The notes beneath the pieces were generated by a model, which ran no database searches, was not told the origin of the DNA, and was given only the letters and a program-made list of their open reading frames with translations. Of a stretch of DNA of 43,977 nt, positions 1-43,977 are shown piece by piece. Origin of the DNA: Stenomitos frigidus ULC18 (GTDB lineage Bacteria > Cyanobacteriota > Cyanobacteriia > Leptolyngbyales > Leptolyngbyaceae); contig NZ_PVWK01000108.1 in the NCBI RefSeq assembly GCF_003003795.1, forward strand, positions 1-43,977. The letters are read 5' to 3'. Position 1 is the first letter of the stretch. Every line of letters starts with the position of its first letter. The position numbers were made by a program, and so were the translations under genes.

Positions 1-68
1 ATCAGCGCTTTGATGAGTTGTTCGCTGAGCATCCGCTATCGCCTACCTTGTACTCCCCCAACCAATAG

Positions 69-413
69 ATACGCCCCAGCGAGACTGATTTAGAAACCCT
101 CGTCAATGGGATCTTTCTGCTCCGTGCGCGCCGCAAAGCGCTAATTCTCCCCTCGCAGGAAGCCTCACTGCTGCTGCAAATCAATCAGGGCATCCCTGCT
201 GACCTGCACCAGCGATACCATGCCTTAACCGAGAAACGAGATGCCGAAACCCTGACTCCTGCCGAGTATGAAGAACTCTTACCTCTGAGCGATCGCATGG
301 AACTGCTGACGGCTCAACGGGCAGATGCCTTAGTCAAACTCGCTACCCTGCGCCAGGTGACCCTCTTACAATTGATGGACGATTTAGGTATCCAGTCGCC
401 CACGTATGCCTAA
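69..413 (+). pseudogene. 5'-damaged small conserved cyanobacterial protein
   Basis: An open frame ending at TAA 411-413 encodes about 114 residues, including LETLVNGIFLL, LLLQINQGIP and the C-terminus MDDLGIQSPTYA. I recognise this as a small cyanobacterial protein of unknown function that usually precedes an HNH endonuclease gene, as it does here. The frame has no ATG, GTG or TTG where the N-terminus should lie, and an in-frame TAG sits at 66-68 just before the recognisable part. Upstream of that stop the same frame reads QRFDELFAEHPLS to the window edge, which may be a damaged N-terminus or another gene's tail. The last 8 bases overlap the HNH start, so the pair was probably translationally coupled. 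A non-standard start or a sequencing error could also explain the stop. Confidence 0.5.
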
Positions 414-831
414 GGACTATATTCCTGTTGCTTTGAAGCGCCTCGTATTCGATCGAGCAAAGGGCTGCTGTGAATACTGCCGCAGTCAAGCCAGATTTGC
501 GATCGAGTCATCGGTGATTGAACATGTCATCCCCACCAGCCGGAACGATGACACGATCGCTGAAAATTTGGCGTTAACCTGCCAGGGCTGCAACAACTAC
601 AAATACAACGAAATAGAGGGATTAGACCCGGTTGCTGCTCAGCCTGTAGCGCTTTACAACCCTCGTACCATGCTGTGGCGTGACCACTTTGCCTGGAATG
701 AAGACACCACCTTAATCGTTGGCTTAACTCCCATCGGTCGCGCAACCGTAAGTACCTTGCGGCTAAATCGGGAAGGAGTCGTCAACTTGCGTCGGGTGCT
801 ACGTACTACAGGGCAACACCCACCCATTTAA
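406..831 (+). CDS. HNH endonuclease
   Basis: This 141-residue protein is a small stand-alone HNH nuclease of the common cyanobacterial type. A zinc-knuckle CxxC (CCEYC, about residues 22-26) is followed by the catalytic EHVIPTSR at about 39-46, where the family usually has D/EHxxP, and by NLALTCQGCNNYK at about 54-66 with the second CxxC and the Asn/Lys ends of the beta-beta-alpha-metal motif. The C-terminal part (RDHFAW, GRATVSTLRLNREG) matches the extension of this subfamily. It would cut DNA with a divalent metal; the target cannot be read from sequence. Its ATG overlaps the stop of the preceding gene. No restriction methylase or toxin partner is adjacent, so a housekeeping or selfish role is equally open. 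Confidence 0.88.
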   Translation: MPKDYIPVALKRLVFDRAKGCCEYCRSQARFAIESSVIEHVIPTSRNDDTIAENLALTCQGCNNYKYNEIEGLDPVAAQPVALYNPRTMLWRDHFAWNEDTTLIVGLTPIGRATVSTLRLNREGVVNLRRVLRTTGQHPPI

Positions 832-866
832 CGTTGACTACAACCAGGCTCCTGCATTTCCTCACG

Positions 867-1041
867 TTGGCAATGCACCCGCTGACATTGCCAATGTGAC
901 CGCATCGATCGCGACTCGATCGCGATCGATCTCGAATGTATGGCAATCGATCATCAATTGATCGCGATCGATCTCAAATGTATGCCCGTACAGTGCCAAT
1001 GTGACCGCATCGATCTCAACTCGATCGACTCACATTGGCAT
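867..1041. repeat. Cluster of direct and inverted repeats rich in CGATCG
   Basis: The spacer after the HNH gene is built from repeats. A 22-bp sequence beginning TGCCAATGTGACC occurs at 889-910 and again, identical, at 994-1015. A 24-bp unit ending ATGTATG occurs at 919-942 and 961-984 with one mismatch. TTGGCAATG (867-875) pairs with CATTGCCAA (886-894), and TGCCAATGTGA (994-1004) pairs with TCACATTGGCA (1030-1040), giving two potential hairpins. CGATCG-type tetramers recur throughout. It could be an RNA-level structure, a binding array or a repeat-expansion product. Confidence 0.8.
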
Positions 1042-1129
1042 TGCAGCCGCATCGATTCCTTCTGTAAGCGTTAACCGTCGTGTTGCAAGGGGCACACTAA
1101 AGCCGTTAATCTCTACTCAAGGCTCCGTC

Positions 1130-1501
1130 ATGCCACCACGAGATACCAGCCGTCGCCTCTCGCCTCAAGTCCTCAGCCAAGACACCGATGCACTCAACGG
1201 CTTCAACACGGTCGAAGGCTACAGCACCCAGCGCAAAGAAGCCACCCCAGAAGCATTGCGACGGGCACATCAAGTAATGCTGACACAGCAGCAAAGCGAA
1301 ACCGAGAAACTTGCGCTGTTCCGTGCTGCGTCTGATGCTGCCCGTCTGGCAGAATGGGAATTCCACAACACGATTCTGACGATGAAAGAAGTCGTGCGTG
1401 GACAGTTTGGTGTCGATAGCAACGAGGCACAAGCCGTTGGTTTGAAGAAGAAATCCGAGCGGAAGCGCCCTACACGCCCTAAAGCTGCCACTGCTAGTTA
1501 A
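1130..1501 (+). CDS. Conserved hypothetical protein
   Basis: The likely product is 123 residues from the ATG at 1130 (MPPRDTSRRLSPQ). An in-frame ATG-less extension runs back to a GTG at 1001 inside the repeat cluster, so the shorter start is preferred. The middle is helical and rich in Ala, Gln and Glu. The C-terminus carries WEFHNTIL, VRGQFGVDSNEAQAVGLKKKSERKRPTR, a basic tail I recognise from many bacterial hypothetical proteins with no known function. No signal peptide or membrane segment is visible. The basic tail could bind nucleic acid, but this is a guess. It stands alone between the repeat cluster and a long spacer. Confidence 0.65.
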   Translation: MPPRDTSRRLSPQVLSQDTDALNGFNTVEGYSTQRKEATPEALRRAHQVMLTQQQSETEKLALFRAASDAARLAEWEFHNTILTMKEVVRGQFGVDSNEAQAVGLKKKSERKRPTRPKAATAS

Positions 1502-1861
1502 CTGACTCCACCTCCCTGGCTTTTAGATCCCCAGCGTCTCCAAGAAGCCGGAGCTTTCAGCTTTCAACCCGCTCGATCACCCATAGCGTTGCTGCTGGTG
1601 TTGCTGAACTCGGTGGATGATTGACTGAAAGATCAGATTCACTGCATGATCCGCATTTTCGTAGCGTTGACGACGCGATCGCGCAAGTGGTGACTGGTCA
1701 GTTCCCGCAATACAAATCTAGTCGTTGCAAGACCTTGACTGCTTGACTTCAACCAATGAACACAGTATCTACAACTAAGATGAGTTGATGGGTAAAAACT
1801 GCCATTAGTGGGGTTTCTCATCCTTAAAAGGATAGTCAGTCAGTTAGGAAGGATTAAGTTC
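1502..1861. other. Intergenic region with ribosome binding site for the amidohydrolase
   Basis: No gene is recognised here. The end of the stretch holds AGGAAGG at 1846-1852, 9 bases before a GTG at 1862; this site decides the start chosen for the next gene. Several GATCGC-like words occur, as elsewhere in the window. Confidence 0.5.
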
Positions 1862-3283
1862 GTGGATTTCACCATTCAGAGTGCATTAGTTCCGGTTGAG
1901 CAAGGGTATGAGACGGTTGATGTGCAGATTGTGGATGGATGCATCGTGGCGATCGCTCCCAACTTAAATCTCGTAGGAACCGCTGTGGATGGGCGTAATA
2001 AGCTGCTGTTGCCTGGTTTTGTGAATGCTCACACCCATTCGCCTGAAATGTGGCAGCGAGGCATGATTCCCCCCACGCCTCTAGAGCTATGGATTGCAGA
2101 GCTGTATGAATTTGAGCCACTTGACCCAGAACAGCTCTACTTGAGTGCGTTGGGAACGGCAGTCGAAACCTTGTTGTCAGGCGGCACCAGCGTTGTGGAT
2201 CATCTGGTCATGGTGCCGGGTCGCGAACTAGAGTCGATCGCGGCGGCAGTGCGCGCCTATCGTGAAGTAGGTATCCGTGCGTTTGTGGGGCCTTTGATGC
2301 AGGATGAACCGCTGACAGCCAGCATTCCATCGGGTGGCGTCGAACGAGAGCATATTCCGTATCAACGATCGACGCAGGAGTCGATCGCGGTGCTCCAGGA
2401 AGCCATTCTTCAGTTTCACAAGCCTGACGAGGGCATTGTCATTCTGCCTGCACCAACAGGCTTACAGCTCAGTTCGGATGATCTGTTTGAGGGATTCATT
2501 GAGTTGAGCGATCGTTACACGCTGCCGCTCCATACCCATTTGCTAGAAACCAAAGCGCAGCAGATGTTGGCACATGAAAAATATGGCTGTAGTGCAGTTG
2601 AGCATTTGCAGCAACTGGGCTTTTTAAGCGATCGCACCTCTCTGGCACACTGCGTCTGGCTAGACGACGCAGACATTGCCATTCTTGCCGAAACCAAAGC
2701 GACGGTAGTCCACAATCCCCTGAGCAACCTGCGCCTGGGTAGCGGCATTGCACCCATCCTCAAGTATTTGCGGGCGGGCGTCAATGTGGCGTTTGGCTGC
2801 GATGGTTCTGCTAGCAACGACTCTCAAGACTTGCTGGAGGCGATCAAAATTGGCTCGATTCTGCATAACGTTACCGATTTTGATTATCGCCACTGGATGA
2901 CACCCCGCGAAGCGGTAGAAGTGGCAGCGTTGGGCGGTGCTACAGGGCTGGGCATGGCTGATGAATTTGGTTCGCTCACGGTAGGCAAGCAGGCCGATTT
3001 GGTGCTGTATGACTTGAAAAATCTATCACTGCTGCCACGCACCGATCCAATTGGGCTGTTGGTGCTGGGTCGTCCGACACAAGCAGTCGATAGTGTTTGG
3101 GTGCGGGGCGATCGCATTGTCACCAACGGCAGTATCACCACCATCAACGTAGATGATCTGCGGCAAAACTTGTTCGATCGCAGCCAGTGGGTCACAAACC
3201 GCCAATCAACCAAAATTGCTCAAGTGGAAGCGCATTATCGATCGGTAATGAATTTACCAGAGCAGATGAGAGGGTATTCGTGA
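1862..3283 (+). CDS. Amidohydrolase of the TRZ/ATZ, SAH/MTA deaminase-like family
   Basis: The product is a 473-residue metal-dependent hydrolase of the cytosine deaminase / S-adenosylhomocysteine deaminase group (COG0402). The metal ligands are visible: HTH in NAHTHSPEM (about 57-59), HTH in LPLHTHLLETK (about 224-226) with the following Glu, His in SLAHCVWL (about 263), and Asp in FGCDGSASND (about 314). The C-terminal GKQADLVLYDL closes the composite beta domain. The family removes an amino or halide group from a ring compound; the substrate is not fixed by sequence, and purine-nucleoside-type deamination is only the commonest annotation. An upstream ATG at 1808 is possible, but GTG 1862 has a good AGGAAGG site and gives the usual N-terminus. 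An alpha/beta hydrolase follows in the same direction after 111 bp of repeats. Confidence 0.85.
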   Translation: MDFTIQSALVPVEQGYETVDVQIVDGCIVAIAPNLNLVGTAVDGRNKLLLPGFVNAHTHSPEMWQRGMIPPTPLELWIAELYEFEPLDPEQLYLSALGTAVETLLSGGTSVVDHLVMVPGRELESIAAAVRAYREVGIRAFVGPLMQDEPLTASIPSGGVEREHIPYQRSTQESIAVLQEAILQFHKPDEGIVILPAPTGLQLSSDDLFEGFIELSDRYTLPLHTHLLETKAQQMLAHEKYGCSAVEHLQQLGFLSDRTSLAHCVWLDDADIAILAETKATVVHNPLSNLRLGSGIAPILKYLRAGVNVAFGCDGSASNDSQDLLEAIKIGSILHNVTDFDYRHWMTPREAVEVAALGGATGLGMADEFGSLTVGKQADLVLYDLKNLSLLPRTDPIGLLVLGRPTQAVDSVWVRGDRIVTNGSITTINVDDLRQNLFDRSQWVTNRQSTKIAQVEAHYRSVMNLPEQMRGYS

Positions 3284-3394
3284 TCGAGGCAGAGGGCAGA
3301 AGGCTAAAGGATGAAGGCTAAAGGCTAAAACTCAAGACTTTTTAGCCTTTAGCCTTTAGCCTTTCCAACTCAAAACTCAAAACTCAAAACTCCC
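3284..3394. repeat. Short tandem heptamer repeats with an inverted arrangement
   Basis: The spacer contains repeated AAGGCTAA units, then their complement TTAGCCT repeated, then AACTCAA repeated three times up to the next ATG. The two oppositely oriented runs can form a long imperfect hairpin. This is the short tandemly repeated repetitive DNA common in cyanobacterial spacers. Related units recur near 4990, 5035, 21660 and 23162. Confidence 0.85.
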
Positions 3395-4255
3395 ATGCGA
3401 GCCAAATTGCGCGATACCGAGATTTACTTTGATATCGAAGGTGCTGGACTGGTGCCTGATGGTGCGCGAATGCGGGAAAAACCGGTTGCCTTCTTAGTTC
3501 ACGGTGGCCCTGGAGCCGATCACACGTCCTTCAAGCCAACGCTGTCGCCACTGAGCAAGAAAATGCAGCTGGTTTACTTTGACCATCGCGGTCAGGGACG
3601 ATCGGCACGGGGAGCGAAAGAAACCTACACGCTGGACAACAATGTGGAGGATATGGAGGCGCTCCGTCAGCACCTTGGCTTAGACCAGATTGTGGTGATT
3701 GGCGCCTCTTACGGCGGCATGGTGGCGTTAACCTATGCCAGTCGGTATGCGCAAAATGTGTCGCACCTGATTGCGATCGTCACTGTGCCCGATTACCGCT
3801 TTCTGGAGCGAGCCAAGTCGATCTTGGCAGAGCGCGGCACGGATGAACAGAAGGCGGTCGCTCAACGCCTCTGGGACGGTAACTTTGAGAATGAAGCACA
3901 GTTGCGCGAATACTTCACCGTCATGCGATCACTCTACTCCATCACCTACGATCCAGATGCGCCGCCAAAAGCCTGGGATCGGTCGATTCTCTCACCGGAT
4001 GCGATTAACGTGGCGTTTGGTGGCTTTTTACGAACGTATGATGTTCGTAGCGAATTACCTAAAATTACGGCTCCAACCCTGGTCATTGGCGCACGGCACG
4101 ACTGGATCTGTCCGCCCGAATTTTCAGAAGAAATCGCCAAGGCGATCCCGAACGCCGATTTGCGGATTTTTGAGCACAGCGGTCATTCCATACGCGCTGA
4201 TGAACCGGAAGCACTGCTGGATGCGATCGCGGGCTTCATTGTCTACAAGCACTAG
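3395..4255 (+). CDS. Alpha/beta hydrolase, proline iminopeptidase-like
   Basis: This 286-residue soluble hydrolase has a full catalytic apparatus: oxyanion-hole HGGPG (36-40), FDHRGQGRS (62-70), nucleophile elbow GASYGG with Ser105, acid Asp236 in RHDWICP, and base His264 in HSGHS. The HGGPG motif and overall layout are those of the peptidase S33 / proline iminopeptidase branch, which cleaves N-terminal proline or hydrolyses small amides and esters. Substrate cannot be assigned. No signal peptide is visible, so it should act in the cytoplasm. It follows the amidohydrolase in the same direction, but the 111-bp repeat spacer leaves co-transcription uncertain. Confidence 0.85.
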   Translation: MRAKLRDTEIYFDIEGAGLVPDGARMREKPVAFLVHGGPGADHTSFKPTLSPLSKKMQLVYFDHRGQGRSARGAKETYTLDNNVEDMEALRQHLGLDQIVVIGASYGGMVALTYASRYAQNVSHLIAIVTVPDYRFLERAKSILAERGTDEQKAVAQRLWDGNFENEAQLREYFTVMRSLYSITYDPDAPPKAWDRSILSPDAINVAFGGFLRTYDVRSELPKITAPTLVIGARHDWICPPEFSEEIAKAIPNADLRIFEHSGHSIRADEPEALLDAIAGFIVYKH

Positions 4256-4468
4256 GTTTGCAAGCGTCTGTGCTACCAGCTTTTTCTACTCCTCCAGGTA
4301 GATCTACAGGTGCCATTGAACCTGTGCGCATAGCCACCTGTCTTAAGCTACGTAAACCAACTGACATGACAAACGCTGCATGAGCATTAAGACTGACTCA
4401 GTTCCTTTAGCAAGAGCCGTTGGCGTTGGATTACTTGAAACTCTTACCATGAAACTTCGGCCCTAATC

Positions 4469-4894
4469 TTATGGAAGGCGCTGTGTCACCCACGTTGGTT
4501 CACCATTCTCATCTACTTGCAGACGCGCTAAACGCCAGGTTTTGCCTTCCTTCTGGCGCTGGAGATAGACCTGGAAGGGGTTCTGCTGTTCCGTAATTTG
4601 CCGCGTGGGTAGTTTTGTGGTGATGTTGTACGTACCACGCACCCGAAACGCGTTTAGATCTTCGATGGTTATAGGCGTTTGTTCTGCAATCAGGACGCGC
4701 TTAATTGTGAGATCGGTCGGCTGTACGCCTAGCCGCAGCTGTTGATTTAACGCTGCCTGGGTCTGCTGCAGTTGCAGCTCGATCGCCCGTTCCACTAAGT
4801 GACGGCTGGGTCCCCCGAGCGGCAAACCGCAAGCTGTCAACAGCACGACCAATAGGATTGCTCCCATACCCTTCAAAAGTCTCTGCATCATCAA
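4469..4894 (-). CDS. Small predicted lipoprotein
   Basis: The 141-residue product begins with a hydrophobic signal segment and the lipobox LLTAC, with Cys22 as the likely lipidated residue. The mature part contains a helical stretch (ERAIELQLQQTQAALNQQ) and a beta-rich end (GKTWRLARLQVDENGEPTW), consistent with a small periplasmic domain. I do not recognise a named family; similar single-domain lipoproteins are common in cyanobacteria. It is convergent with the alpha/beta hydrolase and lies upstream, in the same direction, as the reading exits the c-di-GMP gene region, but the heptamer-repeat spacer separates them. Confidence 0.7.
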   Translation of the reverse strand: MMMQRLLKGMGAILLVVLLTACGLPLGGPSRHLVERAIELQLQQTQAALNQQLRLGVQPTDLTIKRVLIAEQTPITIEDLNAFRVRGTYNITTKLPTRQITEQQNPFQVYLQRQKEGKTWRLARLQVDENGEPTWVTQRLP

Positions 4895-4984
4895 CGTATC
4901 GCTGCCAATTGCTCTCTCAGCGATAGTATACGACTGTGAGGGCTATTGCTTTGAAGGAGATAGGAGCCAAGAGTCAGGAATCAG

Positions 4985-5050
4985 CATCAACTCAAAACTC
5001 AAAACTCTCTAGCGTAGCGGCGCAAAGCGCTACTCAAAACTCAAAACCCT
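4985..5050. repeat. AACTCAA heptamers around a small inverted repeat
   Basis: AACTCAA units occur on both sides of a central segment in which TAGCG (5010-5014) can pair with CGCTA (5028-5032). The same heptamer occurs before the gene at 3395 and, on the opposite strand, near 21657-21674. Confidence 0.75.
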
Positions 5051-5065
5051 CCCTCCTCCCCTTCC

Positions 5066-7609
5066 TTACCACTGCGGATCAGTCTGCAACAAGGCTTCTG
5101 CTGCCTCTGCCACCAGTGGTTTGGAGAAGAAAAAGCCCTGACCGTATTCACATTTTAGTCCACGCAAGCTGGCAAGCTGTTCAGCTGTTTCCACGCCTTC
5201 TGCCACAATGTCCATGCCTAAGTTATGCCCCAGAATGATGATGGTCTGGACAATTTGGGCATCTTCGCCTTCGTCGCCCATACGGCTCACAAAGGAGCGA
5301 TCGACTTTAATCGTATTGGTCGGGAAGCGATGCAGGTAGCTCAGCGAAGAATAGCCTGTGCCAAAGTCATCGATGCTCAGTTGCAGATGGAGGGCTTTGA
5401 GGCGTTGGAGGAGGGCGATCGTGGATTCTACATCCGTCATTGCCATGCTTTCAGTAATTTCTAGCTTGAGAGTCCGTCCATCCAGCCCAGTGTCTTGCAA
5501 CGTCTGTTCAATTTGTTCCACTAAGTCCGGCTGCGAGAACTGTTTACCCGATAGATTGACGCTGACGATCAGCGGTTGCTCTTGGGGAAATTTTTCTTGC
5601 CAAAGGTGCAGCTGACGGCAGGCTTCGTGAGTAATCCACTGCCCCATCGGAATAATGAGATCGGTTTCTTCTGCTACAGGAATGAAATCGTTGGGAGGCA
5701 CCAAACCCCGTTCGGGATGCTGCCAGCGCACCAATGCTTCAAACCCAGCAATTTTGCCGGTTTGCAGCGAGATCAGCGGTTGGTAGTGCAGCCGAAACTC
5801 TTGCCGTTCGATCGCACGTCGCAAATCGGTTTCAAGCTGAAGGCGGGTCATCACCTGCACACGCATCCCTGTCACAAAGACTTCGTGACGCGCTTTGCCC
5901 GATGCCTTTGCCCGATACATGGCAGTGTGAGCATCACGCAGAATGTCTTCGGGTTCATAGCCTGCGTCTGAACGACCGAGCACAATGCCAATGCTAGCCG
6001 TGCTAAATACCTCTTGCCCATTAAGCTGAATGGGTAGCGTCACCTGCCTCTGCAACTGATCGGCCAGATAGGTCACCTCGTCAGGATCTTGCACATTGCG
6101 TCGTAGAATGGCGAATTCGTCACCGCCAACCCGTGCGAGTTGATCGTCAGGCTGCAGGCAGCTTTTCAGCCGATCGGTCGTCACGACCAACAGTTGATCA
6201 CCCAGACGATGCCCAAAGCTGTCATTAATTGCTTTGAAGCCATCTAAACCCAGAAAGAGCACTGCGATCGTTGGTGCCTTCGATTGGTCTCTTTGCAGTC
6301 TCAAGCGCTGATTGGGGTTGCTCAGCCACTGCAGCTGTTTCATCAACAAGGCGCGGTTGGGAAGCCCCGTCAGCGCATCGTGGAACGCGTCATGCAGCAA
6401 CCGATAAACCACCACACCAGCCGTAGACAGGATCAGCGCGATCGCCGCGGGTACAACAGGCACCCAACCTGACTGCAGCAAAATACCGAAACCAAGGCAG
6501 AGGAGCCCTCCTACAGCGGCAATAATCATGAACACCAGTGAAGCGGGATGGCGAAACCGCCATGCCAAAACGCCGCCCATCATTGCCCATAGCCAGAGCC
6601 ACACCATTTCGCCTGGTTCAGACCAGTACCACAGCAGGGAGTTACCATCTAGAACATGACCGAGAATTTGACTCGCCATTTGGGCATGAATCAAAACACC
6701 CGGCGTTTTAGGGTTCTGCTGCGTGGCCGATAAGTTGTAAGGCGTTAAAAACAAATCTTTGCCGCTGGGAGCAGTCGTACCAATCAGCACGAGCTTATCT
6801 TTCACCCACTCCGGCTGCAATTCTCCCTTTAGTACCTGCGTGAGCGTGACCTGTCGTGCCACGTTATTGGCAGAGCGGTAGTTAAGCAGCACCTGATAAC
6901 CCCGATCGTCGAGTGCTTGATAACTCCCAGCATGGGGATTTAACACAGGGAAAACCGCTTTACCAATTTGCAGATCGTTTGGGTTGACGCGGAACAGTAG
7001 GTTTTGGTCAGCCAGATATTGCAGGCTTAACCGGAGCGCAAACGAGTAAAGCTGATCGTTTTTCGTCGTAGCGAACAGCAGATTGCGTCGCACAACCGCG
7101 TCGGGGTCAACCACAAAATCACTAAAGCTAACTTGATTGCTCGGTGCTGTCGGTGGTGCTGGAACGCCGCCATTATCAGCATCACCCAACAGCAGCACTG
7201 TCATCACATTGCTAGCTTGCAGTTGCTTAAGCAGTGCGGCCTGTCCTGGTGGCTGCGGCACGTCACGATAAATGTCGAGCCCGATGACCTTTGGTTTGTA
7301 CTGGTTGAGCTTTGCCAGCAGTTGAGCGACGACTTGATCGGACATGGGCCAACGGTTCTGCGATCGAATATCGTCCTCGGTAATAGCGACGACAAGCAAG
7401 CGGGGATCAGCGCCAGCACTGGGGCGTAGTCGCACCATCTGGTCAAAGGCCAGTAGTTCTAAGGATTGGAGCCCACCGACTTGGCGGATACCGAGTACTA
7501 AGCTGGTAGCCAGAATGCCAGAGAGGACTGCAGGATGCTTGAGCGCCAGCGTCAGCCAACGGCGACCGCTTCTGACCATCGCTCGAGGATTAACACGGAA
7601 ATCCGTCAT
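5066..7609 (-). CDS. CHASE2-GGDEF-EAL c-di-GMP signalling protein
   Basis: The 847-residue membrane protein has one N-terminal membrane helix (about 27-42), a large periplasmic CHASE2 sensor (about 45-325) and three further membrane helices (about 336-403). A GGDEF diguanylate cyclase domain follows (LTGLPNR at 413-419, intact GGDEF at 495-499), then an EAL phosphodiesterase domain (EAL at 624-626, IDDFGTGYSS near 746-755, DRSF near 770). Both catalytic signatures look intact. There is no canonical RxxD inhibitory site five residues before GGDEF, since the sequence there is LQPDDQLAR. The protein probably senses an extracellular signal through CHASE2 and makes or breaks c-di-GMP. The net direction cannot be read from sequence. 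Confidence 0.93.
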   Translation of the reverse strand: MTDFRVNPRAMVRSGRRWLTLALKHPAVLSGILATSLVLGIRQVGGLQSLELLAFDQMVRLRPSAGADPRLLVVAITEDDIRSQNRWPMSDQVVAQLLAKLNQYKPKVIGLDIYRDVPQPPGQAALLKQLQASNVMTVLLLGDADNGGVPAPPTAPSNQVSFSDFVVDPDAVVRRNLLFATTKNDQLYSFALRLSLQYLADQNLLFRVNPNDLQIGKAVFPVLNPHAGSYQALDDRGYQVLLNYRSANNVARQVTLTQVLKGELQPEWVKDKLVLIGTTAPSGKDLFLTPYNLSATQQNPKTPGVLIHAQMASQILGHVLDGNSLLWYWSEPGEMVWLWLWAMMGGVLAWRFRHPASLVFMIIAAVGGLLCLGFGILLQSGWVPVVPAAIALILSTAGVVVYRLLHDAFHDALTGLPNRALLMKQLQWLSNPNQRLRLQRDQSKAPTIAVLFLGLDGFKAINDSFGHRLGDQLLVVTTDRLKSCLQPDDQLARVGGDEFAILRRNVQDPDEVTYLADQLQRQVTLPIQLNGQEVFSTASIGIVLGRSDAGYEPEDILRDAHTAMYRAKASGKARHEVFVTGMRVQVMTRLQLETDLRRAIERQEFRLHYQPLISLQTGKIAGFEALVRWQHPERGLVPPNDFIPVAEETDLIIPMGQWITHEACRQLHLWQEKFPQEQPLIVSVNLSGKQFSQPDLVEQIEQTLQDTGLDGRTLKLEITESMAMTDVESTIALLQRLKALHLQLSIDDFGTGYSSLSYLHRFPTNTIKVDRSFVSRMGDEGEDAQIVQTIIILGHNLGMDIVAEGVETAEQLASLRGLKCEYGQGFFFSKPLVAEAAEALLQTDPQW

Positions 7610-8430
7610 GGAAGCTGTGATAACTGGTTTGGGGCAGGAGTCGAAATGGTAGAGCGGTAGAGCGGTGGAACGAAACTAACGCTTGTCGATGTCAGCAATG
7701 GTACTGGCGGCAAAACTCTGATGGACAGTGGATTCATGAAACGTGTTGAAGGCGCTGTCCGAATGAGCACGTCCTTATACTTGCCGTTAACGTTGGCTTA
7801 AACTGCTGCAACGTCTAGTGATTCACATATGAAGGCTTTTAGCGTTTGAGACTGGCCTGATGCAGCGGCGTTTGCTCTGATGCAACCATGATGCTTAGCC
7901 ACGGGTGGTGGTTTTATCTTTACCTATCTGAAGAGTACCCAACTCAGGCAAAGACTACACAGCCAATTCTTGTTATCAAATGTAATTGTAGAAGCCTGTC
8001 ATTAATGATTTGATAGTGATGTGGAGGTAGACAGCAGATGCAGTCGCCTTGACATCGCTCCAGCCCCAGATTTAGTTGTTGAGTGACCGCACTCGTCGGT
8101 CATTGGTGCTATCCGTCTGCCTCATGATGAATCACTGCTATCTCACTTGATCGATCGCTGCAAGTGACTTGCCCATCCTTGTCAGACAATTTACCTAAGT
8201 CTACCCAGCTCTAAGTCAGCCCAAAGTACCACCAAGTCACCCAGTTAGGTGAGTCAGAGGGATGATGTGGAGGCTTTGAGTTTAACGTAATCTGCTTATA
8301 CACTCCGGAATCGATGCAGATGCCTTTGTATTCATTTCCGTCGGAGCTGCCAATGCTTTTTGAGATTAGAGCATACGGCACAAAGCGGCTTTTATCGAGT
8401 CCATTCTTTCAAGTCCACAGGAGAAACACG
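7610..8430. other. Long spacer, no gene recognised, promoter region for two divergent genes
   Basis: This stretch separates the divergent c-di-GMP gene and the exported-protein gene. I found no convincing coding frame and no recognised RNA. A small CACC-6-GGTG hairpin lies near 8235-8255. The final bases hold CAGGAG at 8418-8423, a good ribosome binding site for the ATG at 8431. Such a long spacer could hide a small RNA, but nothing in the sequence names one. Confidence 0.4.
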
Positions 8431-8982
8431 ATGCGAAATTCATTCATCAATGCCATCTCGCCGTGGGTTTCTCAAATGAATCGCTCTCGCCATTGGCTGG
8501 CAGGGCTGTCACTGTCCGTTGGCCTGCTGGGTGCCGCTTTGCTGCCGACCGTGTCGCCAGCAATCGCTGCCGCTGAAGTCGCTCCTAAGCCGCAGGCTGC
8601 CGCAAAACAAGTTTTGCCTGATGGCGTTTATCTGTATGGGCAATCGGCTCAGCCTGACCAGATTGGTCAAGGTTACTTTGTCTTTGAAGCAAAGCAAGGG
8701 CAGGTGGTTGGGGCGCTCTATATGCCGCGATCGTCCTTTGATTGCACCTCTGGCAAGTTTCAAGGTGACCAACTGTCGCTGAGGGTAGTGAACAGCTACG
8801 ATCGCACTGCAAACCCATTTGAAATTGCGCTAGAAAAAACGTCAAACGTTGCGGCTCAAGGCAATCCTGCCTTTCAAGACATCGGGCTGCAAGGCTTCCA
8901 GCGTCTCAGTAAAGTGAGCGAAAACGATTATCGTATGCTGAAGGTTTGTAAGGCAGATCTTCAGAAACAGGCGAAAAAGTAA
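8431..8982 (+). CDS. Exported protein of unknown function
   Basis: From the ATG at 8431, which has a well-placed CAGGAG, the product is 183 residues. It has a signal peptide: a hydrophobic core LAGLSLSVGLLGAALL ending near SPAIAAA. The mature part begins with an Ala/Pro/Lys-rich linker and then a compact beta-rich domain (LPDGVYLYGQSAQPDQIGQ, GYFVFEAKQGQVVGALY, SFDCTSGKF, and a final DYRMLKVCKADL). Two cysteines could pair in the periplasm. I recognise this as a domain seen in many cyanobacterial exported proteins without known function. An in-frame start at 8314 exists, but it would bury the signal peptide about 40 residues inside the protein. Confidence 0.75.
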   Translation: MRNSFINAISPWVSQMNRSRHWLAGLSLSVGLLGAALLPTVSPAIAAAEVAPKPQAAAKQVLPDGVYLYGQSAQPDQIGQGYFVFEAKQGQVVGALYMPRSSFDCTSGKFQGDQLSLRVVNSYDRTANPFEIALEKTSNVAAQGNPAFQDIGLQGFQRLSKVSENDYRMLKVCKADLQKQAKK

Positions 8983-9024
8983 TTAGAGCTAATTAGAGCG
9001 ATGAAACTGCTATGCGTTGTTGGT

Positions 9025-9050
9025 TAGGGGCACGGCAATGCGTGCCCCTA
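9025..9050. terminator. Perfect hairpin between convergent genes
   Basis: TAGGGGCACG (9025-9034) pairs perfectly with CGTGCCCCTA (9041-9050) around a 6-base loop. It lies between the convergent exported-protein and SbcC-like genes and overlaps the stop codon of the latter. No T-run follows, so it may be a U-less terminator or a dispersed palindrome. Confidence 0.6.
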
Positions 9051-11804
9051 CTCGCGTTCGATGAGGATGATGTTTTCAGTGACCTTCTCAAACGTATCGT
9101 CGTGGCTGATCACAAAGAGTTGTCGGAAGGTTTTGATGTTGGCGATCGCTTCTGCCAGGTGATCCCTTCGAGGTTTGTCCATGTTCGTCGTCGGCTCGTC
9201 AAAGAAGGCAATATCAATGTCTGCCAGTACTTTGAGCAGGGCTAGCCTTACTGCGAGTGCTGCACACATTTGTTCTCCACCCGAAAGATTAAGAAAGCGT
9301 CGGGTATGTGCACCTTCTTGCACCATAATTTCGTAGTCTCGTGTCCATTCCAACCCCACGTTTGGGCGATTGAGCAATTCGCGAAACAGTCGGTCTGCCT
9401 CACGTGAAATACGCTGGACATAGCGCTCGGTAATGCGCGGACCAGCCTTCTTGTATGCATCGCGCGCAAATTTAACGAAGCGCTGCGTTTTTCGCTTTTG
9501 CTCCAGCCAAGCTTGTGCCTGCGATCGCTTGGTCTGCAAGACTTCCAGGCGAGTTAACTGCTGATTCAGTGCTTCTAGATATTTCAGTTTGTCGGGCAGA
9601 CTGGCATTCAGGGCAATCCCACGCTCTTTGGTTTGTTGGTATGCCGTTTGTACAGCCTGAAAGTGTTCAGCATTGAAGGTTTCATGGAGTTGTTTGTGTG
9701 CTTCACTGACCGTTTTTGCGTCTTGCTCCAGCGCTTGCAATTGGACGATCGCCTCTTGCAACTGTTGGTGCCGTTCTCGCCGACTATTCGCCAGTTTTTG
9801 ATTCTCTAAATACTCCTGATGCGCTGCCCGGTGCTGTTCGCGTAACGACTGTTGGGTTTGCAGTGCCTCTCCCAGGTCAGCGAAGGTGGCAAGCTGCTGA
9901 TCAAGTAGGATGATCGCTTGCTGATCCTCTGCAAGGGACGTTTGGACTGTTTCTACGTTGGCTCTTAGGGTCGGTTCTTGCTGCAGTTCTTGCTGACGTA
10001 GGCGACTACGACCACGGGGATCGCCCAGTGCCTCAAGCTCTTGAGCCAGCCGCGTCTGTTGTTTTTGCAGAAACGGTTCGGCGGTCAGTTGGGTCTGTAG
10101 CTCCGTCAAGCTAGCCTGGAGCGCGATCGCCTCTTCGTGCCGTTCGGCGCGATCGCTCAAACGTTGCGCTAAGCCAGAAAACTCAAGCTGCTGCTGACGA
10201 GCCTTTTTTAAATCCGACTGGAGTTGTTGGAGCTGCTTCTCCAGGCGAGCCTCAGAGGTTTGCTCTGCCAGATCCTGAAGAATTGACTGAAGGGCAGTCA
10301 GCAACTGCTGCTGCCAGTCAACGCCACTCCGAAGGGTGGTCAGCGCCAACTCTAGCGGTTCCGTCCAGAGCGGCACGGTTTGCTGCAAGTCTCTCAATGT
10401 TGCTTCGGCTTGGGCCACCTGGTTGAAGTAGCGATCGCCTGTTTCCTCTGATTGCCTCAACATTTGCCGTAAATCAGCTTCAAACTGCGCCGCGGCTGCA
10501 ATCCGGCTCAGCTGCTGCTGATAGCGTTGCTGCTGTTGTTCCAGGATTGGGATTTGTTGCACCAGGGGTTCTAGCGCCTGGACGCAACTGATCTCTTTGT
10601 CTGTTTGAGTGATGCGGATCTGCATCTGAACCAGCCGTTTCTCCTGGTCTTGGACGGTGCGCTGCCAGGTGCTGCAATTTTGGAGCTGCTGATTGAGGGC
10701 TTTTAGAGAGTCCTCTAGCTGCTGTTGCTGCTCGATCAAGGGCTCTAGTTGCTCAAGGTCTGCTTTGGCTTGCTGGAGGCGATCGAGCTGGAGGGTGAGT
10801 GTTGCTAGCTTGGTCTGGCGATCGCGCAGTTGCTCCTGGCTGTGTTGGCGCTTGTGCTGAAGCTCGCGCTCCGATCGTTGCTGCTGTTCCAATTCCTTGA
10901 GGGCTTTCTCTGCTTGCCCAAACGCCTGAAAAGCCTCACGATGTTCCGTGCAGATTGCCACCGCCTGTTCTGCTTCTTGCAAGGCAAGATGTAAGCGTTC
11001 AGTGAAAGCTGTTTGGGTTTGGATGCGGGCTGTTAGCGCTTCTAACTGGCTGTCAAGCTGTTGCATCTGAGTGGCTTGAGCGCTGAGCTGCTCCTGCTCA
11101 CGCTGCCATTGGATCAATGCTGTTTGTGCTTGTTCAAGCTCAGTTTGGACTTGTTTAATCTCCTCACTTTGCGTGTGACGCTTCTGCAGTAGCGATTCCA
11201 GTTCCGTCAAAGCATCGTCGTAGTGAGCAATTTCCTGTTCCAGACTCTCAACCTGACTCTTGGCGTACTTCTCCAGATCGCCGAGCTTCTTCCAGCTTTG
11301 TTGATACTCTTCAACTTTGAGAATCTTGTCGAAAATTGGCTTGCGCTTCTCTTTGGTGAGCAAAAAGTCAACGGTGAAGGTTCCCTGCGGTACGCCGATC
11401 GTGCTGGAAAAGAGCTGACTCAGATCGGTTCCGGGTGACACGCCTAGATGTTCCCGCAGCCAGGGCATGACTTCTTCTTTGATGCGGCTGTAGGGGAGGC
11501 GTTCAGCCAACTGGGGATCGTAGAGCGTGTAGCCTTTGCTAGTACAGCGCTGGACTTCGTAGGTGCGCCCGTCGCGGCTGGAGATGAACGCAACCCGTGC
11601 TTGAGCGCTGGCAGATCCATTGCGAATCAAATCGTCTTTGTTGTAGTCGCCCGTGTAGTCGAACATTGCCCAGGCGATCGCTTCCAGAATGCTGGTTTTG
11701 CCAGCACCGTTTTCGCCACAGATAGCGTTGGTTCCCGGTTGAAAAGTAAAGTGGCGATCGCTGTGCGACTTAAAGTTCTTGAGGCTAACTGAAAGAATTT
11801 CCAT
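9048..11804 (-). CDS. SbcC/Rad50-like SMC-family ATPase
   Basis: This 918-residue protein has the two-headed SMC/Rad50 layout. An N-terminal Walker A GENGAGKTS (30-38) follows FKSHSDRHFTF. A very long Gln/Glu-rich coiled coil spans about 190-760. The C-terminal head carries LSGGEQ (about 840-845), Walker B FFDEP (about 867-871), D-loop NMD and ISHDD. Such proteins tether or process DNA ends, usually with the nuclease SbcD/Mre11. No sbcD lies next to it in this window, and I see no CxxC zinc hook in the coiled coil, which canonical Rad50/SbcC have. It may be a divergent SbcC or a related repair ATPase, so the symbol is left blank. Confidence 0.85.
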   Translation of the reverse strand: MEILSVSLKNFKSHSDRHFTFQPGTNAICGENGAGKTSILEAIAWAMFDYTGDYNKDDLIRNGSASAQARVAFISSRDGRTYEVQRCTSKGYTLYDPQLAERLPYSRIKEEVMPWLREHLGVSPGTDLSQLFSSTIGVPQGTFTVDFLLTKEKRKPIFDKILKVEEYQQSWKKLGDLEKYAKSQVESLEQEIAHYDDALTELESLLQKRHTQSEEIKQVQTELEQAQTALIQWQREQEQLSAQATQMQQLDSQLEALTARIQTQTAFTERLHLALQEAEQAVAICTEHREAFQAFGQAEKALKELEQQQRSERELQHKRQHSQEQLRDRQTKLATLTLQLDRLQQAKADLEQLEPLIEQQQQLEDSLKALNQQLQNCSTWQRTVQDQEKRLVQMQIRITQTDKEISCVQALEPLVQQIPILEQQQQRYQQQLSRIAAAAQFEADLRQMLRQSEETGDRYFNQVAQAEATLRDLQQTVPLWTEPLELALTTLRSGVDWQQQLLTALQSILQDLAEQTSEARLEKQLQQLQSDLKKARQQQLEFSGLAQRLSDRAERHEEAIALQASLTELQTQLTAEPFLQKQQTRLAQELEALGDPRGRSRLRQQELQQEPTLRANVETVQTSLAEDQQAIILLDQQLATFADLGEALQTQQSLREQHRAAHQEYLENQKLANSRRERHQQLQEAIVQLQALEQDAKTVSEAHKQLHETFNAEHFQAVQTAYQQTKERGIALNASLPDKLKYLEALNQQLTRLEVLQTKRSQAQAWLEQKRKTQRFVKFARDAYKKAGPRITERYVQRISREADRLFRELLNRPNVGLEWTRDYEIMVQEGAHTRRFLNLSGGEQMCAALAVRLALLKVLADIDIAFFDEPTTNMDKPRRDHLAEAIANIKTFRQLFVISHDDTFEKVTENIILIERE

Positions 11805-12651
11805 AGTGAGGTGATGCAGTTAGCGTCTGGGCTGGAATGATCGTTGGCAAAGTCGCTCTCCAGAAGAATTGCTCTCGAACAATTGTACTAACTATGCCAC
11901 AAAAGGAAAAGTAACTGATGCTTCCTGCCTGACCCCCCTGGATAAAGCACAGGATTTTCAGTCTCTATGCAGAGTGAAGCATAAAATGGGTCACGCAGTC
12001 AGGTCATGCAGATGGCTGTGTTGCATAGGAGCCTGCTACACTACTATTGACATTACTATCAATAGTAGCTGCGTGCTTGGTGTACTGAGATCTCCCCTGC
12101 AACGGCAAGAGCAATCACAGTCAAGATGCTTGTAAGCGGAGCGAGATGACTGCTGGACAATGTTTTACCATGTTGTCTTTAGCCCTATTGCTAAGTAAGT
12201 CCTCACGCTTTTAAGGACTACGAAGAACTAAATAACCTGATGCTCACTCTACTGTATGGTCTTGGCAATGCCAAGCCCTTTGCCAAAACCTGCATGTGAT
12301 TAGATTCTCGCTTTTAATTGAGACAGGCAAGCATATGGGTAATTTATTTTCTAGGAATCTCTTTAACGACGCAAAGGTAATTGAGGTATTCATTCGGGTA
12401 AGCCTATGCGGATTGCAAGCTATTTGATCGCCTAAATCGACGCGCTTATTATTGCTAATTAATCTCAATAGCTATGGTAAGATGTGTCCAGTTGCGATCG
12501 ATCTTCGATACAACGACGTCGCTTCAGTCCTTTCACCCGACTGCGCAAAGATTGTCAGGAATGACGTTTGTCTTGCTGCGTCTTTCCCTCCTTTGAAGGG
12601 GCGATCCACTGCTAACCTCTTGCTTTCACACACACACTGATTGGAGTCTTC
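11805..12651. other. Long spacer without a recognised gene
   Basis: This is the divergent promoter region between the SbcC-like and alpha/beta-hydrolase-like genes. Frames of 60-90 residues exist on both strands, but none resembles a protein or has a good start. A near-perfect hairpin lies at 12041-12068. No IS end was recognised. Confidence 0.4.
12041..12068. repeat. AT-rich inverted repeat
   Basis: CTACTATTGA (12041-12050) pairs perfectly with TCAATAGTAG (12059-12068) around an 8-base loop. No T-run follows on either strand, so an operator or RNA hairpin is as likely as a terminator. Confidence 0.6.
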
Positions 12652-13404
12652 ATGTCCCTCTCGTTTGATGTTTTGTGGTTGAACACCAGCCCCAGTTTGA
12701 AGCATTTTGATCAACCGTTGCTGCAATCGCTTTCTCAGCATCACACTGTGGCGCAGTGGACTTACAAGCAGTCTCTGGATGAAGCCAGTTCGATCGATCA
12801 AGCGGTGTTGCTGTTGCATGACTATCTGCAATGCCAGCAGCGTCCCATTCATCTAGCCGGTCACGGTATTAGTGGCGTTGTGGGGTTGACCTACGCAAGA
12901 CGGTTTCCTGAACAGGTACGATCGCTAACACTGCTGGCAGTTGGAGCACAGCCCGCTATTACCTGGCAAGCTCACTACTATGTGCAACGTCAACTTATCG
13001 CCTGCAGTCGGCAGCAACTCCTGGCCTGTACTACGCGTAGCCTCTTTGGGCCGCAGTTTCCCCATCCTGCCAAGGCTCTAGTCGCTTTGCTCAACCATGA
13101 TCTGGAAGAGGCTCCTTCACCACATTCCTTGTTTAAATTGGCGACCTTGCCCAAAGGTGGCGTGACGATGCCGTTAATGGTTTGTGGGAGTAAGACTGAT
13201 CCAGTGGTTCATCCACCCGTCCTACAAGAGTGGCTGTCCTATTTCAAGTCGGATGATACGCTGTGGCAATGCCCTGATGGCCGCCACTTTTTTCATTATT
13301 TCCAGCCTCAGTTGGTCGCGGAGCAAATGAGGCGGTTTTGGCGCTGCCTGGAGGCGCAACAGGTTCTCACAGATTACTTTCCTCTTAAAGTCAACCATCA
13401 GTAA
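12652..13404 (+). CDS. Alpha/beta-hydrolase-fold protein with altered nucleophile elbow
   Basis: The 250-residue protein shows the alpha/beta hydrolase scaffold: HLAGHGISG at the nucleophile elbow (67-75), YARRFPEQVRSLTLLAVG (a classic stretch after it), a lid with SLFGPQFPHPAKAL, an acid-like site MVCGSKTDPVV, and a final His in DGRHFFHYFQP. At the elbow the usual GHS reads GHG (Gly72), so the catalytic Ser seems lost. Ser74 lies two residues later and might not occupy the same position. My recollection is that cyanobacterial relatives also have GHG here, which would make it a family trait. It could be a non-catalytic binding protein. The LysR regulator follows on the same strand after 345 bp. 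Confidence 0.75.
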   Translation: MSLSFDVLWLNTSPSLKHFDQPLLQSLSQHHTVAQWTYKQSLDEASSIDQAVLLLHDYLQCQQRPIHLAGHGISGVVGLTYARRFPEQVRSLTLLAVGAQPAITWQAHYYVQRQLIACSRQQLLACTTRSLFGPQFPHPAKALVALLNHDLEEAPSPHSLFKLATLPKGGVTMPLMVCGSKTDPVVHPPVLQEWLSYFKSDDTLWQCPDGRHFFHYFQPQLVAEQMRRFWRCLEAQQVLTDYFPLKVNHQ

Positions 13405-13749
13405 CGCAGCCTTGATCAATCTATTGACGTAACCGCTTCCAAAAGCGATCGCTACTGTCGGGCAAGAAAAGCCTGAAAACGGTAAGGCGTCAATTGAGAT
13501 GATTGAAATGAGAGAGAAAGGCGTTGCACATGAGCAAGGGATAGTCGCGTTCAGGCTGTTCCACTTGTGAGCCAAACAAGACGACACTTACCTGAGTGAA
13601 GCCAGCTATGATGCACATATACAACGCCATTGGAAGGGAGTCTTGGACTCATACCAATGATGATACTGTTGAAATCCATAGGTTGAAATCACTCTTTCCT
13701 CGTAGCAGGGTAGAATTTTCTCTATGGATCATCAGACGAGGAAACCCGC
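13405..13749. other. Intergenic region upstream of the LysR regulator
   Basis: No coding sequence is recognised. The stretch ends with GAGGAAACCCGC just before the TTG start of the regulator. LysR proteins of this kind commonly autoregulate, so an operator is expected here, but I could not identify a specific site. Confidence 0.4.
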
Positions 13750-14757
13750 TTGAAAAATGCAACACTCCATCAGTTGAAAGTGTTTGAGGCCGTTGCCCGC
13801 CACAGCAGCTTCACCCGCGCTGCCGAAGAACTCTTTCTGACACAACCCACGGTTTCGATGCAGGTAAAGCAACTGTCAAAATCGGTTGGTTTGCCGTTGT
13901 TCGAACAGGTCGGTAAGCGGCTCTACCTGACGGGTGCTGGCAAAGAGCTTTATACGACCTGCCGAGACATTTTTACACGCCTGTCTCAATTTGAGATCGC
14001 GATCGCTGACCTTAAGGGGCTCAAGCAAGGTGCACTTCGCCTGGCTGTTGTAACGACCGCAAAATATGTTGTCCCCCGTTTGCTAGGGCCTTTTTGTCAA
14101 CGCTATCCCGGTATTGACGTTTCGCTGACGGTCAATAACCACGAGTGGGTTTTAGGCAGTTTGGCAGACAATCGGGATGACCTCTATATCCTGAGCCAGT
14201 TGCCTGAAGACATGGATGTGCAGGTGCATCCGTTTCTGGAAAACCCTCTGGTTGTGCTGGCGCAGCGCAATCACCCCTTGGCGCATGAACGGGATATTCC
14301 GCTGAAGCGATTGGCAGAAGAGCCATTCATAATGCGTGAGCCTGGTTCGGGTACGCGTAAAGCGGTACAAAAACTGTTTGATGACCACATGCTGCAACTT
14401 AAGGTCAAGCTGGATCTAGGTAGCAATGAGGCCATTAAGCAGGCGATCGCGGGTGGTCTTGGCATCTCTGTCCTATCGCTACACACGTTAGCGCTCGAAG
14501 GGCACAATAGTCAGTTAACGATTCTGGATGTCGAAGGCTTTCCTATACAACGCAATTGGTACGTCATTTATCCCTCAGGTAAGCAGTTATCAGTGATTGC
14601 GCGCACCTTCTTTGACTATCTGCTTAATGAGGGCAAAAGCGTTGCTGAAGAAACCGCATTTCAGGGGGTCTTTAGTAAGGGTCTTAAGCCAGAAGGGCAC
14701 GATCACCACGACCAAAAGGATAAGGTGATTTTCGAGAAAAAAGGTACCGCTTGGTAG
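13750..14757 (+). CDS. LysR-family regulator of the CmpR/NdhR/CbbR group
   Basis: This 335-residue regulator has a LysR winged helix at the N-terminus (TLHQLKVFEAVARHSSFTRAAEELF, then TQPTVSMQVKQL) and a periplasmic-binding-protein-like effector domain (LRLAVVTTAKYVVPRLLGPF, PGIDVSLTVNNHEW, REPGSGTRKAVQ, GGLGISVLS). The wording VTTAKY and CQRYPGIDVSLTV is typical of cyanobacterial regulators controlling inorganic-carbon uptake or Rubisco/NDH-1 genes, which sense 2-phosphoglycolate, alpha-ketoglutarate or similar metabolites. No carbon-uptake genes adjoin it here, so the exact orthologue is uncertain. Translation starts at TTG (13750) after GAGG. A His/Asp-rich tail (EGHDHHDQKDK) is unusual and might bind metal or be a neutral extension. 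Confidence 0.85.
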   Translation: MKNATLHQLKVFEAVARHSSFTRAAEELFLTQPTVSMQVKQLSKSVGLPLFEQVGKRLYLTGAGKELYTTCRDIFTRLSQFEIAIADLKGLKQGALRLAVVTTAKYVVPRLLGPFCQRYPGIDVSLTVNNHEWVLGSLADNRDDLYILSQLPEDMDVQVHPFLENPLVVLAQRNHPLAHERDIPLKRLAEEPFIMREPGSGTRKAVQKLFDDHMLQLKVKLDLGSNEAIKQAIAGGLGISVLSLHTLALEGHNSQLTILDVEGFPIQRNWYVIYPSGKQLSVIARTFFDYLLNEGKSVAEETAFQGVFSKGLKPEGHDHHDQKDKVIFEKKGTAW

Positions 14758-15047
14758 GGAGCAGCTTTTGACAGCGTCTTTGCTTGCAGCCGATCGCTCT
14801 GGTGTAAACCTGTTCCTACAGGTATTTCGTTTGATAGCAATCTCCTAAGGGCGAACGGCCAAAAGAGTTATTTCTAGCCTTCCAGCAATGTTCGGTTGAA
14901 TCAGCTACATCAACTGAGTGCGAGCGTCTCGCTCACGCCTACGAGCAAGATGTAAGTGCAAAGCACTCGCTCCGCGTTTCTTGTATGCCGCAAGGCTTTA
15001 CGCACTGTGGATGACCCATTTGCCAACGGCGTTGAATCTTCTTTGTC

Positions 15048-16244
15048 CTATTTGTTGGGTAGCTTGTATTGTTGAACAATCCGCTTGGCGTACTCTGGTA
15101 CGTGTTCGTCTAGCTTTTCGGGATAGTTGCGCTTGACGTAAAGGTAGTTACGGGTGAAGTGGGAGTCGATCGAGAAGCGTGCATATTCCAACCCTTTGGG
15201 GCCAACTTTTTCGATGACAATGCCCATCAGCTTGGCGGCCCACATGGGTAACGTGACGCCTTTGTCATACGCAGGAATGCTGTTTTGTACCGCGTCATGA
15301 CGATCGCCCTGGGACATCACGGGTTGGGTTTCGATCTGATCCTGCACAAGATCGAGCATTTCTTGACCGCGATCGTTGCGCACGACAATCCACTGCCAGC
15401 CAAACGGTGCGCCCATGTAGCCCACGACTAGATCAGCCAGAGAGTTGACGTAATCAAAGCAGCTCATACACGAGGGTGCAAACACATCTTTGAGCTGATT
15501 GGTCTTCAGCCCAAAAAACGGTACCGTCTCGGTTGAGCCGTCTTCGTGCTTAAAGTGGACGCGGAAGTCCTGCATGAATTCGTAGTGCACAACGGTAGAG
15601 GGCGATCGGCTGGTAGTGTCCAAAAATTTCTGCAGTCCGGCACGAGTCACATTATCGACGCAGGGGGTTCCCAGCACATAGAGCTTTTCTAAGCCCAACT
15701 GCTTCTCTACGGCTCTCAACGCTTGAATCTGACAGCCAACACCAATGACCAGCAGCCGCTTCATGCCAGACTGCTCGATCTGCTCCAGCACGGACAGATT
15801 AGGCGATAGGGTGGGCTTATTGACCTTTGCCGCCAAAATTTCTTCGGGTGTGCGGGCAAGCACAGGCTGAGGCTGAAAGCGATCGTCCTCAGAGTTCTGC
15901 ACGCAAACTACGCCCTCTACGATGCCGCGTGTCAACATTTCGATCGCGATCGTACTGACAATGCCTGTCCACTGGGCACCGGGCACTGGCTCTGTTTTAC
16001 GTGCTGCCACCATGTCCTGGCTGACCCCAAAGTACCATTCATCAGGATTTGCCAAATCACGGCTGCGATCGTGGGTTTGCACCTCCAATTCGGCAATCTG
16101 CTGGTTGAGGAAGGCACAGGCATCTTTGACGTAGTGAATGTAGTAAGTGTCACAGAGCCCACATTCGCTACACAGCTCTTTGGCAGGACGACGGCTGGTG
16201 GGCTTAAGAGCTTTCGCCTTTTTATGGGAGGGCGCTGCTGTCAT
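15048..16244 (-). CDS. bciB: 3,8-divinyl (proto)chlorophyllide 8-vinyl reductase, BciB type
   Basis: This 398-residue protein of the F420-hydrogenase beta-subunit (FrhB) family matches cyanobacterial BciB (Synechocystis slr1923). BciB reduces the 8-vinyl group of divinyl chlorophyll precursors using reduced ferredoxin. The N-terminus holds the iron-sulfur motif CSECGLC (Cys25, 28, 31) plus Cys43. Further cysteines lie in GVGCQIQ, GTPCVDN and APSCMSC, enough for two [4Fe-4S] clusters; FAD binding is a family trait. The ATG at 16244 (MTAAPSHKKAK) gives the usual N-terminus; an upstream in-frame start at 16301 adds an atypical leader. It is monocistronic. Its presence says the organism makes monovinyl chlorophyll a. 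Confidence 0.92.
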   Translation of the reverse strand: MTAAPSHKKAKALKPTSRRPAKELCSECGLCDTYYIHYVKDACAFLNQQIAELEVQTHDRSRDLANPDEWYFGVSQDMVAARKTEPVPGAQWTGIVSTIAIEMLTRGIVEGVVCVQNSEDDRFQPQPVLARTPEEILAAKVNKPTLSPNLSVLEQIEQSGMKRLLVIGVGCQIQALRAVEKQLGLEKLYVLGTPCVDNVTRAGLQKFLDTTSRSPSTVVHYEFMQDFRVHFKHEDGSTETVPFFGLKTNQLKDVFAPSCMSCFDYVNSLADLVVGYMGAPFGWQWIVVRNDRGQEMLDLVQDQIETQPVMSQGDRHDAVQNSIPAYDKGVTLPMWAAKLMGIVIEKVGPKGLEYARFSIDSHFTRNYLYVKRNYPEKLDEHVPEYAKRIVQQYKLPNK

Positions 16245-16651
16245 AGGGTGAGACGTGGTGAAAAGGTCACTGTTGATCACAATAACGTAAGGCTGTCCCA
16301 AGTGGCACAGTGCATTACATTCGGAGTCGGATTAGCCTGGACAACCGCTCCAGTCATCACAGGCCTTAGTCTGCTTTAGCCTGCGGATTCGCTTTACAAA
16401 CTGTCTCCAGAGAGAGGTCATTTTCAGTCGGGGCAGGGCAAACTCTAAAGTACAGGCTTCGCTCAGGCTTCCTGCACACTCACTCCTTCTGTTCTGCCTT
16501 CAGCGGTTGGTAGGAGAGAGTCACGCTAGTTTTTAATGCCGTTGTCGGTTGCCCTGGCAAACGCGTCCCCCTAATGTGCAAAAGCAACTCTGAAGTTGAG
16601 CGCAACGTCAGGCGATCGCCCTTTCCCTTATTGAAACTACTGAAACCACCA
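16245..16651. other. Divergent promoter region
   Basis: This stretch separates divergent bciB and the lipoprotein-like gene. An in-frame upstream extension of the latter begins at 16574, but its first 26 residues are basic and precede the hydrophobic signal, so the ATG at 16652 is preferred. Nothing else was recognised. Confidence 0.4.
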
Positions 16652-17320
16652 ATGAAACGGCTGCTGCTCTGCGTCACTGGGCTTTTGGCGTTAACCACTT
16701 CAAGCTGTGCTCTGACTTCTCTGCTGACCGTAACGCCCAAAAACTTGATTGATCAGACTGTCAACTGCCCCACCGATGGTAAGGCAAAAGCAGAACGGTT
16801 TAAGGTTTTAAGCACCCAAGCGTGGTCTCAAGGTGTGATTGTACTTTACAGTGCTTTCTGCCCGGCAGCTAACGCAAAGACACCGACGCTCCAGATTTTT
16901 GGACACAAGGTTGTGCAACGCAACGGTATGGCATGGCAGGTGAGCGGCAGCGGCAGCTATGGAACTGAGAAGGGAGCGGCTCCCCCACCGGAGCAACTGG
17001 TGGAGTATGGTATTGGTCGCTCTCCCAGCCAGGCAGACGGGAATGCACCGTCTTCGCAACCCTACACGATTTTGTATGGTCGGGTGCTTAAGCCAAAAGT
17101 TGTCGCGGTTGAGGCCACCTTTGATAATGGCAAGATTTTGCGTGATGAGAGCAGCAATGGTGTTTTTGCACTGCTTTCTGCGGGAGCGACTGGTCTCTGC
17201 GAACTGCGAGTCTTGGGAGCCGATAATCAGATTCTGCGGCAAGAGGATCTGGCTGTACCAAAAAGCATCACTCGCAATGGACAGGCAAATCGATGCTTAC
17301 CGATGTTGCATCAGCTATAA
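16652..17320 (+). CDS. Exported, probably lipid-anchored protein
   Basis: The product is 222 residues from ATG 16652. MKRLLLCVTGLLALTTSSC is a short signal sequence ending in a cysteine; the residues before it (TTSS) fit a lipobox only loosely, so lipidation is likely but not certain. The mature domain has four cysteines (TVNCPTDG, SAFCPAANA, GLCELRV and a C-terminal NRCLP) that could form two disulfides. It also has a run of aromatic and small residues around VEYGIGRSPSQADG. I do not recognise the family. It reads toward ftsH, with the ftsH terminator hairpin in between. Confidence 0.65.
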   Translation: MKRLLLCVTGLLALTTSSCALTSLLTVTPKNLIDQTVNCPTDGKAKAERFKVLSTQAWSQGVIVLYSAFCPAANAKTPTLQIFGHKVVQRNGMAWQVSGSGSYGTEKGAAPPPEQLVEYGIGRSPSQADGNAPSSQPYTILYGRVLKPKVVAVEATFDNGKILRDESSNGVFALLSAGATGLCELRVLGADNQILRQEDLAVPKSITRNGQANRCLPMLHQL

Positions 17321-17348
17321 ACACATAGAGCAAGTATAAAAACATAAA

Positions 17349-17378
17349 AACGAGGACAATCTTACGATCGTCCTCGTT
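17349..17378 (-). terminator. Rho-independent terminator of ftsH
   Basis: On the minus strand the 9-bp stem AACGAGGAC/GTCCTCGTT (17370-17378 with 17349-17357) has a 12-base loop and is followed by TTTTTATG, the U-run of a classical terminator. It lies 27 bases after the ftsH stop. On the plus strand no T-run follows, so it should mainly serve ftsH. Confidence 0.85.
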
Positions 17379-17404
17379 CAACTACTTACTGAGAGTTTCG
17401 AGAT

Positions 17405-19291
17405 TTAGATACGAGTAGCGTACTCTTCCTTCTCAGGGATGTCTGTATATTCAGAAACGATCTGCCGAAACTCATCGCCATCAATCGTTTCCTTTTCAAT
17501 TAGCAGGTCTACCAGGCGATCGATGACCGTACGGTTTTCACGGATAATGCGACGGGCATCATCGTAACAATGTTCGACGATCGTACGGACTTGAGCATCA
17601 ATGCGGGAGGCAATCGCTTCAGAGTATTCTGAGCGAGTCATCCAGTCGCGACCCAGAAAGACCTCACCCTGCTGGCTTTCCAACGAGAGCGGACCGAGGT
17701 CAGACATGCCAAAACGGGTAACCATCTGGCGCGCCATGTTCGCGACTTGTTGAATGTCATTCCCGGCACCTGTCGTCACTTCAGCATCACCAAAGATGAC
17801 AATCTCAGCGGCACGTCCACCCAAGGCACCTGTAATGCGTGCCAGGATTTGCGCTCGCGAAATTAATGTCTGATCTTCTCCAGGCGTAAACCAGGTGAGC
17901 CCTTGCGCCTGACCACGAGGAATCAAGGTGACTTTCTGAACAGGATCATGACCCTTGACCAGCGTGCCGATCATGGCGTGACCAATCTCGTGATAGGCAA
18001 TCAGTCGCTTGCTCTTACTATCTACCAACGGTGTGCCTTCCATGCCTGCAACCACGCGATCGACCGCATCATCCACTTCCAGCATCGTCATCGCTTCTTT
18101 GCGACGACGTGCAGTTAAGATGGCTGCTTCATTGAGCAAATTCGCTAAGTCAGCACCCGTAAAACCCGGTGTCCGACGGGCGATCGCTTCAAGAGAAACT
18201 TCTGGACTCAGCTTCTTATTGCGAGCGTGCACTTGCAGCACTTCCAGGCGGCCTTTCATATCAGGTGCATCAACGGTTACTTGGCGATCGAAGCGACCGG
18301 GACGCAACAGCGCCGAATCCAACACATCCGGACGGTTGGTGGCCGCGATGATGATAATGCCTGTATTGCCCTCAAAGCCATCCATCTCGGTCAGCAACTG
18401 GTTGAGGGTCTGCTCCCGCTCGTCGTTGCCACCACCAATGCCAGCACCCCGTTGCCGCCCAACCGCGTCAATTTCATCAATAAAGATGATGCATGGGGCG
18501 TTCTCTTTCGCCTTCTTAAAGAGGTCACGGACGCGCGAGGCACCCACGCCCACAAACATTTCCACGAATTCGGAACCAGAGATGCTGAAGAACGGTACGC
18601 CTGCTTCACCCGCGATCGCCTTTGCCAGCAGGGTCTTCCCGGTGCCAGGAGGCCCAATCAGCAGCACCCCTTTGGGAATGCGTGCGCCAACAGCCGTAAA
18701 GCGTTCGGGCTTTTTCAGAAAGGTGACGACTTCTTGTAGTTCTTCTTTCGCTTCCTCAATGCCAGCGACGTCATCGAACATCACGCCCGTCTTAGCTTCC
18801 ATCTGAAAGCGCGCGCGCGATTTGCCGAAGCTCATGGCTTGACCAGGGCCGCCGGGAACATTGCCAGAACGCCGGAACAGGAAAAATAGCCCACCGAGCA
18901 ACAGCACCGGAAAAATCAGATTACCCAACAATCCCCAGATGGCACCGTCATTGCGAGCTGGGTGAGAATCGAAGCTGACTTTATCAGTTCTGAGTCGGGT
19001 AATGACCTCTGGAGCGTTTCCAGGTAAGTCTACGCGCAAGCGTTGCAAACGGTTGTCCAGCTCAGGGTCAACGGCTTCCACGATCGCGGTGCGCCCATTC
19101 TCATAAAAATCAACGCTCGTTACACGATGAGCGTCTAAATACTCCAGAAACCGTCCGTAGGTCATCCGGGTACTGGCCGTATTGTTGCCCATGTTGGCAG
19201 TCGTACTTATAGACGAACCCTGCCACAGGAAAAAACCAATCACTATAGCTGGCAAGGTCCACAATAAGACAGTTCGCCAAGAAAATTTCAT
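17405..19291 (-). CDS. ftsH: FtsH ATP-dependent zinc metalloprotease, FtsH2 type
   Basis: This 628-residue protein is a full-length FtsH. A first membrane helix (about 7-24), a lumenal domain ([20 protein letters not shown]) and a second helix (about 120-140) precede the AAA+ domain. Walker A is GPPGTGKT (213-220), Walker B IIFIDE (268-273), and the second region of homology ATNRPDVLD...RPGRFDR (317-336). The protease domain has HEIGH (434-438) with a third zinc ligand near Asp512. The N-terminus MKFSWRT and GRFLEYLDA closely match Synechocystis FtsH2 (Slr0228), the partner of FtsH3 in degrading damaged photosystem II D1. The exact paralogue is inferred from these matches. It is monocistronic with its own terminator. 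Confidence 0.95.
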
Positions 19292-19680
19292 ACGCTAGCG
19301 CCCTCTCAATACGGTTAAAACAGTTTGGTGCCGATGAAAATGAGGTGCCATCACCCGTTAGATCTCATTAATTTCATTAAACCAGCAATGGATTGATACC
19401 CTTTTCTGAAACTCGGAATGCTGCCCCCTGTGGAGAGCGATCGCATTTCAATAAGGCAATCACTCTTGTATGAGAACAATTGTTAACTAAATTTAACGTA
19501 TTTGACCGGATCAAGGCAACTGGGTTCTATCAACGCCGTTGATTGCACTGATAAAAGAGAGTAAGGAGTGGTGAAAGGGGGCGCTATGGGCTTAGCCGAA
19601 TGAGCTTCAGGAGTATGCTTGCTGGAAAAGCGCTTAACTCCCTCTCAAGGTGGATCACAGGTTCCTAACAGCTTGAAAGA
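19292..19680. other. Divergent promoter region of ftsH and the ClC gene
   Basis: No gene is recognised. The DNA near 19470-19510 is AT-rich, with the loose inverted repeat GTTAA...TTAAC. ftsH transcription, often light-controlled in cyanobacteria, must start from here. No specific element could be identified. Confidence 0.4.
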
Positions 19681-20997
19681 ATGAGAGCGCTTACAGTGCT
19701 TTCAAGGATGGTTTATTTGTTCGCCAAATTACGTAGTTTGTTTAAGGGGCAGCGGCAAACACTCTGGCTAAAAAGTTTACTGGCACGTAACCCACTGAAC
19801 TTGTCGCGTTGGGTACTTTGCTGGGTTGCGATCGGCATCGGTAGCGGCTTGTTCGCGGGACTGTATTGGAGCGTACTGGAGTGGCTGACACAATGGCTGC
19901 GATCCTTCGAGGGAGTCAGTTTGCTACTGATTATGCCATTAGCAGGTCTGCTCATTGGCTTAGTTATTCACTGGCTGGGCAATCCAGGTGAGATCAGTTT
20001 AATTGTTGACAATATTCACTTTTGCGGCGGACGCATTGATGCACGAAAAAATCCTGCCATGCTTCTGACGTCGTTAATCAGCATTTCGGCAGGCGGCAGT
20101 TTAGGACCTGAGGCCCCGATGGTGCAAGTTACAGGCTCTCTGGGGACGTGGGTTGCCGATCGCCTGCAGCTAACAGGCGAAAACCTGAGAACGTTAAGTC
20201 TGGCAGGCATGGCAGCAGGCTTTACAGCCTTGTTTGGCGCACCGCTGGGAGGGGCTTTCTTTGCGTTAGAAATCCTCCATCATCATCATGTTTTGGAGTA
20301 TTACGAAGCCATCTTGCCCGCGATCGTTGCAAGCTGTGCCAGTTACCTCATCTTCATTTTGATTACTCATTTGGGAATGGCTCCCACTTGGGCGTTTCCT
20401 CAATATCACGTTGATCGCCTTGATGACTTTGTTCTCGCAAGTCTGTATGCCCTGATTGGCGCAGTGGCAGCCTGGGGCTTTATTTATCTGTTCAACCTTT
20501 GTGCCTGGGCATTCGCTAAAGTTTCTCTGCCGCTTTATATTCGGACGACACTAGCAGGTTTAATCCTGGGTAGTCTAGCCTGTTTCTTGCCGCTCACTCG
20601 TTATTTTGGTCATGAAGAATTGAACGGTATTGTCGAAGGTCAATTCACCGCCGTTATGCTCTTGCTTTTAGCCGTTGCCAAGATGCTTGCGATCGCAGTC
20701 ACAGTGAACGGTGAGTGGCGTGGGGGGTTCATTATTCCCCTCTTTTTTACCGGAGCCTGTCTTGGCAAGGCGATCGCTCTCCTCATTCCTGGTACACATC
20801 CTGCACTGGCAATGATCGCAACGATGGCAGCGCTAAATGCTGCAGTCACTCGGACGCCCATCAGCACAACGTTGCTGCTTACCAAGCTGACAGGGTTTAC
20901 GCCCTTTGCTCCCATCCTGTTTGCGAGTTTAATTGGCTTTTTTCTCTCACCCAAGCTGCCGTTAATTAAGGCTCAGCTAAAGGCAACTCTCAGCTAG
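19681..20997 (+). CDS. ClC-family chloride channel or transporter
   Basis: The 438-residue protein is hydrophobic throughout, with about ten or more membrane segments in the ClC layout. The selectivity signatures are readable: GGSLGPEAPMVQ (138-149), containing the external gating glutamate Glu144, and WRGGFIIP near 355-362. There is no C-terminal CBS domain. Where E. coli ClC has the internal proton glutamate (IIEEM), this protein reads FALEILH, so that residue appears to be Ile. By family knowledge this favours a channel or uncoupled transport over strict 2Cl-/H+ exchange, but alignment by eye is not proof. The gene stands alone; a second possible start is Met10. Confidence 0.88.
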   Translation: MRALTVLSRMVYLFAKLRSLFKGQRQTLWLKSLLARNPLNLSRWVLCWVAIGIGSGLFAGLYWSVLEWLTQWLRSFEGVSLLLIMPLAGLLIGLVIHWLGNPGEISLIVDNIHFCGGRIDARKNPAMLLTSLISISAGGSLGPEAPMVQVTGSLGTWVADRLQLTGENLRTLSLAGMAAGFTALFGAPLGGAFFALEILHHHHVLEYYEAILPAIVASCASYLIFILITHLGMAPTWAFPQYHVDRLDDFVLASLYALIGAVAAWGFIYLFNLCAWAFAKVSLPLYIRTTLAGLILGSLACFLPLTRYFGHEELNGIVEGQFTAVMLLLLAVAKMLAIAVTVNGEWRGGFIIPLFFTGACLGKAIALLIPGTHPALAMIATMAALNAAVTRTPISTTLLLTKLTGFTPFAPILFASLIGFFLSPKLPLIKAQLKATLS

Positions 20998-21030
20998 AGT
21001 CTGCTCAGAATAGAAGACAACTCTTTTGCG

Positions 21031-21549
21031 TTATTGACGTTTTTCAGTGATGCGAAGCACGTAAGCAGGGGTTCGATCTTTAGCGTAGGAACTAACCCAG
21101 ATTTTATACGTGCCGGGTAGCCACTGACCCGAAACACCAGGGTTCTTGCCTTGATAGTCGTCGTTACACCAAAGGCCGCCTGGCCCCTGGATTGCCAAAG
21201 CCGTATCGTCGCTACTCTGAACGACAAGACTTAAGGACTCGAAAAAGTCGGTTAACTCGATCGTGCTGTTGGGCTTCGCATTGGCGTAGCCCGTACATTC
21301 GCCTGTTGGCGTCTTTGCACGACCAACCAGGTCTTTGACAGGCATATCGCCACCTGCAAAGCCCTTCACGTCCAGCGGATTGGGTGAAAAACGAGGACCA
21401 ATCGTGATGATATCAAGGCTTTGAGGCGATTGGGCTTGCGTTGGCGGGATCGTCAGCAACGAACTGGTTAGCAAAGTCACAGGCGCGATCGCCAGCCAGA
21501 CAAGGAAAACTATGCCTTTTGGTAAGCCTCGATCGTTTAGGTAAGACAT
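21031..21549 (-). CDS. Exported protein of unknown function
   Basis: The 172-residue product has a signal peptide (hydrophobic GIVFLVWLAIAPVTLLTSSLL, cleavage near TQAQS). A mature domain of about 130 residues follows, with GPRFSPNPLDVKGFAGG, GYANAKPNSTIELTDFF, NDDYQGKNPG and a final GTYKIWVSSY...YVLRITE. The pattern of paired Cys (GECTGY and LWCNDD) and the closing beta strands resemble the cyanobacterial exported domain that sits alone or beside peptidase-type PPC modules. Function is unknown. It is convergent with the ClC gene, 33 bp away. Confidence 0.7.
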   Translation of the reverse strand: MSYLNDRGLPKGIVFLVWLAIAPVTLLTSSLLTIPPTQAQSPQSLDIITIGPRFSPNPLDVKGFAGGDMPVKDLVGRAKTPTGECTGYANAKPNSTIELTDFFESLSLVVQSSDDTALAIQGPGGLWCNDDYQGKNPGVSGQWLPGTYKIWVSSYAKDRTPAYVLRITEKRQ

Positions 21550-21608
21550 GCCTGGAAAGGTAACAATGAGAACAACGACGCGCAGACGAGAGTAGAGTTC
21601 CTGAGTGA

Positions 21609-21701
21609 AGGAGAGGGGGGCGGAGGGAGAGGGGGTGGCAGGGGAAGTGGGGGAAGTTTTGAGTTTTGAGTTTTGCCTCCTCTGCCTCCTCTGCCTCCCC
21701 T
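21609..21701. repeat. Purine-rich tract, TTTTGAG repeats and 9-bp tandem repeats
   Basis: A G/A-rich stretch (21609-21656) is followed by TTTTGAG x2 (the reverse of the AACTCAA heptamer) and by GCCTCCTCT twice plus GCCTCCCCT (21675-21701). The last unit runs into the gltX stop codon. Confidence 0.8.
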
Positions 21702-23151
21702 ACACTGCCTGTGCTGCTACCAAGGCATCTTGTAGTCGGGGTTGATCCAGCCCGTGTTGATGTAGCAGTAGCCAGGATTGCACCAAGTCAGGGCCGTGGA
21801 TGGCTCCAGTGAGGGCAGCGCGGAGGGTGCGCATAACAAGCCCTTTTTTCAGATTTTGCTCTTTGACGACTTTTTTAAGTAACTCCTGGACGGTTGTCTC
21901 TGTGAGGGTTTGGTAGTCAGCGATCGCGCTAGAGACGGCTTGAATTGCTGTTGTAGAACCATCTTGCTTGAGTTGCGCGATCGCCTCCTCTGTAAAACCA
22001 ACAGAGGCTTTAAAGAGATACTCACTCATGGGTACTGCTTCGTCTAAACGCGCCAGGCTGGGACCAATCACTGCGCTCAACCGTTCTAGCCACGGGCGAT
22101 CGGTCCAGTCAGCTTCAAAGCCTGCCGCTTGCCAGTAGGGGATCAGCAAATCAGTGAGCTTGTCAGCAGGCATTGCGTGCAGGTATTGACTATTGATCCA
22201 GTTGAGTTTGTCCCAGTCGAACTTGGCACCCGCTTTGTTGACCCGCTCAAACCCAAAATTCGGGGCGGCAGATTCCAGTGTGAAGATTTCGGTCATGCCT
22301 TCAGGTGGTGACCATCCCAGGAGTGTCATGTAATTTACCAGCGCTTCAGGCACATAGCCCATCCGCTGAAAATCTGAAATCGAGGTGACACCATCGCGCT
22401 TAGAAAGCTTTGCTCCTGCTTCATTCAGAATCAAGGGTGTGTGACCAAAGGTGGGGATCTCTGCTCCAAGCGCTTCGTAAAGCAAAATCTGCTTGGGCGT
22501 GTTGCCAATATGGTCTTCACCGCGAATGATGTGGGTGATGTTCATGTCGAGGTCATCGACAACAACAACAAAATTGTAAAGCGGCTGCCCAAAATCAGCA
22601 CCGGATGCGGCACGAGCAATCACCATGTCGCCGCCCAGGTCACGCCCTTTCCAGCTTACATTGCCGCGAACGAGGTCGTTCCAAACAATCTCTCGATCGT
22701 CCTCAATAATGAACCGAATCACGGACGATCGTCCTTCCGCCGCATAAGCAGCGCGTTGCTCAGGCGTCAGATGGCGATGGCGGTTGTCATAGCGGGGCGC
22801 TTCGCCTTTCACTTTTTGTGCCTCGCGCATGGCATCTAGCTCTTCTGGTGTGTCATAGGCACGATAGACCAAACCCTTGTCTAACAGGGCTTGCACCTTC
22901 TGCTGATACAAATCTAGACGCTGCGTTTGGTAGAACGGCCCTTCGTCCCAGGTCAACCCTAGCCAGGTCAAGCCATCGAGAATGTTTTGGGTATATTCGG
23001 GGCGCGATCGCTCCTGGTCAGTATCCTCAATCCTTAGCACAAAGGTACCGCTAGTATGATGCGCATAGAGCCAGTTGAAGACGGCTGTACGTGCTGTACC
23101 AATGTGCAGATTTCCGGTGGGGCTTGGGGCAATGCGAACGCGAACAGGCAT
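21700..23151 (-). CDS. gltX: Glutamyl-tRNA synthetase
   Basis: The 483-residue class I synthetase has the HIGH-type motif HIGT (16-19) in [15 protein letters not shown], the KMSKS-type motif KLSKR (248-252), [13 protein letters not shown], and [15 protein letters not shown]. The C-terminal anticodon-binding region is present, and length is normal for the bacterial enzyme. It attaches Glu to tRNA-Glu. Cyanobacteria generally lack GlnRS and use a non-discriminating GluRS plus GatCAB; whether this enzyme is of that kind cannot be decided from motifs alone. Glu-tRNA also feeds tetrapyrrole synthesis. The gene is flanked on both sides by short tandem repeats. Confidence 0.96.
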
Positions 23152-23161
23152 AGGGGAAAGA

Positions 23162-23195
23162 CTAAAGGCTAAAGGCTAAAGGATGAAGGATGAAG
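23162..23195. repeat. CTAAAGG and ATGAAGG heptamers
   Basis: CTAAAGG is repeated three times (23162-23182), followed by ATGAAGG and a partial copy (23183-23195), just upstream of gltX. These are the same units as in the 3284-3394 spacer. Confidence 0.8.
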
Positions 23196-23311
23196 CTTGC
23201 TTCCGCAGAGCAGTCAGCTAAAAAGTCAGCGTTACTTAAAGTCTAGGGAAGAACGACGAAAAAGTTCAACCTCACTATCAGATTGATGTCTTTCAACCGC
23301 TCTGGATCAAT

Positions 23312-23527
23312 TCATTGAGTGACTGAAGGTTTAGGCTCGCTGGGGTGCATGATACTCCATAGTTTCTCGGCATCATCACCTGTTAAGGTGACGACGCTGC
23401 TTTTATCCGACGTGTCTGCGGCTAGATGGACAAAGCCTCTAAGCGTTTCGTTGGTTGACCACACAATGCGGGTGATGTGCTCGGTATTCAAGGTTGCTTG
23501 GGCCGCCGAAAAATAGATAAACGCCAT
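23312..23527 (-). CDS. Small hypothetical protein
   Basis: From the ATG at 23527 the product is 71 residues (MAFIYFSAAQATLN...). AAGGAAAC precedes the start at good distance, so this ATG is preferred to one 11 codons upstream. The sequence alternates short beta strands (HITRIVW, GFVHLAAD, SSVVTLTG) and ends with a helix (DDAEKLWSIM), which looks like a small folded domain. There is no signal peptide or membrane segment. I recognise no function. Confidence 0.65.
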   Translation of the reverse strand: MAFIYFSAAQATLNTEHITRIVWSTNETLRGFVHLAADTSDKSSVVTLTGDDAEKLWSIMHPSEPKPSVTQ

Positions 23528-23696
23528 GTTGGTTTCCTTTACGTGATGGATAGAGCCCAAGTGCTATCTTAGAGATAGCTTGAACGACATACGCTAGCTT
23601 ATTTAACGCTGAAATGGTGTACGACGAATCGCTCAACCGACGGGTTTACAAAAACTTGTCGAATATTTTCTCAGCGGGTTCCCGTGATGTTAAACG

Positions 23697-24551
23697 CTAG
23701 ATCTCGATCGGCTCTCCTGTTTGCCTTTGAAGAAGGGCTTTAGTGTAGGAAAGCGCTTGATTACTCATAGCTAGATCTTCAAAGTGATCATCAGCAAAGA
23801 ACTGGGCTACTGTCTCAACAACAAGCGGGTAATACTGTTTGGCGAATTGACGGTAGGCGCCAGAGGCCACCATCCCACCCCAGCAATGCAGTAGATGCAC
23901 TCCGTTGTCTGTACCCATCAGCGGTGCCGCATCCATAGGTGAGATGTTGTAGGTCATAGGAAGCTTCATAACCGGGATCTGCACTGCTTTGATCGCCCGA
24001 ATTAGCGCTAGCTGGTCGTGTTTCTGAAATTGTTGCCACTCCTTGTGCCACTGCTGAAAGAGTGCTTGAGTTGCTAACGAGTCCCGCCACAGTATGACCC
24101 CACTATTAAACTGCACGGTATTGCCAGGAAGCCGTTGCAACGTGTAGGCTTTCTCCTCCTGGGCAATGTGATCGCAGAGGCTCACCATCGGCAGGCGATC
24201 GACGACCATCGCGAGATCGCTCTCATTGAGATCAGCCCACAGGTCGGCCACTGGCTGTAGAGGAAGAATATCTGCATCCAGAAACAGTGTCTCCTGGTAA
24301 GGGCTATAGGCATTCAGGCGGGTTTTGATCGATCGCGATGAGAATGCCTGCTGATCAACCTCATGCCGATCAAGCAACCTGGGTGTGATGCCATAGTCCT
24401 GCAGGGGTAAATGCGTCAGGAAGGGATGATCGGAAAGCAGTGTAATTGGTAGTGCTGGTTCCTGTTGGCGCAACGCCATAGCACTGATCAAAGCGGCTTC
24501 AAGATAGGCTATCTTGCTTGTCGCGCAATAAATGACTCCTCGTCTAATCAT
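23697..24551 (-). CDS. GT8-like glycosyltransferase
   Basis: The 284-residue protein has a GT-A nucleotide-sugar transferase fold. The N-terminus reads GVIYCATSKIAYLEAALISA; a DxD-type metal/nucleotide-sugar motif occurs as DAD in LFLDADILPL (92-94); FNSGVILWRDS matches the acceptor-side strand of GT8-type enzymes; and a late GVHLLHCWGG holds the His/Gly pair. It should transfer a sugar from a nucleotide sugar, but donor and acceptor are unknown. No signal peptide or membrane segment is seen. It stands alone at the edge of the accessory region, with no capsule genes nearby. Confidence 0.75.
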   Translation of the reverse strand: MIRRGVIYCATSKIAYLEAALISAMALRQQEPALPITLLSDHPFLTHLPLQDYGITPRLLDRHEVDQQAFSSRSIKTRLNAYSPYQETLFLDADILPLQPVADLWADLNESDLAMVVDRLPMVSLCDHIAQEEKAYTLQRLPGNTVQFNSGVILWRDSLATQALFQQWHKEWQQFQKHDQLALIRAIKAVQIPVMKLPMTYNISPMDAAPLMGTDNGVHLLHCWGGMVASGAYRQFAKQYYPLVVETVAQFFADDHFEDLAMSNQALSYTKALLQRQTGEPIEI

Positions 24552-24749
24552 GGAAAGCTTTTTAATCCAACAGCAGTTATTGTTTCAGGGAGAGTTCCCA
24601 AAAACGTGTCACGCAGGACACGCCGTGGATTGAGTATCAAATGAAACCTTACCCTATTCAGAATACTCGCTCTGGGAGACACAACGATCGCGCTGGATGA
24701 GGTTAGTCAAACACGATCGCCCTTCCGCAACCGCACAGCAAGAGCGGTT

Positions 24750-25170
24750 TCACAAACCAGAAGCGCTCAGGCGAAGACTCGGATAATGGCACACCATCAC
24801 CTCAAGCTTGTATGGGTCAACCAGAGACTCTTGCAGTTGTTTTTTCCAGTTCCGTGTCCGATAGCCATTGCTTCCTCCAGCATCACAGAGAATCAACAGT
24901 TTGTTCTCATGCGCCAGTCTGGGACGGTCTTGACGCTGCCACCAGTGGCAAATGGCATCGACTGCGAACTCAGGGGTGTCGGCAGAAATGCCCACGTAAA
25001 CATAGCCCAGGTTGTGGATCACATCGTAGATGCCATAGGGAGTGGCTCTCACTACCCCATCAGAGGGGAAATCATGCACATTGACTTCCTCTGGTTCACG
25101 TTGCCACGCACGTCCAGGATTTTTGAAGTCACCAATTAACTCCTTCTTTTTGGCAAAGTCTCGCGATTGA
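24750..25170 (-). mobile_element. Truncated ISAzo13-family transposase
   Basis: On the minus strand an open frame reads KKKELIGDFKNPGRAW, then HDFPSDGVVRATPYGIYDV, AVDAICHWWQ, LLILCDAGGSNGYRTRNWK and LEVMVCHYP, after which it leaves the family sequence and stops at 24750. These are the central catalytic blocks of the ISAzo13 DDE transposase, including an Asp in the CDAGGSNGYR block. The N-terminal domain and the C-terminal part that follows HYP in intact copies (a CHYPPGTSKWNPIEH-type block) are missing. No terminal repeats were found. It is a dead fragment. Confidence 0.8.
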
Positions 25171-25179
25171 TCAAGTCTT

Positions 25180-25957
25180 TGCAGCGTAAACAGCGTTTGA
25201 TTTAGCTGTACGGGAGTGAGTGTGAAATCTTGCGTTCAGCTTTTGTATAACTTCAACCAAGGGAAGAGGTATCAACCAAGAAAAGGCTCTACACTCTTAG
25301 GTGTGCAGCAACGTTTGACTTCCTGCTTTTTCGACTAATGAGGTTTGGCTCAATGGTCAAGCGATCGCTTCAGCTATCACCCGTTGAGATTAAACAAGCC
25401 AAACAAGCTCTCTTTTGAAGCTCGCTTTGCACCGTCAAGGGGCAGCTTTGACCTGCAAATTATCCCAAAACCTGTTTTAGTGAGTGGCGAACAATTAGAC
25501 CCTCCCGAAGCACAGCCTGTTTCAGAGCCAGTCTCTCTTGCTGCTCGTTTTCACAACCGCAGTCTTGCCAAGCCGATCGCTTTGCATCAGGTCCCAAAAA
25601 ATACAGGTAACGCTTATGAATCCACTTTCCGCGCCTCAAACAACCTTATCCTCTCAATCAGGAAGGGCTTAAAACTCTGGTTGAACTGGATGCAGCATTC
25701 CTGACGATTATTAGCCTTCTGATACTCTCAGCAACGCGCTTTCAAAGAGGCAATGCCAATGCTGCTCCAAGGTATCGGTCTCTGCCCAAATGGATGCAGT
25801 CTTCCTTTCGCTTCAAAGCGCGTCCCAAGCCTCTGTGTCGTCGCTGCCGCTATTTCAGCCGTAATTCCTACCTTCCTGTGCGCTTCATCCAGTCACCGTA
25901 CTGACCCAACAAGCAGTTGATTGTGCAGATGAGGACCCACATAGAGAGGCGAAACGA
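25180..25957 (+). other. Scrap zone with broken gene remnants
   Basis: I see no intact gene here. ATG 25353 begins a 21-codon frame (MVKRSLQLSPVEIKQAKQ) that resembles the helix-turn-helix start of cyanobacterial NACHT or pentapeptide-type regulators, then stops at 25416. A 119-codon frame at 25345-25704 has no protein-like features of its own. From about 25830 the sequence reads LCRRCRYFSRNSYLP and, after a frame change, CALHPVTVLTQQAVDCADED. That pattern recalls a small Cys-rich cyanobacterial protein, now frameshifted and ending in the tandem array at 25967-25969. All assignments are tentative. Confidence 0.4.
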
Positions 25958-26041
25958 GTTGCAGAGTAGAAGTTGCAGAGTAGAAGTTGCAGAGTAGAAG
26001 TTGCAGAGTAGAAGTTGCAGAGTAGAAGTTGCAGAGTAGAA
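25958..26041. repeat. Six perfect tandem copies of a 14-bp unit
   Basis: GTTGCAGAGTAGAA is repeated six times without change or spacer (25958-26041). The unit length is not a multiple of three, and each copy carries a TAG. It lies 77 bp before the first gene of the accessory cluster and begins inside the 3' end of a decayed small gene. Confidence 0.95.
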
Positions 26042-26118
26042 AAGAAGATGGCTCAAACATTTTTCTCTACTGCATCGATCGCGATCTCATCAAGCTGTTG
26101 ATTGTGCGAGGGATTCTT

Positions 26119-27657
26119 ATGAAACCAGATTACCTGATTGTCGGCAGTGGTTTATCCGCCCTGGTTTTTGGTGCTTTGATGGCAAACTCAGGCAAGTCTG
26201 TACAAGTACTCGAAGCCCATGAGCATCCTGGTGGCTTTGGGCACACGTTTACGATGGCTAAAAAGTACACGTTTAACGCCCAATTTCACTATGTTTGGGA
26301 TTGTGGTGAAGGACAACTGGTCAATCGAGTCCTCAAGAAGTTGGGTTTGGATCAAGACGTGACCTTTGAGCGGTATGACCCGGATGGTTTTGACCATATG
26401 CGCATGCCGGGGTATGCCTTGGATATTCCTTCAGATCCACAGGAACTGATTCAGCGCTTAGCAATGCTATTTCCGGCACATGGCGATCGCCTACGCCAAT
26501 TTGTGCACGACGTTGAAAAAACGGGCGCTGGCTTGAAAAGACTCGCTCCGCCTGTGAAGCCCCTTGAACTACTCAAACACTCAGGTGAAGTGGTTTGTGC
26601 CGTTCAATATCTTAACAGCACCCTTCAGGATGTCTTCGACAAGTTTCAGCTCCCGCAAGCCGCCCAAACCCTCTTAGCTTTGCAATGGCTTGATTTTTTA
26701 CTGCCGCCCAATCAACTCTCGTTCTATGCCTGGGTGGCGTTGTTCAGGGGCTATCAAGCGGGTGCTTTTTACCCCACCCAACATTTTGAGCAGGTCATTA
26801 ATTCACTCGTCAAAGTGATTGAATCCCATGGGGGACAGGTATTGCTCAACCATGAAGTTACGAATTTTAGACTCGCAGATAAAACGGTCACGGGCGTTGA
26901 GGCGATGGATCTCACCACCCATCAAACTCACGAATTTACGGGTAAGACCGTAATTTGTAACCTTGATCCCCAACGAGCCGCCAAAATGATTGGGGAGGAA
27001 AAGTTCTCCAAAACCGTGCGCCGCAAGCTCAACTATGAGTATTCGGCATCCAACTACATGGTCTACTGCGTCGTCAAAGATCTGGATTTGCGAGACTATG
27101 GCTTTGGCAAGTGGAATGTCTCCCATACCGGGCATCATGATCTGAATGAAGCCTTTGCTCAGATGTATGAGCACAACGATTTTTCTAATCCAAGCTTTGC
27201 GATTACAACGCCCACTTTACTCACAGCAGCAAGGGGCGATTGTCCAGACGATTGCCAGATCGTTGAATTCCTGACCGTTGCCAACTACGACTACTTCAAG
27301 CAACTGTGGGATCGCGATCGCAAAGCCTACCGCCAGAAAAAGCAAGAAATCTTAGACTCTATTCTGGATGTGGTGGAAAAACACTATGTACCAAATTTTA
27401 GAAAGCATCTGGTTTTCCACATCACGGGTAGCCCTACTACCAATGAACGGTTTTGCTGGTGTCCCAACGGGAATTCCTACGGTTCCAGCCTCACACCCCG
27501 CAACATGGGTCTGGGACGATTGAATCACGAAACCTCACTCAACCAGTTCTATTTCTGCAACGCCTCATCGGGCTATCCCGGCTTTGCTCCCACCTTCTGG
27601 ACCGGCACATTGCTGTATCAACGGTTGTCCGGCGACGTGCTGTTAGGCGACAGCTAG
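26119..27657 (+). CDS. FAD-dependent oxidoreductase, phytoene-desaturase / retinol-saturase-like
   Basis: The 512-residue protein begins with an FAD-binding Rossmann motif (YLIVGSGLSALVFGALMA, GSGLSA at 9-14; then EAHEHPGGFGHTF) and ends with GYPGFAPTFWTGTLLYQRL, the second dinucleotide-contact region. The overall layout is that of the CrtI/CrtISO/RetSat superfamily, which moves hydrogens on polyene or similar hydrophobic substrates. The substrate is not known, and no carotenoid genes adjoin it. An upstream in-frame start at 26029 lies in the tandem repeat; ATG 26119 gives the normal N-terminus. A second FAD enzyme follows 45 bp downstream, so the two are likely one transcript. Confidence 0.8.
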   Translation: MKPDYLIVGSGLSALVFGALMANSGKSVQVLEAHEHPGGFGHTFTMAKKYTFNAQFHYVWDCGEGQLVNRVLKKLGLDQDVTFERYDPDGFDHMRMPGYALDIPSDPQELIQRLAMLFPAHGDRLRQFVHDVEKTGAGLKRLAPPVKPLELLKHSGEVVCAVQYLNSTLQDVFDKFQLPQAAQTLLALQWLDFLLPPNQLSFYAWVALFRGYQAGAFYPTQHFEQVINSLVKVIESHGGQVLLNHEVTNFRLADKTVTGVEAMDLTTHQTHEFTGKTVICNLDPQRAAKMIGEEKFSKTVRRKLNYEYSASNYMVYCVVKDLDLRDYGFGKWNVSHTGHHDLNEAFAQMYEHNDFSNPSFAITTPTLLTAARGDCPDDCQIVEFLTVANYDYFKQLWDRDRKAYRQKKQEILDSILDVVEKHYVPNFRKHLVFHITGSPTTNERFCWCPNGNSYGSSLTPRNMGLGRLNHETSLNQFYFCNASSGYPGFAPTFWTGTLLYQRLSGDVLLGDS

Positions 27658-27702
27658 ACGGATGATCACCATCTATTCATCCTACAAACTGGGACATCAA
27701 CT

Positions 27703-28917
27703 ATGAGAATTGCGATCGTTGGCGGCGGAGCAAGCGGGATGGCAACCGCTTATCTGCTCGATAAACAAGGGCATCATGTCACCGTATTTGAACGGCAGCC
27801 CATGTTGGGGGGACATATTCGGACACTCAACCAAAACGTCAAGCCCAATCAATCTGATTGTCATGAACGGTTGGAAAGTGGAGTGCTAGAATTCCCGACT
27901 GTCTTTCACAACTTTCTGACTCTCATGCAAGAGCTAGGGGTAGAAATGGTTCCCGTTAAAATCGGCTCAGCCTTATTTCCTAAAGAGGGCAATCACTTTT
28001 TATCGGGTGTGATGATTGAGGAAAATTTCACAGGCATTCAACGCCTCATTGAATATCTGCGCTTCGATACCCTCTATGCCCGTTCCATCAGGCTATGGTT
28101 GAAAACGCGCTTTGCCGAAAGGAAAGATTTCTACGACCAGCCCTTGTCTCGCTATCTGAAAGACCAGAACACCAGCAATCTCTGGCTCAAATTGATGACA
28201 ATGTACAGTTACTCCATGCGGTTTGAACTCATTGACGACTTTCCAGCAGAACTGGCAATGCCGATTTTGCGCGACTATATTGCGGTTGACTGGCTCAGGG
28301 TTGAAGGCGGTGTCTATTCTTACATTGAAAAAATTCTGGAGCGGTTTAAAGGCGACGTTTTACTCAATGTGGAGCTTGCCAATCTTTCCAGAAGTCCAGC
28401 GGGTGTGAACGTTAAGCGAGCCAATGGCGACGTGCAGGAGTTTGATAAAGTCGTGCTTGCCACACCGCCCGACCAGGTGATGGCGCTGCTAGCTGACCCG
28501 ACCGCTGCTGAAGTGAAACGCTTCTCTGCTTGGAAAGCAAACTATGCCACGACTACAGTGCATCGCGATGCTTCGATGTATGACGACCACGGCATCCGGC
28601 ATCCTTCAGAGTTTGATTTCTTCCAGACAGACAGCCGCTGGGGCTATAACGGTTACTTGAATCAGTTGAGCGATGTCGCGTCGCCGCCGCATTATTTTTT
28701 ATCGTTTCAACTAGAGGCATTGATTGCTCAAGACTGCATCATTCACACTCAGAACCATCACACGCCGCTGTATACAACTGAAGCGTTTCGCTACCGCGAT
28801 GAAGTGGTGGCGACGAATGGAGAGAACCACACTTACCATGCAGGAGCGTATCTAGGCGATGGGTTGCATGAGGGCGCGATCGCTTCTGCCTTCCGAGTTG
28901 CCCAACTAATCGGTTAA
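27703..28917 (+). CDS. FAD/NAD(P)-binding amine-oxidase-like protein
   Basis: The 404-residue protein has an N-terminal FAD motif IAIVGGGASGMATAYLL (GGGASG at 7-12), Glu30 at the end of strand 2, and MLGGHIRTL (the GG doublet at 36-37). KVVLATPPDQVMALL lies mid-protein, and a C-terminal AGAYLGDGLHEGAIASAFRVA closes the FAD site. This is the COG2907/COG1232 type of amine-oxidase-fold enzyme, related to those near fatty-acid-modifying genes. The reaction is not known. Together with the preceding enzyme it may form a two-step redox pair. Its stop overlaps the stop of a small minus-strand frame. Confidence 0.8.
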   Translation: MRIAIVGGGASGMATAYLLDKQGHHVTVFERQPMLGGHIRTLNQNVKPNQSDCHERLESGVLEFPTVFHNFLTLMQELGVEMVPVKIGSALFPKEGNHFLSGVMIEENFTGIQRLIEYLRFDTLYARSIRLWLKTRFAERKDFYDQPLSRYLKDQNTSNLWLKLMTMYSYSMRFELIDDFPAELAMPILRDYIAVDWLRVEGGVYSYIEKILERFKGDVLLNVELANLSRSPAGVNVKRANGDVQEFDKVVLATPPDQVMALLADPTAAEVKRFSAWKANYATTTVHRDASMYDDHGIRHPSEFDFFQTDSRWGYNGYLNQLSDVASPPHYFLSFQLEALIAQDCIIHTQNHHTPLYTTEAFRYRDEVVATNGENHTYHAGAYLGDGLHEGAIASAFRVAQLIG

Positions 28918-29147
28918 CTGAGATCTTGCACCTCTTGCAATAGCCACCAAAGATTCAGTGCGATCGGCGGCTTCTTGAAGCAGTCGCAGATCTGGACGCA
29001 TTGTTTGGTGTCACGATTTGTCTCGTAATCAAACAACTCATTCCATAAATCAAACGACAGCCCCTCAGAGTGGTAGATGAGTGGCGATCGTTTCAATCTT
29101 CGCTCAACAACATTGCCCGATCGCCCATTGCCAGAAAGAAACTGCAA
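28914..29147 (-). CDS. Possible small hypothetical protein
   Basis: A 77-residue frame from a TTG reads LSGNGRSGNVVERRLKRS and FDLWNELFDYETNRD. It has a protein-like composition, and its stop interleaves with that of the upstream FAD gene (shared TTAA). It has an in-frame stop immediately upstream, no clear ribosome binding site and no recognised homologue. It may be a remnant or chance. The 337-bp stretch between 28917 and 29255 holds nothing else I can name. Confidence 0.25.
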   Translation of the reverse strand: MQFLSGNGRSGNVVERRLKRSPLIYHSEGLSFDLWNELFDYETNRDTKQCVQICDCFKKPPIALNLWWLLQEVQDLS

Positions 29148-29254
29148 TCAAGCTCAATCCAGCGATCGCGCCTGTGCTGCGTAGCAAGATCACTAAGAAC
29201 GGAAGACGAAGATCATTGCATGGCACTCACTCACTCACGGTTAAGGAGAAAGAA

Positions 29255-29938
29255 ATGGAAACACAGATGTCCAGAGTTCATCAAACCACTTACAATGCTA
29301 TTTTTCAACATCCAGCCGTCCACAACCTGCAGTGGCACGATGTGCGATCAATGCTCAATGCACTGACTGACGTGACAGAGGAGCATAACGGCAATCTGAG
29401 CTTTAGACGGAATGGCGAAACGCTGACGGTTCATCCCCCAAAGCACAAAGATTTATCTGATACTCAGGAATTGATACAGATTCGCCATTTCCTTGAGCGA
29501 TCGGCTCCAACTGCCGAGGCGATTGTCGCTGAGGGTGTGCATCTACTGGTCGTGATTGATCATCGCGAGGCGCGGATCTATCAAACCGAACGGCACGGAA
29601 CTGTGCCCGAACGGATCACACCTTACGACCCCGATGGCTCTCGCCGACACCTGCACAATGTGGATGATGATGCCAACGGTCAGCGCTTGCCGGAACTCAA
29701 AGCGTTCTATGAGGCGATCGCACAGACACTGAGTGGCGCAGAGAAGATTCTGATTTTTGGCAGCGCGACCGGATCAAGCAGCGCGATGGACTATCTGATG
29801 GCGGCACTCAAAGACCATCACCCGGATATCGCCCAACGAGTGGTTGGTACAGTCGTTGTCAACGAGCAACACATGACCGAAGACCAATTGCTGGCACAGG
29901 CAAGGGCGTTTTATGCGACTCCCATCCAAACCATGTAG
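29255..29938 (+). CDS. Two-domain protein recalling eRF1-like (baeRF) proteins
   Basis: From the ATG at 29255, preceded by AAGGAG at 29242-29247, the product is 227 residues. The first 85 residues (HNLQWHDVRSMLNALT, EEHNGNLSFRRNGETLTVHPP) look like the small alpha/beta double-stranded-RNA-binding-like fold of HicA-type proteins. The rest (LLVVIDHREARIYQTERHG, YDPDGSRRHLHN, SGAEKILIFGSATGSSSAM, VVGTVVVNEQHMTEDQLL) resembles the middle and C-terminal domains of bacterial eRF1-like proteins. This suggests a ribosome- or RNA-associated stress role. It sits between the FAD pair and the pyruvate-kinase-like gene. An upstream in-frame start at 29081 is less likely. The family call is from memory and tentative. 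Confidence 0.6.
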   Translation: METQMSRVHQTTYNAIFQHPAVHNLQWHDVRSMLNALTDVTEEHNGNLSFRRNGETLTVHPPKHKDLSDTQELIQIRHFLERSAPTAEAIVAEGVHLLVVIDHREARIYQTERHGTVPERITPYDPDGSRRHLHNVDDDANGQRLPELKAFYEAIAQTLSGAEKILIFGSATGSSSAMDYLMAALKDHHPDIAQRVVGTVVVNEQHMTEDQLLAQARAFYATPIQTM

Positions 29939-30114
29939 AGAACACCTCGACATGAAACGATCTCACACCCCGTCCCCTCTAGCTAATCCAACGGCGCTGA
30001 TTGCAAGACGGTCTGTTCTGAACGCTGAACGCTGAACCGAAACGCTGACTTGCCTTTACAGCAATGTCAGCATGAACTGGATCATTTCAATGCAAGCTTT
30101 CAAGAGGTTATGGC

Positions 30115-31680
30115 ATGGTGGTTTCCACTATAGAACATGAACAAGCAGCGACTACGCTTGACTACTCCACGTTAGACCTGTCTAATCCATGCGTGTTGCT
30201 AGAAACATTGCAAACACTGCGGCAGCTCGTGGTTCAGGACGGGCAAGACATTTTTGACTCGTGGTGTTCGCCCCAGCGTTGCGTAGCAGTATCGCGGATT
30301 CAGCGACAGGTGTTTCTTAGCAGTGGACTCAATCTTGCTCATTACATGGCGCTACGCCGACACGACCTCCGTCCGCTGCAAGCTGCCTTAGTGCCCTGGG
30401 GTTTATCTTCTCTGGGTCGTCTGGAAGGGCGAGTGATCCCCAGCTTAGATGCGGTCATTGCCACTCTGGGAGCCATCTGTAAAGTCAATCCGGCGACGCT
30501 GCCCAGCCGTCCTGCGCTTCAGGAGTTTCTGGAGGGCGATCGCCTCCTGCACCAACAGACCGAAGACGTCTTGGGCCAGACCACAGGGGAACGCCGAGTC
30601 AGAATTATGGTGACCTTGCCCACCGAAGCCGCCAGCGATGACAACTTTGTGCGGGATCTGCTTCAGCGCGGCACCAACTGTGTTCGCATTAACTGTGCCC
30701 ACGACAACGCTGATCTTTGGGCGGCAATGATTGACAATGCCCGTCGCGCCGAGACCGAAACCGGACATAGCTGTAAGGTTTTGATGGATTTAGCAGGACC
30801 GAAACCCCGGCTTGATGAAGTGATCGCGCCTGATCACAAGCATCGCCTCCTGCAAGGGGACTGTCTGGTTTTAACCCATGACTTGCCTGACCCGAAAGAT
30901 GCGACCTGTTTCCGCGCAACGTGTACTCTGCCCGAAGTGATCGATCGCTTGCAAGTGGGCGCAACCGCCTGGATTGATGATGGTCGCATTGGAGCGATTG
31001 TGGAAGCGCTCACCGATCAGGGTGTTCTTCTTCGCATCACCCATGCCAGCTTAAAGGGAAGCAAACTGCTGCCAGACAAGGGGCTTAACTTCCCCGGTAC
31101 AGATTTGCAACTCAGCCCACTGACGGCTAAAGATCGACAGGATTTAGCGTTTGTCGCCGCCCATGCCGATATTGTGGGGTATTCCTTTGTGCAATCTGCC
31201 GCTGATATAAAGCTACTCCAGCAGGAGTTAGCCGCGCAGATGACTCAGCCCCGCGAAATTGCGATTATGGCGAAGATTGAAACGCCCCAAGCCGTCAATA
31301 ATTTACCGGCATTAATGGTGCAAGCAGCCGGTCAACAGCCGTTTGCCGTGATGATTGCAAGAGGTGATTTGGCGATCGCGATCGGGTATCAACGACTGGC
31401 GGAAATCCAAGAAGAAATTCTCTGGCTCTGCGAAGCGGCGCATATCCCGGTCGTTTGGGCGACTCAGGTGCTAGAAAATCTAGTGAAAAAGGGCATTCCC
31501 TCACGGGCAGAAATGACGGATGCAGCAATGGCAGAGCAGGCTGAGTGCGTCATGCTCAACAAGGGTCCCTTTGTTGCCGAAGCTGTGACCATGCTGGATG
31601 ATGTCTTGACGCGGATGCAAGCACATCAATTGAAAAAAACATCACAACTCCGGGCACTCCATTCCTGGTCGGGATCGTAA
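30115..31680 (+). CDS. Pyruvate-kinase-like protein with N-terminal extension and no C-terminal domain
   Basis: Residues about 160-500 form a pyruvate kinase TIM barrel. RVRIMVTLPTEA opens it, NCAH (193-196) stands where the active-site N-x-S-H lies, MDLAGPKPR replaces LDTKGPEIR, and AIMAKIETPQAV (Lys387, Glu389) is the catalytic signature. MIARGDLAIAI supplies the metal-binding Asp, and WATQVLENL...PSRAEMTDAA matches MTQMLESM...PTRAEVSDVA. About 155 residues precede the barrel, including HYMALRRHDLRPLQ, LSSLGR and RVIPSLDAVIATL. The barrel ends near the C-terminus, so the usual regulatory C-domain is absent. It may convert phosphoenolpyruvate to pyruvate without allosteric control, or do something related. 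The start ATG has AGAGG upstream. Confidence 0.8.
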   Translation: MVVSTIEHEQAATTLDYSTLDLSNPCVLLETLQTLRQLVVQDGQDIFDSWCSPQRCVAVSRIQRQVFLSSGLNLAHYMALRRHDLRPLQAALVPWGLSSLGRLEGRVIPSLDAVIATLGAICKVNPATLPSRPALQEFLEGDRLLHQQTEDVLGQTTGERRVRIMVTLPTEAASDDNFVRDLLQRGTNCVRINCAHDNADLWAAMIDNARRAETETGHSCKVLMDLAGPKPRLDEVIAPDHKHRLLQGDCLVLTHDLPDPKDATCFRATCTLPEVIDRLQVGATAWIDDGRIGAIVEALTDQGVLLRITHASLKGSKLLPDKGLNFPGTDLQLSPLTAKDRQDLAFVAAHADIVGYSFVQSAADIKLLQQELAAQMTQPREIAIMAKIETPQAVNNLPALMVQAAGQQPFAVMIARGDLAIAIGYQRLAEIQEEILWLCEAAHIPVVWATQVLENLVKKGIPSRAEMTDAAMAEQAECVMLNKGPFVAEAVTMLDDVLTRMQAHQLKKTSQLRALHSWSGS

Positions 31681-31869
31681 CCGCAAATTTAGTCAAGACG
31701 CTTGACGTTGGAACGTCTACGGGCATAAACACCGTTTCTAACAGCTAGATGGCTTCTCGATTCACCGCGTTTGTAAATGCTTCATTTCTAATTGTTTCAA
31801 TTGTTGCTTTTTAGAGGAGGCTTTCTCTTTTCCCACCGTTGGGCTTTAGTGCTGAGCCTGATGTTTTCA

Positions 31870-32474
31870 ATGAAAGTTGCCATTTTCAGCGCCAAAGCTT
31901 ACGATCGCCAATTGCTCGAAGCGGCTAACCTAAATCACAATCATGAACTGATTTTTTTTTGAAACTCAACTGAATGCGCGCACCGCCCTTCTAGCCAAGG
32001 ATATCTCAGTCGTTTGCCCGTTCGTGAATGATGAAGTGAGTGCCGAGATACTGAAATGTGATTTCACTCCACTGCCCTCTTACCCCAGAGAATCATTATT
32101 TGATTAATACAGAGACGATCGCGCAAATGAAACCTGGCGTGATGCTGATTAACACCAGTCGCGGTGGACTGCTGGATACCAAAGCTGTGATTACTGGTCT
32201 TAAAACTGCAAAAATCGGCTACCTAGGTATTGATGTTTACGAGCAGGAAGCGGCTTTGTTTGCTGAGGATTTATCCAATACGGTTATTCAGGATGACAAT
32301 TTTCAACTTTTGAAGTCCTTTTCGAATGTTGTGATTACAGCACATCAGGCATTCTTCACCCGGAATGCGCTGCAAGCGATAGCTGAAACGACGCTGACAA
32401 ACATTATAGACTTTGAACAGGGTCAAGTTTCAACCAATCAGGTTAAAGCGTTAGAGAGAGTTGGCATTCACTAA
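31870..32474 (+). pseudogene. ldhA: D-lactate dehydrogenase pseudogene
   Basis: ATG 31870 begins MKVAIFSAKAYDRQLLEAAN, the N-terminus of D-lactate dehydrogenase. The frame breaks in a run of nine T (31952-31960). One T fewer would continue as FETQLNARTALLAKDISVV and VNDEVSAEIL. Near 32055 the sequence jumps to ISLHCPLTPENHYLINTE, QMKPGVMLINTSRGGLLDT, YLGIDVYEQEAALF and TAHQAFF, the C-terminal half. The roughly 130 codons between, holding the NAD-binding GxGxxG segment, are gone. The remaining 138-codon 3' frame could be read from GTG 32058 but cannot be an enzyme. The intact enzyme would reduce pyruvate to D-lactate, matching the neighbouring pyruvate-kinase-like gene. Confidence 0.88.
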
Positions 32475-32490
32475 GTAAGGCTAAAGGAAG

Positions 32491-33186
32491 ATGGCTAAAC
32501 TGATTCTGGTTCGTCACGGACAGAGCCTCTGGAATGCGGAGAATAAATTTACTGGATGGGTCGATGTGCCTTTAGGCGCACAGGGTCGAGCAGAGGCAAC
32601 GATCGCCGCTGACAAACTCGAAACCTATCGAGTCCGAGTGTGTTTCACCAGTCTGCTGTTCCGTGCCATTGAAACCGCCATCATCATCTTGACTGAAGGC
32701 GATGATCTTTGCGATGGGAGAATTCCCATCATCAAACATGATGTGGATGATGAGGACTGGCATGGCTGGGACAAATACAAGGGCGATCCCGAACAGGAAC
32801 TACCCGTTTATCTCTCCTCCAGGCTGGATGAACGCTACTATGGTGAGCTGCAAGGGCTAAACAAAGCGGAAACTGCCGTAGAATTTGGCACAGAGCAGGT
32901 GCAACTTTGGCGGCGATCGTATGCTGTCGCGCCACCGGGTGGCGAAAGCCTGGAAGCTACAGTCAAGCGTACTGTGCCCTTCTTTCGCGATCGCATCCTC
33001 AAGCACCTGATGGATGGGGATAATGTGTTGATTGCTGCACATGGAAATTCACTCCGCGCCATCATCATGCACTTAGAAAAGTTGACCGAAGCGGCGATCG
33101 TCAACGTTGAGATCGGCACTGGGATTCCCATCATTTATGACCTTAATGCCAACGGTCAGGTCACTGATAAAGTTATCCTGCATTGA
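32491..33186 (+). CDS. gpmA: 2,3-bisphosphoglycerate-dependent phosphoglycerate mutase
   Basis: This 231-residue histidine phosphatase superfamily enzyme starts LILVRHGQSLWNAENKFTGW, with the phospho-acceptor His9 and Arg8. It carries RLDERYYGELQGLNK with catalytic Glu114 (usual LNERHYG) and the second His184 in AAHGNSLRAI. It interconverts 3- and 2-phosphoglycerate in lower glycolysis. Compared with E. coli GpmA the middle region (about 70-108) is rewritten, with HDVDDEDWHGWDKY. The gene follows the lactate dehydrogenase pseudogene by 16 bp, giving a PGM/PK/LDH grouping. Cyanobacteria usually also have cofactor-independent mutase, so this may be an accessory copy. Confidence 0.88.
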   Translation: MAKLILVRHGQSLWNAENKFTGWVDVPLGAQGRAEATIAADKLETYRVRVCFTSLLFRAIETAIIILTEGDDLCDGRIPIIKHDVDDEDWHGWDKYKGDPEQELPVYLSSRLDERYYGELQGLNKAETAVEFGTEQVQLWRRSYAVAPPGGESLEATVKRTVPFFRDRILKHLMDGDNVLIAAHGNSLRAIIMHLEKLTEAAIVNVEIGTGIPIIYDLNANGQVTDKVILH

Positions 33187-33334
33187 ACCAACCAGGATTG
33201 ACCATCTGTAGGGACGTTAATGTCCTTGAAATGGTTCAGCGATCGCCGCTTGCAACTCAGTCAGGTCATTCCTGGCATGAAGCCAATTTATGGGGTCGGC
33301 GATCGGGTACTAACGATCGAGTTGAGCGGCAACA

Positions 33335-33892
33335 ACAGAACCTCTACCAATTCAGACCGATCTTCATGGCGTCGATCTTGTGCCTGGCAACATCAATTTA
33401 AGTGGGGCAGAGCTAGAACTGGCAGTGGCAGATATGAGAGACTATCGGCTAAAAGAAGCGTTAAGTGCTGTTATGGGCAAATACGATTTCATTTTTATTG
33501 ATTGCCCTCCTAGTCTTGGCATCTTGAGCTATATCAGTCTTGTAGCGGCAACGCATGTCCTGATTCCCATTCAAACGCAGTATAAAGCCCTCAAAAGAAC
33601 AGAGCTTCTTCTCAGTACAATCGCTCGTGTGCGATCGCGTGCCAACAAAACGTTAAGTGTTGCAGGCGTAGTGCCTACAATGCATGAATCCAGAACCGTA
33701 CAAGGGATCATGTCCTTACAGTCCATTCAGGAACAATTATCTACAATTGGCACTGTCTTTCCAACCATCCCTCGTTCGGTAAGCTTTGCCGATGCGTCTC
33801 AGGAACACATACCGTTGGCACTTTACAGCCCTAAACATCCAGCAGTGCCTTTGTTCAATCAGATTGCTCGTAGTTTAGAAAAACTGTCATGA
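33335..33892 (+). pseudogene. parA: parA pseudogene, N-terminal P-loop region missing
   Basis: The frame reads PLPIQTDLHGVDLVPGNINLSGAELELA, YDFIFIDCPPSLGILSY (the Walker B-type IDCPP), THVLIPIQTQYKALKRTELLL and SFADASQEHIPLALYSPKHPA, the C-terminal two-thirds of a plasmid-type ParA partition ATPase. The KGGxGKT-type Walker A region is absent. DNA from 33187 to 33334 gives no ParA match, only the unassigned RLQLSQVIPGMKPIYGVGDRV. Without the P-loop the product could not hydrolyse ATP. The stop (TGA) overlaps the parB start as ATGA, so the operon junction is preserved. Confidence 0.85.
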
Positions 33893-34813
33893 GTGTAAGA
33901 AAGCGCACCAGTCAGCCTTACAAATCAAAGGTGTTGATGCTCTCTTTGGTGAAACAGAGCAGATAGAGACAGAGGATCGCTATATAGCAACGGCTGACCT
34001 TGCTCCATCTGGTCAACAGCCACGGAGGTACTTCGATCCAGAAAAACTGAACCAGCTTGCCGAGTCAATTAAGCAACACGGCATTTTAGAGCCGTTGTTG
34101 GTGTGTTTTACGGCGCATGGCAAATATGAGATTGTTGCCGGAGAACGCCGTTATCGAGCGGCAACGATGCTGGGATTTACTGAAGTTCCTGTAGTCATCC
34201 GAGATTTTAGCGATCAAGAGGCTCTACAAGTTGCCCTGATTGAAAACCTGCAACGAGAAGACCTGAATCCTATCGAGGAAACCGAGGGTATTTTAGAGTT
34301 GGTAGCACTTCGTCTACAAAAAGATGTTGAGTAAGTTGTCACCTTGCTCAGTCAAGCCGCCCACCCAGAACGCAACTCTGTGGATAACGTTATCCACAGA
34401 GAAGAATAGCAAGTACTCCAAAATATTTTTGATACTGTTGGACGCTTTACCCCTGAGAGCTTCCGTACCAATCGCCTGCCTCTATTAAATTTACCAGTTG
34501 ATATTCTGAACGCTTTAAGGGAAGGAAAGATTGCTTATACCAAAGCGCGGGCGATCGCCCGCATAAAAGATGAGGAACAACGGTCTAAGCTGCTTCAGCA
34601 GGCAATGGCTAAAAACCTATCGCTCAATGAAATCAAAGCAGCAATTAAAGAACTCACGCCAGAAGTAGAGCCGACGCCTGAGAAAGTTCTAGTTGAGCGG
34701 TTGGGTGAGATTGCTAAGCGGTTAGGAAGAGTGAAACCTGGGATAATCGCAAGAAACGCGATCGTATTACTAAATTGCTGGATGAATTGGATAAGTTAAC
34801 TGCAAATAGCTAA
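33889..34813 (+). pseudogene. parB: parB pseudogene with at least four lesions
   Basis: Reading across frames gives a complete ParB: MSVRKRTSQPYK, GVDALFGETEQ, QQPRRYFDPEKLNQLAESI, HGILEPLLV, GERRYRAATMLGF, IENLQREDLNPIEE, VGRFTPESFRTNRLPLLNLP, ARAIARIKDEEQR, and a C-terminal DRITKLLDELDKLTANS. Lesions are a frame shift near 33925, an in-frame TAA at 34332-34334 (probably GAA before), an in-frame TAG at 34407-34409 (probably TGG before), and a frame shift near 34740. Accumulation of this many changes indicates long inactivity. No parS site was recognised. An exceptional palindrome lies inside the gene. Confidence 0.9.
34376..34401. promoter_or_regulatory. Perfect 26-bp palindrome of two opposed DnaA boxes
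   Basis: CTCTGTGGATAAC (34376-34388) is followed directly by its exact reverse complement GTTATCCACAGAG (34389-34401). Each half contains a consensus DnaA box, TGTGGATAA at 34379-34387 and TTATCCACA at 34390-34398. It lies within the decayed parB. It could be a replication-control site of the former replicon, or a hairpin-forming insertion. Confidence 0.85.
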
Positions 34814-34985
34814 AGGGCAAAGCGTTACACCTTCTGCTCAAGCTCAAATTCTGTTCTTCAATTCGGACACAACTCCTCAAGCTGAATCAAGCTATGTCTG
34901 TAAGCTAACCTCTAGAGCTTCTGAACTTGGAAGGCTTGAATGTACCTCCTAGTAGCGACAAGCAGCATGACCAAGTATGTTAATC

Positions 34986-35220
34986 ATGGCAAATCGAAGT
35001 AAGGAATCTGAACTGACACCAACAAAATCGTCGGCAAAAGGAACTTGGGTGAGTGGATACTCTAATAATCCAACGCCTGCTTTTATGGCTGGACTACGGC
35101 CAAGCTTTACAGATTCACAAAGGACAAGTGAAGGGAATCAGTAAAGGGGACAGTGTCGCTCAAGCAAAGTTCATTAGCTCTCTTTGGCGTGAGCGCTTAA
35201 GACAAGACAATTGGCACTGA
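34986..35220 (+). pseudogene. Frameshifted small gene
   Basis: ATG 34986 reads MANRSKESELTPTKSSAKGT, WVSGYSNNPTPAFMAG, then out of frame. One base on, at 35089, a protein-like frame continues LDYGQALQIHKGQVKGIS and AQAKFISSLWRERLRQDN to a TGA at 35218. Joined, they give about 78 residues with a plausible small-protein composition. I do not recognise the family; a plasmid-borne origin beside parAB is possible. The rest of 34814-35285 shows nothing I can name. Confidence 0.4.
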
Positions 35221-35285
35221 GCGTTTGTCGCTAAAAAATCTTTGTGACACAACCAGAAACCTCACCCGTAGCCACGAGAAGATTC

Positions 35286-36107
35286 CTACAAGCGCACAGC
35301 ACCACTGCCTTTACTAGAGTTGGCATAAGCAACTAAACAAATGATGAGCATCGTTAAGACTAGGCTGATCCGTCCTGTACCAAAACCCACGCCGCCAAGC
35401 GCTTGAGCTCTACCGATCCAATCGGCGAAGGACGCGCCCAGTGGTCTAGTCAGGATATAGGCAAGCCAAAAAGCTCCAACCGCGTTGCCGCCTGAACGCC
35501 AGTAGGCGATCGCTGGTGCAGCGAACAACACGGCAAACAGCAAGCCTGACGTGAAGTAACCTAGCCCTAGTGTGGAGGCTGTCATATCACCAGCTGCTGT
35601 GCCCAGTGCGAACGTAGCCATGACTGCGGCCCAGTAAAAGCACTCGCGCCGCCAGGTGTTGATCTGCTGCATCGACAACGTTTTTTCGCTCCGATACCAA
35701 ACAGCAAAAATCAGGCTCAGTAATGCCGCAAAGCCGATGGTGGAGCTGAGGTACGAAACACCCAAGCCAACATGAATGGCATCAGCAAGCATCGTGCCGA
35801 AGATGGCGACCATCGTGATGGCTAACCAATAGACCCAGGGAAGATAGCGACGGACGGCAAACTGGATGAGTAACGCCACGGCTAAACCAATGCCCCCAAG
35901 CGCCACCGCAAAAAGCGGATCCATCTGGTGTACGAGGTAATCGGAAGTCGTTTCGCCCATACCCGTCGTGAGCAACTTGATCAGCCAGAATAAGACGGTC
36001 ACTTCTGGCAGCTTTTTGACCAGACTCCTTCCACCCTGTAACGCTTGATCTGAGTTGTATGGTTTTGGCTTCATCTCTGAGTGGCTGTGAGTTGGGATTT
36101 TGCTCAT
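35286..36107 (-). CDS. DUF347/COG4705 membrane protein, short paralogue
   Basis: About 273 residues from ATG 36107; starts at 36158 and 36074 are also possible and none has a clear ribosome site. The protein has about eight membrane helices arranged as four pseudo-repeats, each beginning with an aromatic-Trp pair and holding a Gly-to-Asp motif: LFWLIKLL...GETTSD, VYWLAIT...GTMLAD, FYWAAVM...GTAAGD and FWLAYIL...GASFAD. This is the DUF347 repeat of COG4705 proteins, whose function was unknown to me. The repeated acidic residue inside the membrane suggests ion or small-solute transport. A larger paralogue lies just upstream in the same direction. Confidence 0.78.
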   Translation of the reverse strand: MSKIPTHSHSEMKPKPYNSDQALQGGRSLVKKLPEVTVLFWLIKLLTTGMGETTSDYLVHQMDPLFAVALGGIGLAVALLIQFAVRRYLPWVYWLAITMVAIFGTMLADAIHVGLGVSYLSSTIGFAALLSLIFAVWYRSEKTLSMQQINTWRRECFYWAAVMATFALGTAAGDMTASTLGLGYFTSGLLFAVLFAAPAIAYWRSGGNAVGAFWLAYILTRPLGASFADWIGRAQALGGVGFGTGRISLVLTMLIICLVAYANSSKGSGAVRL

Positions 36108-36269
36108 GATAGGGCGTGTCAGTGATCGCCCCGTAGACTCTGTGCTTCCAATCGACAAAGCTTTAAGGAATCGTCAACGCTTTAACGTTTTTCTGTGAAG
36201 CCTTTTGAGGTTTACCGCTTTGGCTTGTGCGCAGGATGGTAAGCGCGATCGCCATATAACATCCTCCAT

Positions 36270-37553
36270 TCATACCGACCGGTGAGCGGTGAGCGGTCGG
36301 AGTTCAAAGTTAGCTGTGGCAGGTAATTGGGAACGTTCTACCGACTGCCGCTGATCAAGCGCATCAAGGGTCGAAAGGAGTGACTCCAGTGACGTTTTAC
36401 AGGCTGTTGGATCTGGAGGTTGGGCGCGCAGTTGTCTCAGGACATGATCGATCGACTTGTCAACCGAAGACCACTGCGAAGGATTCATGGGTTTAAGGCG
36501 AGACTGTGCCTTGTCCCAGGCGACTTCAAGATCACCAACGCGAGCTGTGGCAGCAGATAGATTGCCTTTTTGTACCGAGCTCAAGGTATCGGCTGCGATG
36601 GTGCGAAAGCTGGACAACTCTCCCAGCGGAGAGGTTGACGAAGTGGATGCGATTGCTTCATGTTGCAGCTCAGTGTGACGCCAGTAGTAGCCTGACCCGG
36701 CTGTGATCACAAGAGCAGACACAGCCAATGCGATTTGCCAGGAAGCAGTGTATCGTTTTCGATTGGTTTCTACATTGGCGACTGGATGGGTGATTAAATC
36801 CCGCTTGGTGATCGAAAGAAAGATAACAGTCAGCAGAATCGCTGCCATAAAGATGGCACTTGTAACGGTTGCCCCCAGCCCTAAGCCGCCATTTGATCGG
36901 GGCTGAGAGAGAAAATCACCTAACGAAGCACCCAGTGGACGCGTCATGATATAGACAAGCCAGAAGGACAAGACAGGGTTGAGACCAAAGCGCCAAGCGA
37001 TGGTCACGAAAGCAATCACTACAGCGACGATGATGCCTGTGGTGAGGTAGCCCAGCCCAAGGCTCTCTGCCATTAGATCTCCCGTGGCGGTACCTAGAGC
37101 AAACGTGACCAGGATCGCTAACCAGTAAAAGGATTCCCTTCGCCGGGTAAAAATGGAATGGATCGAGAGTGTTCTCTCTATGGAGAACCAGGCGGCAAAG
37201 GTCAGCGCCAAGGCGATGCTGAAGATAGTTGTGCTCACTTCAAGAGCAATACCCAATTTGTCAGTCAAATTATCTGTAAAAAGGGTGCCAAAGATACTAA
37301 TGAGGACAACCGTCAACCAGTAAAGAGCAGGTGTATATTTTTTTGCTTTAAACTGAAAAAATAAGGCAATCAGGAGCACGACTCCTACGACCATAGAGGT
37401 GCCAGTCAAGCCAAAACCAAGACTGACGTTCAAGAAATCAGAGGCAGTCTCGCCAACCGTCGTGCAGAGGATCTTGATGATCCAGAAATAAATCGTGACC
37501 TCAGGAACTTTGCTGAGCAAGCTTGTGTTTTCGTCTCCCTGATGCAGGCTCAT
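36270..37553 (-). CDS. DUF347/COG4705 membrane protein fused to a C-terminal helical domain
   Basis: This 427-residue protein has the same four pseudo-repeats as its neighbour: VPEVTIYFWIIK...GETASD, LYWLTVV...GTLFTD, FYWLAIL...GTATGD and FWLVYIM...GASLGD (residues about 15-250). A further membrane helix (about 273-290) leads to a soluble helical region of about 110 residues (SVQKGNLSAATARVGDLEVAWDK, DKSIDHVLRQLRA, CKTSLESLLSTLDAL). From my recollection of proteobacterial relatives, this helical region also occurs next to DUF347 genes and two-component systems, which hints at a sensing role. The start has GGAGA at good distance. It is the upstream gene of the pair. Confidence 0.8.
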   Translation of the reverse strand: MSLHQGDENTSLLSKVPEVTIYFWIIKILCTTVGETASDFLNVSLGFGLTGTSMVVGVVLLIALFFQFKAKKYTPALYWLTVVLISIFGTLFTDNLTDKLGIALEVSTTIFSIALALTFAAWFSIERTLSIHSIFTRRRESFYWLAILVTFALGTATGDLMAESLGLGYLTTGIIVAVVIAFVTIAWRFGLNPVLSFWLVYIMTRPLGASLGDFLSQPRSNGGLGLGATVTSAIFMAAILLTVIFLSITKRDLITHPVANVETNRKRYTASWQIALAVSALVITAGSGYYWRHTELQHEAIASTSSTSPLGELSSFRTIAADTLSSVQKGNLSAATARVGDLEVAWDKAQSRLKPMNPSQWSSVDKSIDHVLRQLRAQPPDPTACKTSLESLLSTLDALDQRQSVERSQLPATANFELRPLTAHRSV

Positions 37554-37827
37554 TTCGCTTTCTCCGTATAATCGTCAATTTTTGTACAGAACAAAATTTT
37601 GATAAGAAGAGCAGGCAAGAGTTTCAATCAATCAAGCATCATTCGATGAAACCTTACAGATCAAGTTAAAACATAGGTTGGATTGACTGAAATGCCCGTG
37701 GCGTTCAAGATCAGCAAGTTTATGGTTTTGCTGCTGACAGTTAACTATTCAATGAAACCTTGCACAAAGCCGATGAGGAGAGCGCGTAAAATGTGTGTGT
37801 TCTCCATGACAACCCTTACATTCCTAA

Positions 37828-38160
37828 ACTCTTTTACGCTCTTTCCTGTCCACTCTTAAGCATTATCTGGCCGCCCGGCGAGGCTCTCTGCTGCTGCTGC
37901 TGTTCGGTGTCTTGCTGCCGTTTCAGATTTTTGGCGATTTAGCCGAAGATGTCTGGGAGCACGGGAGGTTTCCTTTTGATGTTCCCATCCTGTTGGCGGT
38001 TCATTCAAGCGCTCAACCGCAACTCGATCACGTTGCCTCAGTCTTGTGTTTTGCTAATGGCTTCAACGCTGACATCGTATGCTCCTGCTTCGCTTTGCTA
38101 TGGGAATGGTTGGTTCTTCACTGGCAAGGCAACGCGTTCAAACCAAATTTCCGACCGTAG
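37828..38160 (+). pseudogene. Truncated PAP2-type phosphatase gene
   Basis: The frame reads LKHYLAARRGSLLLLLFG, VLLPFQIFGDLAEDVWEHG, FPFDVPILLAVHSSAQPQLD and then loses similarity at VLCFANGF. This is the N-terminal membrane helix and entry segment of membrane PAP2 phosphatases (FGELAEDVW...FDVPIL). The downstream catalytic KxxxxxxRP, PSGH and SRxxxxxH motifs are absent. No good start codon precedes it; an in-frame TAA lies at 37825. A 37554-37820 spacer upstream shows nothing else. The intact enzyme would dephosphorylate lipid phosphates. Confidence 0.65.
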
Positions 38161-38181
38161 ACGACAAGCGCGCTTAACCGT

Positions 38182-38409
38182 CTACGGTCTGGTGTCAAGG
38201 TTACGTATTGCGTCTTGAGTATAGTCAGCAAACGTCAAGAACTTGGAAAGACGATCGCTGCCAGAGCATTGAGTGTCAATCGCCTTTTCAAGTGCTTGCC
38301 AATCCGTGCTCGCCTCAACGTGAGAGCAAATCTGTAGCCATCGCTGGTGAGTCATTCCCCAGAGGGGCATAATACTCAAGCCGCATTCAAAGGAGCTACT
38401 TTTCTGCAT
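38182..38409 (-). CDS. Small hypothetical protein, copy 1
   Basis: A 75-residue frame contains MPLWGMTHQRWLQICSHVEAS, TDWQALEKAIDTQCSGSDRL and SKFLTFADYTQDAIRN. A second, broken copy of its C-terminal part lies at 38617-38823, sharing a 51-bp block with one mismatch. The duplication and readable conservation support coding, but neither copy has a known family. There is no membrane segment. Confidence 0.45.
   Translation of the reverse strand: MQKSSSFECGLSIMPLWGMTHQRWLQICSHVEASTDWQALEKAIDTQCSGSDRLSKFLTFADYTQDAIRNLDTRP
38211..38261. repeat. 51-bp direct repeat, copy A
   Basis: The block beginning CGTCTTGAGTATAGT recurs at 38617-38667 with a single mismatch (C to T). The copies are 406 bp apart in the same orientation, and both fall in the 3' coding part of the small minus-strand genes. 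Confidence 0.9.
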
Positions 38410-38431
38410 TGCCTACGCATGAATGCTGTCT

Positions 38432-38596
38432 TTAGTTTGGGTCTGAAGACTCCATTTCCATTTGAGAGGAGTGCAACCCGAAATCACAATAGCTGGCGAA
38501 GGTAAGCAAAAAAATCATAATCATGGTAGCTGCAAACACAGTCATAGCAGCTTTATGAGCAACTTTTTTCACTAGATCGAACAGTGGCGGCTTCAT
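38432..38596 (-). CDS. 54-residue single-pass membrane protein
   Basis: An ATG at 38596 opens MKPPLFDLVKKVAHKAAM, then a hydrophobic helix TVFAATMIMIFLLTFA (about 19-34), and an acidic tail HSSQMEMESSDPN. The basic N-terminus and acidic C-terminus predict an inside-to-outside single pass. The frame lies exactly between the two copies of the duplicated small gene. The ribosome site is weak. Small membrane proteins of this sort often partner transporters or sensor kinases; that is only a possibility here. Confidence 0.45.
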   Translation of the reverse strand: MKPPLFDLVKKVAHKAAMTVFAATMIMIFLLTFASYCDFGLHSSQMEMESSDPN

Positions 38597-38616
38597 ACTT
38601 TAGCTGCCGGAAATTA

Positions 38617-38823
38617 CGTCTTGAGTATAGTTAGCAAACGTCAAGAACTTGGAAAGACGATCGCTGCAAAGAAACGCTCAATGCCAATCGTCTTTTCGAG
38701 TTCTTGACCTTTTCGGGCTAATTTAAGCGCAGCAGAGGCATCGGATCGATGTGCTCTTCTCACTTTTGCTTCCTGGCTACTAGCCGGGATTTTTTTTAGA
38801 GACAGCAGGAGATAAGCACACAT
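38617..38823 (-). pseudogene. Broken second copy of the small hypothetical gene
   Basis: The minus strand reads AALKLARKGQELEKTIGIERF, then shifts frame. The next frame continues DRLSKFLTFANYTQD, matching copy 1 (DRLSKFLTFADYTQD). The 51-bp copy B block is at 38617-38667. The upstream part of the gene differs from copy 1, so the duplication covers only the 3' end or the 5' ends have diverged. Confidence 0.55.
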
Positions 38824-38910
38824 CTCAAAGCACTGTGCATCTTTCTCAGTTCTTGACGTTCATTGCTTACATTGGCAGACATCATCCAACATCAACAGGA
38901 AGTAAAGACA

Positions 38911-39396
38911 ATGAACACCGCAAGAAAACGGGTGCTGCTGGGCGTTTTTATTGGCACCCTAGGCTTAAGTGGACTGGCTCAGTTTGTGTATGCTAACCAA
39001 CCGCAGCCAGTCGCTGTGGTGCCACAAAAACATCGCGCTCAAGCCACTGAAACCAGTGATGGCGATGGTGAGACGAACGATGACATAAAAGAGCAACAAG
39101 AGGCAGTGAAGTTACAACCGTTGGCTAAAATCACCGCACAGCAAGCGCAACAGGTAGCTGAAGCGGCTCAGAAGACCAAAGCTAGCAAGGTCAAACTGGA
39201 GAACGAAGAAGGCAGTTTAGTCTATACAGTGATCGTTGGTCAGCAAGAAGTGACGGTAGACGCTGGTAATGCTCGCATTCTCTACACTGAACCGCTTAGA
39301 CAAGAAAACCACACATCTGATGTCAGCCATCCTCGGAGTAGCATTCAAGTCTCTCAGGCGAGCGATGGGGATGGTGAAACAAATGATGATGGTTGA
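38911..39396 (+). CDS. Exported PepSY-domain protein with two acidic repeats
   Basis: ATG 38911 has CAGGAAG upstream and encodes 161 residues. A signal segment (VLLGVFIGTLGLSGLAQFVYA) is followed by a linker with SDGDGETNDD (49-58). A single PepSY domain follows (about 72-125: ITAQQAQQVAEAA, KLENEEGSLVYTVIV, VTVDAGNARIL), and the identical decapeptide SDGDGETNDD returns at 151-160, one residue from the end. PepSY domains are linked to protease inhibition and to sensing by neighbouring kinases. The DxDxxTxDD pattern resembles a calcium-binding loop. The gene converges on the kinase gene with an 8-bp gap. An in-frame start at 38863 is less likely. Confidence 0.82.
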   Translation: MNTARKRVLLGVFIGTLGLSGLAQFVYANQPQPVAVVPQKHRAQATETSDGDGETNDDIKEQQEAVKLQPLAKITAQQAQQVAEAAQKTKASKVKLENEEGSLVYTVIVGQQEVTVDAGNARILYTEPLRQENHTSDVSHPRSSIQVSQASDGDGETNDDG

Positions 39397-39404
39397 ACCC
39401 GCGA

Positions 39405-40694
39405 TCACACGGCTGGTAAACGCACTGTGAAACAGCTACCCACACCGAGCTGACTACTAACTGTGATGCTGCCATCGTGAGCGTGAGCAATGGCTTGGGC
39501 GATCGCCAACCCCAAACCAGAACCACCGTCCCAATAAGAACGAGACGCATCAGCCCGCCAGAAACGGTCAAAAACTCGTTCTAGATGTTCTGGTGCAATG
39601 CCCATACCCGTATCTTGTACCGTGATCACTAACGTGTGCTCTAGCTGACTGGCTTGTACCGCGATCGTACCGCCAGCAGCCGTGTAATGCAGTGCATTCG
39701 CGATGAGGTTGTCAACCAAGCATGTGAGTTGAGCCGCATCCCCTTTGATCGCTAACGACTCAGCGACGTGAGACTTGAAGTGCAGTTGCTTCGCGGCGGC
39801 TTGCGGCACATACTGTTGCAACAACCCTGTCAGGAGTGGCGTTAAATTGAACGTTTGCCCATCGGTTTGAGTATCCTTTTCGGTACGTGCCAGCAGCAGC
39901 AGGTCTTCCGTCAGCTTCGTCATCTGGCTCGTCGCACTGGCGATCGCGGCAAACTTTTCTCGATCCGTCGGGCGCATCGCTTCGGGATATTTCAGCGCCA
40001 CAGCGGCATTACTCTTGATTACCATCAACGGGCTACGTAGCTCATGCGCTGCATCTGCCGTAAATTGCTGTAGCCGTTGGAAGCTCGCCTCGATAGGCTG
40101 CATCGCTTGACGGGTCAGCCAAAGACCGCCAAGTCCACTCAGCAGCAGCGCTAGCAAAATACCACCCCCTAACCCCAAGTCTAATTTCTGAAGATTCTCA
40201 TCAACTTCTGCCAGTGATTGGCTGACGCGCACATAGCCAAGCAACTGCTGATCGTCACTCCCCAAAATGGGTAGCGTGACCGCTTGAAGCCGAGGCTGAC
40301 CCGTCTGAATCTGGACTGCATCAGCGGTAGCTAAGGGCAACGAAACAACTGCCTTGCCCTCCTGGTTAAGCAGTTTGCCCTGCGAGTCAAACCACTGAAT
40401 GGCTTGACCACGCGCGGTTAAGTCTTGAGTGGAAAAGTCTTCACCCACCCTAAAGCGACCGTGATCAAATTCGGCATTGGCAGCCGCCCCCTGTCCCAAA
40501 GCGCTCAGTCTTTCGGTGAGTTGATGGGTTAAGCTGCGGGTGAAAACGACTCGCACTCCGATCGCAAACGTGCTCAGAATGGATGCCAAAACAACTAGAT
40601 AAGAGACTAGCAAGCGGTGGCGAAGGTTCTGAAACACAGGCTTAGTTTGTTTTTGCTCCTTCTCCATCCATGCCGCAGCTACACGCCTTAGCAC
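39405..40694 (-). CDS. Membrane histidine kinase of a two-component pair
   Basis: The 429-residue kinase has two membrane helices (about 29-50 and 175-195) enclosing an extracytoplasmic sensor of about 125 residues. The catalytic core is complete: H-box FTADAAHELRSPL with His217, N-box NLIANALHYT, G1 DTGMGI, F-box VFDRFWRAD and G2 GGSGLGLAI. It should autophosphorylate and pass phosphate to the response regulator encoded upstream. Layout and pairing resemble the cyanobacterial RppB/NrsS-type kinases, some of which sense metals, but the sensor domain does not reveal the ligand. Translation starts at GTG 40694, overlapping the regulator stop by 7 bases, or at ATG 40667. Confidence 0.9.
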   Translation of the reverse strand: MLRRVAAAWMEKEQKQTKPVFQNLRHRLLVSYLVVLASILSTFAIGVRVVFTRSLTHQLTERLSALGQGAAANAEFDHGRFRVGEDFSTQDLTARGQAIQWFDSQGKLLNQEGKAVVSLPLATADAVQIQTGQPRLQAVTLPILGSDDQQLLGYVRVSQSLAEVDENLQKLDLGLGGGILLALLLSGLGGLWLTRQAMQPIEASFQRLQQFTADAAHELRSPLMVIKSNAAVALKYPEAMRPTDREKFAAIASATSQMTKLTEDLLLLARTEKDTQTDGQTFNLTPLLTGLLQQYVPQAAAKQLHFKSHVAESLAIKGDAAQLTCLVDNLIANALHYTAAGGTIAVQASQLEHTLVITVQDTGMGIAPEHLERVFDRFWRADASRSYWDGGSGLGLAIAQAIAHAHDGSITVSSQLGVGSCFTVRLPAV

Positions 40695-41362
40695 TCCACG
40701 CGAAGCCGATAGCCGACTCCATAGACCGTTTCGATCACGTCTGGAGCACCTGCCGTCTTGAGCTTACGGCGCAGGTTTGTGAGATGGGTTTTAATCGTTT
40801 CTTCTCCAGAGGACTGATCAAACGACCAGAGCCGATCGAGGAGGAACGAGCGGGTCAGCACTTGGGTGGGATGCTTCAAGAAACACTCTAGGATCTCGTA
40901 TTCTTTGGGCGTTAACACAAGGGCATTGCCACCATATGTTACGCTGTGCAGGCTTGGATCAAGTTGCAACGCTTCGTAGGTCAGAATCGGTAACTTCGTT
41001 TCGACACTGCGACGGGCTAACGCTCTGATGCGCGCCGCCAACTCTTCCAGCTCAAATGGCTTGACTAAATAATCATCGGCTCCAGCATCCAACCCAATCA
41101 CTTTATCCGTTGTAGTATCACGTGCCGTCAACATGAGAATGAGGGCACTGATCCCAGCGGCGCGTAACTGCTTGCACAAACTGATGCCATCCAGTCGAGG
41201 GAGCATGAGATCCAACAAAATCAATTCATAGGTCACGGTCTGTACCCATTCCCAACCTTCTACACCGTCTCTAGCCACATCAACGACGTGGCTTTGGTGT
41301 CTTAAGTCCTCTACCAGGGGGCGAGCAATGCGATCGTCATCTTCGACTAGCAAAATCCTCAT
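40688..41362 (-). CDS. OmpR-family response regulator
   Basis: From the ATG at 41362 (MRILLVEDDDRIARPL) the product is 224 residues. The receiver domain has the acidic pocket EDD (7-9), phospho-acceptor Asp51 in ILLDLML, Thr79 and Lys101 in LVKPFE. The C-terminal winged helix reads LTPKEYEILECFLKHP...LDRLWSFDQSSGEETIKTHLTNLRRKL and ends YGVGYRLRVE. It should bind promoter DNA when phosphorylated by the kinase translated from the overlapping downstream gene. An in-frame upstream extension to 41566 lacks receiver features and is rejected. Likely targets are the neighbouring phosphodiesterase, PepSY and DUF347 genes. Confidence 0.92.
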   Translation of the reverse strand: MRILLVEDDDRIARPLVEDLRHQSHVVDVARDGVEGWEWVQTVTYELILLDLMLPRLDGISLCKQLRAAGISALILMLTARDTTTDKVIGLDAGADDYLVKPFELEELAARIRALARRSVETKLPILTYEALQLDPSLHSVTYGGNALVLTPKEYEILECFLKHPTQVLTRSFLLDRLWSFDQSSGEETIKTHLTNLRRKLKTAGAPDVIETVYGVGYRLRVEC

Positions 41363-41858
41363 TGCAGCCACTGTGAGAGTTGTTTGGTAGCAGTGAAGGT
41401 TGGCTTTTGGGCAGTCATGGTGAAGATGAACGTCAGCAGGAACACGTAGATCTTGCAGAGCCGTATGGTAATCTGTCGATCGAGCTATTCTCAACGCTTG
41501 ACTGAAGGCTAAGTCACAACGTGCGTCTAGCTTCACTATACCCTCGACTTTGAGAAAGCTTTTCATTCACCTGTAGAGCCTGCTGCTCTTGTGCCTGGAC
41601 TCTCTGCGATCGTCCATCAGGCTTCTTCACTTCCAGTGTGACGCAGACTCACCGTGTAGCCAATGCGAAAGCCGCTTTTGGTGAGCGTTTGAGCAGCCTG
41701 CTTTTTTCACGCTGGCGGCTGCTTCGTCATGTATCCAATCAGGTAAGCGGAGTGGCAGCCTTAGATTCATCTTCGATCTTTAACCAAATCAGACACTGAT
41801 TACGAGCGAACGATCTTCGGCTCGTGACCCAACCATCATTTAGTGGAGAAATTTAACA
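41363..41858. other. Divergent promoter region between the response regulator and the phosphodiesterase
   Basis: No coding sequence was recognised. GGAGA lies at 41845-41849 before the GTG at 41859. Both the two-component operon and the secreted phosphodiesterase must be transcribed from here, making it a natural place for response-regulator sites. I could not identify a direct repeat strong enough to call. Confidence 0.4.
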
Positions 41859-43391
41859 GTGAAGAAATTTAATTTCATGTCTCAAGGGAAACGGATTTTT
41901 AACTTCGCGATCACTGCCATCCTTGGTGGAGTTGCCGCTATTCTGGCGCTGCCATCAGTCCAAACCGTTAGTGCGGCTGAGAAGCCAACCATCAAACACG
42001 TCTTGCTGATTAGCGTTGATGGGTTACACGCCGTTGATCTCGCCAATTATGTCAAAACCCATCCCGACTCGACGCTGGCAAAACTGAGCGATCGCGGCGT
42101 TACCTACACCAAAGCCTTTGCTTCACGTCCCTCTGATTCCTTTCCAGGTTTGCTCGCAATAGTGACAGGTGGCACGCCCCGCTCCACGGGTGTGTATTAC
42201 GACAACAGCTACGATCGCAAGCTGTCGCCACCCGGATCGAATTGCAGCACCATTGGCACTGAAGTCGTGTTGGACGAATCGATCGACATCAACCCAGACT
42301 TGCTCAGCGGTGGCGGCAACCCAGGCTTCAATGCCAGCAGTATTGATCCAGCCAAACTGCCGCTTGACCCCAGCAACGGTTGCCAACCCGTCTATCCTCA
42401 CTCATACTTACGCGTCAATACTATCTTTGAGGTCATCAAAAAAGCAGGTGGTTACACCGCCTGGGCTGATAAGCATCCAGCGTACGATCTGGTGAATGGG
42501 CCATCCGGTCAAGGGGTGGACGATCTCTACACACCTGAGATTAACAATGCTGACAGCCCCACCAGTAAGGTTGCGGCTACAGAAGCCTACGATGACATCA
42601 AAGTTACCGCCATTCTCAACCAGATTGATGGGAAAACCGCCACGGGTGCTCCTGCTACTGTACCAACCATTTTTGGTATGAACTTCCAGGCAGTCAGCGT
42701 GGGAGAAAAATTGCCCACGGCTGGTTACACAGATGCAGCCGCTACTCCTAGCGCCGAGTTGCAGGATGCTCTGGAGCATACAGATGCCTCTTTAGGAAAA
42801 ATGGTGGCAGAACTGAAAGCACAAGGGCTGTACAAGTCAACCCTGATTATCATTAGCGCGAAACACGGACAATCGCCCATTGACCCCAGCAAAGTGAACA
42901 AACCAGGTTCCTTGCTCAAGTTAATTCCCGCGATCGCACCACTGGTTGCGAAGGCAACGGAGGACGATATTGCCCTACTCTGGCTGACTGATCAGAGTAA
43001 GACTAGTGACGTTGCAGATGCTCTCAGTGCCAACAAAGCCGCAGGCTTTATCCGTAAGCTCTACGTCGGTGAGAGCCTAGCTAGCTTGTTTGACGATCCC
43101 TCCACGGATTCACGCACCCCAGACATCATCGTTCAGCCGATTCCAGGCACCATTTATACAACCTCGACGAAGAAGATTGCGGAGCATGGTGGTTTCACCC
43201 TGGATGATACCAATGTGGCTTTGCTGGTCTCCAATCCCAGATTTGAGCGCGAAAAAGTGCGGGATGTCGTCACGACCACGCAGATTGCGCCGACGATTTT
43301 GAAGGCACTTGGTCTCAAGCCAAGAGCGCTTAAAGCGGTGCGCCTGGAAAAAACGCACGTATTGCCAGCGCTAGAATTGAACGACGACTAA
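41859..43391 (+). CDS. Secreted alkaline-phosphatase-superfamily phosphodiesterase / nucleotide pyrophosphatase
   Basis: The 510-residue protein has a signal peptide (FAITAILGGVAAILALPSVQ, cleavage near VSAAE). The type I phosphodiesterase/NPP fold follows: LLISVDGLHAVDL with metal-ligand Asp54, RPSDSFPGLLAIVTGG where Ser94 stands at the usual Thr/Ser nucleophile, a DAPxxD-like later region around ALEHTDASLGKMV, SAKHGQSP in place of the usual SDHGM, and AEHGGF with a final metal His. The altered SAKHG block could change metal binding. It probably hydrolyses phosphodiester or pyrophosphate bonds outside the cytoplasm; the substrate is unknown. The start is GTG 41859 after GGAGA, or ATG 41877. 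It is divergent from the two-component operon. Confidence 0.82.
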   Translation: MKKFNFMSQGKRIFNFAITAILGGVAAILALPSVQTVSAAEKPTIKHVLLISVDGLHAVDLANYVKTHPDSTLAKLSDRGVTYTKAFASRPSDSFPGLLAIVTGGTPRSTGVYYDNSYDRKLSPPGSNCSTIGTEVVLDESIDINPDLLSGGGNPGFNASSIDPAKLPLDPSNGCQPVYPHSYLRVNTIFEVIKKAGGYTAWADKHPAYDLVNGPSGQGVDDLYTPEINNADSPTSKVAATEAYDDIKVTAILNQIDGKTATGAPATVPTIFGMNFQAVSVGEKLPTAGYTDAAATPSAELQDALEHTDASLGKMVAELKAQGLYKSTLIIISAKHGQSPIDPSKVNKPGSLLKLIPAIAPLVAKATEDDIALLWLTDQSKTSDVADALSANKAAGFIRKLYVGESLASLFDDPSTDSRTPDIIVQPIPGTIYTTSTKKIAEHGGFTLDDTNVALLVSNPRFEREKVRDVVTTTQIAPTILKALGLKPRALKAVRLEKTHVLPALELNDD

Positions 43392-43399
43392 ACATAGAG

Positions 43400-43433
43400 T
43401 GAGGCGAACTCAGTCTAACTATGGTTCGCCTCA
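43400..43433 (+). terminator. Hairpin after the phosphodiesterase gene
   Basis: TGAGGCGAAC (43400-43409) pairs perfectly with GTTCGCCTCA (43424-43433) around a 14-base loop, 9 bases after the stop codon. There is no strong T-run after it. Confidence 0.6.
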
Positions 43434-43517
43434 GTTCACTATCATTGCTGACTATTAATCAGCTGGTTGCGGGTTTTGTGTAAAAGTTGATGTGAAATAT
43501 TGAGCGGCAAGGTTAAG

Positions 43518-43705
43518 TTGAGCCTTTAAGGGGTTGAGCCGACATAAGATTAGTGCAAGAGTAGGATGGAAACCTGATTCTATCGTAAAGAATCAACCCT
43601 GTTTTCCTTGTCTGAGACTTGATCCAGAAGCCCGATTTAGAAAGACTTGTGGCGTCATCTTGCACTTTTTAGGGCTTATGTCGACTCAACCCCGAAAAGC
43701 CTCAA
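43518..43705. mobile_element. MITE-like element with long terminal inverted repeats
   Basis: The left arm (43518-43559, starting TTGAGCCTTTAAGGGG and holding GACATAAG and GTGCAAG) matches the reverse complement of the right arm (43659-43705) over about 42-47 bp with a few mismatches and small gaps. The interior is about 100 bp with no coding sequence I can recognise. This is the layout of a non-autonomous IS derivative. No target-site duplication was evident. Confidence 0.7.
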
Positions 43706-43810
43706 GAGTCCAATCTTGTCGTGGCACTTCTGCGGCCTTGAGCAGTTAACCCAGTAGCTTCAGCAAAGGCTTAAGGATATCAGGGATTCACCCAAGCAAC
43801 AGCACTTGCG

Positions 43811-43977
43811 TTAGTCCAGACCTTGCAGCTGATTTTGCAGCTCAAACAACAACAGTTCCCAATCCGCTTGAGCCAGACCCGCTTCCGGTTGCTCAAACAG
43901 CTCCAGCGTCAATGGTCCTAAGTACAACTCGTCACTGAAGGGGGTCGGAAATCGTTAGGATCATCGTAAAGATTGTG
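43811..43977 (-). CDS. 3' end of an unidentified gene running off the window
   Basis: The minus strand ends with LYLGPLTLELFEQPEAGLAQ and ADWELLLFELQNQLQGLD before a TAA at 43811-43813. The composition is protein-like, with helical acidic stretches. Near 43945 the frame meets an in-frame TAA, while the adjoining frame reads DDPNDFRPP. A one-base indel in the C-run may therefore separate the parts, or the gene may start inside the window. No family was recognised. Confidence 0.4.

Follow-up and report, generated by a model that had tools for sequence, protein, structure and literature searches.

A cyanobacterial DUF347, PepSY and two-component gene cluster resembling the mmf cassette of Tn6048, with a candidate regulator-binding repeat

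Do neighboring genes for membrane proteins of no established role, an exported PepSY protein and a two-component system form a unit, and what could such a unit do? The question is raised by the window (the whole stretch analyzed, 43,977 nucleotides of Stenomitos frigidus ULC18, which is a cyanobacterium since its genome encodes PsaA and PsaB). The first-pass annotation proposed one envelope system of undescribed function, perhaps handling metals or phosphate. Here, we argue that these genes are most likely an acquired, self-contained metal or envelope-stress module. Its features are as follows.

33248–34799 (+): decayed parA/parB, bordering the stretch that appears acquired (AAA_31 and ParB_N fragments)
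35286–36158 (−): short DUF347 protein, 290 aa, second of the pair (PF03988, four matches)
36270–37553 (−): 427-aa DUF347 protein with a fused MmfD-like helical domain (PF03988, four matches)
37834–38046 (+): PAP2 phosphatase remnant, N-terminal part only (tblastn and own-profile match)
38218–38251 (−): direct-repeat box 1 (exact pattern match)
38624–38657 (−): direct-repeat box 2 (exact pattern match)
38691–38724 (+): direct-repeat box 3 (exact pattern match)
38840–38873 (+): direct-repeat box 4 (exact to the wider pattern, one mismatch to the narrower)
38911–39396 (+): exported PepSY protein, mmfA-like (PF03413)
39405–40694 (−): sensor histidine kinase (HisKA and HATPase_c)
40688–41362 (−): OmpR/PhoB-type response regulator (Response_reg and Trans_reg_C)
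41859–43391 (+): secreted type I phosphodiesterase, probably an accessory member (PF01663)

Open reading frame and Pfam profile searches recovered the cluster much as it had been described, with the DUF347 pair, the PepSY protein, the regulator and kinase, the phosphodiesterase and the PAP2 remnant all present. The tiny genes proposed between 37.6 and 38.9 kb found no support, this gap being occupied by the PAP2 remnant and the four boxes. Three minus-strand ORFs there (38182–38409, 38432–38596 and 38641–38823) had no Pfam match over the cut-off, and a search of 193 further genomes of the phylum gave no relative for the second; we rejected them as genes for these reasons.

Both DUF347 proteins are unambiguous by profile, with four PF03988 repeats each (E = 7.7e-51 and 170.6 bits for the short one, 7.2e-60 and 199.5 bits for the long one, against a gathering score of 28.2). 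The family assignment used here is that of PF03988, the label COG4705 being that of the first-pass annotation. We found no other DUF347 genes in the genome, whose eight repeat matches all lie on this contig. They had been called paralogous, a term that needs qualification: they are 42% identical and fall in separate branches of the tree, which led us to reject a recent duplication as their source. The short protein groups with proteins of Planctomycetota, Actinomycetota and Saccharibacteria, apart from the second DUF347 of the other sampled cyanobacteria, in a tree that does not contain mmfC2 itself; pairwise, it is 36% identical to mmfC2, the second DUF347 of plasmid pAKD16 (E = 3e-32). The long protein is 54% identical to mmfC1 of pAKD16 (E = 7e-89), and the attached helical domain is indeed there, at its C terminus, matching the separate protein mmfD (45% over 97 aa, E = 7e-29). 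Structure prediction gave eight membrane-length helices for the short protein (pLDDT 88) and, for the long one, eight such helices, then another long one and a four-helix bundle (pLDDT 87). Acidic residues E35, D39, D94 and D159 are kept in 74 of 74 sequences, and D213 in 73. The DUF347 profile had no significant match among PDB sequences. Fold matches of the long protein tracked its four-helix bundle or GPCR/BRIL fusions and were uninformative for the core. When the eight-helix core was compared by itself, no PDB chain was outstanding (best Foldseek E 0.37; best VIA match HGSNAT, 8vlu_B, Z 7.5, rmsd 4.8 over 197 residues), and none gave clear support to a transporter reading; a new fold does not follow from this.

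The PepSY protein lies in an ORF at 38863–39396 (+) and matches PF03413 just above the cut-off (E = 1.8e-5; 25.4 versus 24 bits). Its probable start is the ATG at 38911, and inspection of the sequence shows a signal-like N terminus. It matches mmfA of pAKD16 weakly (pairwise E = 1e-4), and a PDB sequence search with it gave nothing significant. The kinase and regulator genes do overlap, sharing 7 nt; the regulator ORF is open to 41566, and its homologues begin at 41362. The best-scoring named families for the two are the cyanobacterial RppB (kinase, 285.4 bits, below the NCBIfam cut-off of 400) and RppA (regulator, 230.7 bits, below the cut-off of 250). RppA/RppB is the system also called NrsR/NrsS. 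In a tree of regulators, the one from the window groups with 17 others of cyanobacterial loci (support 99), in a clade separate from the MmfR of Cupriavidus metallidurans CH34. Its pairwise identity to MmfR is 37%. The secreted phosphodiesterase was also borne out (PF01663, E = 3.8e-25). A close homologue occurs in only one of 193 other genomes, with the same module alongside in the same orientation, and a fragment of such a gene lies near DUF347 at another locus; the phosphodiesterase may thus belong to the module. The PAP2 remnant is supported by tblastn, in which a PAP2 fragment from another locus (L121) aligns at 54% over 72 residues (E = 5e-17), and by a match to our own profile (E = 7.6e-4). 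It covers only residues 7–78 of that fragment, the catalytic half is missing, and PF01569 found no match on this contig up to E 1. A putative UppP remnant at 37742–37804 (−), start-like by eye, was dropped because tblastn with the UppP of this genome as query gave only E = 0.035 with an internal stop and the single PF02673 copy lies elsewhere in the genome. No DedA or UppP gene was found in the window.

The gene set is not undescribed, as had been thought. It corresponds to mmfA-B-C1-D-C2-R-S of pAKD16/Tn6048 (PMC4914505, excerpt), a cassette carried by C. metallidurans CH34 and by plasmids pAKD16, pHB44, pBS64 and pMOL98. Both sets have the PepSY protein, PAP2, two DUF347 proteins, the MmfD domain, an OmpR-type regulator and a kinase, in a mobile or acquired context. 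In the window, by contrast, MmfD is fused to the first DUF347, PepSY is divergent from the DUF347 genes and convergent with the kinase gene, the regulator is of another clade with its own box, a phosphodiesterase is added, intact mmfB is absent and decayed partition genes stand at one edge. Tn6048 is highly induced by zinc and lead (PMC2864759), and DUF347 has been connected with metals in Frankia and in a diatom (PMC4531530, excerpt). The metal part of the earlier proposal has literature support only from relatives elsewhere; for a role in handling phosphate itself we saw none. UzcRS of Caulobacter, considered as the nearest system, was dropped because no primary paper on UzcY/UzcZ came up, and passages on EmbRS and on Pseudomonas J380 (a DUF3470 hit) proved irrelevant. 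The available text of a 2025 paper still calls the function of mmf unknown, and reports that one mmf-bearing strain of C. gilardii grew like the type strain in cadmium, cobalt and zinc (PMC12029693); elsewhere, an mmf-bearing plasmid was linked by its authors to iron and vanadium import, not export (PMC4914505, excerpt).

Two observations bear on the origin of the stretch. The parA/parB frames are broken, leaving the C-terminal half of AAA_31 and a ParB_N fragment, and similarity to a congener (G302) stops at 33247. Two DUF347 copies from different branches, next to decayed partition genes at a synteny break, look to be a new finding.

Do such neighbors recur? The proposal had DUF347, PepSY and two-component genes occurring together in proteobacteria; we found that these and PAP2 recur, also beyond proteobacteria. 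Among 76 genus-level loci, both regulator and kinase lie within 4 kb in 34, PAP2 in 22, PepSY in 17 and all four in 10. Across 85 loci, we compared genes near DUF347 (<3 kb, 579 genes) with those farther away (at least 5 kb, 479 genes) and found enrichment of kinases (47 versus 11, p = 1.6e-5), PepSY (17 versus 0, p = 3e-5), PAP2 (25 versus 6, p = 0.002) and, more weakly, regulators (40 versus 18, p = 0.017; p = 0.068 at 4 kb). The lack of enrichment that would have spoken against the proposal was not observed. Regulator and kinase densities climb slightly again at 6–10 kb, and the regulators adjoining DUF347 belong to several clades. Unbiased clustering of the neighbors recovered the same families; 31 of the 85 loci have none of the tested neighbors.

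A direct-repeat box, TCTT-N7-TCTTGAC-N10-TA-N3-T, sets the module apart from the rest of the genome. Its four exact sites are the only ones in 7 Mb. Box 1 points at the DUF347 genes from about 660 nt upstream of the first, and a 55-nt unit around box 2 is 96% identical to that around box 1, showing that the region is partly duplicated. Box 4 precedes the probable start codon of PepSY by 37 nt. Immediately ahead of the first DUF347 gene there is no box with up to two mismatches, the leftward boxes being at least 0.66 kb away. Elsewhere in the genome there are three one-mismatch sites, more alike mutually than to the module boxes, and a site at 20574, in the window and outside the module, has two mismatches to the narrower pattern. 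In the phylum, 10 of 19 DUF347 loci (including L089 and L099) hold 17 exact sites, 11 of which face a DUF347 or PepSY ORF within 500 nt; other loci of the set have none. Thirteen other genomes with DUF347 have 22 exact sites, of which 20 adjoin module genes (the reversed pattern gave 3 sites in all), and 14 of these 20, in G292, G293, G296 and G118, are independent of the derivation of the pattern. Over 292 genomes of the phylum there were 28 exact sites versus 22 for the reversed control, and hence only position beside module genes distinguishes true sites. Among DUF347-less genomes, we examined 10 loci and saw the box close to a same-family regulator at 6, of which the regulator tree places 5 in the clade. 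Box-bearing PepSY/regulator/kinase loci of other cyanobacteria (for example Calothrix NIES-22, Phormidesmis priestleyi, G060, G247 and G203) share box and regulator family with the window, PepSY mostly (not in G060) and PAP2 sometimes, but DUF347 is absent from G060, G247 and G203, and the Calothrix pair is of other lineages. No box with up to two mismatches was found at the CH34 mmf locus, or around a congener regulator on a 3.7-kb contig (G301). Since the regulator is of another clade than MmfR and the CH34 locus lacks the box, the signal need not match that of mmf. We found no paper apparently describing this box, which is not proof of absence; as a regulatory element it looks new and is a candidate binding site of the regulator.

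What we observed is the gene set and how it recurs, four boxes, decay of both PAP2 and the partition genes, and the synteny break; from these we infer a mechanism. The module is probably a horizontally acquired accessory stress module functioning like the mmf cassette. Excess of a divalent metal cation, or the envelope damage that it causes, would be sensed by the kinase. The phosphorylated regulator would then bind the tandem TCTTGAC-type repeats, spaced by 11 bp and just before a −10-like hexamer. Tandem repeats in this position are the geometry of PhoB-type activation. This could turn on PepSY as well as, by way of the leftward boxes, the DUF347 pair. The periplasmic PepSY protein could act as a buffer or feed back on the kinase. 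The DUF347 proteins would be eight-helix transporters, each of the four repeats placing a conserved Asp in the membrane, and may transport either a metal cation or some substrate coupled to cations through the inner membrane, with the fused MmfD bundle as an accessory domain. PAP2, lost here, and probably the phosphodiesterase would work on phosphate esters at the outer face. As there is no other exact box in the genome, the circuit appears local and self-contained.

Another function deserves attention, even if we consider it unlikely: DUF347 could serve the undecaprenyl-phosphate (C55-P) cycle or other inner-membrane lipid transport, with metal induction as a secondary effect of the stress that metals, or agents like bacitracin, put on undecaprenyl pyrophosphate. 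PAP2, DedA and UppP genes are jointly enriched near DUF347 (<4 kb, 702 called genes, against the same 479 far ones), with 40 versus 8 genes (odds ratio 3.56, p = 0.00027) spread over 31 of the 85 loci; taken singly, DedA gave 14 versus 3 (p = 0.041) and UppP 3 versus 0 (p = 0.21), all p-values ignoring relatedness and multiple testing. This enrichment looks new. DedA proteins are known as C55-P flippases, and six ORFs match the DedA and PAP2 profiles alike. At one locus (L042), a box with one mismatch lies 60 nt upstream of an MprF-like gene. Operons coupling DUF347 to UppP are among lead-induced genes of an organism left open in the passage concerned (PMC4531530, excerpt), resembling the window with UppP in place of the PAP2 remnant; however, metal reports in that source name DUF347 itself. 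Plasmids pHB44 (mmf) and pMBUI8 (mmfA and mmfB) raised the bacitracin resistance of their hosts, but pBS64 gave no gain over an already resistant host (PMC4914505, excerpt), and PAP2 alone could give such resistance. The decay of PAP2 and the lack of a DedA or UppP gene in the window also argue against a lipid-carrier role. In a fuller form that we hold equally doubtful, DUF347 would be a flippase or coupled transporter of the C55-P economy, acting with PAP2/UppP and DedA and called up by the PepSY-linked two-component system once the carrier is trapped by metals or cationic agents; one cyanobacterial regulator clade with a tandem TCTTGAC-type box would have recruited, time and again, DUF347 genes from separate sources as interchangeable effectors.

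It is improbable that generic two-component, PepSY and phosphatase genes merely met on a genomic island: two-component genes are common, many loci lack the tested neighbors and the adjacent regulators are of several clades, but the near-versus-far enrichment, the unbiased clustering, the box conserved before PepSY and DUF347 and the same set on mobile Tn6048 speak against it. Just as improbable is a dying island that may no longer work, as the truncated PAP2, the broken partition genes and the partly duplicated box region could suggest, because the frames of the DUF347 proteins, PepSY, kinase, regulator and phosphodiesterase are all open over their full length.

The acquired stress module that we favor places this locus beside a cassette that is strongly metal-induced and mobile, and our analysis adds to it a neighborhood found in several phyla. 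It also supplies a candidate regulator-binding site in cyanobacteria, open to a binding assay or a reporter, and the conserved in-membrane residues of DUF347 as a list for mutation. The competing role in the lipid-carrier cycle could be separated from metal transport by simple assays.

The region from 35286 to 43391 holds two DUF347 genes (minus strand), a PepSY gene (plus), a kinase and a regulator (both minus, overlapping by 7 nt) and a gene for a secreted phosphodiesterase (plus). Starting at the regulator, one meets the kinase, then PepSY (which faces the kinase), then a gap of 1.4 kb and finally the two DUF347 genes. The following features matter here:

33220-34799, remnants of ParA (N-terminal part missing) and ParB (broken frames), left of the DUF347 genes and after chromosomal-looking genes
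35286-36158, minus strand, short DUF347 gene
36270-37553, minus strand, long DUF347 gene
38207-38261 and 38613-38667, two copies (96% identical) of a 55-nt unit in the gap, which also has shorter copies

The host is a cyanobacterium, since its genome encodes PsaA and PsaB. The same layout occurs in Calothrix brevissima NIES-22 (L094), Nostoc paludosum (L096), Amazonocrinis (L098) and HT-58-2 (L101). These four loci have an intact PAP2 gene behind the second DUF347 gene, whereas the window has only an N-terminal PAP2 fragment, in the gap (plus strand, 54% over 72 residues). PAP2 has the same orientation in genome G109 (L121), where it is also broken, lying in two pieces. The small ORFs in the gap, previously read as tiny genes, are unsupported as genes. 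Elsewhere in the window, a 14-nt tandem repeat (AGTTGCAGAGTAGA) at 25943-26054 immediately precedes an amine-oxidase-like gene, and the pyruvate-kinase-barrel protein of 30115-31680 has a second copy on another host contig (C37:36625-38160; 64% identical, with an internal stop).

The first-pass annotation proposed that DUF347 recurs with PepSY and two-component genes; near-versus-far counts and an unbiased clustering agree that it does, and with PAP2 too. We counted 85 loci: 73 from a single search of genome contigs in which the long DUF347 protein was the query, 13 stretches from relatives, four plasmid-collection loci and the window, minus duplicates or end fragments (L113, L115, L126-L129). 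Densities per kb at 0-2, 4-6 and 6-10 kb from DUF347 were 0.047, 0 and 0 for PepSY, 0.059, 0.008 and 0.012 for PAP2, 0.091, 0.019 and 0.034 for the regulator, and 0.123, 0.015 and 0.024 for the kinase. When all called genes were clustered with no preset families and ranked by loci within 3 kb, the top cluster after DUF347 itself was kinase/regulator (85 near versus 22 far, 48 loci), followed by PAP2 (23 versus 5, 21 loci) and PepSY (15 versus 0, 15 loci). Fisher tests on 579 near and 479 far genes, which ignore the kinship of genomes, gave an excess of kinase (47 versus 11, p = 1.6e-5), PepSY (17 versus 0, p = 3e-5), PAP2 (25 versus 6, p = 0.002) and regulator (40 versus 18, p = 0.017; not significant at 4 kb, 41 versus 18, p = 0.068), and no significant one for the phosphodiesterase (1 versus 0). 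Taking one locus per genus label, regulator and kinase both lie within 4 kb of DUF347 in 34 of 76, PAP2 in 22, PepSY in 17 and all four in 10. PepSY, counted with a narrow profile because its seed sequences were module members, is concentrated in Proteobacteria (6/7) and in loci labelled cyanobacterial (9/17). Counting against the recurrence, none of the tested neighbors was found in 31 of the 85 loci, some of which are on short contigs.

This cluster is thus real and recurrent, but it is not undescribed as first supposed: it is already named, though unexplained. On plasmid pAKD16 the order is a PepSY "peptidase," a phosphoesterase, DUF347, a signal-peptide protein, DUF347, regulator and kinase; behind the kinase come a hypothetical gene and the tni genes of Tn6048. 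This gene set is the mmf cassette, a name reportedly due to Van der Auwera in 2009. The long DUF347 protein of the window is 54% identical to MmfC1, and its C-terminal extra domain is 45% identical to MmfD over 97 residues. The "attached helical domain" of the first-pass annotation is therefore MmfD, fused to MmfC1, a form also present in Paenibacillus, Clostridium and Bacillus. The cassette is named in excerpts and a table of PMC4914505, which also associates plasmid pHB44, an mmf carrier, with uptake of Fe and V (import, not export) and with bacitracin resistance. Excerpts of a 2025 paper (PMC12029693) still call the function of mmf unknown and describe no difference in growth under Cd, Co and Zn between one C. 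gilardii strain that carries mmf and the type strain.

The phosphodiesterase, which the first-pass annotation counted in, appears to be an accessory member. In the window, 4.3 kb separate it from the nearest DUF347 gene, and only two of the 76 genus-level loci have one within 4 kb (L123 and L086). A homologue at E <= 1e-60 was found in one of 193 other genomes (G167), where it directly adjoins the same module and, as in the window, points away from the regulator. In Terrabacter (L086), a fragment of a related phosphodiesterase lies 1.6 kb from DUF347, ahead of UppP and PAP2.

The core of the repeated units in the gap is a direct repeat with 11-bp spacing ahead of a -10-like hexamer; such spacing is typical of PhoB-type regulators. 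The pattern TCTT-N7-TCTTGAC-N10-TA-N3-T was drawn by eye; its sources were the window, L094, L096, L098, L101, L118 and L123, whose sites are therefore not independent evidence. All exact sites in the 7-Mb host genome, four in number, fall within 38218-38873. A stricter version, allowed at most two mismatches, gave five sites in the window, four of them in the module, versus 0.05 expected from shuffles. Exact sites, 17 altogether, occur in 10 of the 19 DUF347 loci assigned to the phylum (17 loci with a cyanobacterial label and two more, L089 and L099, that were placed in it) and in none from outside it; 11 of the 17 sites aim at a DUF347 or PepSY ORF less than 500 nt away. Across 13 other whole genomes with DUF347, 10 have exact sites, in total 22 versus 3 for the reversed pattern. 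Twenty adjoin module genes, 14 of them (in G292, G293, G296 and G118) independent of the pattern drawing; the other two are in G294 (at 1943728) and G296 (contig C868). Over 292 genomes from the phylum, the pattern has 28 exact matches, spread over 23 genomes, and its reversed control 22; chance therefore explains many single sites. Phormidesmis priestleyi (G293) carries three separate box-bearing DUF347/PepSY loci (L170, L171, L042). Three one-mismatch sites elsewhere in the host genome (C105:196257, C129:82325, C157:35656) resemble one another (TTTTG-C/T-CAGA-...-TCTTGAC) and are perhaps another repeated element.

What does the box accompany? We inspected 10 of the 19 hit genomes without DUF347, picked by eye because their sites come close to the consensus. 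A same-family regulator lies within 4 kb of the box in six (L161, L162, L163, L164, L173 and, as a fragment, L166) and not in the other four (L165, L167, L168, L174). Among the genes at such loci are PepSY, PAP2 and some for small secreted proteins rich in Lys and His; in two, FTR1 and NRAMP permeases lie a few kb away. Paired Lys/His-rich proteins by box and regulator (L173 5521-6036, L166 4573-5271) could be metal-binding or cationic peptides. In the regulator tree, box-linked and DUF347-adjoining cyanobacterial regulators form one group (18 rows, support 99) apart from MmfR, with the distant regulator of L125 outside it. The mmf locus of CH34 (L114) has no box site with up to two mismatches. 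The box thus accompanies the regulator, not DUF347. The regulator would bind the box, of which we have seen no description in the literature.

How might DUF347 act? Predicted models of both proteins are confident (pLDDT 87 and 88) and have eight membrane-length helices, two per repeat, and the fused domain is modelled as a four-helix bundle behind a ninth long helix. E35, D39, Q67, D94, E140 and D159 are invariant in 74 DUF347 proteins, and K27, R205 and D213 are conserved in 73. By inspection of the alignment, D39, D94, D159 and D213 fall one per repeat, each five residues past a conserved Gly. The conserved in-membrane charges would fit a transporter that moves cations or a substrate coupled to them. 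The core has no clear match among solved folds by Foldseek (best E 0.37) or VIA (best Z 7.5, 197 residues, rmsd 4.8, HGSNAT). Alternatively, DUF347 may have a role in the lipid-carrier cycle. PAP2 (BcrC-like) and UppP are undecaprenyl pyrophosphate phosphatases, and DedA proteins flip the lipid carrier. Together, PAP2, DedA and UppP make up 40 of 702 near genes (<4 kb) versus 8 of 479 far ones (odds ratio 3.56, p = 0.00027), in 31 of 85 loci; at 4 kb, DedA alone gives 14 versus 3 (p = 0.041) and UppP alone 3 versus 0 (p = 0.21). Six ORFs match both DedA and PAP2 profiles, and two loci (L042, L116) have an MprF-like gene close to DUF347. The excess, the double-profile ORFs, these neighbors and the enzyme roles make such a role conceivable. 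The DedA-PAP2 fusions lie less than 2 kb from DUF347 in L048 (11862-13244), L070 (7098-8399), L077 (7442-8815) and L082 (2988-4361); others are in L047 (4198-5574) and, about 6 kb away, L043 (2536-3900). The MprF-like gene of L042 (4581-6281), a lysylphosphatidylglycerol synthase, has a one-mismatch box upstream; that of L116 is from Rhizobium acidisoli (9901-10938).

Finally, few genomes of the phylum have DUF347 (12 of 292), and the regulator was found at E <= 1e-80 in one of six congeners and one of four other family members searched. In the tree, the long DUF347 protein shares a group (support 99) with its counterparts from Phormidesmis and a Nostocales MAG, and Paenibacillus and Clostridium stand next to this group (support 87). 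The short one has a long branch and joins proteins of Planctomycetota, Actinomycetota and Saccharibacteria (support 99), apart from the second DUF347 copies of the other cyanobacteria sampled. In genome G105, a 518-aa protein (L120 9234-10790) apparently holds two DUF347 units, with eight repeat matches. Congener G302 shows 87-93% similarity across the flanking genes, ending at 33247. The simplest reading is that the stretch, whose right edge lies past the contig end, was acquired, perhaps from a plasmid. The window carries a cyanobacterial variant of the mmf module, with a domain fusion, a regulator clade of its own and a conserved box.
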